DNA of 35,956 bases. Source: a virus. The position numbers were made by a program, and so were the translations under genes. Location of the stretch: the IMG/VR virus record IMGVR_UViG_3300045936_000063, positions 1 to 35,956 of that record; one strand, written 5' to 3'. Positions 1 to 35,956 of this stretch are shown here, one piece after another. How positions within the stretch are numbered: position 1 is the first letter of the stretch; every line of letters starts with the position of its first letter. The notes beneath the pieces are model-generated. The model had not been told where the DNA came from, ran no database searches, and saw only the letters and a list, made by a program, of their open reading frames with translations.

Positions 1-120
1 GGCATCAGCGGCATTTCCCTATGTCACCATCGGGCCGGTCGACAGCGTCGACGACACGGCCGACTGCATCGCCGGCCTGCTGGTGGCGCAGCAGATCGAT
101 TGCTGGTCGCGCGGCGTCGG
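1..120 (+). repeat. Left exact end-repeat, identical to 33972-34091
   Basis: All 120 bases recur without a mismatch at 33972-34091, after which the copies diverge at once (A at 121, C at 34092). The repeat lies inside the tail terminator gene. With the matching 121-bp repeat at 2151-2271 and 35836-35956 it brackets two alleles of the same ~2 kb segment. The near-equal repeat lengths at both window ends look like the overlap of an assembly graph, an inference rather than a biological repeat. Confidence 0.85.
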
Positions 121-307
121 ATATCCGGAAGTCAAGAAGATGGTTGATGACGTGCGGGCAGCACTCCACGACCGCGAGGCCGAGATGCCTCTGGCTACCA
201 ACGGCATGGCCTATTTCGAGCACCGCAATTCCCGCATTACCCGCGACCCGGACGGCCTGACGAGTCACGGCATTCTTTCGTTCGAAGCGGCGATAGAGAG
301 GCGCTAG
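1..307 (+). CDS. Tail terminator protein (DUF3168-like), 5' truncated, allele A
   Basis: This is the C-terminal ~100 residues of a protein whose complete homologue lies at 33868-34278. The reading frame is open from base 2 and matches that homologue almost residue for residue (FPYVTIGPV, CWSRGVGYPEVKK, AYFEHRNSRI, SHGILSFEA). DUF3168-type proteins form the ring that ends tail-tube polymerisation and joins tail to head. The position directly before the tail tube gene fits that role. Its stop codon overlaps the stop of the convergent HNH gene within a CTAG. The start lies outside the window; nothing suggests the gene itself is broken. Confidence 0.85.
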   Translation, partial: ASAAFPYVTIGPVDSVDDTADCIAGLLVAQQIDCWSRGVGYPEVKKMVDDVRAALHDREAEMPLATNGMAYFEHRNSRITRDPDGLTSHGILSFEAAIERR

Positions 308-999
308 AGCAGATGAGTACGCTTCGCCGACTTCCGAACGTTCGCCAGCTTCCAAAGCGGCCGCAGGTTGGTCAGCGCCCAGCATGCGCGAAATTCGGCG
401 TCATCAGGCGAGGAGTAGGTGAAGGCGGACTTTGGCACGATGTGGTCGATCTGCCAGTCTTTCATATTGTCCCAGGTCATACCTGGCAGAAATTGCCGGC
501 CAATGTGCATACGCAGGTCGGCCGCACCATAGCCTGCAAAACGTTCGACGGCTTTGCCGGTGCCGCGCTTGGTCGACATGCGGATGAGTGTCATCATTGC
601 ATTATCCAATCGGCCGCGAGGCAATGCCTGTCGTTTTGCGCTTCGCAATCGTCCATAGGCAACCTTCCACGCGATGCGGGTCGGCCTTTTGTTACGCCGC
701 TCTTCCCGCGCCTTCACGGTTTCAGGATTGCGCTTAACCCAGGCTTTGATCGTCTCTTTTCGACGCTCGCTCGCACAAGCTTCACAATAGAAATGTTTGG
801 ATCGGCTGCGTCGCGCGGTCGGTTTACCACAGCGTTCGCATGCGATCTGGTCACCGAGCTTTGGCAGGCCGCGCTCGGCGCGCTTGCGATGGTGTTCCTG
901 CAATTCAAACGCGCGACGGCATTCTGCGCTGCAGTATTTCGACGGACCATGCCGCCGTTTCTCGAACTCTTTCCCGCAAATAACGCAACGCACCAGCAT
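304..999 (-). CDS. HNH homing-type endonuclease with two zinc-finger-like Cys clusters (allele A, full length)
   Basis: This 231-residue protein is encoded antisense to the tail operon. Two four-cysteine clusters lie near the N-terminus (C5, C8, C23, C27 and C54, C57, C72, C75) and are probably zinc-binding. An HNH nuclease core lies near the C-terminus: DHIVP at 185-189 with later asparagines (NLRPLW at 211, N220). Free-standing HNH nucleases of this kind are typically intergenic homing endonucleases. The gene fills the space between tail terminator and tail tube and shares a convergent stop overlap with the former. The other allele carries a version at 34275-34703 with the same Cys clusters but no HNH core. 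I am confident of the nuclease family; homing activity is inferred. Confidence 0.85.
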   Translation of the reverse strand: MLVRCVICGKEFEKRRHGPSKYCSAECRRAFELQEHHRKRAERGLPKLGDQIACERCGKPTARRSRSKHFYCEACASERRKETIKAWVKRNPETVKAREERRNKRPTRIAWKVAYGRLRSAKRQALPRGRLDNAMMTLIRMSTKRGTGKAVERFAGYGAADLRMHIGRQFLPGMTWDNMKDWQIDHIVPKSAFTYSSPDDAEFRACWALTNLRPLWKLANVRKSAKRTHLL

Positions 1000-1029
1000 G
1001 GTGCAATTCTAGCAAAATAGGAGGCTACC

Positions 1030-1476
1030 TTGCAACCATCAACCGCAAAATTCGGCAACATGCTGATCGAAATTGGCGACGATGCCGTGCCGCCGGTTTA
1101 TGCCGCGCCGTGCGGCTTCACCAGCAAAGGCATCACCCTGTCCAAGAACCTGTCGGAGGTGAATATCCCCGACTGCGACAATCCCGACGACCCGATCTGG
1201 GTCGGCCGCGATGTCACCAGCCAGTCGGCGACGATCACCGGCGAAGGCGTGGCAGCCGGCGAGTCTCTCCCGGACTGGAACGACGCATTCATGTCGACCG
1301 ATCCGGTGCCGATGCGGGTGACGGTCGAATATGACGGCGTCGGCACCAAGGTTTACGAGGGCAAGTTCCACGTCGACTCGGAGGCGATCACGGTGGAGGC
1401 CGGCGGCCGCGTCAACCTGGCGATCAACGCGACTTCGGACGGCGCCATCACCTCGACCTGGACGGCGAGCCCATGA
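1030..1476 (+). CDS. Major tail tube protein (allele A)
   Basis: This 148-residue protein is probably the subunit of the tail tube. The start is TTG at 1030, chosen because AGGAGG at 1019-1024 is well spaced before it and because the allele-B homologue starts with ATG at the equivalent place (34721). The two alleles share blocks such as MLIEIGD, VPPVY, DNPDDPIWVGRDV and GKFHVDSEA. Size, position between terminator and chaperone, and the acidic beta-rich sequence fit siphovirus tube proteins of the lambda V/GTA type. The next gene overlaps it by ATGA. The family call comes from context plus sequence character. Confidence 0.75.
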   Translation: MQPSTAKFGNMLIEIGDDAVPPVYAAPCGFTSKGITLSKNLSEVNIPDCDNPDDPIWVGRDVTSQSATITGEGVAAGESLPDWNDAFMSTDPVPMRVTVEYDGVGTKVYEGKFHVDSEAITVEAGGRVNLAINATSDGAITSTWTASP

Positions 1477-1895
1477 GCCGATCGGCACAGCTCGCTGCCG
1501 AATTCGGCGGCGAGGAACGGCTGTTCCGGCTCGCCTGGGGCGAGCTGATCGAGCTGCAGGAAAAGCGTGATGCCGGGCCGGCGGTCGTGCTGGCGAGGCT
1601 GTCGCTCGGCCAGTGGCATCTGCAGGACGTCACCGAGACGATCCGGCTTGGCCTGATCGGCGGCGGCATGGAACCGGCGGCCGCGGCCAGGCTGGTGCGC
1701 CAGCACGTCGAGCAGAAACCATGGGATCTCGGTGGCGAGAACGGGCTGGTCGTGCTCGCGGTCAAGATACTGGCGGCGGCGACACACGGCGTCGAGGATG
1801 AACCGTTGGGAAAATCAAAGCCGGATCGGAGCGAGTCGACGATCTCCCCAACGGCAAAATCCGATTCGGTCCCGTCCTCGGCACTGCTGTCCTGA
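1473..1895 (+). CDS. Tail assembly chaperone, GTA gp10-like (lambda G equivalent), allele A
   Basis: This 140-residue protein contains a GTA-type chaperone region: FRLAWGELIELQEKRDAGP and a long helical stretch with LSLGQWHLQDV and IRLGLIGGGM. Such chaperones coat the tape measure protein before tube assembly. The start overlaps the tail tube stop by ATGA, so translation is probably coupled. A G GGA AAA slippery heptamer sits in frame at 1808-1814, about 27 codons before the stop. The zero-frame sequence beyond it is low-complexity and differs between the two alleles, while the -1 frame is conserved. The gene therefore probably makes both this short form and a ~220-residue frameshift product. 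Confidence 0.82.
   Translation: MSRSAQLAAEFGGEERLFRLAWGELIELQEKRDAGPAVVLARLSLGQWHLQDVTETIRLGLIGGGMEPAAAARLVRQHVEQKPWDLGGENGLVVLAVKILAAATHGVEDEPLGKSKPDRSESTISPTAKSDSVPSSALLS
1808..1814 (+). promoter_or_regulatory. Programmed -1 ribosomal frameshift site (G GGA AAA)
   Basis: GGGAAAA is positioned so the zero-frame codons are GGA AAA, the canonical X XXY YYZ arrangement. After a -1 slip the frame stays open from 1814 to the stop at 2134 and reads into the downstream chaperone frame without interruption. The same heptamer in the same phase occurs at 35502-35508 in the other allele. Lambda uses a closely similar site for its G/GT tail chaperones. Confidence 0.85.
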
Positions 1896-2134
1896 TGGGC
1901 ATTTCGCCGGCAGAGGCGAAACGCATGTCGATGTGGGAGTTGGCGGCGGTTACCGAACGCTGGATCGAGGCGCACGACACCGAAAGCCACCGCGGCAACC
2001 GGCTGAACGAAGAGGACAAGGACGAACTCTGGAAGTGGATGCAGACCAAGAATCGGCCGCTGACGCTGAAAGAGGCGAGGAAGAAAGCCAATGGTGCAAG
2101 GCCTGGACAAACTGAAACGCCGGCTGGTCGATGA
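1895..2134 (+). CDS. Second tail chaperone segment (lambda T equivalent), expressed by -1 frameshift, allele A
   Basis: The 79-residue segment from ATG 1895 (MSMWELAAVTERW, DELWKWMQ) resembles the second half of GTA/HK97-type tail chaperones. The ATG overlaps the upstream stop as TGATG, but no Shine-Dalgarno sequence precedes it. The same frame is open back to the slippery site at 1808. The upstream stretch contains SERVDDLPNGKIRFG, a peptide shared with allele B in this frame only. I infer that the true product is a G-T fusion of about 220 residues from 1473 to 2134, with independent initiation at 1895 minor or absent. The 3' end overlaps the start of the next gene. Confidence 0.75.
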   Translation: MGISPAEAKRMSMWELAAVTERWIEAHDTESHRGNRLNEEDKDELWKWMQTKNRPLTLKEARKKANGARPGQTETPAGR

Positions 2135-2477
2135 GATGCCGAAGCGCGTGCGCGCCGAAATGGAACGCGCCATGCTGGAATCGGCCGAGCTGATCGTGCG
2201 CGGCGCTCAGATGCGGGTGCCGGTCGACGAGGGCGAGGTGCGCGATTCCATCCGCCATCACGGCGTCAAGGAAGGCAAGCGCGGTGGGCTTTATGTCGCG
2301 ATTACCGCCGGCGACAAGTCGACCGAGAACGACGGCTATCAGGTCGCCCGGCTGCTCGAGTTCGGCACGATGAAGATGGCGGCCCAGCCGTACCTCAAGC
2401 CCTCTTACAGAGCAAACCGGAGGAGGGCTCAAAGAAGGATGCGGCAGGCAGCTAAGCAGGCAATTCTGAAGGGCTAG
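2091..2477 (+). CDS. HK97 gp10-like tail protein, allele A
   Basis: This 128-residue protein matches the HK97 gp10 family: N-terminal DKLKRRLVDEMPKRVRAEM, central RMPVDEGEVR-like element (MRVPVDEGEVRDSIRHH) and a C-terminal FGT...PYLKPS motif. Members are head-tail or tail-completion proteins encoded among tail genes. The start is preceded by GAGGAAG at 2077-2083 and overlaps the chaperone frame. Bases 2151-2271 are identical to the last 121 bases of the window, where the second copy is cut. The tail of the gene overlaps the end of the antisense HNH gene by 26 bases. Confidence 0.85.
   Translation: MVQGLDKLKRRLVDEMPKRVRAEMERAMLESAELIVRGAQMRVPVDEGEVRDSIRHHGVKEGKRGGLYVAITAGDKSTENDGYQVARLLEFGTMKMAAQPYLKPSYRANRRRAQRRMRQAAKQAILKG
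2151..2271 (+). repeat. Right exact anchor repeat, identical to 35836-35956
   Basis: These 121 bases inside the gp10-like gene recur exactly as the last 121 bases of the window; the base before each copy differs (G at 2150, C at 35835). Together with 1-120 this marks where the two allelic copies of the tail segment rejoin a shared sequence. Confidence 0.85.
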
Positions 2478-3219
2478 TCTTATGAACTTTTGGGCGTTGA
2501 TTGTGTCTTTGTACTCGGTAGGTCGCCCAGCGGCAATTGTCGGGCTCATATCCGCGATCATTGTCTTTGCGATCTATAGTCAGATCATCACGATATCCGT
2601 TGGCGACCGCCCAATCGCGAAATGGCTCGAAGTCCTCCCACTCAGAGCAAACGCTAATGCCGCGCGCACCGTAATACGGCCACGAGATGGCCTTCGGATT
2701 CGTGCATCGGGTCTTCATGCCAGTCCAGATGCGATAGAGACGTGGCGGCGTTTCGCCGAAAGCGGTCAAGCCATGCGTCGTAGCCTTGCTGCGAAGCTTT
2801 TCGAGTTTCAGGCATCCGCACGATTTCGAAACGCCTTTTCGCAGTCTCACTCCGGTGGCAGTGCAGGAATTTCCGCAGTCGCACTGGCAGTCCCAGAAAA
2901 CAGTGCGACTGCCATCCTTGCGCAGGGATCGGCCTACCACAGTAAGCCGGCCGAAACGCTGTCCGGTGGCATCAATCAGGTTGTCTTTTCCGATAGATCT
3001 GATCGACCGACTGGAGCATCCGCACGATCTAGGTCCAAGCTTTGCGCGCAAAGCGTTTCCGCTGGTGATCTTCTCATTGCCGCAGTCGCAAATACACAAC
3101 CAAGCCGGCTCCGGACGTTTGCCGACCGTCCATCCATGCCTTGCGACGACGCGCAAATCACCGAAGCGACGTCCGACAAGATCGTGAGTTCTCGCTTGGT
3201 TGCTAGCAGCTATCGACAT
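2452..3219 (-). CDS. Antisense HNH/AP2-type homing endonuclease-like protein
   Basis: This 255-residue protein is encoded opposite to the tail operon. It has two N-terminal Cys-rich repeats (GRRFGDLRVV with CICDCGN and SCGC; GQRFGRLTVVG with CQCDCGN and SCGCL). The C-terminal half, with LYRIWTGMKTRC, YYGARGISVC and LTIDRKDNDRGYEPDNCRW, is typical of phage HNH-like proteins that carry AP2-like DNA-binding repeats. It lies between the gp10-like gene and the tape measure. In that space related phages usually have little or nothing, which suggests insertion of a selfish element. The ATG at 3219 gives the complete first repeat. Family call is good; activity is inferred. Confidence 0.78.
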   Translation of the reverse strand: MSIAASNQARTHDLVGRRFGDLRVVARHGWTVGKRPEPAWLCICDCGNEKITSGNALRAKLGPRSCGCSSRSIRSIGKDNLIDATGQRFGRLTVVGRSLRKDGSRTVFWDCQCDCGNSCTATGVRLRKGVSKSCGCLKLEKLRSKATTHGLTAFGETPPRLYRIWTGMKTRCTNPKAISWPYYGARGISVCSEWEDFEPFRDWAVANGYRDDLTIDRKDNDRGYEPDNCRWATYRVQRHNQRPKVHKTSPSELPA

Positions 3220-3270
3220 GCGGAAAACGTATCAGACGGCATGTTCATAGTACAGTGGAGAGCTTAACCG

Positions 3271-5691
3271 ATGGCCGCGGATGACGCAGCAGTCGTCGTA
3301 ACGCTCAGGGCGAACCTCAAGGACTATGAGGCGGCGTTGAAATCGGCAGTGCGCATGGCCGAGCGCGCCGCCAAGGCTGCCGAGGATGCTGTCGGCAATG
3401 TCGGTAAGGGCGGCAAGGGCGGTGGCACCAATGCCATCAACGACAACTTCCGCAAGTCGGCGAACCAGATCGCCAACGACGCGCGCATGCTGCAGTTCCA
3501 GTTGAATGACATCTTTTCCGGCATCGCGTCCGGCCAGGGCATCCGCGCCGTACAGCAGCAGCTTGGCCAGATCGCGCAGCAGCTCGGCGGCGGCGGATTG
3601 GCGCAGGGCGCTCGCACGCTTGGCTCGGCGATGGTCGCTATGGTCAACCCGATCAACTTGGCGGTGGTCGCGTTTGGCATACTGGCCACGGTGGCAGCCA
3701 GCTATTTCTTCGAGTCGGAGGACAGCGCGAAAAAGACGACCGACGCAATTCGCAAACAGGCCGACGCCGCCAAGAAGCTCGCCGACGCCTGGGGTGACAT
3801 GATCCCTGGCCTGCGCCAGATCGCCAGCGAGGCCGAGGCCATCGTCAAGCAGATGGAATTGCTGGAAGCCGCTGGCCTTGTCGTCGACAAGCGCATGACG
3901 AAGGTCAACGAGCGGTTCGCCGATCTCGCCGACAAGTTCCCGTCCGATGCCAGCTATGCCTTCCGCACCGCGCTGGAAGAAGTCGATACCGCCGCCGACA
4001 AGATGTTCAAGACCATCGAGGACGGTGGCGACGACACGGATGCCTTCAACAAGTTTCAGAGTGAGATGGCAGACATCTTGCTGTCCGAGGGCGTGAAGGC
4101 GAACAAGGCGCTGGAAGCCGCGCTGCTCGATCTGCTCAAGACCTACCAGGATCTCCGCAAGGCGGCCAAGGAATTCCGCGAGGAAGCCGAGACGCAGATC
4201 AATCCGCCGGCTGTCGGTCCCGGTCGCGGCGGCGATCCGATGCCGGCCTATCGGCGCCACGGGGCTGAACTGGATGCAGCACTTGGCAACGCCGCTAACG
4301 CCATCGACAGTTTTGTCGAGCGGGTGATCCAGGCTGAAAGCGGCGGCAGCGCAACGGCCAAGAATCCGCTGTCGAGCGCGACCGGCGCCGGCCAGTTCAT
4401 TTCCTCGACCTGGCTGGAGGTGTTCAAGCGCAACTTTGCCGCCGAGGCGGCAGGGATGTCCGATGCCGCCATCCTGGAGCTGCGTACCGATGTCGAGACG
4501 AACCGGCGCATGATCCGCGCCTATGCGACGGAGAATGCCCAGCTGCTGCTGCAGGCTGGCCAGGAGGTGAATGAGGCGGCATTGCAGTTGGCGCACTTCC
4601 TTGGTGCCGGCGGCGCGATCAAGGTACTGCAGGCCGCGCCTGGCACGAAGATCGCAAACATTCCGGGCATGTCGGCAGCGATCGCCGCGAACCCGTCGAT
4701 CCTTGGCGGCGGCGCGACGCGCGAGGATGTCCTGGCTTACGCCGGGCGGCGTGCCGGGGCATCGACGACACCGAAACTGTCCGAGCAGGAGCGTGCGCTT
4801 AAGAACCTGCAGGAGTGGAACGTCGCGTCGGCCGAGCGTGTCAGGATTGAGAAAGAAGTATCCAACATCAATGCGCAGGTATGGCTGACCGAGTCTGAGC
4901 GCACCGCACAGGTCGAGGCGCTGCGCATTGCCGAAGAGGAACTGTTTCGGCTACGCCAGGCCGGCGTTCCTGTCACCGCCGAAATGGAGCGGCAGATCCG
5001 GGCGACGGCGCAGGCGACGGCCGAGGCGACACTCAAAAGCCAGCAAGCCGCCGAATTGCAAAAGCAGTTCGTCGAGAACCAGAAAAATGCGGCGGCCGAA
5101 TTGGCGCAGATCAACCAGCAGTTCGCCGGCATCATCGGCGGTGGGCTATCTGGCTTCATCAATGACCTGATCGCCGGCAAGGACGCCGGCGATGCCTTCG
5201 CCTCGATGCTGCAGCGCATCACCTCGCAGCTGGTCGACATGATGGTGCAGCTGTTGATCATCAAGCCGTTGATGACGGCGCTCGGCGGCGGAATCGGCGG
5301 CGGCAGCATCCTTGGCTTCGAGGGCGGCGGCACGGTCGGGCTTTCCGGCCAGCCAGCAGGCAAGCGGCCAGCGGCGCTTTGGGCCAATGCGCCGCGTTAT
5401 GCAGCCGGCGGCATGGTCGGGCTGAAGCCAGGCGAGGTGCCGATCATTGCGCACCGCGGCGAGATCATCGTGCCGAACGCCAGGCGGCTGGCATCCTCGA
5501 CCGGCGGCGGCAAGGTCGACAACTCGGTGCATCAGCAGAACAAGATCTCCATCGACATGTCGGGATCCGGCTATGTCGCCGCTAACTCCAAATCCGCCAA
5601 GCAAGTCGGCGAGAACATCCAGAAGCTTATTCAGGCGGAGCTGGTGCGCGAAAGCCGGCCGGGCGGGCTGCTCAGAAAGGTGCCGGGCTGA
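3271..5691 (+). CDS. Tail tape measure protein with lytic transglycosylase domain
   Basis: This 806-residue protein sets tail length; at about 1.5 angstrom per residue it predicts a tail near 120 nm. Order: helical, Ala-rich N-terminus; hydrophobic segment at ~121-149 (VVAFGILATVAASYFF); helical region; SLT-type transglycosylase segment at ~345-480 starting FVERVIQAESGG with the catalytic-type Glu, then GAGQF; a coiled coil at ~505-620; a hydrophobic stretch at ~645-685 (MVQLLIIKPLMTALGGG); and a C-terminal GEVPIIAHRGEIIVPNA motif common in tape measures. The transglycosylase probably opens peptidoglycan during DNA entry. A 51-base leader separates it from the antisense HNH gene. Confidence 0.9.
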   Translation: MAADDAAVVVTLRANLKDYEAALKSAVRMAERAAKAAEDAVGNVGKGGKGGGTNAINDNFRKSANQIANDARMLQFQLNDIFSGIASGQGIRAVQQQLGQIAQQLGGGGLAQGARTLGSAMVAMVNPINLAVVAFGILATVAASYFFESEDSAKKTTDAIRKQADAAKKLADAWGDMIPGLRQIASEAEAIVKQMELLEAAGLVVDKRMTKVNERFADLADKFPSDASYAFRTALEEVDTAADKMFKTIEDGGDDTDAFNKFQSEMADILLSEGVKANKALEAALLDLLKTYQDLRKAAKEFREEAETQINPPAVGPGRGGDPMPAYRRHGAELDAALGNAANAIDSFVERVIQAESGGSATAKNPLSSATGAGQFISSTWLEVFKRNFAAEAAGMSDAAILELRTDVETNRRMIRAYATENAQLLLQAGQEVNEAALQLAHFLGAGGAIKVLQAAPGTKIANIPGMSAAIAANPSILGGGATREDVLAYAGRRAGASTTPKLSEQERALKNLQEWNVASAERVRIEKEVSNINAQVWLTESERTAQVEALRIAEEELFRLRQAGVPVTAEMERQIRATAQATAEATLKSQQAAELQKQFVENQKNAAAELAQINQQFAGIIGGGLSGFINDLIAGKDAGDAFASMLQRITSQLVDMMVQLLIIKPLMTALGGGIGGGSILGFEGGGTVGLSGQPAGKRPAALWANAPRYAAGGMVGLKPGEVPIIAHRGEIIVPNARRLASSTGGGKVDNSVHQQNKISIDMSGSGYVAANSKSAKQVGENIQKLIQAELVRESRPGGLLRKVPG

Positions 5692-6059
5692 TGGCATTCG
5701 ACGGGACCGACAATTGCTGGATGCCTGATGTGCCGCTGGCGCGGGACGACGAGTGGCGGCTCAGGATCGCGCAGTTCGGCGACGGCTACCAGCAGCGCAC
5801 GCTCGACGGCATCAATGCGCTGGACCGCAAGTGGTCGCTGACCTGGTCGCTGCGCTCGGCGGCCGACATCAACGCGATGGTGGCCTTCCTCGAGGCGGAG
5901 AAGGCTAGTTCCTTCCCGTACCTGGAGCAGCCGACCGGCATCACCTGGAAAGTGTTCTGCGATGCCTGGCGGGTCGATTGGGAACTGAGGCGCCCGGGCG
6001 GCATCTGGCACGGCACGCTGTCGGCTGAATTCATCAAGGCAAATGGAGTGTCCGTCTGA
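5691..6059 (+). CDS. Minor tail protein, lambda gpM family
   Basis: This 122-residue protein contains the FGDGYQQRTLDGIN signature of the Phage_min_tail (gpM) family, followed by the WSLTWSL strand and WxxxxFLEAEK helix. GpM acts at the tail tip, joining tape-measure/tube to the tip complex. The start overlaps the tape measure stop by one base (TGATG) and the gene is followed by L-, K- and I/J-like genes in lambda order, which strongly supports the call. Confidence 0.88.
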   Translation: MAFDGTDNCWMPDVPLARDDEWRLRIAQFGDGYQQRTLDGINALDRKWSLTWSLRSAADINAMVAFLEAEKASSFPYLEQPTGITWKVFCDAWRVDWELRRPGGIWHGTLSAEFIKANGVSV

Positions 6060-6748
6060 TGGGCGTGGCAAAGGATGTCGGCCAGCTGGCGCCGCTCGAA
6101 ATCGTCGAGATGTTTGTTTATGACGGCTCGCCGATCGGCGACCCGACCGTGCTGCGCTGGCATCCTGGCACCACTGTCGCCGGCCAGCCGATCGTCTGGC
6201 AGGGCGTGCAATACGATCCATTCCCGGTCGAGAGTTCCGGCTTCGAGATGACGGCGGCCGGCCAGCTGCCGCGGCCGATCCTCAGGGCATCCAACATCGG
6301 CGGGCATCTCGGCGCCTTCCTGCGCTCGATCAAGGACGGGCTGGGCGCGAAGGTCACGCGCAAGCGCACGCTCGGCAAATACCTGGACGCGGTGAACTTT
6401 CCAGGCGGCAATCCGAATGCCGATCCCAATACGCACTTCCCCGACGAGACGTTCTACATTTCGCGCAAGGTCAGCGAGAATCCGATCTTCCTCGAGATGG
6501 AGCTGGCCGTGCCGTTCGACGTCGCCGGCATGCAGCTGCCGTGGCGCCAGGTGATCGCTGGCACCTGTCAATGGGTCTATCGCGACGTGGACTGCGGCTA
6601 TACCGGGCCGCCGGTGACGAACGACCCGGTTTATCCAGGCGTCGACAAATGCGGCAAGACGCTGACTTCCTGCAAGCGCCGCTTCGGCGAGTGGGGCGTG
6701 CTGCCGACATCGGCATTCCCGGCTTCGCTGCCGACGAGGATGATATGA
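6059..6748 (+). CDS. Minor tail protein, lambda gpL family (probable Fe-S protein)
   Basis: This 229-residue protein fits the Phage_tail_L family in length and order. Four cysteines at 170, 179, 198 and 205 have spacing close to the four that bind a 4Fe-4S cluster in lambda gpL, and the local sequence (CQWVYRDVDCGY) matches that type. GpL is a tail-tip component below the tube. The start overlaps the gpM stop by one base and its end overlaps the next gene by ATGA. Cluster binding is inferred from the cysteines. Confidence 0.87.
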   Translation: MGVAKDVGQLAPLEIVEMFVYDGSPIGDPTVLRWHPGTTVAGQPIVWQGVQYDPFPVESSGFEMTAAGQLPRPILRASNIGGHLGAFLRSIKDGLGAKVTRKRTLGKYLDAVNFPGGNPNADPNTHFPDETFYISRKVSENPIFLEMELAVPFDVAGMQLPWRQVIAGTCQWVYRDVDCGYTGPPVTNDPVYPGVDKCGKTLTSCKRRFGEWGVLPTSAFPASLPTRMI

Positions 6749-7455
6749 CGTGGCAGCCGACCGATCAGCAACTCGCCGATGCGCTCGCCCATGCCGGCCA
6801 GTGCCAGCCCGCCGAATGCTGCGGGGTGATCGCCGGCGGCCGCTTCCTGCCTGTCACCAACCGCGCGACTGACTTCGATTCCTTCATCTTCGACAGCAGG
6901 GAATACATCGCCATTGCCCGCCAGGATCCGGTCGAGGCGATCGTCCACAGCCATGTGAAAGCGCCGCCGCATGCATCCGAGGCCGATCGCGCCATGTGCG
7001 AGAAGCTGGGGCTGCCGTGGTTGATCGTGTCATGGCCTGGCGGCCAGCATGCCATTCTTTCGCCCACAGGCTGGGCTGCGCCGCTGGTCGGCCGGCAATG
7101 GGTATGGGGAAGCCAGGATTGCTTTTCGCTCGTCAGGGACGCGCTGTGGGCGTATGCGGGCCTATCCATTCCCGACTTCGAGCGTGACTGGAACTGGTGG
7201 AAGTCTGAGGATCTGATCGGCCAGCAGTTCCACACGGTCGGCTTCGCTGCGCTGCCGGCAGGCACGCCGCCCAGGCATTGCGACGTGTTTGGCATGCGCA
7301 TGCCGGGATCGCCTGTCGTCAACCACCTGGCGCTGTTCCTGGCGCCCGACCAGATCCTGCACCAGCTGGTCGGGCAGCTGTCGCGCCGCCAGCTTTATGA
7401 CGAGACATGGCAGCGGCTGACCGCGCTGCATCTTCGCCGTGAGGGGATGGCATGA
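6745..7455 (+). CDS. Tail assembly protein, lambda gpK family (JAMM + NlpC/P60 domains)
   Basis: This 236-residue protein starts at ATG 6745, overlapping the gpL stop; an earlier in-frame ATG at 6541 lies deep inside gpL and was rejected. The N-terminal JAMM/MPN metallopeptidase domain has E24, HSH at 68-70, S78 and D81 in the correct order. The C-terminal NlpC/P60 domain has the catalytic-type Cys in SQDCFSLVRD (C126) and His in VNHLALF (H194). Lambda gpK has the same two-domain build and acts in tail-tip assembly, possibly also on the cell wall. All key residues appear present. Confidence 0.88.
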   Translation: MTWQPTDQQLADALAHAGQCQPAECCGVIAGGRFLPVTNRATDFDSFIFDSREYIAIARQDPVEAIVHSHVKAPPHASEADRAMCEKLGLPWLIVSWPGGQHAILSPTGWAAPLVGRQWVWGSQDCFSLVRDALWAYAGLSIPDFERDWNWWKSEDLIGQQFHTVGFAALPAGTPPRHCDVFGMRMPGSPVVNHLALFLAPDQILHQLVGQLSRRQLYDETWQRLTALHLRREGMA

Positions 7456-10400
7456 GCGCCGAGAAGCCGATCGCCGTCCACCTCTATGGTCCGCTCGCTG
7501 ACAAGTATGGCGCGCTGCATCACTTCGCGGTGTCGACGCCGCATGAAGCGGTGGCGGCGCTCGATGCCAACTATCCAGGCTTCGTGCGCGACTTCGCGCA
7601 GCACGAGATCTATCACATCCTGGCCGATGGCGACTGGCGCGACGGCGAGGAAGCAGCAGGGCTGCCGGTCAGCCGCGAGCTTCACCTGGTGCCTCAGATC
7701 GAGGGCCGCGTCGCGCTCGGTGCGCTTTTGGTCGGCGCGCTGATCCCGTCGCTGGCCGGGACATTCGCCGCGACGCTGATCGGCGGCGCGCTGTTCCTGG
7801 GCGTGATGATCGGGCTGTCATTCCTGTTCCGGCCAAAGATGCCCGAAACGGATGAAGGCGCCCGCAACGAAAGTTATGCCTTCACCGGGCCTGAGAATGT
7901 CGTCACTCAGGGCGCGCCTGTGCCGCTCGCCTACGGCAAGGTGCATTGCGGATCCGTGGTTGTGTCGGCCGGCCTGGAGGTGTCCGAACTCGGCAGCTGG
8001 GTCTTTGAGGAAGGCGAAAAGAACGAACTGAAGTCGAAGCAATATGCCCGGGTGATCGACGTCATTTCAGATGGCATCGTCTCCAGCCTTGAGAATTACG
8101 AGATCTTCCTCGACGGCGTGGCGATCTGGCATTTCAAGAATACCTATTACCAGGTGCGCCAAGGCACGCGCGACCAGCCGATCGTCAACGGCTTTCCGGC
8201 AGCGCAGACCGAGATCGCGGTCGGCGTCGAGGTGGAATATGGCACGCCGCTGGTCCGTTCGATTTCGAACACCGATTGCGACCGCGTGCGCTTCACGCTG
8301 ATGGTGCCGGCACTGCAGCACATCAGCGGCGAGGGCGACCAGTACGGCACCAATGTCATCTATCAGTTCGACGTCGAGCAAGTCGGCAGCGGCACCGGAT
8401 ACCAGTACCTCAAGCGGCATTACATGTCGGGCATGACGGCGTCGCAATACCAGCGCGCCTATCTGTTCGATCTTCCGAAGCCTGGGCCGTGGAACATCCG
8501 CGTGACGCGCACCTCGCCGAAGTCGACCGACATCCAGGTGCAACATGACCTCTACTGGTCGAGCTACACCGAGATCATCGACGACAGGGTCAATTACAAC
8601 GGCACTGCCTGCGTCGGGCTGTTCCTGGATTCCGAGCAGTTCCAGCAGATCCCGAAGCGCACCTATTACGTCACCGGGATCCGCATGCTGATCCCGAACA
8701 ACTACGACGCCACCACCGGCATCTATTCCGGCGTGTGGGACGGGACGTTCGCCTGGGGCTGGACCAACAACCCGGCCTGGATCCTGTACGACATCCTGAT
8801 CAACCGCCGGCACGGCATCGGCCGGTTCCTGGACATGAGCCAGGTCGACAAATGGGCGATCTACCGCATCGGCCAGTGGTGCGACCAGTATGTGCCTGAC
8901 GGCAAGGGCAGTTACGAACGGCGCTGGGTCTGCAACGTCCAGATCACCGACCGGCAGGAAGCCTTCGACCTGATCGGCCAGATCGCCTCGATCTTCCGCG
9001 GCTGGAGCTACTGGTCCGGCACGTCGATGGTGGCTGGTGCCGACCAGCCATCCGACCCGGTTCACCAGTTCACCAACGCCAACGTGATCGACGGCGTGTT
9101 CACCTATGCCGGATCCGATCTGAGGGCGCGCCACACGATGGCGACGGTGCTGTGGAACGACCCGGCGCAGCTCGGCCAGCCCAGGCTGGCGGTGGTCGAG
9201 GATCAGGAAGGCATTTCCCGCTACGGCATCCAAGAAACCGAGATCCCGGCAATCGGCTGCACCAGCGAAGGTCAGGCGGTGCGCACCGGCAAGTGGGCGC
9301 TCTATACCGAACTCTACGAGGGCGAGAGCATCGCCTTTGCCACCGGGCTGAAATCAGCATTCGTGCGGCCGGGCGAGATCATCCGCGTGTCGGATGTCAA
9401 CATCGGCGGCAAGCGCCGCGGCGGCCGCGTGGTGGCCGGCACCACCGATACGGTGATCATGTTCGACGCATCGATCGGCGCCATCACCGGCAGCCAGGGC
9501 GTGCTGATTTCCTGCGAGGTGGGCGAAGGCGTGGTCGAAACGCGCTGGGTCTACAATTGGGATGCATCCATGACCTGGGTCGGCGTGACCGAAGCATTCT
9601 CCGCCGCGCCGGCGCTGGACTCTGTGTTTGTCGTCAACGAGGTGGCGGCGCTGGAGCCGACGCTATGGCGGGTGATCTCGGTCAGCCAGCGCGAGGCCGA
9701 CGCCTACGAGATCAACGGCGTGCGGCACTATCCCGGCAAGTGGGATTATGTCGAGAACAACATCGCACTCTCGACGCCGGATATTTCCGACATTCCGGTG
9801 ACCTGGCCGGCCGTGCAGAGCCTGACGGCGACCGAATATCTGGTGCAGCTGTCGCCGATCTCGATCGGCGTGCGGGTATCGCTGTCATGGGTATCTGCGG
9901 CGCCGCACTTCATCGTCGACTGGCGGCCGCAGGACGGCAACTGGACGACCACCAGGACCGACGCCAAGTCGATCGATCTGCCGGTCGAGGAAGGGCCATA
10001 TCAATTCCGCGTCGTGCCAGTGTCGCAGCTCGGCGTCCGGGGGCCGCCGGCAATGCTGAACTATACCGTGATCGGCCGCTATGCGCCGCCGGCCGCGCCG
10101 CTGCAGTTCCGCATCAAGATCTCGGATGGCGTGGCGCTGTTCGAATGGCTGCCGGCGGTCGAACTCGATGTGATCATCGGCGGCCATTTCGAACTCAGGC
10201 ATTCCTCGCAAACGTCAGGCGCCAGCTGGGCGTCGGCACAGGTGGTGATCCCGTCGATCCCTGGCAATGCCACCAGTGCCGAAGCAGTCTATCGTGCGGG
10301 GACATGGTTCCTCCGGACCTTCGATATCGTCGGCACGCCATCGAAGGAGGTGGCGACCATCATCTCGTTGCAGCCGGATGGCCGCTATACCGAATTCGCG

Positions 10401-11174
10401 CGCGTCTGCGAGCATCCCGACTGGCTCGGCGACCACAATTTCACCGAGGTGCTTGAGCCGCAGTACTGGCTGATTATCGGCCAGACCGGCGGCGAATGGG
10501 ACGCGCAGATTGCCGATATGGATGACTGGCCGGATGTCGACGTGCTGGTCGAGAATGCACCGTCGCCGCCTTATGCCGAGCCACGGCATGGCTGGTATAT
10601 CTTTGAGGATCTCGTCGATGCCGGCGGCGTGTTCACCGTGCGGTTTTCCGCCGAGATCCTGGCATTCCCTTATGCCGAAGGCGATGCGTTCATCGATGAC
10701 CGGCTGAACAATGTCGACGAGTGGTCCGACTGGGACGAGATCAATGAAGATCTCGGCGGCCAGGTGCAGCTATTCATCCGCACCACCAATGACGACCCGG
10801 CATCGCCATCGGCGACCTGGGGCGCCTGGCAACCATTCTCGCCGGTCGAATACACGGCGCGCGGATTCGAGTTCCGGGCCGACCTTTACGCACCGGCCGG
10901 ACAGAACATCGGCATCGAGAAGCTGTGCATCACCGCTGATCTCAGGATGAAGATGGACAGCGCGGAGGACGTGCCTTATCCGGCCGCCACCACGCACGTC
11001 ACCTTCGCGGTGAAGTTCTACCTGGAGCCGTCCGTCGTGGTGACGGTGCAGAATGCGCTGGCGACCGACGACATCCAGGTGATCAACAAGACCCGCCAGG
11101 GCTTCGATGTCACCATCAAGCAGGGCGCGACGCACCAGACGCGGACATTCGACTGGCAGGCGCGCGGCTTCTAA
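7452..11174 (+). CDS. Fused gpI-gpJ: tail assembly protein I joined to the host-specificity protein J
   Basis: This 1240-residue protein combines two lambda genes. Residues 1-~175 look like gpI: a ubiquitin-like start (VHLYGPLADKYG), a Gly/Ala-rich hydrophobic stretch at 87-126, then AFTGPENVVTQGAPVPLAYG and GSVVVSAG, which normally ends gpI. From ~196 (KQYARVIDVISDGIV) it reads as gpJ, the central tail fibre, with its tip domains, fibronectin-like segments around 840-1000 and a C-terminal putative receptor-binding region. No internal stop or clear ribosome site separates the halves. J binds the host receptor, so the C-terminus is the likely host-range determinant. Confidence 0.88.
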   Translation: MSAEKPIAVHLYGPLADKYGALHHFAVSTPHEAVAALDANYPGFVRDFAQHEIYHILADGDWRDGEEAAGLPVSRELHLVPQIEGRVALGALLVGALIPSLAGTFAATLIGGALFLGVMIGLSFLFRPKMPETDEGARNESYAFTGPENVVTQGAPVPLAYGKVHCGSVVVSAGLEVSELGSWVFEEGEKNELKSKQYARVIDVISDGIVSSLENYEIFLDGVAIWHFKNTYYQVRQGTRDQPIVNGFPAAQTEIAVGVEVEYGTPLVRSISNTDCDRVRFTLMVPALQHISGEGDQYGTNVIYQFDVEQVGSGTGYQYLKRHYMSGMTASQYQRAYLFDLPKPGPWNIRVTRTSPKSTDIQVQHDLYWSSYTEIIDDRVNYNGTACVGLFLDSEQFQQIPKRTYYVTGIRMLIPNNYDATTGIYSGVWDGTFAWGWTNNPAWILYDILINRRHGIGRFLDMSQVDKWAIYRIGQWCDQYVPDGKGSYERRWVCNVQITDRQEAFDLIGQIASIFRGWSYWSGTSMVAGADQPSDPVHQFTNANVIDGVFTYAGSDLRARHTMATVLWNDPAQLGQPRLAVVEDQEGISRYGIQETEIPAIGCTSEGQAVRTGKWALYTELYEGESIAFATGLKSAFVRPGEIIRVSDVNIGGKRRGGRVVAGTTDTVIMFDASIGAITGSQGVLISCEVGEGVVETRWVYNWDASMTWVGVTEAFSAAPALDSVFVVNEVAALEPTLWRVISVSQREADAYEINGVRHYPGKWDYVENNIALSTPDISDIPVTWPAVQSLTATEYLVQLSPISIGVRVSLSWVSAAPHFIVDWRPQDGNWTTTRTDAKSIDLPVEEGPYQFRVVPVSQLGVRGPPAMLNYTVIGRYAPPAAPLQFRIKISDGVALFEWLPAVELDVIIGGHFELRHSSQTSGASWASAQVVIPSIPGNATSAEAVYRAGTWFLRTFDIVGTPSKEVATIISLQPDGRYTEFARVCEHPDWLGDHNFTEVLEPQYWLIIGQTGGEWDAQIADMDDWPDVDVLVENAPSPPYAEPRHGWYIFEDLVDAGGVFTVRFSAEILAFPYAEGDAFIDDRLNNVDEWSDWDEINEDLGGQVQLFIRTTNDDPASPSATWGAWQPFSPVEYTARGFEFRADLYAPAGQNIGIEKLCITADLRMKMDSAEDVPYPAATTHVTFAVKFYLEPSVVVTVQNALATDDIQVINKTRQGFDVTIKQGATHQTRTFDWQARGF

Positions 11175-11185
11175 AGGAGGAAGAA

Positions 11186-12526
11186 ATGTCACAGCATGAC
11201 ATGGTACTCGACAACGGGCCGGGCCTGGCGGTCAGGACCGACATGAACGCAGCCATCCAGGCGCTGGCCTCGATGAATTCCGGGCCGATCGAGCCAGTGG
11301 TGAAATATCCTGGCCAGCTGTGGCTCGACACATCGCCGACGCCGCCTGCCATGCGGCAGCGCGACCTGGCAAATACTGCATGGGTGGCGCCGTACCTGGG
11401 CAGCACTCTCGGCTTCACCGATGCCGACATCGGATTCGGCGCGCGAACGTCCGGCAATCGCTTCGTCTGGAATGACAAGGCCGACCTGTCTGGAACCGAT
11501 GTTGCGACCCTGTCCGAGACTGGACAGCTGGCACTGCCGGTTGTGAGCCAGCGTGTCGATACATCGGCATTGACGCTGCATGGCGGCACTGTCGGCAGCG
11601 GCGCCCACATCACGCTCGCGGGCGGCACGCACGCCACGCTGGCGAGCCAGGCCTTTTATGACGCCAGTGCGCATACCTGGCGCAACGCGGCAGGCAACAC
11701 GACTGCCATGACGTTGAGCAGCGCAGGCGCGCTGAACGTCACCGCCGGCGTCACAAGTGGCGGCAATTACACGGCGGGCACGGGAACGTTTATAGGCGCG
11801 GCTGATGCTGCCATGCTTTGCACGTCCTCTGCTGCCGGCACCGGCTACGTCTACCTCAGGCCGAATGGTCCGAGCGACCCGGCAAACAGCATGACCATCT
11901 ACGACACCGGGCTGGTGACGTTCGGGCCATCCTGCGCGATGGGCCTTGGTGGGAGCGGGCGCTATTTCCAGTTCGTCACCAACTACTACCTCAATTGGAA
12001 CAGCACTGGTGGCGACCTGGACGTCATTCTCAATGGCGGCATTCGCGCCACGTTCGGCGTCTCCGGCTCGTTCACCATCACCAGTTCGACAGCCATCAAG
12101 TCGAGCGGCACGGCGTGGGCCAACCCGTCCGACGAGCGCATCAAGGAGGTGGTCGGTGACTACGATGTCGGCCTCGCCGAGGTGCTGCAACTCCAGCCGA
12201 AGGTGTTCACCTACAAGGGCAACGACACGCTACAGGAACCCGGCCACGACCCCATGCGACCGGAGGGCGAGCCAGTTCCGGCACAGACGGTGCCCTACCC
12301 CGACAGCCCGCACTACCAGATGGCGGTCGACGACACCGAAGTCGTCGGCTTCATCGCGCAGGAGGTCGAGACGGTGATGCCTGGCATGGTCACGCAGGGG
12401 CCGGGCTGGATCGACGGCGTCGAGGTGCAGGACTTCCGCACGCTCGACACCTCGAATCTGATCCTGGCGCTGGTCAATGCCGTCAAGGAGTTGTCCGCCC
12501 GCGTCGAGGCACTGGAGGCGGCATGA
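11186..12526 (+). CDS. Tail fibre with C-terminal S74 intramolecular chaperone
   Basis: This 446-residue protein has a strong Shine-Dalgarno (AAGGAGG at 11174-11180). The N-terminal half is Thr/Ser/Gly-rich and beta-repetitive, as in trimeric fibres. From ~310 it carries an S74 chaperone/peptidase signature: NPSDERIKEVVG (Ser and Lys of the self-cleaving dyad), LQLQPKVFTYKG and GFIAQEVE, ending in a coiled coil. Such domains fold the fibre trimer and then cut themselves off. It sits directly after the I-J gene, as expected for a side fibre. Receptor is unknown. Confidence 0.88.
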   Translation: MSQHDMVLDNGPGLAVRTDMNAAIQALASMNSGPIEPVVKYPGQLWLDTSPTPPAMRQRDLANTAWVAPYLGSTLGFTDADIGFGARTSGNRFVWNDKADLSGTDVATLSETGQLALPVVSQRVDTSALTLHGGTVGSGAHITLAGGTHATLASQAFYDASAHTWRNAAGNTTAMTLSSAGALNVTAGVTSGGNYTAGTGTFIGAADAAMLCTSSAAGTGYVYLRPNGPSDPANSMTIYDTGLVTFGPSCAMGLGGSGRYFQFVTNYYLNWNSTGGDLDVILNGGIRATFGVSGSFTITSSTAIKSSGTAWANPSDERIKEVVGDYDVGLAEVLQLQPKVFTYKGNDTLQEPGHDPMRPEGEPVPAQTVPYPDSPHYQMAVDDTEVVGFIAQEVETVMPGMVTQGPGWIDGVEVQDFRTLDTSNLILALVNAVKELSARVEALEAA

Positions 12527-12945
12527 CAAACCAGCCATCACCGTCAGGTGGTGGCAACGGCGGCCGCGTAACCGGCCTACTCAATGCGGTTCGCGGACTG
12601 ACGCTGTCAAACGTCCTGGTGCTGGCGGCACTGGCCGTGATCGCGGTGCCGGCCTTTGTCGTCTACCAGGCGGTGACCGGAAACGATGCGCTGCTCGACC
12701 GGCTGCTCTCGACCTATGAGTTGGTCGACAGTGACAGCGATTGCATCATTCGCCATGTGCAGGAGCGCGGCGGGCCAGAACTGTGGTCGATCGGCGCCGG
12801 CTTCGCGTACCAGGGGCGGGACAGGTGGAGCGTCAATGTGCTGCTGCTGAACGGCAAGCCGGGCGAGGATGAGATCGCCACCTATTGCGAGGCGTTGAAG
12901 CTGATCGTGGACAAGATGCTGACCGGAGATCTCAATGGGCCATGA
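12523..12945 (+). CDS. Membrane-anchored protein of the lysis-like cassette
   Basis: The 140-residue product starts ATGA-overlapped with the fibre stop. It has a Gly/Ser-rich N-terminus, one strong transmembrane helix at ~28-50 (VLVLAALAVIAVPAFVVY) and a soluble C-terminal domain with two Cys. I do not recognise a family. A single N-terminal anchor, followed directly by a proline-rich lipoprotein gene, is the layout of inner- and outer-membrane spanin pairs. The soluble part is not obviously a long coiled coil, so spanin is only one possibility. Confidence 0.6.
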   Translation: MTNQPSPSGGGNGGRVTGLLNAVRGLTLSNVLVLAALAVIAVPAFVVYQAVTGNDALLDRLLSTYELVDSDSDCIIRHVQERGGPELWSIGAGFAYQGRDRWSVNVLLLNGKPGEDEIATYCEALKLIVDKMLTGDLNGP

Positions 12946-13295
12946 GATGGTTCCTTATACCGATCCTGGTGCTGCCGTCCTGCTCGGCGACGGTCGAGTT
13001 TTCGGACGACCAGTGCCGGGTGCTGAGGCAGATGCGTGTCAACGTTCACCAGATCTGCCGGCGGCCGTCGAGCCGCGAGCTGGTGGTGCCGAGGCACCGT
13101 GATGTCGGCGTTCCTCGACCAGTGCCACCGGCGCAGCCGCCGGCGCAGCCGAACCGACCTGATCCGCCGGATCCCGATCCGCCCGATCCGCCAACACCGA
13201 ACCCGCCGGATCCACCGGACCCGCCGGGCAATCCAGATCCAGGCGGCCAGCCGGACCGGCCAGATGGCGGCGGCGGCGGAAGGCCAGACCCATGA
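12942..13295 (+). CDS. Proline-rich lipoprotein, Rz1-like outer-membrane spanin candidate
   Basis: The 117-residue product starts at ATG 12942, overlapping the upstream stop. It opens with a short lipoprotein signal (MRWFLIPILVLPSC, LPSC as lipobox). From ~75 it becomes almost pure Pro/Asp/Asn repeats (PDPPDPDPPDPP) and ends Gly-rich. Proline-rich OM lipoproteins next to a membrane-anchored partner are characteristic of Rz1 spanins, which fuse the membranes at the end of lysis. The repeat-rich DNA also opens other frames, but only this frame has a signal and overlapped start. Lipoprotein status is likely; spanin function is inferred. Confidence 0.6.
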   Translation: MRWFLIPILVLPSCSATVEFSDDQCRVLRQMRVNVHQICRRPSSRELVVPRHRDVGVPRPVPPAQPPAQPNRPDPPDPDPPDPPTPNPPDPPDPPGNPDPGGQPDRPDGGGGGRPDP

Positions 13296-13323
13296 CTGAG
13301 GAACGCAATGGAGGAATGCAGCC

Positions 13324-13536
13324 ATGATCGCGCAGCTAATCAATCTGCTGATCTACGTCCTGGTCGTCGGTCTTGTGATTGGCGTCATCTACTGGGCGGC
13401 CGATGCCATACCGATACCGGAGCCGATCAACAAGGTGATGAAGGTCATTGCCGTGGTCGTCGGCGCCCTGGTGCTGATCCTGCTCTTGCTGCAGCTGGTC
13501 GGCATCTCGCCGGTCGCGGTGCCTGCGCTTACCTGA
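13324..13536 (+). CDS. Small two-helix membrane protein, holin candidate
   Basis: This 70-residue protein has two hydrophobic helices (LINLLIYVLVVGLVIGVIYW and IAVVVGALVLILLLLQLVG) separated by a short polar loop with DAIPIPEPINKVMK. A GGAGGAATG sequence precedes the ATG. Small two-helix proteins in this position are frequent holin candidates, which would release the GH25 endolysin encoded at 25352-26107. Similar small membrane proteins occur widely in proteobacterial prophages with unproven function, so the holin role is tentative. Confidence 0.65.
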   Translation: MIAQLINLLIYVLVVGLVIGVIYWAADAIPIPEPINKVMKVIAVVVGALVLILLLLQLVGISPVAVPALT

Positions 13537-13580
13537 TTACTGCAAGGCGCAGGCGGAACAGGCGAAGAACGCCTGTGCGG

Positions 13581-13841
13581 TTTCGTGTAAGTTCCGTGTA
13601 ACTTTTTGCCGCCAATCGTCCCTTTTGGGCGGGAATGATCCGCTTCTGTTCTTTTCGGACGACAGGGCCGCGTCAAGCCTAAGCCTTGAAAATACAAAGG
13701 TATTTTGGCTGTCCTGCGGCCGTGCCTCATAAATGCCATTCGGATGTGGGGATCGTAAGGGCATCTCAGCGATAATGCTTTTGTTTCAATCGCTTGCCGC
13801 CTTGTCGGCGGCTTCCGTGTAACTTTCCGTGTAACTTTTTG
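13581..13841. other. Candidate attP: paired arm-type repeats flanking a core inverted repeat
   Basis: The 17-bp sequence TTCCGTGTAACTTTTTG occurs at 13592-13608 and 13825-13841. Each copy has a tandem partner just upstream: a diverged one at 13581 (TTTCGTGTAAG) and an exact TTCCGTGTAACT at 13813-13824. Two spaced pairs of short direct repeats next to a tyrosine integrase gene are what arm-type integrase sites look like. Between them, AAAATAC (13689-13695) and GTATTTT (13700-13706) form an inverted repeat with a 4-base spacer, a plausible core. The right pair lies in the 3' end of the integrase gene and encodes its SYTESYTE tail. No host sequence is available to confirm the crossover point. 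Confidence 0.6.
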
Positions 13842-14946
13842 CGCCGCGCTCGGCCGCTTCCAGGGCGCCGGCAATGTCTTCCTGCTGCACATGGGCATAG
13901 CGAAGCGTCGTCTCGTAGCGGCTGTGGCCGAGCGTGCGCTGCACGACTTTCAGGTTGGTATTGCGCGCCATCCTGGTTGCTGCCGTGTGGCGCATGTCGT
14001 GCAGGCGGAAGTTCTCGACGCCTGCCGCCGCAACCGCCCGCTTCACCGCCGAGGCAAAACCTTCCATCGTCAGCGGGTAATGCTCGCCCTTGACGTATTG
14101 GATGCCGTTCTTGCCCGTCCTGGTGTAGGCGGATGCGAAGGTGAAGACGTTGACCTTGTGCCTGCCCAGCTGGCGGCGCAGCAACTCGCGGACATAAGGC
14201 GTCATCGGCAAGGTGCGCGATTTGTCGCCTTTGCCGTCGAGCGTGAACTCGCCTTTGCCGTCGCGGGCGAACCAGTTGATCTTTGACCAGGCCAGCCCGA
14301 CTACCTCCATCTTGCGGGCGCCGGTCTTGAAGGCGAAGTCGACGGCGTCGCCATAGCCGCGGTCGAGGCGGTCGTTGATCGCCGCCTCTTCCTCGACGGT
14401 CGCCTCGCGGACCCGTTCTTGCGGTTCCTTCAGCATGAACTGCGACCACTTGATCCTGGCGACCCGGACGTTCCAGCGTTCGCGCGCCGTGACGATGATG
14501 GTGCGCAGCGGCTGGACCGCCGTGCGGTTGACCGTCGAATTGCTGATACGGACCTGGCGGTCTTTCTTGTTGCGCTGACTTGCCTCGCCTCGCCGCGCCG
14601 CCACCATGTGGGCGATCCGGCTCGGCGTGATGTCGTGCAGCATGATGGTCGTGCCGAACTGTTTCAGCAGCCATTTGAGGTTCTTGCGGCAGCGGTCGTG
14701 GTCTTTGCGGAACTGCCCGACTTCGTTCCACCAGCGGGCGCAGGCAAGCTCGAACGTCAGTTCCGGCTCGAACATCGCGGCATCCTGCGCGACCAACTCC
14801 CGCGCTTCGGCCCGCTTTGCGGCCTCTACTTGTTCGGCTTCCCGCCTGTTGGTCCTGCCAGTGTTTCCCGAAAAAGTGCGACCACCGAGGTTGAACCGGA
14901 AGGAATACGTCCCGTCTTTCGTATCCGGGCGGATAGTGACTGACAT
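13786..14946 (-). CDS. int: Tyrosine integrase
   Basis: This 386-residue site-specific recombinase has an arm-binding N-terminus (YSFRFNLGGRTFSGNTG, TNRREAEQ), a core-binding domain at ~65-175 and a complete catalytic set: R211 (TGARKMEV), K242, H316 and R319 (LHDMRHTAATRM), H341 and nucleophile Y350 (LGHSRYETTLRY). It integrates and excises the phage. It is the last gene of the leftward group, next to the candidate attP. The upstream HTH gene overlaps its start by ~120 bases out of frame. The C-terminus contains a small tandem repeat encoded by the arm-type DNA repeats. Confidence 0.93.
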   Translation of the reverse strand: MSVTIRPDTKDGTYSFRFNLGGRTFSGNTGRTNRREAEQVEAAKRAEARELVAQDAAMFEPELTFELACARWWNEVGQFRKDHDRCRKNLKWLLKQFGTTIMLHDITPSRIAHMVAARRGEASQRNKKDRQVRISNSTVNRTAVQPLRTIIVTARERWNVRVARIKWSQFMLKEPQERVREATVEEEAAINDRLDRGYGDAVDFAFKTGARKMEVVGLAWSKINWFARDGKGEFTLDGKGDKSRTLPMTPYVRELLRRQLGRHKVNVFTFASAYTRTGKNGIQYVKGEHYPLTMEGFASAVKRAVAAAGVENFRLHDMRHTAATRMARNTNLKVVQRTLGHSRYETTLRYAHVQQEDIAGALEAAERGAKSYTESYTEAADKAASD

Positions 14947-15128
14947 AGCTGCTTATTCCTTTCCAGCCACGCCGCCAGGTCGTCCCGGTCGTATCGCGGC
15001 GTTTCCCGCTTCTTCCCGCGGCCGATGTTGATGTAAGGGATCTCGCCGGCCCGGCGCATCGCCGCCAGCGTGTCGACGCCTATGCCGAGTTCCTTCGCCG
15101 CCTGTTCGGGGGTGAGCAGCGGCGTCAT
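14826..15128 (-). CDS. HTH DNA-binding protein (MerR/AlpA-like), overlapping int
   Basis: This 100-residue protein starts at ATG 15128. Residues 1-62 form a compact helix-turn-helix of the MerR/HTH_17 type: LLTPEQAAKELGIGVDTL, then AMRRAGEIPYINIG and YDRDDLAAWLERN. Such small proteins next to int are often excisionases or directionality factors. The remaining ~38 residues lie over the start of int in another frame and look like by-products of that overlap. It follows the Xis-like gene by 16 bases, so two related HTH proteins lie in tandem. Which of the two is the excisionase cannot be told from sequence. Confidence 0.7.
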   Translation of the reverse strand: MTPLLTPEQAAKELGIGVDTLAAMRRAGEIPYINIGRGKKRETPRYDRDDLAAWLERNKQLCQSLSARIRKTGRIPSGSTSVVALFRETLAGPTGGKPNK

Positions 15129-15144
15129 GGCGCAACTCGCGCAT

Positions 15145-15345
15145 TTAGGCGTCCGCCCGTGGCAGCGTGTCGAATGCGCTGTCCAGTTCCTCGCGGTCCC
15201 ACACGGTGCGGCTGTTGACCCGCCGCGGCTTCGGCATGCGGCCATCCTCGACCAGCTCGTCGAACAGGGTGGTGCCGACGCCGATATATCTGGCCGCCTC
15301 GACGCGGCTCATGCCGCGCGGCGGAAGTGAAAAGGGATCGCTCAT
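15145..15345 (-). CDS. Small HTH protein, excisionase/AlpA-like
   Basis: The 66-residue product starts at ATG 15345, chosen because GGAG lies at a good distance upstream and the longer in-frame start would run into low-complexity sequence. It has an AlpA-like HTH: GMSRVEAARYIGVGTTLFDELVEDGRMP, then RRVNSRTVWDREELDSAF. These are typical of phage excisionases and of regulators of int. The gene heads the xis-HTH-int group and has four 10-bp phased repeats just upstream that may be its binding sites. Confidence 0.7.
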   Translation of the reverse strand: MSDPFSLPPRGMSRVEAARYIGVGTTLFDELVEDGRMPKPRRVNSRTVWDREELDSAFDTLPRADA

Positions 15346-15380
15346 GCGATTCGTCTCCGTTGATTTCGCCGAGCGTAATA

Positions 15381-15420
15381 CAGCGGAACGATACGGAACG
15401 CAACGGAATGCGGCGGAACT
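15381..15420. repeat. Four tandem 10-bp repeats, CGGAA(C/T) in helical phase
   Basis: The four decamers CAGCGGAACG, ATACGGAACG, CAACGGAATG and CGGCGGAACT follow one another exactly, so CGGAA(C/T) recurs on one face of the helix. They lie 36-75 bases upstream of the Xis-like start. Phased direct repeats are typical binding arrays for small excisionase or AlpA-type proteins. Function is inferred. Confidence 0.55.
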
Positions 15421-15509
15421 GCCAGCCGCAGCCGCAGCCGCGCGGTGTGTAGGCGATGGCATCGGATCTGGCAGTCATGTCCGGATATCCTCTGTTTGCC
15501 ACACAGTTG

Positions 15510-15535
15510 CCCGCCAGGCGTCGAAACGTGGCGGG
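15510..15535 (-). terminator. Hairpin after the recombination operon, weak terminator candidate
   Basis: CCCGCCA (15510-15516) pairs with TGGCGGG (15529-15535), with an inner CGT/ACG pairing. It begins seven bases after the stop of the last gene of the leftward recombination operon. No T-run follows on that strand, so factor-independent termination is uncertain; it might instead limit read-through into xis-int. Confidence 0.3.
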
Positions 15536-15541
15536 CTGGTC

Positions 15542-15799
15542 CTAGTGCCTCCGATCCTGCTTTTGCTTCTCCACGGCTGCCAGAATCTCGACCTCGTTGA
15601 TCGGGACAAGCCGGATGATCTGCTCGATGAAGTTCGACAGCATCTTGATCCGGAAATCATGCTTGTCTTTGCCCTGGATGCCGGCCAGCAGCATGGCGGC
15701 GAGATCCGCAATCACCGCCGACTGGATGGCCGGGTCATGGCCGGCGAGGATCCCGCTGATCTGGTCGGTCAGCTTCTCCACTTTCGCAACGCCATCCAT
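15542..15799 (-). CDS. Hypothetical protein following RecT
   Basis: This 85-residue protein has no family I recognise. It is helical and mildly acidic (MLLAGIQGKDKHDFRIKML, FIEQIIRLVP). Two starts are possible: ATG 15805 overlaps the recT stop but touches the GGAGGA directly, whereas ATG 15799 sits about six bases after GGAGGA, the preferred spacing, so I chose 15799. It is the last gene of the exonuclease-RecT operon, so a recombination-associated role is plausible but unproven. Confidence 0.65.
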   Translation of the reverse strand: MDGVAKVEKLTDQISGILAGHDPAIQSAVIADLAAMLLAGIQGKDKHDFRIKMLSNFIEQIIRLVPINEVEILAAVEKQKQDRRH

Positions 15800-15801
15800 G
15801 T

Positions 15802-16800
15802 TCATTCCTCCTTGAGCAACGCCAGGTATTTCTGCGCGGCCGCCTTCGGCAGTTCCTTCCTGGCTACCTTGGCCGCTGTTTCCAGCACGGTGTCGATGAA
15901 GGCGTCGGCGCCGGGCAGATCCTCGAGGAGATCCCTGCGCAGGAAATCCAGCTCGACGAGGCGAGCGTCGACTTCAAGGTCGCCGCGGCCGGCGATCTGC
16001 AGGGCGTCATGGATGGCCTGGTCGCGCGCGTCGGATGGGGCGGCAGCGGCGAGTGGATCAGCTTGGGGGTGAGGCTCGCCGCTGCCTGCGCCGGCTGGTG
16101 ACTGAGGGGGATCGGCCGGCGTTTCAGGGGAAGGTCTGCCTTGTAGCACGGCGCCGGCTTCGGCGGCAGCGGCAAAATCATCTAGCGACCGCGGCGCCGC
16201 CGGTTTTTCTTCCTTCGGCGAGATGTCGACCATCGCCGCCTCGCGCATCTCATCGACGTCATGGATGCCGAGAATAACCTCTGGACACCAGCGGCGGGCG
16301 AAGCCGCGCAGGCTGTAATAGGACAGCTGCTGGCCGGGATCCGACTTCCACAGCGGGCTGTTCTTCGGCGAGATGTCGGCAATGCGCGGCGACTTGTATT
16401 CGCGCACGGCACCATCGCGGAAAGTCCCGGTCACGATGGCGCGCATTTCCTGGCCTTCGCCTTCGAACCGGATGTCCGGCCTGGTTTTCAGCGGCGCCAG
16501 CGCATTGACGATCGCCATGAACACCTGTGCCTCGTAGGCCAGCAGATCGTTGACGAAATAGCTTTTCCTGGCCAGCGCATAAGGATTGATGCCGAGCCGG
16601 ATGGAGTCATCGAGAATGCCCAGGCATGCGCCAGGCTGGCCACGCAGATGTTTAGGCACGGCGGATCCGGATGCCGCCATCATCTTGGCGAATTCCATCA
16701 CCTCGCCGGCATTGACGAAATTGATGCCGCCTTTGCCGATCGTGATGGCATCGGCCAGCTCGCGGTTGACCTTGGTTTCAATGAGTGCGGTGTCGGTCAT
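15802..16800 (-). CDS. recT: RecT-family single-strand annealing protein
   Basis: This 332-residue protein resembles phage RecT: KMMAASGSAVPKHLRGQPGACLGILDDSIRLGINPYALARKSYFVND at the N-terminal third (the region that selects substrate in such annealases), then a beta-rich core with FRDGAVREYKSPR and YSLRGFARRWCPEVI. The C-terminal ~130 residues are Pro/Ala-rich followed by a helical tail. RecT anneals complementary strands exposed by the partner exonuclease encoded two genes upstream. Neighbouring genes overlap by ATGA at both ends, so the operon is tightly coupled. Confidence 0.82.
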   Translation of the reverse strand: MTDTALIETKVNRELADAITIGKGGINFVNAGEVMEFAKMMAASGSAVPKHLRGQPGACLGILDDSIRLGINPYALARKSYFVNDLLAYEAQVFMAIVNALAPLKTRPDIRFEGEGQEMRAIVTGTFRDGAVREYKSPRIADISPKNSPLWKSDPGQQLSYYSLRGFARRWCPEVILGIHDVDEMREAAMVDISPKEEKPAAPRSLDDFAAAAEAGAVLQGRPSPETPADPPQSPAGAGSGEPHPQADPLAAAAPSDARDQAIHDALQIAGRGDLEVDARLVELDFLRRDLLEDLPGADAFIDTVLETAAKVARKELPKAAAQKYLALLKEE

Positions 16801-17063
16801 CGGTGTTCCTCTCTCAGTATCTTAAGTCCGGCCTTGGTGATGCGCTCGCCGGCCGATTCCACCTGGTCCCAAAAGCGATCGCCATAACGCGCGCGGGCTT
16901 CATGCCCGGTGATGTATTCGGTGCCGTCGCGATAAATCCACTCGGTCCAACCGGCCTGCATGCAATAGTAGCCAGTTGTGGTGTGGTCGCGTTCCTGCGG
17001 GCCTTCTTCGGCCAGCCGTTCCAGCCATTGCCGCCGCAACCAGGTAAGCCTGATCGGCTTCAT
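16797..17063 (-). CDS. Hypothetical protein between exonuclease and RecT
   Basis: This 88-residue basic protein (TWLRRQWLERLAEEG, YYCMQAGWTEWIYRDG, RITKAGLKILREEHR) overlaps both neighbours by four bases, so it is surely translated with them. I do not recognise a family. The C-terminal ITKAGLKIL resembles a winged-helix strand seen in small phage regulators, which is only a hint. Confidence 0.65.
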   Translation of the reverse strand: MKPIRLTWLRRQWLERLAEEGPQERDHTTTGYYCMQAGWTEWIYRDGTEYITGHEARARYGDRFWDQVESAGERITKAGLKILREEHR

Positions 17064-18046
17064 GCTGCATCCTTTGCCTTTGTCACCTTCAGCACCGGAT
17101 AATCCTTCGCCGCGACCTGGTAGGCATCGCGGTGCGCCATCGTGTGCGAGATCTTCCAGCCGGGCAGCGTGGCCGATTCCGAGCCGTTAAGCTTGTGGAC
17201 GATCTCGGCGTCGATCTCCTTGCATGTGGCTTCATCCTCCTTGATCTCGGCCTTCAGCGCGGCACGCATGGCCAGCATGTCGCCGAGCCGGTTGTCGGTC
17301 GAGAGATCGAGCGGCGCCGGCTTGTCCGGATCCGGCTTGAAGACCTGGCGCAGCACGTCAGCGTCGCGGGCGTAGTCGGGCGCGACCGGCGCGTGGCCGT
17401 CATCGAAGGCAGCCCAAAAGCTGGCGGCGATCGACCGGATGCCGGCTTCCGCACGTTCATTGCGCTCGACCCGGTGGACGACCAGTTCGGCGTCCTGCCA
17501 GCCGAGAACAAGTGCCGCCAGCACGCCATAGTCGGCTTCGAGCAGCATGGCGTTGCCGAGCGTCTGCAGCTGGTAGCCGAGCGGCGGGCCGTTCGACCAG
17601 TTGGCCTCGAAGGACGCGCGGGAAATGACCTTGAACTCGAAGACGATGCGCGCCGCCATGTGCTCGAAGCCGGTGGCATCCGGCGTACCGCCGAGCCGGA
17701 TATCAGGATCCCGCACATAGATGTTGAGCGGATAGTCGATCTGGTATTCCGGGTGCTGTTCCTGCAGCGCGCAGGCGACCGCCGGTTCGGCCCAGCGGCC
17801 GAGCCGCATGGCGGCGTTTTCTTCTGGCGGCGCGGCCAGTCCCATCTTGCGCGCCCATATCTCGTAGGCGGTGGCGTAGGGATCGACGCCGGCCACAGCG
17901 CCAACCTCGCTCATCGTGAGATCCTGGGCGCGCAAGGCGAACCATTCCGGCGTGCGCGGCTTGACAGTGTGGCGCTCGATGATGGCGGGCGCGGGCGCAA
18001 TGCGTTGCGCATGCCCGGCGTGGGGCGTGTTCAGCTGCGGACACAT
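17060..18046 (-). CDS. YqaJ-like (lambda Exo type) recombination exonuclease
   Basis: This 328-residue protein carries the YqaJ/lambda-exo PD-(D/E)XK fold: an early RTPEWFALRA...MSEVGAVAGVDPY block, D123 in GGTPDATG, the E137-x-K139 pair in VFEFKV, and GYQLQ (157-161). It probably degrades one strand of duplex ends so that RecT can anneal. The family is commonly paired with RecT, as here. It is the first gene of an operon driven by the strong leftward promoter at 18090-18117. The C-terminal ~70 residues are helical. Confidence 0.85.
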   Translation of the reverse strand: MCPQLNTPHAGHAQRIAPAPAIIERHTVKPRTPEWFALRAQDLTMSEVGAVAGVDPYATAYEIWARKMGLAAPPEENAAMRLGRWAEPAVACALQEQHPEYQIDYPLNIYVRDPDIRLGGTPDATGFEHMAARIVFEFKVISRASFEANWSNGPPLGYQLQTLGNAMLLEADYGVLAALVLGWQDAELVVHRVERNERAEAGIRSIAASFWAAFDDGHAPVAPDYARDADVLRQVFKPDPDKPAPLDLSTDNRLGDMLAMRAALKAEIKEDEATCKEIDAEIVHKLNGSESATLPGWKISHTMAHRDAYQVAAKDYPVLKVTKAKDAA

Positions 18047-18089
18047 GACAAACTCGCTGCTGATCGAATTTTACGAAGGTTAACAGCAC

Positions 18090-18117
18090 ATAATATGCGC
18101 GACAGGATAGTCGTCAA
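18090..18117 (-). promoter_or_regulatory. Leftward promoter (PL-like) with operator over the -10 box
   Basis: On the minus strand TTGACG (18117-18112), a 16-base spacer and TATTAT (18095-18090) form a sigma70-type promoter facing the exonuclease-RecT operon. The -10 lies in CGCATATTATGTG, one mismatch from the perfect palindrome at 18538-18550. The 15-mer GTCGCGCATATTATG (18103-18089) is shared exactly with that rightward promoter. Both are probably controlled by the same phage repressor. Confidence 0.65.
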
Positions 18118-18153
18118 GCGAAATGCAGAATCGGATAAATCTGTGGATAAGGC

Positions 18154-18513
18154 TCAGACCTTGCACGCCAGAATCGCATCGAAGGCATTCAGCACCAGAT
18201 ACTGGTCCTCGATCGACAACGCCAGCAACTGTCGCGTCATCAATGCCGGCAATGGATTCTCCGGCCGGGCATCCTGGCCGAAGATCTCCAGATATTCCCT
18301 GTCGATCCGCTGCCGGGTGGCTGCGTCCTTGATAGGTGCGCCGCTCATCCATCTGCCGATCGTCGACTGATTTACATGGTAGCGCCGGCCAGCCGCACCT
18401 TGGTCGAGGTGCAGTTCTTCCATGATATCCCTAAGTTTCCAACCCGCCAGTTGCATCGAAGCCAGCATATGCGCGAACGGATATGACGGCGATATTTCGG
18501 CTATCTGGAACAT
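18154..18513 (-). CDS. HTH regulator, repressor candidate
   Basis: This 119-residue protein has a helix-turn-helix-like N-terminal half: MLASMQLAGWKLRDIMEEL, then HVNQSTIGRWMSG and AATRQRIDREYLEIFG. The C-terminal part (LALSIEDQYLVLNAFDAIL) is helical and could dimerise. It faces left, divergent from the HTH gene at 18555, with a palindromic operator between them, which is the layout of a lysogeny/lysis switch. I cannot tell which of the two proteins holds the prophage silent. It is shorter than full CI-type repressors with a cleavage domain, so a non-SOS-cleaved repressor is possible. Confidence 0.65.
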   Translation of the reverse strand: MFQIAEISPSYPFAHMLASMQLAGWKLRDIMEELHLDQGAAGRRYHVNQSTIGRWMSGAPIKDAATRQRIDREYLEIFGQDARPENPLPALMTRQLLALSIEDQYLVLNAFDAILACKV

Positions 18514-18519
18514 TCATGC

Positions 18520-18547
18520 TTGAAAGCAATCCCGTCGCGCATATTAT
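18520..18547 (+). promoter_or_regulatory. Rightward switch promoter with overlapping 13-bp palindromic operator
   Basis: TTGAAA (18520-18525), a 16-base spacer and TATTAT (18542-18547) form a promoter facing right. The -10 is embedded in the perfect palindrome CGCATATTATGCG (18538-18550). Transcription should begin near 18554-18555, which is the A of the downstream ATG. The mRNA may thus be leaderless, as for lambda cI from PRM. The palindrome could serve the divergent leftward gene too. Confidence 0.6.
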
Positions 18548-18554
18548 GCGAGGA

Positions 18555-18794
18555 ATGAACACGCTTTCGTACATTAGGAAGCGAGTCTTCCAGCTCACCC
18601 AAGCCGAATTTGCCGCCCTTGCCGGCGTGCAGCAGTCGACCGTCTCGCGCTGGGAAAACGGCGTGGCGCCTTCGCTCGACGAGATGCAGGCGATCCGCCT
18701 CGCCGCCGCGGAGCGCGGCATTGCGTGGGACGACAGTTGGTTCTTCGATCCGCCGCCGGCGAGCGCTGGAGAGGTGACCACGCCAGCAGTTTGA
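18555..18794 (+). CDS. Small XRE-type HTH protein (Cro/CI-like)
   Basis: This 79-residue protein is an XRE-family helix-turn-helix: FQLTQAEFAALAGVQQSTVSRWENGVAPSLDEM, with a short Pro-rich tail. Start ATG 18555 was chosen because the promoter at 18520-18547 would begin transcription there; an ATG nine bases upstream is in frame but inside the -10/operator. It would act as Cro-like or CI-like partner to the divergent HTH protein. It leads rightward to the GcrA-like and replication genes, which favours a Cro-like early role. That is inference. Confidence 0.75.
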   Translation: MNTLSYIRKRVFQLTQAEFAALAGVQQSTVSRWENGVAPSLDEMQAIRLAAAERGIAWDDSWFFDPPPASAGEVTTPAV

Positions 18795-19116
18795 CTTGTT
18801 TGTAATTGGGCGACCGCGCCTATCGGGCGGCGCGGCGGATCCCCGGTTTTGCTTTCGCCCGATCCCGCTTGCGGGCCGGATGTGTATGGAGTTCCGGCCA
18901 GCGGCGGCGATGATGGGAGTCGGCTGTCCGGCCGGCAGTCGGCTCTCGCATCTTTCCATGCACCAAAATCTCCATACGCGACTTTCCGTCTGCGGATCAG
19001 CGAACGCCCGAACAGCATCGTTGAACCGGCTTCAGGCGGTAAGGGAAGCCGCCGGCGCCAGTCGGCAACGCAGCTGGCGCCGCGCGGTGACCCTTTCGGA
19101 AGGGGATGCCGGCGCG
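18795..19116. other. Intergenic stretch between the switch HTH gene and the GcrA-like gene
   Basis: About 320 bases without a convincing gene. An open frame continuous with the GcrA-like protein exists from 18796, but its residues (low-complexity Arg/Ser/Ala/Pro) do not resemble any GcrA N-terminus, so it is not called. A GC hairpin CCGCGCC/GGCGCGG (18814-18820 with 18829-18835) lies just after the HTH gene but has no T-run. I see no convincing promoter here. Confidence 0.4.
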
Positions 19117-19542
19117 ATGACGTTCTGGACGGTGGAGAGACAAACCCAGGTCGCCGAGATGCTCGGCGCGGGATCTACCTTCCAGGACATCGCAAACCAC
19201 TTCCACACCACCCGCAACGCGATCGCCGGCATCATCTTCCGCAACCAGATCCTGCAGCTGGTCGCCAGGCCGCCAGCCAACAAGCCGGCAGCCAGGCCGC
19301 CGAGAAAGTATGCCGTGAAGAAAGCGCCGCCGCCGCCTGTCGTGACCAGCAAGCCGGCGCCGCAGCCGCCGGTCATGCGCCGCGTCGGGCTGCTTGAACT
19401 CAACCGCACCGACTGCCGCTTTCCGGTCGAGGAAGCGCCTGAAGTGATCGGCGGGCAGCGGTTCTGCGGTGCGCCGACCATCGACACTTACTGCGCCTTC
19501 CATGCAGCGGTGGCTTTTGCAGGAAAAGGAAAGGGATGGTGA
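19117..19542 (+). CDS. GcrA-like transcriptional regulator
   Basis: This 141-residue protein resembles GcrA, the alphaproteobacterial cell-cycle sigma70 cofactor. It has an N-terminal HTH (FWTVERQTQVAEML, STFQDIANHFHTTRNAIAGII), a Pro/Lys-rich linker and a C-terminal Cys block (LLELNRTDCRFPVE, QRFCGAPTIDTYCAFHAAVAF). The ATG at 19117 places the HTH at the N-terminus, as in GcrA. Host GcrA acts at promoters methylated by CcrM. A phage copy probably redirects host RNA polymerase or controls late genes. An adenine methyltransferase is encoded two genes on. Confidence 0.8.
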   Translation: MTFWTVERQTQVAEMLGAGSTFQDIANHFHTTRNAIAGIIFRNQILQLVARPPANKPAARPPRKYAVKKAPPPPVVTSKPAPQPPVMRRVGLLELNRTDCRFPVEEAPEVIGGQRFCGAPTIDTYCAFHAAVAFAGKGKGW

Positions 19543-19883
19543 TGACCGAGAATTTCGATCCTGTAACCGGCGAAATCGTCGAGCCGCCGATCGCCCAACC
19601 TGTCCGGGAAAAAAAGCCCGCCAGGAAAAACGGCAAAGCCAGAGTGCCGGCCGATGAATCGAAGCGCGACAAGTTCGTGCGCCTGGTCGATCCCAGGGTG
19701 AACCGGGCGATCCTGGCCATCCGCCGCATCGCCAGGCTCGGCGGCGCCAATGCCGGTCACTACGACTTCGACGAGGAAGACATCGGCAAGATCGTCCAGG
19801 TGCTGTCGAAGGAGATCGTGGCAATGGAAAAGACCATGATCCGCGGCAAGCCGGAAGCGCCGGCATTCTCGATCATCGATTGA
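19536..19883 (+). CDS. Hypothetical protein
   Basis: This 115-residue protein overlaps the GcrA-like gene end and has a purine-rich ribosome site (GGAAAAGGAAAGGG). The N-terminus is charged and unstructured (EKKPARKNGKARV); the C-terminal 70 residues are helical (DPRVNRAILAIRRIARLG, DEEDIGKIVQVLSKEIVAME). I recognise the general type from early regions of rhizobial prophages but no function. It precedes the methyltransferase in the same operon. Confidence 0.7.
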   Translation: MVMTENFDPVTGEIVEPPIAQPVREKKPARKNGKARVPADESKRDKFVRLVDPRVNRAILAIRRIARLGGANAGHYDFDEEDIGKIVQVLSKEIVAMEKTMIRGKPEAPAFSIID

Positions 19884-19895
19884 GGAACGGCGCGG

Positions 19896-20975
19896 ATGGA
19901 TGAGGCCTTTGCACTTGTTCGCTATGATGCCGCCCGCCGCGCCATCGCCGAGGCGAAGACGGTTGATGAGGCCAAGAGCTTCCGCAATGAGTTCAAGGCG
20001 CGCCAGGCATATGCGCGGCAGGCCAAGGATCGGCAGCTTGAAGCCGACTGCATGAAGTTGCGGTTCCGAGCAGCGCGGCGGCTCGGCCAGATTATGGAAT
20101 CGCAAAAGGAGAGTTTCGGGACGGCGCAGGGACGCAGAAGCGACTTAGGTTTTTCTGCAACCCAAGTGCCGAAACCTACGCTCGATGAGGCAGGCATAGA
20201 TAAGACGCTGGCCAATGAAGCCAGGACACTTGCGCGGCCTGACGAAGATGCATTCCTAACCATTCTGGAAGACCGCGAGCAACACATCCTGCGGTCAGAC
20301 AGAACTGTCATTCGCGGCATAACGATTGGCGACGAACGCCAGCCCTATGAGGGCGAAATCACTGAGGGCTGCACCGTCGAGGATCTCGATGCGCTCGCCG
20401 CCACCGGCTACCGGACTCCTGTCATCTATGCTGACCCGCCGTGGTCGTTCGAAGCCTATTCCGGCAAGGGCAAGCAGCGTGCCGCCGACCGCTACTATGA
20501 CACGCAGCGGCTCGATGACATTGCCGCAATGGCGCCGCACGTCATGGCGCTTGCCGCTGATGACTGCGCGCTGTTCCTTTGGGCAGTGATGCCGGAATTG
20601 TCCGGCGCACTCGATGTCATCCGCAGTTGGGGATTCGAATATAAAACTGCGGCGTTCGTCTGGATAAAGACCAACGCCGACGGGTCGCCGGCGACCGGAA
20701 TGGGTTACTGGACCCGCGCCAATGCGGAAGTCTGCCTGCTGGCCACGCGCGGTTCGCCGCACCGCATTGCGAAGAACGTTCACCAGGTCGTCATGGCGCC
20801 GCGCGGCGAGCATAGCGCCAAACCGGAGGAAGTGCGCCACCGCATCCACCGGCTACTGGGCCGCCCGCAACCGCCGCAACTCTATCTTGAACTCTACGGC
20901 CGAGGGCCGGTGCCTGGCTGGTATGTCTGGGGCAATCAGATTCGCCGCACCGATTTCGTGAGGGCTGCGGAATGA
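19896..20975 (+). CDS. MT-A70 family DNA adenine N6-methyltransferase
   Basis: This 359-residue protein has an N-terminal helical domain (1-130) and a C-terminal MT-A70 methyltransferase. The catalytic DPPW lies at 180-183 (VIYADPPWSF), followed by RYYDTQRLDDI, LFLWAVMPEL, FVWIKTNADG, MGYWTRANAEVCLLATRG and YLELYGRGPVPGWYVWGNQ, all family blocks. It should methylate adenine N6 in DNA using S-adenosylmethionine, giving restriction protection or altered regulation. Recognition sequence is unknown. Co-encoding with a GcrA-like protein is suggestive because GcrA reads adenine methylation in its native setting. Confidence 0.88.
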   Translation: MDEAFALVRYDAARRAIAEAKTVDEAKSFRNEFKARQAYARQAKDRQLEADCMKLRFRAARRLGQIMESQKESFGTAQGRRSDLGFSATQVPKPTLDEAGIDKTLANEARTLARPDEDAFLTILEDREQHILRSDRTVIRGITIGDERQPYEGEITEGCTVEDLDALAATGYRTPVIYADPPWSFEAYSGKGKQRAADRYYDTQRLDDIAAMAPHVMALAADDCALFLWAVMPELSGALDVIRSWGFEYKTAAFVWIKTNADGSPATGMGYWTRANAEVCLLATRGSPHRIAKNVHQVVMAPRGEHSAKPEEVRHRIHRLLGRPQPPQLYLELYGRGPVPGWYVWGNQIRRTDFVRAAE

Positions 20976-21465
20976 GCCTGTTTCCCCTTGTGCAAGGAGC
21001 GCGGGCAGTGCGGTCCGGCCGCTTCGGCGAGGTGACGCTAGAAGCAGGCTTTAGCGCCTATGGCGTGAAGATCGTGAATGATGACCACGTCTATCATACT
21101 GGCGATGGCGGTCTATGGGCGCGCAAGGATCTCGTCCTGGTCCGCCAATATCCTGTCGGCAACATCAAGCTGGATTTCATGTATCGCGATTTTGCCCGCG
21201 ATATTTCATTGCCTATCGAATGCAAGCAGCAAATGGGAGGCGGCACGACCGACCAAAAATTGGCCTATGCGGTGGATGTGCTGTGGAGGCCGGTTTCCCT
21301 GCGTTTTGGCTGGTGCTGAGTGGTGGCGGTTTCGACCCGCGCGTTACGAAGGCAGTCGATGCCAAGATCCGGAATCTGCGTGGCGTGAAAGGCCGGCTAC
21401 TGTTCAACGCAGGACCAATCCTGCAGCGCGCGATCGAGCAGTTGGTTGAGAAGGGCGCACCATGA
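20972..21465 (+). pseudogene. PD-(D/E)XK nuclease-like gene split by a frameshift
   Basis: Residues from 20972 (ATGA overlap with the methyltransferase) read through the nuclease-like core with D68 and the E83-x-K85 pair (LPIECKQQMGGGTTDQKLAYAVDVL) and then hit a stop at 21319. The expected continuation, EAGFPAFWLVLSGGGFD to AIEQLVEKGAP, lies in the -1 frame from about 21286 and ends at 21465, where it overlaps the next gene by ATGA. The break is near 21281-21288 and is explained by loss of one base (for example a G in TGGGAG). It could be a real disabling mutation or a sequencing/assembly indel. A Holliday-junction or structure-specific nuclease role is possible; the exact subfamily is not clear. 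Confidence 0.7.
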
Positions 21466-21890
21466 CCGGCCTGCAGCTTGACCTCCTGAAAGACCCGAAA
21501 CGCCAGCGCGGGACGAGGCCGCCGCCGGCGAAGGAGTTTCCCGTCCATTGCGCCATCGTCGACACGATCCGCCTGTGCAAGTCACCAGGCTGGTTGTGGT
21601 TTCACCCGCCGAACGGCGAGCTGCGGGACGATGGCGCCGGCGCCCGGCTTAAACGGATGGGGACTCGGCCGGGCGCCAGCGATTTCATCCTCGCAGGGCC
21701 GCCTGCAGGCCGCATCCACGCGCTGGAACTGAAGCGCCGGGGTGAGAGGCCATCCGAAGAACAGATCGCGTTCCTGGACGATGTACGGGCCGCTGGCGGC
21801 CTCGCCGCCTGGGTCGACACCTATCACGACGCGATCGAGCAGCTGAAGGCATGGGGCGCGCTGCGCACCACGATCAAGGTGACTGCATGA
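21462..21890 (+). CDS. VRR-NUC domain nuclease
   Basis: This 142-residue protein matches VRR-NUC nucleases: FHPPNGELR with the conserved Asn-Gly-Glu, RMGTRPGASDFIL (D74), then HALELKRRG with E89 and K91, and a C-terminal SEEQIAFLDDVRAAGG-WVDTYHDAIEQLKAWG block. Free-standing phage VRR-NUC enzymes resolve branched DNA in replication and recombination. It overlaps the previous (frameshifted) nuclease by ATGA. Catalytic residues seem intact, so it may supply nuclease activity if its neighbour is dead. Confidence 0.85.
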   Translation: MTGLQLDLLKDPKRQRGTRPPPAKEFPVHCAIVDTIRLCKSPGWLWFHPPNGELRDDGAGARLKRMGTRPGASDFILAGPPAGRIHALELKRRGERPSEEQIAFLDDVRAAGGLAAWVDTYHDAIEQLKAWGALRTTIKVTA

Positions 21891-21906
21891 ACAAGGAGGA
21901 TCCGCA

Positions 21907-22128
21907 ATGGAACGGGCAAAAGTCACAAGCAACAATGACGGCTACCGCACCAGCTACGTGATCACCGCCGCCGAGAAGAAAGCCGTCGAGGCGGCCATCG
22001 AGGGCATCTGCCGCTCCTACCATCCGCTCGGCTACGGCACGTCATTCGGCAAGATCACGCTGCTCGAGGAAAAGGGCGAGTGGATATGCTGGATCTGCCG
22101 CGGCAGCCGCTCCAACAGCTGCGACTAG
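21907..22128 (+). CDS. Hypothetical small protein
   Basis: This 73-residue protein has a strong AAGGAGG ribosome site at 21894-21900. It has a charged helical region (AAEKKAVEAAIEGI) and a C-terminus with three cysteines (WICWICRGSRSNSC). No family recognised. Its place in the replication/recombination operon and its strong ribosome site favour a real gene. Confidence 0.65.
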   Translation: MERAKVTSNNDGYRTSYVITAAEKKAVEAAIEGICRSYHPLGYGTSFGKITLLEEKGEWICWICRGSRSNSCD

Positions 22129-22131
22129 ACC

Positions 22132-22584
22132 ATGAACGTGCAACCGTTCCTGTTCGGTGAAGGCTGGATCGAGGTGCGCGACGGCAACGATACGGCGCGC
22201 GATATCTTCGACCGGCATTATTCGCGCTATCACTATGCGGACGGCCGAAAGCCCATGATCTTCGTCGGGCCGGGCAAAAAGCTGGTGCTGCTGACCAGCG
22301 ATGCCCTGTCGGTGTTCGTCTGGCGTAAGTACACCAGCCGGGACGGTCAGCAGGGCGTCAACTGCGCGATCTTCCGCAACGAGGGACCGACGCTTTCCAG
22401 CGACCTGATCCGTGCCGCCGATGCGATCGCCGATCGACGCTGGCCGGGCGAACGGCATTTCACCTATGTCGACCCGCGCCGGATCCGCTCGACCAATCCC
22501 GGCTATTGCTTCAAGGCCGCCGGCTGGCGGTTCTGCGGCATCACCAAGCGGCGAGGCTATCACATCCTGGAGCGCCAGCCATGA
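22132..22584 (+). CDS. GNAT-fold-like protein, possible Mom-type DNA modification enzyme
   Basis: This 150-residue protein has features of a small acyltransferase-like family found in phages: FDRHYSRYHYADG, LSVFVWRKYTS, GVNCAIFRNEGP, SSDLIRAADAIADRRWPGERHFTYVD, then IRSTNPGYCFKAAGWRFCG, which ends like a GNAT fold (NP-x-CF-KAAGW). Phage Mu Mom, which modifies adenine in DNA, has a comparable fold, but I cannot confirm that this is a Mom relative without a structure or profile search. It overlaps the next gene by ATGA. Confidence 0.55.
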   Translation: MNVQPFLFGEGWIEVRDGNDTARDIFDRHYSRYHYADGRKPMIFVGPGKKLVLLTSDALSVFVWRKYTSRDGQQGVNCAIFRNEGPTLSSDLIRAADAIADRRWPGERHFTYVDPRRIRSTNPGYCFKAAGWRFCGITKRRGYHILERQP

Positions 22585-22925
22585 TCCCGCAGCCGGATCC
22601 GCGCGACCTCGCCCGCCATGTCTGGGAACTCGACGGCATGCTCACGGAAACTGCAGCCATACGCTGCACTTTGCCGGATGGCGAGCCGCTGGTCGTGCGG
22701 TTCCTGGATAAGGGCCGCTTCGTCATCTCCGTCGATCCCGGCCGCTATGACGAGGCGCGCGCATGGGTGCATGCCGCCTGCCGGCTCGATGACGTCACGC
22801 TGACCGCCATGTTCCAGGATGCTGCTGCCGAAGCGCGCCAGGCGTCCAGGCGATTCCTGGCACATCTGCCGGAATACGAACTGCCGGAAAACCAGCCGCG
22901 CACCAGGAGGGGAATGCCTGAATGA
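22581..22925 (+). CDS. Hypothetical protein
   Basis: This 114-residue protein starts at ATG 22581, overlapping its neighbours at both ends (ATGA). It has a beta-rich middle (RCTLPDGEPLVVRFLDKGRF) and a helical C-terminus (FQDAAAEARQASRRFLAHL). No family recognised. Tight overlap with the ATPase gene implies co-translation and perhaps a shared role in replication. Confidence 0.65.
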   Translation: MIPQPDPRDLARHVWELDGMLTETAAIRCTLPDGEPLVVRFLDKGRFVISVDPGRYDEARAWVHAACRLDDVTLTAMFQDAAAEARQASRRFLAHLPEYELPENQPRTRRGMPE

Positions 22926-24097
22926 ACGTCGAGGATTTCGAAAGCCATCGCCAGCAGCGGCAGCACAAGCAGCCGCCATCCGGGCCGCCGCTGATCGAGA
23001 TCGGCGAGTTCATCGGCGTGTCGGCGCGCGACCGGCTGTTCCTCGACGATGCCAAGCTTCTGCCGATGCGCAACGTGGTGCTCTTGTCGGGCGACGGCGG
23101 CACCGGCAAGTCGCTACTGGCGCTGCAGCTGGCGCTGGCGACCGCCACCGCGCTGCCTTATTGGATCGGCATGACTGTGGCTAATGGGCCGGTGATCTAC
23201 GTATCGGCCGAAGATGACCGCGACGAGATCCACAAGCGGGTCGAGGAGATCGTCGCCGTCGAGGAATGCGCTGACCTGGAGGCCTCGCGCGGCCTGCTGT
23301 ACTTTCTCGCCCTGGCCGGCCAGGACGCCACATTGGCGATCGAGCAGCGCGCATCCTGCGCCATCAAGCCGACCGACCTGATGGGACATCTCGACCGCAT
23401 GCTGGCCGATGTCAGCCCGGTCTTGCTCATCCTGGATAACCTGGCCGACATCTATGCCGGCAACGAGAACAACCGCTCGACCGTCAAGCATTTCGTCGGC
23501 CTGTTGCGCCGGCTGGCCATCCGGCACGACTGCGTCGTGCTGCTGCTTGCCCATCCGAGCCTGTCCGGGCGATCGAACGGCACCGGCGAATCCGGCTCGA
23601 CCGCCTGGAACAACTCGGTCCGATCGAGGATGTATCTGCACCGCGTCTTTGACGGCGAAAGCCGCCACGAAGCCGACGAGCAGGCGCGCGTGCTTGAAAT
23701 GATGAAGTCCAACTATGGGCCGGTCGGGCGCGAGATCGAGCTGCGCTGGCAGGATGGCCGCTTTATCCGCCGCGAGCAGACCGGCATGTTCGACGGCTGG
23801 CATCACCTTGACGAGCTGCAGGCCCGCTTCCGGGTCGAGACATGGCGATGCGACCCGCGATCCGAGATCTGGGGCGGCTGGGTGATCGCCCAGCTGATGG
23901 AACTCGACGGCGGCCGCGGTTTGTCGAAGACCGACTGCTCGGCAGCACAGAAGGCAGTGCGCAACAGGATCCAGAACATGCTGGTCATCCTGGAGAAGAA
24001 CGGCGCCGTGCTGAGGGTGCGCAAGTTCGACGAGCACCGGCATGAAAAGGAGTTCTATGGAGCGCCCGGCAATGGCCAGGAAGAACTGCCGATATGA
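22922..24097 (+). CDS. AAA+ ATPase, RepA/helicase-like replication protein
   Basis: This 391-residue protein is a RecA-like ATPase of the AAA_25/RepA type. The Walker A motif is SGDGGTGKS at 56-64. Further blocks are VIYVSAEDDRDEIHKRVEEI, a Walker B-like VLLILDNLADI at ~160-170, and VVLLLAHPSLSGRSNGTGESGSTAWNNSVRSRMYL, which is the hallmark of RepA-like helicases (serine/threonine-rich loop then SVRSR). The C-terminal ~120 residues form a winged-helix-like domain. It should unwind or load at the origin; an iteron array begins two bases after its stop. Confidence 0.85.
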   Translation: MNVEDFESHRQQRQHKQPPSGPPLIEIGEFIGVSARDRLFLDDAKLLPMRNVVLLSGDGGTGKSLLALQLALATATALPYWIGMTVANGPVIYVSAEDDRDEIHKRVEEIVAVEECADLEASRGLLYFLALAGQDATLAIEQRASCAIKPTDLMGHLDRMLADVSPVLLILDNLADIYAGNENNRSTVKHFVGLLRRLAIRHDCVVLLLAHPSLSGRSNGTGESGSTAWNNSVRSRMYLHRVFDGESRHEADEQARVLEMMKSNYGPVGREIELRWQDGRFIRREQTGMFDGWHHLDELQARFRVETWRCDPRSEIWGGWVIAQLMELDGGRGLSKTDCSAAQKAVRNRIQNMLVILEKNGAVLRVRKFDEHRHEKEFYGAPGNGQEELPI

Positions 24098-24098
24098 G

Positions 24099-24297
24099 TG
24101 CGGCAGTCATCATTTTACGACTGCCGCAGACTGCCGCAAACGGTGCGGCACCCGGAACGCGGTAGTGGTTGCGGCAGTCGTGCAGGCATTAGGGCACACA
24201 TTACGTAGTAATGTGCCCTAACTGCCGCACTGCCGCACTAACGCATTCCGTCGCAATTTTCGAAGCGCGGCACTCGATGAAAAGGATGACTGCCGCA
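24099..24297. repeat. Iteron cluster ACTGCCGCA, candidate replication origin
   Basis: The 9-mer ACTGCCGCA occurs at 24120-24128, 24130-24138, 24221-24229, 24229-24237 and 24289-24297 on the plus strand and, as TGCGGCAGT, at 24099-24107 and 24170-24178, with a partial copy at 24144-24150. That is seven exact copies in 200 bases in a noncoding gap directly after the RepA-like ATPase gene. Multiple short repeats beside a replication initiator are the usual form of an iteron origin. The alternative is an operator for the downstream genes. Confidence 0.65.
24189..24221. other. Long imperfect hairpin inside the iteron array
   Basis: TTAGGGCA (24189-24196) pairs with TGCCCTAA (24214-24221), and CATTAC (24199-24204) with GTAATG (24208-24213), leaving a two-base bulge and a GTA loop. 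This 14-bp stem is AT-richer than its surroundings, lies between iterons, and could be an initiation structure or a protein-binding palindrome. Confidence 0.5.
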
Positions 24298-24312
24298 GAA
24301 GGAGGAACGGAC

Positions 24313-24585
24313 ATGAACGAAGCGCTGCGCATGAAGCACGAAAACATCAACGGGCCGGTGGCCAAGGAATCGCCGCCGGACACCGAACGCTTTTTCCGGC
24401 TCGCCGAGAACATGCTGCGCCAGCTGCGGGCTGACTTGGTCGACCTGGATCTCGACTGGCGCCGACAGCGGGCGAACCTGCTCGATCGGGCGCGTGACGA
24501 CCTTGCCAGGATCGATGCCGACCACAAGCAGCGGCAGGCAACAATCGAGACGGCCGTCGCCAAGCTGTCGGCGATGCAGGGCTGA
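24313..24585 (+). CDS. Small helical/coiled-coil protein
   Basis: This 90-residue protein starts at ATG 24313, following AGGAGGAAC; an in-frame ATG at 24211 lies within the iteron hairpin and is not used. It is almost wholly helical and charged (FFRLAENMLRQLRADLVDLDLDWRRQRANLL). No family recognised. It is the first gene after the candidate origin. Confidence 0.6.
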   Translation: MNEALRMKHENINGPVAKESPPDTERFFRLAENMLRQLRADLVDLDLDWRRQRANLLDRARDDLARIDADHKQRQATIETAVAKLSAMQG

Positions 24586-24586
24586 G

Positions 24587-24808
24587 ATGGGCGCGCTCAC
24601 CGCCATCCTGCACAGATCCGCCGGCCAGCTGGTCGACCGGATGCGCGGCGAAGTGGTGGAAGCGCGTGCCACCGAGGCCAGGATGGTCGGTGAGGCATGG
24701 CGCGACCATGTCGCGCTGCCGGCCAACTACTGGCACGACCGCTGGCGGGCCGAGCAGAAGCTGCGATCGGCCGAGCGGTTCCTCGAAGCGTTGGAGGAAA
24801 GGCCATGA
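24587..24808 (+). CDS. Small helical protein
   Basis: This 73-residue Arg/Glu/Ala-rich protein ([41 protein letters not shown]) starts one base after the previous stop and overlaps the collagen-like gene by ATGA. I recognise no family; it has the look of the small coiled-coil proteins found between replication and lysis genes of prophages. Confidence 0.6.
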
Positions 24809-25350
24809 ACGAGATCCTTCGAGATGTCGAGCTGGACGAGCGCGGCCGCTTGCGGGTGCAAGGCAAGGCGGTGGTCACCGAGGCGCCCAGGGACGGCAAA
24901 TATTACGCGCGCCGCAATGCCGCCTGGGCCGACATCGCCAAGCTGCTCGAGGAGGTCGGTGGCGGCGGTGGCGGATCCTCATCAGGCGAAGGCGGCAACG
25001 GCGAGCAAGGGCCGCCTGGACCACAGGGACCGGCAGGGCCAGCCGGGCCACAAGGTGAACCCGGTGAGCCGGGACCGGAAGGGCCAGCTGGTGCCGATGG
25101 TGCGCCTGGCACCCCAGGCGCCAAAGGTGATCCTGGCGCTCAAGGGCCAAAAGGCGATACCGGCCCGCCTGGTGCAGAAGGGCCAGCCGGTCCGCAGGGT
25201 GCGACCGGCAGCACCGGTGCGCCAGGATTGCCCGGCCCGCAAGGACCGCCCGGCGCCGATTTCCCGGATGCGCCTTCGGACGGCAAGATGTACTTCCGCC
25301 AGAACGGCGCCTGGGTCGCGCTGACGACAATCGACCAGATCGGGGCATGA
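24805..25350 (+). CDS. Collagen-like (Gly-X-Y) phage protein
   Basis: This 181-residue protein has three parts: an N-terminal domain (1-50) with [15 protein letters not shown], a Gly/Ser hinge, 29 uninterrupted Gly-X-Y triplets (about 66-152) and a C-terminal segment with [15 protein letters not shown]. The two ends carry the same DGKxYxRxNxAW motif, as if one module flanks the triple helix on both sides. Gly-X-Y tracts form trimers in phage fibres and decorations. It sits away from the tail genes, directly before the endolysin, so its location in the virion is unknown. Confidence 0.85.
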
Positions 25351-25351
25351 G

Positions 25352-26107
25352 ATGGCAAACCCGATTGTTGTTGATCTCAGTCACCACAATCCGACGCCGG
25401 ATTGGACCGCGCTTAAGGAAGGCGGAACGGTCGGCGTCATCCTGAAGGCGACCGAAGGCACGTCGTTCAAGGACAAAACGCTCTATGAACGCGGTGCTGC
25501 GGCGCGCAAGGCAGGGCTGAAAAGCGCGACGTATCATTTCCTTCGGCCCGGCTCGATCGCGGCGCAAATGGACTTCTACCTCTCGGTGGTCGATCCGCTG
25601 CCTGGCGAGCGTGTAGTGCTCGATCATGAGGATGCCGGCGTTTCCCTGTCGGCTCTCGAGCAAGCGGTCACCGCGCTGCTTGATCGGCGGCCGGATCTGC
25701 AGGTCGCGATCTATTCCGGTCATCTCATCAAGGAACAACTCGGCTCGAAACTCAGCGAAACGTTGGCCTCCAACACCAGCCTGTGGATCGCCCAATACAC
25801 GAGCGCTGCCGCGCCTTCCTGGCCGAAAGGCACCTGGGCGACCTGGTCACTGTGGCAGTACACCGATCAAGCCCAGGTCGAGGGTATCTCGGCCAAGGTG
25901 GATGGCAATCGCTGGAACGGCACAACCGAGAACCTGCTGAAGTGGTTCGGTCCTGCCGGTGAGCCTATCCCCGAGCCTGTACCACCAGAACCGGAAGTGG
26001 CCGAGGTGCTGGTTACTATCACCACTCAGGACAACATGGTGGCCATGACCATGACGCCAAGCCCTGGCGTTAAGGTCAGGGTGCTGGTCGATGGCGAACC
26101 GGCATGA
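25352..26107 (+). CDS. GH25 muramidase endolysin
   Basis: This 251-residue protein is a glycoside hydrolase family 25 lysozyme: VVDLSHHNPTPDW at the start, VILKATEGTSFKD, YHFLRP, the catalytic-type VVLDHEDAG, LWIAQYTS and the terminal WSLWQYTDQAQV. It cleaves the glycan backbone of peptidoglycan. A Pro/Glu linker (PIPEPVPPEPE) joins a ~35-residue C-terminal segment. No signal peptide is seen, so a holin is needed for release (candidate at 13324). It lies between the collagen-like gene and HNH-terminase genes. Confidence 0.9.
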   Translation: MANPIVVDLSHHNPTPDWTALKEGGTVGVILKATEGTSFKDKTLYERGAAARKAGLKSATYHFLRPGSIAAQMDFYLSVVDPLPGERVVLDHEDAGVSLSALEQAVTALLDRRPDLQVAIYSGHLIKEQLGSKLSETLASNTSLWIAQYTSAAAPSWPKGTWATWSLWQYTDQAQVEGISAKVDGNRWNGTTENLLKWFGPAGEPIPEPVPPEPEVAEVLVTITTQDNMVAMTMTPSPGVKVRVLVDGEPA

Positions 26108-26472
26108 TCGACGCGCTCGCCTTTTACAGCAGCAAGCAATGGCGACGTCTGCGTGCTGCCTATCGCAAGGCGCATCCGTTCTGCCAGCGGTGCGGACGCA
26201 GGACCGAGCATGTCGATCATGTCGAGGAGATCCGCCTGGCACCCGAACGCAGGCTGGACTGGCTCAACCTGCAGTCGCTTTGCCATGCCTGTCACAATGC
26301 CAAGACCGCCGCCGACAAGGCCGGCCAGCCATTGCGACCGCATGGTGGTTGCGATGTCGATGGAAATCCCACCGATCCACGCCATCCGTGGTCCAGCGGG
26401 GCGGGGAGGGGGGGGATTCGCGCCCACAGGCGCGTCCCGGTGGCAGCGGCCCGCAGTCTTCTGTTTGATTGA
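26104..26472 (+). CDS. HNH endonuclease beside the terminase
   Basis: This 122-residue protein has the HNH-nuclease core: CQRC (C27, C30), HVDHV (36-40) and LCHACHNAK (C60, C63, H64, N65). HNH proteins next to the terminase, like HK97 gp74, are needed for specific genome cutting with the terminase in several cos phages. The start overlaps the endolysin stop by ATGA. After residue ~75 the sequence is Gly/Arg-rich and includes an eight-G run (26408-26415), so the C-terminal tail could be an alternative frame or vary by slippage. Confidence 0.85.
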   Translation: MIDALAFYSSKQWRRLRAAYRKAHPFCQRCGRRTEHVDHVEEIRLAPERRLDWLNLQSLCHACHNAKTAADKAGQPLRPHGGCDVDGNPTDPRHPWSSGAGRGGIRAHRRVPVAAARSLLFD

Positions 26473-26478
26473 TTCCCG

Positions 26479-28080
26479 ATGGGATTGCGCGGCAAAGGAG
26501 CAAGCGAACGGCGGCAGGCAGCCGCAAAGCTCAAGCCGCGAAAACTGCCCTGGAAGCGCAAGGGACTGACCCGCGTCGGCCGCGTCATCGCGTTCCTGGA
26601 ATTTTTGCCGATCACGAAGGGCAAGCTGATCGGCCGCAAACTCAAGCTGTTGCCGAACCAACGGGCCTTCATCGAGGATGTCTATGGCCGCACCGCAAGC
26701 AATCCTGTGAGGATCGGTGTTCTGTCCGAGCCGCGTGGCAACGGCAAGACCGGGCTGGTCGCCGGCCTGGCGCTCTGCCATCTGCTCGGTCCGGAATCGG
26801 AATTCCGCGGCGAGTGCTACTCGGCGGCGATCGACGGCAGGCAAGCGGGACTGATGGCCGACGAGATCGAGGCGGTGATCCTGCAGGTGCCCGAATTCGC
26901 GGCGGCGGTGAACATTCAACGCTGGCCGTATCGGGTGATCACCGTCAGGGACGGTGATGGCCAAGGGTCGAAATACGAGGTGCTGTCGGCCGATGCCCGC
27001 CGCGGCCACGGCCTGGCGCCGTCTTTCTGGGCCTATGACGAACTCGGCCAGGCGAAGGATCGCCGGCTGCTGGACAGCATGCAGACGGCGATGGGCAAGC
27101 GCAAGCGATCACTGGGCCTGGTGATCTCGACGCAGGCTGCCGATGACAATCACCCGCTCTCGGAACTGATCGACGACGGCCTCGCTGCCACCGATCCGTC
27201 AGTCTCGGTGCATTTGTTGAGCGCACCCGATGATGCCGATCCCTTCGATCCGCAGGTCATCCGTTCGGTCAATCCGGCATTCGGCAAGTTTCTCGACGAG
27301 GCCGACGTGATGGCGGAAGCCGAGCGCGCCAGGCGGATGCCGTCGTTCGAGACGGCGTTTCGCAACCTGCGGCTCAATCAGCGGGTGCGGGCCGAAGCGT
27401 CGTTCCTGTCGCCTGATGTATGGAATGCCGGTGCGGCTCCGATCCTGCCCGACATCTTCCGCGACGGACCGGTTTATGGCGGACTGGACCTGTCCACCCG
27501 CACCGATCTGTCGGCTCTGGTGCTGGCGGCCGAGGACGACAACGGCATCGTGCACCTGTTGCCGCGGGTGTGGACGCCGGCCGAAACGCTCGCCGATCGG
27601 GGGATGCGCGACCGGGCGCCTTATGTCGCCTGGGCCGAGGCCGGCCATCTGCTCACCACGCCGGGCAAGGTGCTGGACTATGATTTTCTCGCCGCCGACA
27701 TCGGCTCGCTGTTGTCAGGCATGGAGTTCGGCCGCATCGCCTATGATAGGTGGCGCATCGATGTCATGCGCCAATCGCTGGCGCGGCTGGGTGTCATGGT
27801 CGAAATGATGCCGTTCGGCCAGGGCTTCCAGTCGATGTCGCCGGCGATCGACGTATTCGAGGAACTGGCGATGGCCGGCAGGATCCGCCACGGCGGCCAT
27901 CCACTGCTCACCTGGTGCATGTCGAACGCGATTGTCGAGCGGGATGCGGCAGGCAACCGCAAGCTCAACAAGGCCAAGTCATTCGGCCGCATCGACGCCG
28001 CGGTGGCGGCGGTGATGGCGGTGGCGGCGCTGAAACTGCAGACCGCGGACGACCTCAGCAACGCCGCGATCGTGTTCTGA
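26479..28080 (+). CDS. terL: Terminase large subunit (Terminase_1 type)
   Basis: This 533-residue packaging motor has a Walker A (SEPRGNGKTGL, ~83-93), Walker B-type FWAYDELGQA (~180), LGLVISTQAADDNHPLSELID, and a C-terminal RNase H-like nuclease beginning VYGGLDLSTRTDLSALVL (~332-350). The start is six bases after the HNH stop and has no clear Shine-Dalgarno, suggesting coupled translation. No small subunit gene is seen between the HNH gene and this one, which is unusual. Confidence 0.93.
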   Translation: MGLRGKGASERRQAAAKLKPRKLPWKRKGLTRVGRVIAFLEFLPITKGKLIGRKLKLLPNQRAFIEDVYGRTASNPVRIGVLSEPRGNGKTGLVAGLALCHLLGPESEFRGECYSAAIDGRQAGLMADEIEAVILQVPEFAAAVNIQRWPYRVITVRDGDGQGSKYEVLSADARRGHGLAPSFWAYDELGQAKDRRLLDSMQTAMGKRKRSLGLVISTQAADDNHPLSELIDDGLAATDPSVSVHLLSAPDDADPFDPQVIRSVNPAFGKFLDEADVMAEAERARRMPSFETAFRNLRLNQRVRAEASFLSPDVWNAGAAPILPDIFRDGPVYGGLDLSTRTDLSALVLAAEDDNGIVHLLPRVWTPAETLADRGMRDRAPYVAWAEAGHLLTTPGKVLDYDFLAADIGSLLSGMEFGRIAYDRWRIDVMRQSLARLGVMVEMMPFGQGFQSMSPAIDVFEELAMAGRIRHGGHPLLTWCMSNAIVERDAAGNRKLNKAKSFGRIDAAVAAVMAVAALKLQTADDLSNAAIVF

Positions 28081-28191
28081 ACATTTGTTCGTTGACAATT
28101 TGCAATTTCGCGAGTCCGGGCGTATTTTGCGGCAATTCCGGCGACGGTGGGGCGCAAGCCTGTAAATCCGGCTGAAGGCTTTTTCCTTCGG

Positions 28192-28332
28192 ATGGCAGTG
28201 CCGGTGGCGGACAATCAGACACATCAATCGACCAGAAACCGGCCCGGCAAGACTGAGCGCGTCGACGAGTCGTCCGATCGCAAGGACGACACGCGCGAGA
28301 TCCGCCAGGGGGCCGCGTCATGCCCGACCTGA
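28192..28332 (+). CDS. Possible small protein before the protease-capsid gene
   Basis: The 46-codon frame from ATG 28192 has high GC at third positions over most of its length (VPVADNQTHQ, KDDTREIRQGAA) and overlaps the protease start by 13 bases. A longer version from GTG 28147 exists, but its first codons are AT-rich at third positions. No ribosome site is clear. The rest of the 28081-28319 gap holds TTGACA at 28092 without a matching -10 and a hairpin with a T-rich loop near 28172-28191. It might be non-genic. Confidence 0.3.
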   Translation: MAVPVADNQTHQSTRNRPGKTERVDESSDRKDDTREIRQGAASCPT

Positions 28333-30248
28333 TCTACCGCATCGCAAAACAGTCTGACGCCGATCCGTTCGAATATGTCATGTCCGAGGAATCGGTCGAC
28401 CGCATGGGCGACGTCATCCAGGCCGATGGCTGGGATCTGGCCGACTTCAAGCGCAACCCGATCGGGCTGTTCAACCACCATGCCGATGCCATCATCGGCC
28501 GCTGGGAGAACGTCCGTGTGCTCGGCCGGCAGTTGAGGGCGCGCTTCGTGTTTGCCGAGGAAGGCACCAGCCAGATCGCCGACACCGCGCGCAAGCTGTG
28601 GAACCAGAAGATCCTGCGCGGTGCCTCGGTCGGCTTCCAGGCGGTCAAGCGCGAGCCGCTGCACAAGGACGCCGATCCGCATTTCGGGCCGTTCCGTTAT
28701 CTCAAGCAGCAATTGCTCGAGTGCAGCCTGGTGTCGGTCCCGGCCAATCCGAATGCGCTGCCCGTCATGCGCAGCTATCACCTGCTCCCTGAAATTTCCC
28801 GGCAGATCTTTGGCAAGCCTGCATCACAGGATCGCGCCGTTTCCCGCGTGCCCGCAAAACCTCCCGCATCTTCCGGAGGGAAACCCATGTCTACGCTCGC
28901 AAAGCGCATCGAGGCGGCGCAGTTCGACCTCAACGCATTCCGCGACCAACTTACCGAACTGTCGAAAAAGGACGATCCCGCTGACGACGAGATCGCACTC
29001 ATCGACGAACTCCAGGACAACCAGATCCCGGCCGCCGAGCAGAACTTGGCGCGGCTGGAGCGCATGGAAAAGACGCTCGGCACGCACGCCGTCGAGCGGC
29101 AGGATGGCGATAGCCAGCAGGTCGCCGTGTCGGCCAGTCGTCCGTTCGCGCTGCCGAAAAAGAAGGTCGAGCCGGCCGACTACATGTTCCGCGCTGTTGC
29201 TGCCGGCGTTCGTGCCTTCGGTCGGCAGGAACCGCTGGAGCATTCGCTGCGCGAGATGTATGGCGCCGACGAGGCCACGCAGATCGTGCTGAGGGCCGCC
29301 GTCAATCCGGCGCGGACCGATATCGCCGGTTGGGCCGCGGAACTGGTGCAGACGGTCAACATGGGATTCCTCGACCGGCTGATCGGCGCTTCGCTCTACG
29401 GACCATTGGCAGCGGCGGGATCCCGCTACGATCTCGGCCGCAACGGTTCGATCAAGATTCCGGCCAGAGCCAACACGCCGAAGGCGGCCGGTGCCTGGGT
29501 TGGTGAAGGCGCGCCGAAGCCGGTCAAGCGGATCGGTCTCAGCACGGTTTCGCTGATTCCGCACAAGCTGGCGGTGATCACCACCTTTACCGAGGAGATC
29601 GCCATGTCTTCGGTGCCGGCGATCGAAGGCCTGCTTAGGAAAGCAATGGCCGACGACACATCGGAAGCGCTGGACGGCTACCTGATCGATAACGTTGCCG
29701 CTTCGGCGACCCGGCCAGCCGGCCTGCTCAACGGCGTGACCCCGCTGACGCCGGCGTCCAGCGGCACGACGCTCGAAAAGATCGTCACCGACCTCAATGC
29801 GCTGATCACGCCGATGGAAGCGGCGGGCGGCGGCGGCAATGTGGTGCTGCTGATGAACCCGGCGCAGGCGCGGCGGATCGGTATGAGCCAGACGTCGACA
29901 GGCGACTTTGCCTTTGGCAGTGCAGAGCAGGCGGCTTCGAAGATCGGCGCCACCCGCATCGTCTCGTCGATCACGGTGCCGACCGGCACGGTCATTGCGG
30001 TGGATGCCGACTGGTTCGCCACCGCGACCGGGGATTCGCCGCGCTTTGCCGTGTCCAACGAGGCCACGCTGCACGAGGAGGACACCACGCCGGTGGCGCT
30101 CGGCACCCCTGGCTCGCCGAACGTCGTGGCGGCGCCGATGCGGTCGCTGTTCCAGACCGACAGCGTAGCGATTCGGCTGTCGCTGTTCGTCACATGGGCA
30201 ATGGTACGGCCTGGCATGGTGCAGGTCGTCCCTGGCGTCGGCTGGTGA
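28320..30248 (+). CDS. Fused prohead protease-major capsid protein
   Basis: This 642-residue frame joins two HK97 genes. Residues 1-~155 are the prohead serine protease: NHH at 52-54, RGASVGF with S103, and LECSLVSVPANPNA with E134. After a Pro/Ser linker, residues 190-642 are the capsid: a coiled-coil delta (scaffold) domain at ~191-255, then the HK97 fold with NMGFLDRLIGASLYGPLAAAG and the P/A domains. An in-frame ATG at 28887 with its own GGAGGG ribosome site suggests the capsid is also made alone. The fusion form would bring protease into the procapsid. Confidence 0.92.
   Translation: MPDLIYRIAKQSDADPFEYVMSEESVDRMGDVIQADGWDLADFKRNPIGLFNHHADAIIGRWENVRVLGRQLRARFVFAEEGTSQIADTARKLWNQKILRGASVGFQAVKREPLHKDADPHFGPFRYLKQQLLECSLVSVPANPNALPVMRSYHLLPEISRQIFGKPASQDRAVSRVPAKPPASSGGKPMSTLAKRIEAAQFDLNAFRDQLTELSKKDDPADDEIALIDELQDNQIPAAEQNLARLERMEKTLGTHAVERQDGDSQQVAVSASRPFALPKKKVEPADYMFRAVAAGVRAFGRQEPLEHSLREMYGADEATQIVLRAAVNPARTDIAGWAAELVQTVNMGFLDRLIGASLYGPLAAAGSRYDLGRNGSIKIPARANTPKAAGAWVGEGAPKPVKRIGLSTVSLIPHKLAVITTFTEEIAMSSVPAIEGLLRKAMADDTSEALDGYLIDNVAASATRPAGLLNGVTPLTPASSGTTLEKIVTDLNALITPMEAAGGGGNVVLLMNPAQARRIGMSQTSTGDFAFGSAEQAASKIGATRIVSSITVPTGTVIAVDADWFATATGDSPRFAVSNEATLHEEDTTPVALGTPGSPNVVAAPMRSLFQTDSVAIRLSLFVTWAMVRPGMVQVVPGVGW
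28887..30248 (+). CDS. Major capsid protein from internal start
   Basis: GGAGGG at 28875-28880 lies six bases before ATG 28887, a textbook initiation site inside the longer frame. The product would be 453 residues and begin exactly at the delta domain (STLAKRIEAAQFDLNAFRD). The capsid is needed in hundreds of copies and the protease in few, so separate initiation makes sense. The internal site is seen in the sequence; its use is inferred. Confidence 0.75.
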   Translation: MSTLAKRIEAAQFDLNAFRDQLTELSKKDDPADDEIALIDELQDNQIPAAEQNLARLERMEKTLGTHAVERQDGDSQQVAVSASRPFALPKKKVEPADYMFRAVAAGVRAFGRQEPLEHSLREMYGADEATQIVLRAAVNPARTDIAGWAAELVQTVNMGFLDRLIGASLYGPLAAAGSRYDLGRNGSIKIPARANTPKAAGAWVGEGAPKPVKRIGLSTVSLIPHKLAVITTFTEEIAMSSVPAIEGLLRKAMADDTSEALDGYLIDNVAASATRPAGLLNGVTPLTPASSGTTLEKIVTDLNALITPMEAAGGGGNVVLLMNPAQARRIGMSQTSTGDFAFGSAEQAASKIGATRIVSSITVPTGTVIAVDADWFATATGDSPRFAVSNEATLHEEDTTPVALGTPGSPNVVAAPMRSLFQTDSVAIRLSLFVTWAMVRPGMVQVVPGVGW

Positions 30249-30267
30249 GTTGATTGCCCCAACTGAA

Positions 30268-30294
30268 GGGCTGCGCCTGGCGCAGCCCGCTTTT
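30268..30294 (+). terminator. Factor-independent terminator after the capsid gene
   Basis: GGGCTGCGC (30268-30276) and GCGCAGCCC (30280-30288) form a perfect 9-bp stem with a CTG loop, followed by GCTTTT. It lies 20 bases after the capsid stop. It would stop most transcripts after capsid and lower expression of the portal genes behind it. Confidence 0.8.
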
Positions 30295-30316
30295 CATGCA
30301 AAAGGGAGTCCCCAAT

Positions 30317-30661
30317 ATGGCTGATGAAACCAAGGTCATCGAGGCAATCGCCGGACCCTACAAGGGCCAGCGGCTGACACTGCCGACCGCTGACGCCGAC
30401 CAGGCGATCGATGACGGCTGGGCGAAGGATCCGTTTGAACCGGTGGATCCGGACGCCGAACCGCCGGAATTCGACCAGGAGGCAAATGACGCCATGATCG
30501 TTGCAGCAGAGAAGGCCGCCCGGAAAATGCGCGGCGAGGAAGACGAAGACGCCAAGGGCAAGAAGGCCAAGGCTGCCAAGGACGACGCCGCCGCGAAAGA
30601 CAAGGCGATGGAAGCTGACAAGCCGGCAGCCGGTTATTCGACCCGCAGCACCAAGAAGTGA
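30317..30661 (+). CDS. Hypothetical Lys/Ala-rich protein
   Basis: This 114-residue protein starts at ATG 30317 after AAAGGGAG. The N-terminal half is acidic (VIEAIAGPYKGQRLTLP, DPFEPVDPDAEPPEFD) and the C-terminal half is Lys/Ala-rich and probably disordered or helical (EDEDAKGKKAKAAKDDAAAK). No family recognised. Lying between capsid and portal, it might be a minor head protein, but this is not shown. Confidence 0.6.
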   Translation: MADETKVIEAIAGPYKGQRLTLPTADADQAIDDGWAKDPFEPVDPDAEPPEFDQEANDAMIVAAEKAARKMRGEEDEDAKGKKAKAAKDDAAAKDKAMEADKPAAGYSTRSTKK

Positions 30662-30668
30662 CGGGCCG

Positions 30669-32120
30669 ATGGCGATGCTGGATCCGGTCCGGCGCGCCTT
30701 GCGCCTGTTCGATCGCCGCTCCATCGAAAGCGGCGATCCAGGCGTCGAGGGCCAACCGAAGACTGGGCCTTGGCATATCCTCAACCAGGGCTGGCTGCCG
30801 GAACCGTGGGGCTTCTGGAATTTCTGGCAGATGGATCTCGATCCGCTCAAGGGCGGATCGTCGCCGGTGGTCGAGGCCTGCATCGCCGCCTATGCGCAGA
30901 CCATCGCCATGTGTCCCGGCGAGCACTGGTGGGCGCTGGAGAACGGCGGCCGCGAACGGATCACGACATCGGCGCTATCGAGGATCCTGAAGCGGCCGAA
31001 CGACTACCAGAGCCGGTCCGATTTTCTGCTCGATCTCGCCAGTGATCTCTATCGCCACGGCAACACCTACGCGCTGGCCACCCGCAACGACCGTTACGAG
31101 GTGACGGCGCTGCATCCGTTCGATCCTGCTCAGTCTCGTCCTGTCGTCGGATCGAACGGGGCGATCTTCTACGAGCTCGCCGGCAATACCGTGCTCGAGG
31201 GTGACCGTTCCTTCCTCGGTCAGCAGCGCAGCCGCGCCGGCATCGTGGCACCGGCCCGCGACGTCCTGCACATCAAGCTCGAGCCGGAAGCATCCGCACC
31301 GCTCACCGGCATTCCGCCATCCAGGCACGCCGCCGCCGCGGTGGCCGCGCAGCGCGCCATCAGCGGCCAATTGATCCAGTCTTTCGGCAATCTGAACCGG
31401 CCGGCTGGCGTCATCGAAACCGAGCAGAACATCTCCCAGGACCAGGCCGCCGGCTGGCGGCAACGGTTCAATGATGCATGGAAGGGCATCGACAATCTCG
31501 CCGCCGGGCCGCCGGTGCTGACCAACGGCTTCAAATGGAAGCCTGTTTCGATGTCGGCCAAGGATTCCGCGCTGACCGAGGCTGCGCGGCTTACCCAGGA
31601 CGAGATCTTCGCGGTCTATGGCGTGCCGCCGGCCATCCTCGGCCTCACCGATCGCTCTTCGTTTTCATCGACCGAGGCGCTGATGCAGTTCTGGCTGGCG
31701 CGCGGGCTCGGCTTCGCCATCAACCACATCGAGGTCGGCCTCGATCATTTCTTCGGCCTCAAGGGCTGGCCGGACGAATGGGTCGAGCTCGACACCAGGG
31801 CGCTGCTGCGCGTCGCCTACAAGGACCGCATCGAGGCGCTGGCGCGCGGCGTCCAGGGCGGCATCTACGCGCCCAACGAGGCGCGCAATTCGGAAGACCT
31901 GCCAGATGCGCCGTTTGGCGACGAGCCGCGCGTGCAACAGCAGGTCGTGCCGCTGTCGGCCTGGGATAAGGCAAAACCGGAAACGCCGCGGCCGGAAGCG
32001 CCGGCAGCGCCGCCGCCGGCGCCCGAAGCGGAAGAGCAGCCCGAAGAGGAGGAAGAAGAACGCGATCTACCGGCGGCCTTCACACGGGGAATCGACGATG
32101 CCAACCGAACAGCGGCTTGA
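30669..32120 (+). CDS. HK97-family portal protein
   Basis: This 483-residue protein starts at ATG 30669. It has the portal signatures of the HK97 family: SPVVEACIAAYAQTIAMCP, YQSRSDFLLDLASDLYRHGNTYAL, DVLHIKLEPEAS, and AVYGVPPAILGLTDRSSFSSTEALMQFW. The C-terminus is a Pro/Glu-rich tail. Twelve copies form the DNA entry ring at one capsid vertex. The gene lies after the capsid rather than before the protease, which is not the usual HK97 order. The last 23 bases overlap the next gene. Confidence 0.92.
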   Translation: MAMLDPVRRALRLFDRRSIESGDPGVEGQPKTGPWHILNQGWLPEPWGFWNFWQMDLDPLKGGSSPVVEACIAAYAQTIAMCPGEHWWALENGGRERITTSALSRILKRPNDYQSRSDFLLDLASDLYRHGNTYALATRNDRYEVTALHPFDPAQSRPVVGSNGAIFYELAGNTVLEGDRSFLGQQRSRAGIVAPARDVLHIKLEPEASAPLTGIPPSRHAAAAVAAQRAISGQLIQSFGNLNRPAGVIETEQNISQDQAAGWRQRFNDAWKGIDNLAAGPPVLTNGFKWKPVSMSAKDSALTEAARLTQDEIFAVYGVPPAILGLTDRSSFSSTEALMQFWLARGLGFAINHIEVGLDHFFGLKGWPDEWVELDTRALLRVAYKDRIEALARGVQGGIYAPNEARNSEDLPDAPFGDEPRVQQQVVPLSAWDKAKPETPRPEAPAAPPPAPEAEEQPEEEEEERDLPAAFTRGIDDANRTAA

Positions 32121-32706
32121 GGATCTCGCCTATACGATCGGCCGCCGCTTTGCCGAGGAACGCGAGCGGCTGCTGGCCGATTTTAACCAGCACAAGATGG
32201 CGCTGCAGCTGGAGGTCGAGCGGGCAATCGGCGTGCTGCGCGATCGCCTGGCCGAACTGAAAGACGGCGAACAGGGACCACGCGGCTTTACAGGCGATTC
32301 CGGCGAGGCCGGGCCGCCGGGACCGCCAGGCGAATCGATCAAAGGGGACGCGGGCGAGCCCGGTACGCCGGGGGAGGCGGGACCGCCAGGACGTGATGGC
32401 CATGACGGTGTGGATGGTGCCACCGGCGAGTTGCGTGGCCTCTACGACAAGGCCGAAGCCTATTGCAAGCTCGACCGGGTGTCGTTCAACGGATCCGAGT
32501 GGATCGCCAGGCAGGACGATCCCGGTCCATTGCCCGGCGACGGCTGGATGCTCGGCGCCCAAGGCAAGCGCGGCAAGCCGGGGATCGGCATCCAGGATGT
32601 TTCGGTGAAGGACTACGCATGCGTGCTAGAGCTCACCAACGGCAAGTCGGTCACCGTCGATCTGCGCAGCATGTTCGAACGCTACGAGCAGGAGCGCGGC
32701 GGATGA
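32098..32706 (+). CDS. Collagen-like phage protein with C-terminal carbohydrate-binding-like module
   Basis: This 202-residue protein has an N-terminal coiled coil (LAYTIGRRFAEERERLLADF), then eight Gly-X-Y triplets, an Ile-Lys break and ten more (GEQGPRGFTGDSG to GATGEL). The C-terminus contains the module AYCKLDRVSFNGSEWIAR, then DPGPLPGDGWMLGAQGKRGKPG, which is found on many phage fibres next to collagen-like tracts. It lies right behind portal, so it may form a short trimeric fibre at the head or head-tail junction, perhaps for host adhesion. Confidence 0.85.
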   Translation: MPTEQRLEDLAYTIGRRFAEERERLLADFNQHKMALQLEVERAIGVLRDRLAELKDGEQGPRGFTGDSGEAGPPGPPGESIKGDAGEPGTPGEAGPPGRDGHDGVDGATGELRGLYDKAEAYCKLDRVSFNGSEWIARQDDPGPLPGDGWMLGAQGKRGKPGIGIQDVSVKDYACVLELTNGKSVTVDLRSMFERYEQERGG

Positions 32707-33245
32707 GCTGGAACCCAACCGTCGACTACACCGCGTTGCCGCTGGCGCTGCTGCCGCTGGTCAAGTTGCATTGCCGCGTCGATTTCCCTGACGACGACGA
32801 GATCATCAAGACCCATACGGCGATAGCCATCGATTACTGCGCGAATTTCTGGAGCTTTCAGATCTTCGGCGCCGAGGGTGCGTGGTCGCCGGATCTGTCG
32901 ACCGGTGCCTCGCGCTACCAGTGCCCGGTGAAGCCGGTCAGCGATTTCACGATCTCGTCCGGCGGCGTCGACGTCAAAGCCGAGTACCAGCTGGAAAGCG
33001 GGGCGATCACCGAGCCGGTCTGGCTGGTCAAGAAGGATGGCACCGCCTTTCCGGCCGATGCGCTGATCACGCTGACGGCAGGATATGCGGAGGCAACCGG
33101 CATGCCGCCGGCAATGCTCGGCGGCATCCTGCGGACTGCCGCGCTTGTTTACGAACACCGCGAAAGTGTCACCGCCTACTCGCTCGACAGCGTGCCGTAC
33201 TGGCTGAACGACATGCTTGGCGGACTGTGGACACCGCGAGCGTAG
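32703..33245 (+). CDS. Head-tail connector, HK97 gp6-like
   Basis: This 180-residue protein starts at ATG 32703, overlapping the collagen-like gene's stop. LLPLVKLHCRVDFPDDDEIIKTHTAIAIDYCANF is the family N-terminus, and the C-terminal GILRTAALVYEHRESVT-YWLNDMLGGLW helix is typical for gp6-like/phage_connect adaptors. They form the ring under the portal. Order portal-connector-joining protein supports the call. Confidence 0.85.
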   Translation: MSWNPTVDYTALPLALLPLVKLHCRVDFPDDDEIIKTHTAIAIDYCANFWSFQIFGAEGAWSPDLSTGASRYQCPVKPVSDFTISSGGVDVKAEYQLESGAITEPVWLVKKDGTAFPADALITLTAGYAEATGMPPAMLGGILRTAALVYEHRESVTAYSLDSVPYWLNDMLGGLWTPRA

Positions 33246-33254
33246 GAGGAGCCT

Positions 33255-33605
33255 ATGCCCGCGAAGTTCGGCGCCGGACAGATGATCGAACTGGTCGCGT
33301 TCGACCAGCGCAAGGATGAAGAGGACGAATATGGGAATGTCATTTCGACCTGGGTCGAGCAGTTCCAGCAGCACGCCAAGTTTATCTATCTGCGCGGATC
33401 GGAAACGGTGATGGCGGCGCGTCTGGAAAGTCAGGAGGCGATGGTCATGCAGGTGCGTCGCTGCGCCGACACGCTGCGGATTGGATCGGCATGGCAGGCT
33501 CGCGATGTGCGCCGCGGTACCGCCTACAACATCCAGGCCGTCGAGGAAGATCGCAGCCGCGCGCTGATTGATCTTCTGGTCGAGGGCGGCGTGGCGACAG
33601 GCTGA
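33255..33605 (+). CDS. Head-tail joining (head closure) protein
   Basis: This 116-residue protein fits the Phage_H_T_join family: MIELVAFDQRKDEEDEYGNVISTWVE is the strand-rich start, then FIYLRGSETVMAARLESQEAMVM and the terminal YNIQAVEEDRSRALIDLLVEGG. Such proteins form the head-closure ring between connector and tail. GGAGGAG lies nine bases before its ATG. Confidence 0.85.
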   Translation: MPAKFGAGQMIELVAFDQRKDEEDEYGNVISTWVEQFQQHAKFIYLRGSETVMAARLESQEAMVMQVRRCADTLRIGSAWQARDVRRGTAYNIQAVEEDRSRALIDLLVEGGVATG

Positions 33606-33868
33606 TGGCGTGTGTCGGATGCCAGCAGCGCCGCGAGGCGATCAAGGCGATGGCCGGCAAAGTCGGCGCCATCGTGTTCGGAGGAAGGAAACGCAAGCTT
33701 GCAGACAGTTTCCTGGTCGATGAAGGCAAGAAAGGCGATCCGGCTGGGCTGGATCCGGCGGCGCCTGATCCCGGCATCGGAGCCGGTGTCGCCGCGCCCG
33801 GTGGTGATGCTGGAGCCGCTGGCGAAGCAGGCACGTCTAGAGGGTCGAATGGCGGGGGCGGCTACTGA
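33605..33868 (+). CDS. Hypothetical Gly-rich small protein
   Basis: This 87-residue protein has an N-terminal CVGCQQRREAIKAM motif with two Cys and a C-terminal Gly/Ala/Pro-rich stretch (DPAAPDPGIGAGVAAPGG) without structure. It overlaps its neighbours at both ends and lies between head-closure and tail terminator genes. No family recognised. Confidence 0.65.
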   Translation: MACVGCQQRREAIKAMAGKVGAIVFGGRKRKLADSFLVDEGKKGDPAGLDPAAPDPGIGAGVAAPGGDAGAAGEAGTSRGSNGGGGY

Positions 33869-34278
33869 TGGCGACGCCTGAACTGGAAATGCAGGGCGCG
33901 ATCGTGGCGCGGCTGAAGGCGGATCCGGCAGTGGCCGCCCTGGTCAATGGCCGGATCTACGACAGCGTGCCGGCATCAGCGGCATTTCCCTATGTCACCA
34001 TCGGGCCGGTCGACAGCGTCGACGACACGGCCGACTGCATCGCCGGCCTGCTGGTGGCGCAGCAGATCGATTGCTGGTCGCGCGGCGTCGGCTATCCCGA
34101 AGTCAAGAAGATCGTCGATGCGGTGCGCGCCGCGCTGCACGACCGCGAGCAGGACATGCCGCTTGCCACCAACGGCATGGCCTATTTCGAGCACCGCAAC
34201 TCTCGCATTGTCCGTGACCCTGACGGCCTCACAAGTCACGGCATCCTGTCGTTCGAGGCCGCCATTGAGCGACGTTAA
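33868..34278 (+). CDS. Tail terminator protein (DUF3168-like), complete copy
   Basis: The full 136-residue form of the protein cut at the window start. It opens with ELEMQGAIVARLKADPAVAALVNGRIYD and continues through PASAAFPYVTIGPVDSV, the family core, to the end shared with the truncated copy. Bases 33972-34091 are identical to 1-120. It caps the tail tube. Its TAA overlaps the stop of the convergent HNH-like gene in GTTAAC. Confidence 0.88.
   Translation: MATPELEMQGAIVARLKADPAVAALVNGRIYDSVPASAAFPYVTIGPVDSVDDTADCIAGLLVAQQIDCWSRGVGYPEVKKIVDAVRAALHDREQDMPLATNGMAYFEHRNSRIVRDPDGLTSHGILSFEAAIERR
33972..34091 (+). repeat. Second copy of the left exact end-repeat
   Basis: Identical to 1-120; after this the two alleles diverge through the rest of the tail terminator, the HNH-like gene, the tail tube and the chaperone. 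See 1-120. Confidence 0.85.
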
Positions 34279-34703
34279 CTGGAGGAATTCAGTTGCAGGC
34301 GAAGTGCTTTTATCCGCTGCCGATGCTGCCGCAAACGGACGGTGTGATAGTCATTGATCTTCTTTCTGCGTTCGGGATCCGCATAGCGCCGATCATCGCA
34401 AACGCGCTGAATTTCGTAGCGCTGGGCAAGATGGTTTGCGCGCCAGGCCTTCCATGTTTCGGCGCGCCTCGCTTTGGCACATGCTTCGCAATAATAGGGC
34501 CGGCTGCGGCTGCGTCTGGCCGTATCCGATCCGCATCGCTCGCACGCTATCTGATCACCGAGTTTAGGCAAGCCGCGCTCGGCGCGCTTGCGGTGGTGTT
34601 CGCGCAACTCGAATACGCGACGGCATTCGCGGCTGCAGTATTTCGACGGACCATGCCGCCGTTTCTCGAACTCTTTCCCGCAAATCACACACGTAACCAG
34701 CAT
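34275..34703 (-). CDS. Truncated HNH-like protein, Cys clusters only (allele B)
   Basis: The 142-residue product is homologous to residues 1-~90 of the protein at 304-999, with all eight cluster cysteines present (C5, C8, C23, C27, C54, C57, C72, C75). It then diverges (KAWRANHLAQRYEIQRVCDDRRY) and ends before any HNH core. It therefore looks like a DNA-binding remnant or a variant without nuclease activity. It occupies exactly the same intergenic slot. Confidence 0.75.
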   Translation of the reverse strand: MLVTCVICGKEFEKRRHGPSKYCSRECRRVFELREHHRKRAERGLPKLGDQIACERCGSDTARRSRSRPYYCEACAKARRAETWKAWRANHLAQRYEIQRVCDDRRYADPERRKKINDYHTVRLRQHRQRIKALRLQLNSSS

Positions 34704-34720
34704 TAGGAAAGGATACTACA

Positions 34721-35170
34721 ATGGCGCAACCTACGACAGCCAAATTCGGAAAGATGCTGATCGAGATCGGCGACAGTGCCGTGCCGCCGGTTTATTCGGC
34801 ACCGTGCGGCTTTACGTCGAAGGGCTGCACGATCTCCAAGAACCTCCAGGAGATCAACATTCCCGATTGCGACAACCCGGATGATCCGATCTGGGTCGGC
34901 CGCGACGTGCAGAGCCAGTCCTGCACCATTACCGGCGACGGCGTGGCAGCGGCCGAGTCAGTTCCTGACTGGGACGATGCCGCCATGTCCACGGACAGCA
35001 TTCCGATGCGTGTGACGATCGACTTCGAGGCGGTCGGATCCAAGGTGATCGAAGGCAAGTTCCACGTCGACAGCGAGGCCTTCGCCGCGGATGCCGGCGG
35101 CCGTGTCACGCTGGCGATCAACGCCACGTCTGACGGGCCTGTGACCGCCACCTGGACGGCCGGACCATGA
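34721..35170 (+). CDS. Major tail tube protein (allele B)
   Basis: The 149-residue homologue of the protein at 1030-1476, starting with ATG. Long blocks are shared and many single residues differ, so this is an orthologous allele, not a copy made recently. AGGAAAGGA precedes the start. Confidence 0.75.
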   Translation: MAQPTTAKFGKMLIEIGDSAVPPVYSAPCGFTSKGCTISKNLQEINIPDCDNPDDPIWVGRDVQSQSCTITGDGVAAAESVPDWDDAAMSTDSIPMRVTIDFEAVGSKVIEGKFHVDSEAFAADAGGRVTLAINATSDGPVTATWTAGP

Positions 35171-35589
35171 GCCGTATCGGTCGCATAACGGCGCTGTTCG
35201 GCGGCGAGGAATGCGACTTCCGGCTGGCATGGGGCGAACTGGTCGAGTTGCAGGAAAAGCGCGATGCCGGGCCTGCTGTAGTGCTCGCCCGCCTGTCGCT
35301 CGGCCAATGGCACCTTCAGGACGTGATCGAGACGATCCGACTCGGCCTGATCGGAGCCGGCATGGATGCCGCACAGGCGGCCAAGCTGGTGCGCACCAAC
35401 GTCGAGCAGAAGCCGTGGGATCTCGGCGGCGAGAACGGGCTTGTTGTCCTGGCGGTCAGGATCCTCGCCGCCGCCACGCACGGCGTCGAGGATGAGCCGG
35501 TGGGAAAAGCGGGGGAGGGTCGGAACGGGTCGACGACCTTCCCAACGGAAAGATCCGTTTCGGAGCCGTCCTTGGCAACGCCGTCCTGA
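35167..35589 (+). CDS. Tail assembly chaperone, GTA gp10-like (allele B)
   Basis: This 140-residue homologue of the protein at 1473-1895 shares the FRLAWGELVELQEKRDAGP, LSLGQWHLQDV and WDLGGENGLVVLAV blocks. Start overlaps the tail tube stop by ATGA. The slippery heptamer is at 35502-35508. The zero-frame tail after it has diverged from allele A, whereas the -1 frame has not. Confidence 0.82.
   Translation: MSRIGRITALFGGEECDFRLAWGELVELQEKRDAGPAVVLARLSLGQWHLQDVIETIRLGLIGAGMDAAQAAKLVRTNVEQKPWDLGGENGLVVLAVRILAAATHGVEDEPVGKAGEGRNGSTTFPTERSVSEPSLATPS
35502..35508 (+). promoter_or_regulatory. Programmed -1 frameshift site (allele B)
   Basis: GGGAAAA with zero-frame codons GGA AAA, at the same codon number (114) as in allele A. 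The -1 frame stays open from 35508 to the stop at 35795, giving a ~209-residue fusion product. Confidence 0.85.
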
Positions 35590-35795
35590 TGGGCATCTCG
35601 CCGAACGACTGGCGCAAGATGAGCATGTGGGAAATGGCTGCGGCGAGCGAGCGGTGGGTCGCGGCGCACGACACCGAAAGCCACGACGACCGCAAGGGCA
35701 AGCTGGACGAGGCCGAGAAGGACGAGATCTGGGCCTGGATGCAACAGAAGGGCGCCACCGGCAGGAAGCGAAGCAATGGTACAGGGACTGGATAA
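35589..35795 (+). CDS. Second tail chaperone segment expressed by frameshift (allele B)
   Basis: The 68-residue segment (MSMWEMAAASERWVAAHDTESHDD) is homologous to 1895-2134 but has a shorter C-terminus. It is open upstream to the slippery site, where it encodes SERVDDLPNGKIRFG as in allele A. Its ATG overlaps the zero-frame stop (TGATG) without a ribosome site, so expression is probably by frameshifting. Confidence 0.75.
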   Translation: MGISPNDWRKMSMWEMAAASERWVAAHDTESHDDRKGKLDEAEKDEIWAWMQQKGATGRKRSNGTGTG

Positions 35796-35956
35796 GGTCA
35801 GGCGGCGGCTGGTCGATGAGATACCCGCGCGTGTCCGCGCCGAAATGGAACGCGCCATGCTGGAATCGGCCGAGCTGATCGTGCGCGGCGCTCAGATGCG
35901 GGTGCCGGTCGACGAGGGCGAGGTGCGCGATTCCATCCGCCATCACGGCGTCAAGG
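35776..35956 (+). CDS. HK97 gp10-like tail protein, 3' truncated (allele B)
   Basis: The first 60 codons of the second copy of the gene at 2091-2477. It starts at ATG 35776 after GGAAGCGAAG, differs from allele A over its first 20 codons, then is identical over the last 121 bases of the window. The break is the window end, not a mutation. Confidence 0.85.
   Translation, partial: MVQGLDKVRRRLVDEIPARVRAEMERAMLESAELIVRGAQMRVPVDEGEVRDSIRHHGVK
35836..35956 (+). repeat. Second copy of the right exact anchor repeat
   Basis: Identical to 2151-2271 over 121 bases and ending exactly at the window end. See 2151-2271. Confidence 0.85.

Follow-up and report, generated by a model that had tools for sequence, protein, structure and literature searches.

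The protease-capsid gene and its features

The window, by which we mean the whole analysed stretch of 35,956 nucleotides from the viral record IMGVR_UViG_3300045936_000063, contains on its plus strand a single open reading frame of 642 aa (28320-30248), without internal stop according to the ORF reading of the window. The features of the locus are as follows, with the evidence for each in brackets.

28307..28312, plus strand: AGGGGG, Shine-Dalgarno-like stretch of the full-length start (sequence; pairing energy -9.4 kcal/mol)
28320..30248, plus strand: full-length protease-capsid ORF, 642 aa, predicted 68.9 kDa (open frame)
28395..28757, plus strand: Peptidase_S78 domain, residues 26-146 (Pfam; H53, S103 and E134 invariant in 70 sequences)
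28779..28886, plus strand: hypervariable linker, residues 154-189 (alignment; disordered from residue 165 in the AlphaFold2 model)
28860..28879, plus strand: predicted RNA hairpin CCUCC-N10-GGAGG over the internal Shine-Dalgarno sequence (fold prediction; comparative support)
28875..28880, plus strand: GGAGGG, internal Shine-Dalgarno sequence (sequence; pairing energy -10.6 kcal/mol)
28887..28889, plus strand: internal start codon ATG, Met190 (sequence; alignment conservation)
28887..30248, plus strand: putative short product of delta domain and capsid, 453 aa, predicted 47.7 kDa
28896..29096, plus strand: delta (scaffold-like) domain, helices 193-215 and 222-259 (AlphaFold2 model)
29094..29150, plus strand: second disordered stretch at residues 259-277, where maturation cleavage is presumed to occur (AlphaFold2 model)
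29403..29969, plus strand: Phage_capsid match with HK97 fold, residues 362-550 (Pfam, Foldseek)

The initial annotation of this DNA had described one frame leading from a prohead protease into the capsid protein, which is borne out by the open frame and by the Pfam domains: the window protein matches Peptidase_S78 (PF04586) with 29.1 bits (cut-off 21) and Phage_capsid (PF05065) with 52.1 bits (cut-off 24.2). Residues 4-640 are covered by phrog_617, 'major head protein'. H53, S103 and E134, which we take to be the catalytic residues of the S78 protease, align with H65, S114 and E141 of HK97 gp4 and do not vary in an alignment of 70 sequences. By its Pfam match and the aligned His, Ser and Glu, the protein is thus assigned as an S78 prohead protease.

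An AlphaFold2 model built from the 70 sequences (mean pLDDT 80.9, pTM 0.53) has an ordered protease part, a stretch with pLDDT below 50 at residues 165-190, a first delta helix at residues 193-215 and a further helix at residues 222-259, followed by a low-confidence stretch at 259-277 and the capsid. As residues 165-190 are disordered and the delta helices follow, Met190 is placed at the boundary between linker and delta domain, in agreement with an internal start exactly at this domain, as had been proposed. The best Foldseek matches to the capsid part were the capsids of D3, phiXacJX1 and HK97; a sequence search of the PDB returned weak matches only, the best with an E value of 0.041. In the model, the capsid half is an HK97-fold major capsid protein with an N-terminal helical delta domain and a flexible, predicted cleavage region. 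The predicted masses of 68.9 and 47.7 kDa agree with the products of ~69 and ~48 kDa expected beforehand. The linker had been called a Pro/Ser linker, a fair but mild description, with Pro or Ser at 11 of the 36 residues between 154 and 189. Across relatives the linker carries the repeats F-G-K/E-x-A and G-K/E-x-A, found in the window at residues 164-168 and 176-179 (28809-28823 and 28845-28856); this repeated motif could be a self-cleavage site of a tethered protease.

Between 26479 and 32120 the gene order is terminase-like ORF, protease-capsid, portal-like ORF, the flanking ORFs being named by eye. A portal gene also follows the fusion in PAJU2 and FSL SP-016, unlike in HK97. Elsewhere in the window, the ORFs 24697-25350 and 31906-32706 contain long collagen-like Gly-X-Y repeats, and each end of the window carries a diverged copy of the other (1-306 and 33972-34277, 88.9% identical; 773-2271 and 34477-35956, 77.6% identical). 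This would be compatible with a duplication followed by divergence or with two related phages having been joined.

Two start signals in one frame

GGAGGG-N6-ATG lies at 28875-28889 precisely as initially annotated; six bases separate GGAGGG from the ATG, which is the codon of residue 190. Pairing energies with the anti-Shine-Dalgarno sequence were calculated for what we take to be the 16S tail. With -10.6 kcal/mol the internal site ranks fifth among 656 in-frame codons, compared with -9.4 kcal/mol for the full-length start, and both are strong Shine-Dalgarno matches. Within this window alone the motif is weak evidence, because GGAGG-N7-ATG occurs five times where 1.53 occurrences are expected. 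With this number of occurrences and an ordinary local RNA fold (z 0.21 for the window's own hairpin), we rejected the idea that the motif stands out when the window is considered on its own. The ratio of protease to capsid cannot be read from the window sequence either, since both starts are strong and the internal Shine-Dalgarno sequence lies in a predicted hairpin.

Conservation of the junction start codon

Relatives were gathered from viral contigs, giving three sets of loci, and from genomes, which were added to the first set. A scan of genome contigs with the single protein found no relative, and a scan with an alignment as query found five loci. In the first set the fused frame is open in 90 of 91 loci including the window, the broken one being L015, and the junction codon is ATG in 88 of the 89 placed loci and GTG in L090. 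None of the 76 loci of the second set has a broken frame; here the junction reads ATG in 74 of 75 readable loci and GTG in L107. L090 and L107 appear to be one sequence. The third set comprises 30 of the newly fetched loci, the others being incomplete or from contigs that were already represented; the frame is broken in L230, and L225 is incomplete. Twenty-four loci of this set were inspected in DNA: of 21 junctions, 20 have ATG and L224 has GTG, and among three further loci L218 and L219 have ATG and L216 reads like L224.

These counts depend in part on how the junctions were placed. In the first set, 85 junctions were placed by a Met-led pattern and four by hand, and three were shifted to a nearby Met downstream; L043, L015 (in which a junction ATG is visible) and the incomplete L016 and L017 were omitted, as was L109 from the second set. 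Some loci of the first set, for example L075, L079, L086 and L089, resemble those of the second, and some contigs are present under two locus ids (e.g. L088/L100 and L075/L111).

As the junctions had partly been chosen by looking for Met, a test independent of any hand choice of codon was made on an alignment of 70 rows, with sequences 33-71% identical to the window, by counting at each position the rows with a Met in the preceding 14 residues. The junction is the only place at which all 70 rows have one; the next best position reaches 66 rows, and the chance of a Met per 14 residues is 0.31 per row. Few residues of the region vary as much as those of the linker around this Met. The exceptions found at the junction (L090, L107, L224 and the phage PensacolaC28, see below) use GTG, a Val codon that can serve as a start. 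With the junction Met in 70 of 70 rows, the GTG exceptions and the other fusion families described below, the internal start is well supported by sequence comparison.

Shine-Dalgarno strength and RNA openness at the junction

In the first two sets, the mean pairing energy at the junction is stronger than at other in-frame Met codons: -4.04 kcal/mol (80 loci, at most 95% alike) compared with -2.38 at 1164 codons in the first set, and -3.82 (57 loci) compared with -2.22 at 871 codons in the second. When codon offsets are ranked, however, the junction reaches no more than seventh place among 241 in the first set, and the second set has offset +1 in fifth place. The match is close to zero (-0.1 to -0.5) in L206, L207, L210, L218, L219 and L234. 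Around the start the RNA is less folded than synonymous shuffles: of 181 RNA windows in the first set, the one starting at -12 has the highest mean z (0.81), while those distant from the junction reach at most 0.53. Because of the relatedness of the loci, this and all other z-scores and p-values given here overstate independence. Openness in the second set is mixed, with the highest value at window -36 (1.04), 0.62 at window 0 and a background maximum of 0.87.

A covarying hairpin over the internal Shine-Dalgarno sequence

The hairpin of the window is formed by CCUCC at 28860-28864, which can pair with GGAGG at 28875-28879. When all offsets within 420 bases are compared over the first set, the stretch of 27 bases that precedes the ATG has the highest mean stem-score z (1.55), on a background of 0.15 (sd 0.25). 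The score falls when arms are exchanged between 48 loci that are under 75% alike; of 600 splits, -14 gives the highest z (7.0), compared with a background maximum of 4.67. In 24 distinct hairpins, anchored solely by the outer TCG/CGA, 53 of 72 inner pairs are formed; shuffling gives 33.5 (sd 3.7), and none of 10,000 shuffles reached 53. Good hairpins, present in 63 of 80 loci, contain 245 of the 268 Shine-Dalgarno-pairing bases of these 63 loci (172 in the arms, 73 in the loop).

Hairpin stability was no clear indicator: relative to synonymous shuffles the first set showed no clear excess (lowest mean z near the start -0.45, background about -0.20), and synonymous shuffling was rejected as a proof of the hairpin. 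The same hairpin signal, when looked for in the second set, was not found, so that the hairpin was also rejected as a general feature. Hence, comparison of the sequences indicates a conserved structure over the Shine-Dalgarno sequence in the first set only, where it is probably a lineage-specific control element with a role in coupling the two starts.

Arm-swap z values above 4 also occur in the first set at splits -127 and +25, counted from the internal ATG, and the top of the second set lies at +27 to +30; these extra peaks may reflect further mRNA structure or the relatedness of the loci. Many loci, L021 and L104 among them, carry a second short stem with the sequence GGCAAGCCTGCC (peptide GKPA) ~39-46 bases upstream of the internal ATG. 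Some loci carry GCCAAGCCAGGC (peptide AKPG) in its place, with the stem kept and Gly and Ala swapped. This second stem might be an RNA element or a peptide motif.

Junction starts in other fusion genes

Sixteen named fusion genes were inspected: Sourignavong, Root, Atraxa, Adaia, Emperor, GMA5, Schiebs, Yavru, Berka, PensacolaC28, RRH1, Nocturne116, JLK-2012, PAJU2, RHph_X2_26 and FSL SP-016. With junctions chosen by eye, 15 of the 16 have a start codon at the junction with a pairing energy of -4.0 kcal/mol or better, GTG in the case of PensacolaC28; Gordonia phage Emperor is the one inspected gene in which no such site was found. The predicted internal start is codon 197 in PAJU2, 160 in Arthrobacter phage Sourignavong and 145 in Nocturne116. 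Among all in-frame codons the junction ranks 3 of 623 in GMA5, 5 of 637 in PAJU2, 9 of 626 in RHph_X2_26 and 214 of 615 in JLK-2012. An automatic rule, which is noisy and misplaced several junctions, could place 13 of the 16, and 9 of these reach -4.0 or better compared with 28 of 89 other ATG codons (p 0.02). The diverged actinophages GMA5 (L183) and PensacolaC28 (L187) have AGGAGGACACCAC in common directly before the start, although one uses ATG there and the other GTG.

Split homologues with separate genes are found in SOVA965 and phiKM1. In SOVA965, a relative of PAJU2, the capsid gene begins with MKTYAEQIADLEATR, matching PAJU2 from its internal Met197 onward (MKTTAEQIAEFEATR); this record has a break of its own, as the capsid is annotated in two overlapping pieces. 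The capsid half recombines as a unit together with its own start region: L008 and L010 share 83-100% identity over the part that begins ~90 bases ahead of the internal ATG, compared with 23-83% in the blocks upstream of it.

Comparison with known systems

The closest known parallel is lambda C/Nu3, in which one frame with one stop has the protease first and the assembly product is started within it, in frame. The window gene likewise has an internal start in the same frame with a common stop. In the lambda record nu3 is annotated inside C with the same end and a start at codon 239; the same Shine-Dalgarno scan places the best site at codon 309, near which the real Nu3 start presumably lies. 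The lambda protease belongs to another family (S49), and the inner product of lambda is a scaffold, whereas that of the window gene would comprise a scaffold domain and the capsid. Because its inner product includes the capsid domain, the window gene would work like C/Nu3 without being a member of that gene family. With the herpesvirus genes UL26/UL26.5, too, part of an assembly protein carries a tethered protease and the rest is produced by itself; here the inner product is a scaffold, made from its own transcript. In HK97, gp4 and gp5 provide a protease and a delta-capsid protein with equivalent domains from two separate genes. The Stx2 phage capsid was set aside as a comparison, as it belongs to another capsid family.

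Fusions of protease and capsid are already known from thaumarchaeal proviruses (PMC6563490), MD8-like phages (PMC8508860), and Nocturne116 and PAJU2 (PMC8306868). The PAJU2-type fusion shares with the window gene the order of domains, the gene order terminase-fusion-portal and a junction Met behind AGGAGG. It differs in sequence (~25% identity to the window protein) and in that it has been described as possibly autocleaved (PMC8306868). In the actinophage fusions (Arthrobacter clusters AM, AU and AN, RRH1, and Gordonia phages) the protease is also fused ahead of the capsid, and 10 of 11 inspected genes have a junction start with a Shine-Dalgarno sequence; they belong to different sequence families. 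For the three Arthrobacter clusters the capsid-protease fusion was noted by Klyczek et al., the accessible text of which does not mention an internal start (PMC5513430). The MD8/F10 gene combines protease, scaffold and capsid functions in one frame, with a ClpP-like model for its protease. Both F10 and MD8 have an ATG with a pairing energy of -6.9 kcal/mol at codon 220, just past the protease region as given in PMC8508860. This case is less clean, as a stronger site at codon 185 falls inside the protease region. An internal capsid start or a dual-start reading of such fusions was not found in the open-access text that we searched. The fusion itself is thus known; what seems to be new is to read a dual start as common to such genes and, for one lineage, to recognise the covarying hairpin.

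A probable nested gene with two products

We consider it likely, with a probability of roughly three in four, that the window gene is a nested in-frame gene for two products with two starts and one stop. From the observed frame, the start signals and their conservation, and the covarying hairpin, we infer that both starts are used. Ribosomes initiating at 28320 would produce a protease-delta-capsid fusion, and those initiating at 28887 an ordinary HK97-type precursor capsid consisting of delta domain and capsid. The fusion and the free capsid may co-assemble via their common delta and capsid parts, and as these are shared by both products, every shell would receive some tethered protease. The tethered protease would then cut between delta domain and capsid, thereby releasing itself and maturing the shell. 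In the first set, to which the window belongs, the hairpin probably makes initiation at the capsid depend on ribosomes translating the upstream protease part.

Of the dual-start interpretation in the initial annotation, the internal start has gained comparative support, while the proposed ratio of few fusions to many free capsids is something that we infer. It is plausible, because HK97 and D3 contain far less protease than capsid protein, with ~60 proteases per 415 capsid proteins in HK97 and ~90 per 540 in D3 (PMC12749128). By these counts, an obligatory 1:1 fusion would mean six to seven times more protease.

This dosage also bears on the alternative that the gene encodes a polyprotein only, in which each capsid subunit starts out attached to a protease that later removes itself. 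The published description of PAJU2 given above is of this kind and the full-length start has a good Shine-Dalgarno sequence, yet a protease dose of 1:1 would be implied compared with ~1:6 to 1:7 in HK97 and D3. A start codon kept within a hypervariable linker, its replacement by GTG and the junction Shine-Dalgarno sequences of other fusion families would be left unexplained, which makes this reading unlikely. The conserved Met is hard to reconcile with a fossil start, i.e. the old capsid start codon left behind, unused, after two genes had fused. Such a history would fit the split homologues in SOVA965 and phiKM1, but the Met is kept in 70 of 70 rows although roughly one to two thirds of all residues differ between the relatives, and the neighbouring linker residues are not kept; we regard a fossil start as very unlikely. 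If both products are made, the short form might still be minor or serve to tune assembly, with the fusion as the main shell protein. The location of the internal Shine-Dalgarno sequence inside a predicted hairpin and its weakness in several relatives point in this direction; against it, the window's internal site pairs more strongly than its full-length start does (-10.6 compared with -9.4 kcal/mol) and HK97-like shells hold far fewer proteases than capsid proteins. A minor short form therefore seems quite unlikely, if not to the same degree as a fossil start.

A further alternative concerns the hairpin only, which could mark a recombination boundary between the protease and capsid modules at the DNA level and have no role in translation. 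The sharp mosaic break between L008 and L010 does lie in the linker; its position ~90 bases upstream of the internal ATG is, however, also upstream of the hairpin. The arms covary as the sequences diverge, which would be needless for a recombination site, and nearly all of the Shine-Dalgarno-pairing bases (245 of 268, in 63 of 80 loci) are inside the hairpin. A purely recombinational hairpin is thus improbable, and we favour the nested gene with a hairpin that acts in translation.

Implications

As a more tentative generalisation, to which we give somewhat less than even odds, the protease-capsid fusion genes of tailed phages would mostly be nested dual-start genes instead of polyprotein genes, having arisen or been retained in several unrelated families, and in the window's lineage a hairpin that evolves fast in sequence and is conserved in structure would couple the two starts, so that one mRNA element sets the dose. 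Fused genes pose a dosing problem, as many capsid proteins and far fewer proteases are needed in shells such as those of HK97 and D3, and an internal start is a solution within one gene. The annotation of such genes would change from a 'fusion protein' to two products. The dual start also predicts N-terminal peptides, which can be sought in existing mass-spectrometry data of virions or procapsids as a cheap test. For the one lineage in which it is found, the covarying hairpin suggests from comparative evidence that the ratio of protease to capsid may itself be regulated.

Follow-up and report, generated by a model that had tools for sequence, protein, structure and literature searches.

The record IMGVR_UViG_3300045936_000063 raises the question of why a single viral contig should carry two versions of the same tail genes, one at each end. 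The window analysed here is this entire IMG/VR record, 35,956 bases in length. A first, sequence-only reading had claimed that exact repeats of 120 and 121 bp lie at its ends, and direct sequence matching has confirmed them (Table 1). Inwards, both matches are maximal, as the left one stops where base 121 is A and base 34092 is C, and the right one where bases 2150 and 35835 mismatch, while outwards both extend to the very ends of the record. At ~79% identity, an exact match of 120 bases would arise by chance with a probability of ~0.79^120, or ~5e-13, so the flanks are common to both ends and not a coincidence.

Between these flanks lie two segments, referred to here as alleles A and B, which align at about 79-90% DNA identity. 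In both, the C-terminus of the tail terminator is followed by a minus-strand HNH-type gene, the tail tube, the tail assembly chaperone, a small open reading frame, and the start of an HK97-gp10-like gene, and alignment and gene calls thus bear out that homologous but diverged genes are kept in the same order. The length gap of 286 bp is mostly due to the HNH gene (696 vs 429 bp). The tail tubes of A and B are 77% identical in amino acid sequence (dN 0.17, dS 0.94) and the chaperones 76% (dN 0.17, dS 0.57), and the dN/dS ratio rises from ~0.05 in the terminator C-terminus through 0.10 in the HNH1 N-terminus and 0.18 in the tube to 0.29 in the chaperone. Purifying selection acts on both alleles, which suggests that A and B are both working tail alleles. 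In this group, the HK97-gp10-like gene follows the chaperone and precedes the tape measure gene, whereas it lies ahead of the terminator in the more distant relatives L028, L037, L048, L057, and L068, and it has apparently moved within the tail operon.

Table 1 Positions of the shared flanks, the two alleles, and other annotated genes in the 35,956-base window
Feature	Position	Strand	Details
Left common flank, copy 1	1..120	+	In tail terminator gene; exact match to 33972-34091
Left common flank, copy 2	33972..34091	+	Natural position, after head-to-tail genes; L041 and L076 contiguous through it
Allele A	121..2150	+	2030 bp; also in L025 and L041, and to 1911 in L015
Allele B	34092..35835	+	1744 bp; present in L004/L076 with one SNP
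Right common flank after allele A	2151..2271	+	Exact match to 35836-35956
Right common flank after allele B	35836..35956	+	A-type here; 19 differences in the other B contig
Tail terminator, A version	Open frame 2-307		PF11367 family
Tail terminator / tail completion protein, B version	33868..34278	+	136 aa; PF11367, E 1.8e-35; phrog_176
HNH1-A	304..999	-	231 aa; phrog_1035, E 4.8e-8
HNH1-B	34275..34703	-	142 aa; N-terminal 87 residues kept, without HNH core
Major tail tube protein, A version	1030..1476	+	148 aa; PF06199, E 2.1e-17
Major tail tube protein, B version	34721..35170	+	149 aa
Tail assembly chaperone (GTA-gp10 family), A version	1473..1895	+	PF11836, E 4.6e-20
Tail assembly chaperone, B version	35167..35589	+	
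Small ORF after chaperone, A version	1895..2134	+	79 aa; phrog_18467
Small ORF after chaperone, B version	35589..35795	+	68 aa; phrog_18467
HK97-gp10-like gene, across right junction	2091..2477	+	PF04883, E 1.3e-9
HNH2	2452..3219	-	255 aa; free-standing HNH endonuclease; phrog_374, E 3e-78
Tape measure protein	3271..5691	+	Divergence of the 3300045930 B haplotype ends inside, at 3330
Tyrosine integrase	13786..14946	-	PF00589, E 3.2e-27; temperate phage
RecT-family single-strand annealing protein	15802..16800	-	PF03837, E 1.3e-10
YqaJ-type recombination exonuclease	17060..18046	-	PF09588, E 6.8e-7

The remainder of the window is an ordinary temperate siphophage with an HK97-type head and a lambda-like tail tip. 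Beyond the genes in Table 1, it encodes an MT-A70 methylase, a portal protein, lambda-like minor tail proteins, and TerL, the latter with an adjoining HNH gene. A 642-aa open frame (28320-30248) joins prohead protease (Peptidase_S78) and major capsid (Phage_capsid) domains, and two open frames with collagen-like G-x-y repeats (24697-25350 and 31906-32706) lie on either side of the head gene block. Named phages matched the DNA only in short stretches of 66-83% identity, and tail tube B, searched against GTDB genome contigs for a host or prophage, had no relative there.

The record is very probably the linearised circular map of one such temperate siphophage, whose population holds two alleles of the tail segment that were joined by the assembler. 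The assembler would have met a two-path bubble and put one path on each end of the common arc; being unable to close the circle, it would thereby have joined A and B in one contig. The evidence comes from independent contigs carrying one allele or the other. Scanning viral contigs with tail tube B gave 27 relatives, and scanning them with a 37-base motif from the flank gave exactly four contigs, namely 3300045944_000130 (L016/L041), 3300045930_000045 (L004/L040/L076), 3300045933_000064 (L025/L069), and 3300045930_000021 (L015), the first three of which are the same or a sibling phage. L041 is identical to the window over 24673-34091, crosses window position 33971 into 33972 (= 1), and runs onward through allele A to 2253 with two differences, at 150 and 2237. 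L076 is identical over 24721-34091 and then carries allele B, with one difference up to 35840, at 34220. L025 is a 26.4-kb contig that begins at window base 4 with allele A and is identical to the window from there to at least 24946, except for base 150 and the stretch 3337-3464. The left flank is identical in L041 and L076, and in L025 and L015 over the bases that they hold.

Since A and B each follow the same flank in separate contigs, they are alternative alleles of one locus, sharing the same left flank, in a circular-mapping temperate phage. Two alternative sequences lie between identical flanks in the window, and each is found alone at the same locus elsewhere, A in L041 and L025 and B in L076. 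Bar the point differences listed above, the circle of 33,971 bp through allele A is tiled by overlapping contigs, and L041 and L025/L069 support a circular map that is free of host DNA. Sample 3300045930 contains both alleles, A in contig 000021 and B in contig 000045. The earlier proposals of a bubble in a circular phage and of a population polymorphic in tail tube and chaperone are hereby supported, and the record is best read as an assembly-graph bubble that arose in a polymorphic population. Base 150 itself is A in the window's allele A and C in three independent A contigs, and the difference corresponds to an Ala-to-Asp change in the terminator.

Two related prophages lying in tandem in one host chromosome, each with one allele, would also be expected to give a contig running from A through common sequence to B, and the phage does encode an integrase. 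Nevertheless, this arrangement, which the sequence-only reading had offered as its alternative, is very unlikely. Neither host DNA nor an attachment-site break was found in the 35,956-base record, and contig 3300045933_000064 had neither over window positions 4-24946. Moreover, contigs from other samples, whether with A or with B, run on through the same flank, the allele B of 3300045930 has a different right boundary, and the record ends precisely where A and B rejoin, which tandem prophages do not predict. A true duplication, with both segments in one phage genome, fits the presence of both copies in the same orientation in one contig, yet it can be rejected as exceedingly improbable, as A and B each stand alone at the single normal locus in L041 and L076. 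The spacing of the segments also equals one whole genome length, and no contig with two terminator-tube blocks was found among the related contigs.

The lengths of the end repeats say less about the assembly. Flanks of 120 and 121 bases do not equal one k-mer length and allow no single k to be deduced, and two other contigs beginning at the locus have 117 and 48 bases ahead of the point where A and B diverge, so the repeat lengths alone are no proof of a k-mer overlap. Near-equal repeats had been taken as a sign of the bubble, and of this argument the bubble itself has stood, whereas the repeat lengths are weak evidence for a k-mer overlap.

The right boundary of allele B probably adds a third haplotype to this picture. 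In 3300045930, allele B remains diverged through the gp10-like gene, has no HNH2, and matches the window again only from 3331, within the tape measure gene, so that this haplotype is a larger replaced block reaching from window 34092 to 3330. In contrast, the window's B turns A-type between 35835 and 35841, where the two parents have only the five bases CGCGC in common, and the other B contig differs from the window's last 121 bases at 19 positions. Most simply, the window's B may be read as a B/A recombinant forming a third haplotype in the window's sample, and this recombinant together with the A haplotype would give a two-path bubble. The B-to-A junction at 35836 is known from the window contig alone, and the sole other B contig having 19 differences across those 121 bases would fit an assembly or PCR chimera, in which true B is as in 3300045930 and the last 121 bases come from A. 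Such a chimera is improbable, since the shared CGCGC is too short to let a de Bruijn assembler join the two sequences, such a join being implausible unless reads support it, and a separate contig, L041, also ends in the right flank with one B-type base (2237), which suggests that real recombinants occur in the right flank. Accordingly, of the two circle lengths proposed earlier, the 33,971 bp for A has held, and the 33,685 bp for B is correct as arithmetic and applies to the recombinant only, because it needs the window's last 121 bases.

What the sequence-only reading did not mention is that the two alleles differ in a gene of homing-endonuclease type, located between the tail terminator and the tail tube in both. 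HNH1-A has zinc-ribbon-like cysteines at its N-terminus and a complete HNH core at its C-terminus (IDHIVP...LTNLRPLW...N), which aligns with proteins of Sinorhizobium phage AP-16-3, Azospirillum phage Cd, and Rhizobium phage 16-3. Residues D185, H186, N211, and N220 are invariant in five aligned proteins; the catalytic core is complete in this alignment, and an AlphaFold model built on a 3-row alignment had a pLDDT <50 over the nuclease part. The N-terminal 87 residues of HNH1-B are 85% identical to those of HNH1-A, and a tblastn search of the B region with HNH1-A recovered only residues 1-87 and no nuclease core, leaving HNH1-B without a complete core. HNH1-B had no match in named phages, and sequence searches of the PDB with HNH1-A and HNH2 found nothing. 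Assignment of HNH1-A to the DHHRN (Endo VII) family of homing endonucleases, defined by a DHDH flanked by CX2-4C and CX2C, was rejected, as it has IDHIVP rather than DHDH and no CX2C following, and it is better called a predicted HNH-type nuclease. Among the 36 contigs having both the terminator and tube genes, the gap between them is <=105 bp in 26 and holds a relative of HNH1 in five, and both occupied and empty HNH1 sites are found among close relatives, with most relatives lacking the gene at this position.

In the window, L025, and L010 (79%), HNH2 stands between the gp10-like gene and the tape measure gene, and it is absent from this site in L076 and L015. Relatives of HNH2 occur elsewhere, within or close to the tail genes, in L005, L014, L015, L018, and L024. 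Codon use at the very end of the gp10-like gene (AGA/AGG, GCA, AAA) sets the two HNH2-bearing lineages (window/L025 and L010) apart from relatives lacking HNH2, and the G+C of 2401-2477 is 0.56 vs 0.65 upstream. It looks as if HNH2 may have come with its own end of the gp10-like gene.

Exchange at this locus extends beyond one phage background. Over ~10.6 kb, L040 and L041 match each other without a difference, and this stretch includes a left arm unlike that of the window. They part only where A and B diverge, so the A/B polymorphism is present in a second phage background. The boundary at 24672/24673 is sharp, with two contigs from different samples being identical to the window rightward and ~83-88% identical leftward. 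L015, which shares its sample (3300045930) with the B contig, is identical to allele A from 73 to 1911 with one difference (150), and its right arm is then ~76% identical. This shared A tract, the left end of which runs off the contig, is consistent with co-conversion. In L025, a diverged patch of 128 bp (3337-3464) at the tape measure N-terminus resembles L015 and is flanked on both sides by thousands of window-identical bases. The picture is one of apparently recent recombination with sharp boundaries, mostly between the tail terminator and the tape measure N-terminus.

How the segment is exchanged may be approached from these gene contents. Ordinary phage mosaicism, probably aided by homing nucleases, is most likely. 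In more specific terms, HNH1 and HNH2 would cut, RecT and YqaJ would repair the break, and the tail genes would travel as co-converted flanks; we give about an even chance to the segment being exchanged through recombination promoted in this way by the homing-type HNH1 and HNH2. Two findings count against homing, namely that the B site already contains a nuclease-less HNH1, and that other mosaic boundaries (24672) are far from HNH1. An HNH1-like occupant in the site would usually block homing insertion. The phage's own RecT and YqaJ, both of which are present, may also suffice for exchange in mixed infection or on prophages, with the HNH genes as passengers, and we place this a little below even. 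Sharp mosaic boundaries away from HNH1 (24672 and the 3337-3464 patch) favor such exchange, whereas HNH1 lies within the hot segment and HNH2 at its border, HNH genes occur at several tail gene borders in relatives, and known islands of homing endonuclease genes (HEGs) act likewise (PMC10448857). To return to the homing nucleases, complete (A) and nuclease-less (B) versions of a putative homing gene, each linked to a terminator, tube, and chaperone allele of its own, segregate in two backgrounds, and it could tentatively be speculated, at somewhat longer odds, that homing is now exchanging virion structural genes in nature.

As a practical consequence, this catalogue record is not one genome, and if it were used as a 36-kb genome, its tail genes would be counted twice. 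The locus is also a small natural example of tail structural genes that have been exchanged between almost identical phages next to endonucleases of homing type, in which complete and nuclease-less copies of a selfish DNA-cutting gene may help spread tail-gene swaps. The complete, core-less, and empty forms of the site allow a direct test of homing and co-conversion.

Taken together, the case illustrates known phenomena well. In assembly graphs, variation between strains opens a branch that later closes again, unitigs are shared among mosaic phage variants, and contigs stopping at short shared end sequences are well described (Phables, PMC10563150; COBRA, PMC10914622). The window resembles these in its rejoining two-path branch and its shared end sequences, although the end overlaps described for COBRA equal maxK or maxK-1 (PMC10914622), and those of the window are 120 and 121.

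With regard to the exchange itself, HEG islands are blocks in which homing endonuclease genes bracket tail and other essential genes and which are near-identical in otherwise diverged phages (PMC10448857), and the locus is likened to them, and to co-conversion, because of its anatomy and the one shared tract. As in these islands, HNH genes lie beside or between the tail genes of the window, the exchanged block is near-identical across diverged genomes, and the HEG content is unstable between related blocks. Unlike them, the present case is small (about 2-3 kb), is a polymorphism within one phage population found in two backgrounds, and includes one allele without the nuclease core. Likewise, co-conversion is established for the free-standing endonucleases of T4 (PMC2988022), and the T-even free-standing homing endonucleases share with this locus an intergenic gene, linked flanking markers, and phage recombination proteins, although the protein family differs and homing is here a prediction from sequence. 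Finally, HNH1-A recalls F-CphI and the DHHRN family (PMC6083498) in matching a PHROG labelled endonuclease VII and in having a DH, and differs from them in its IDHIVP instead of DHDH and in having no CX2C after it.
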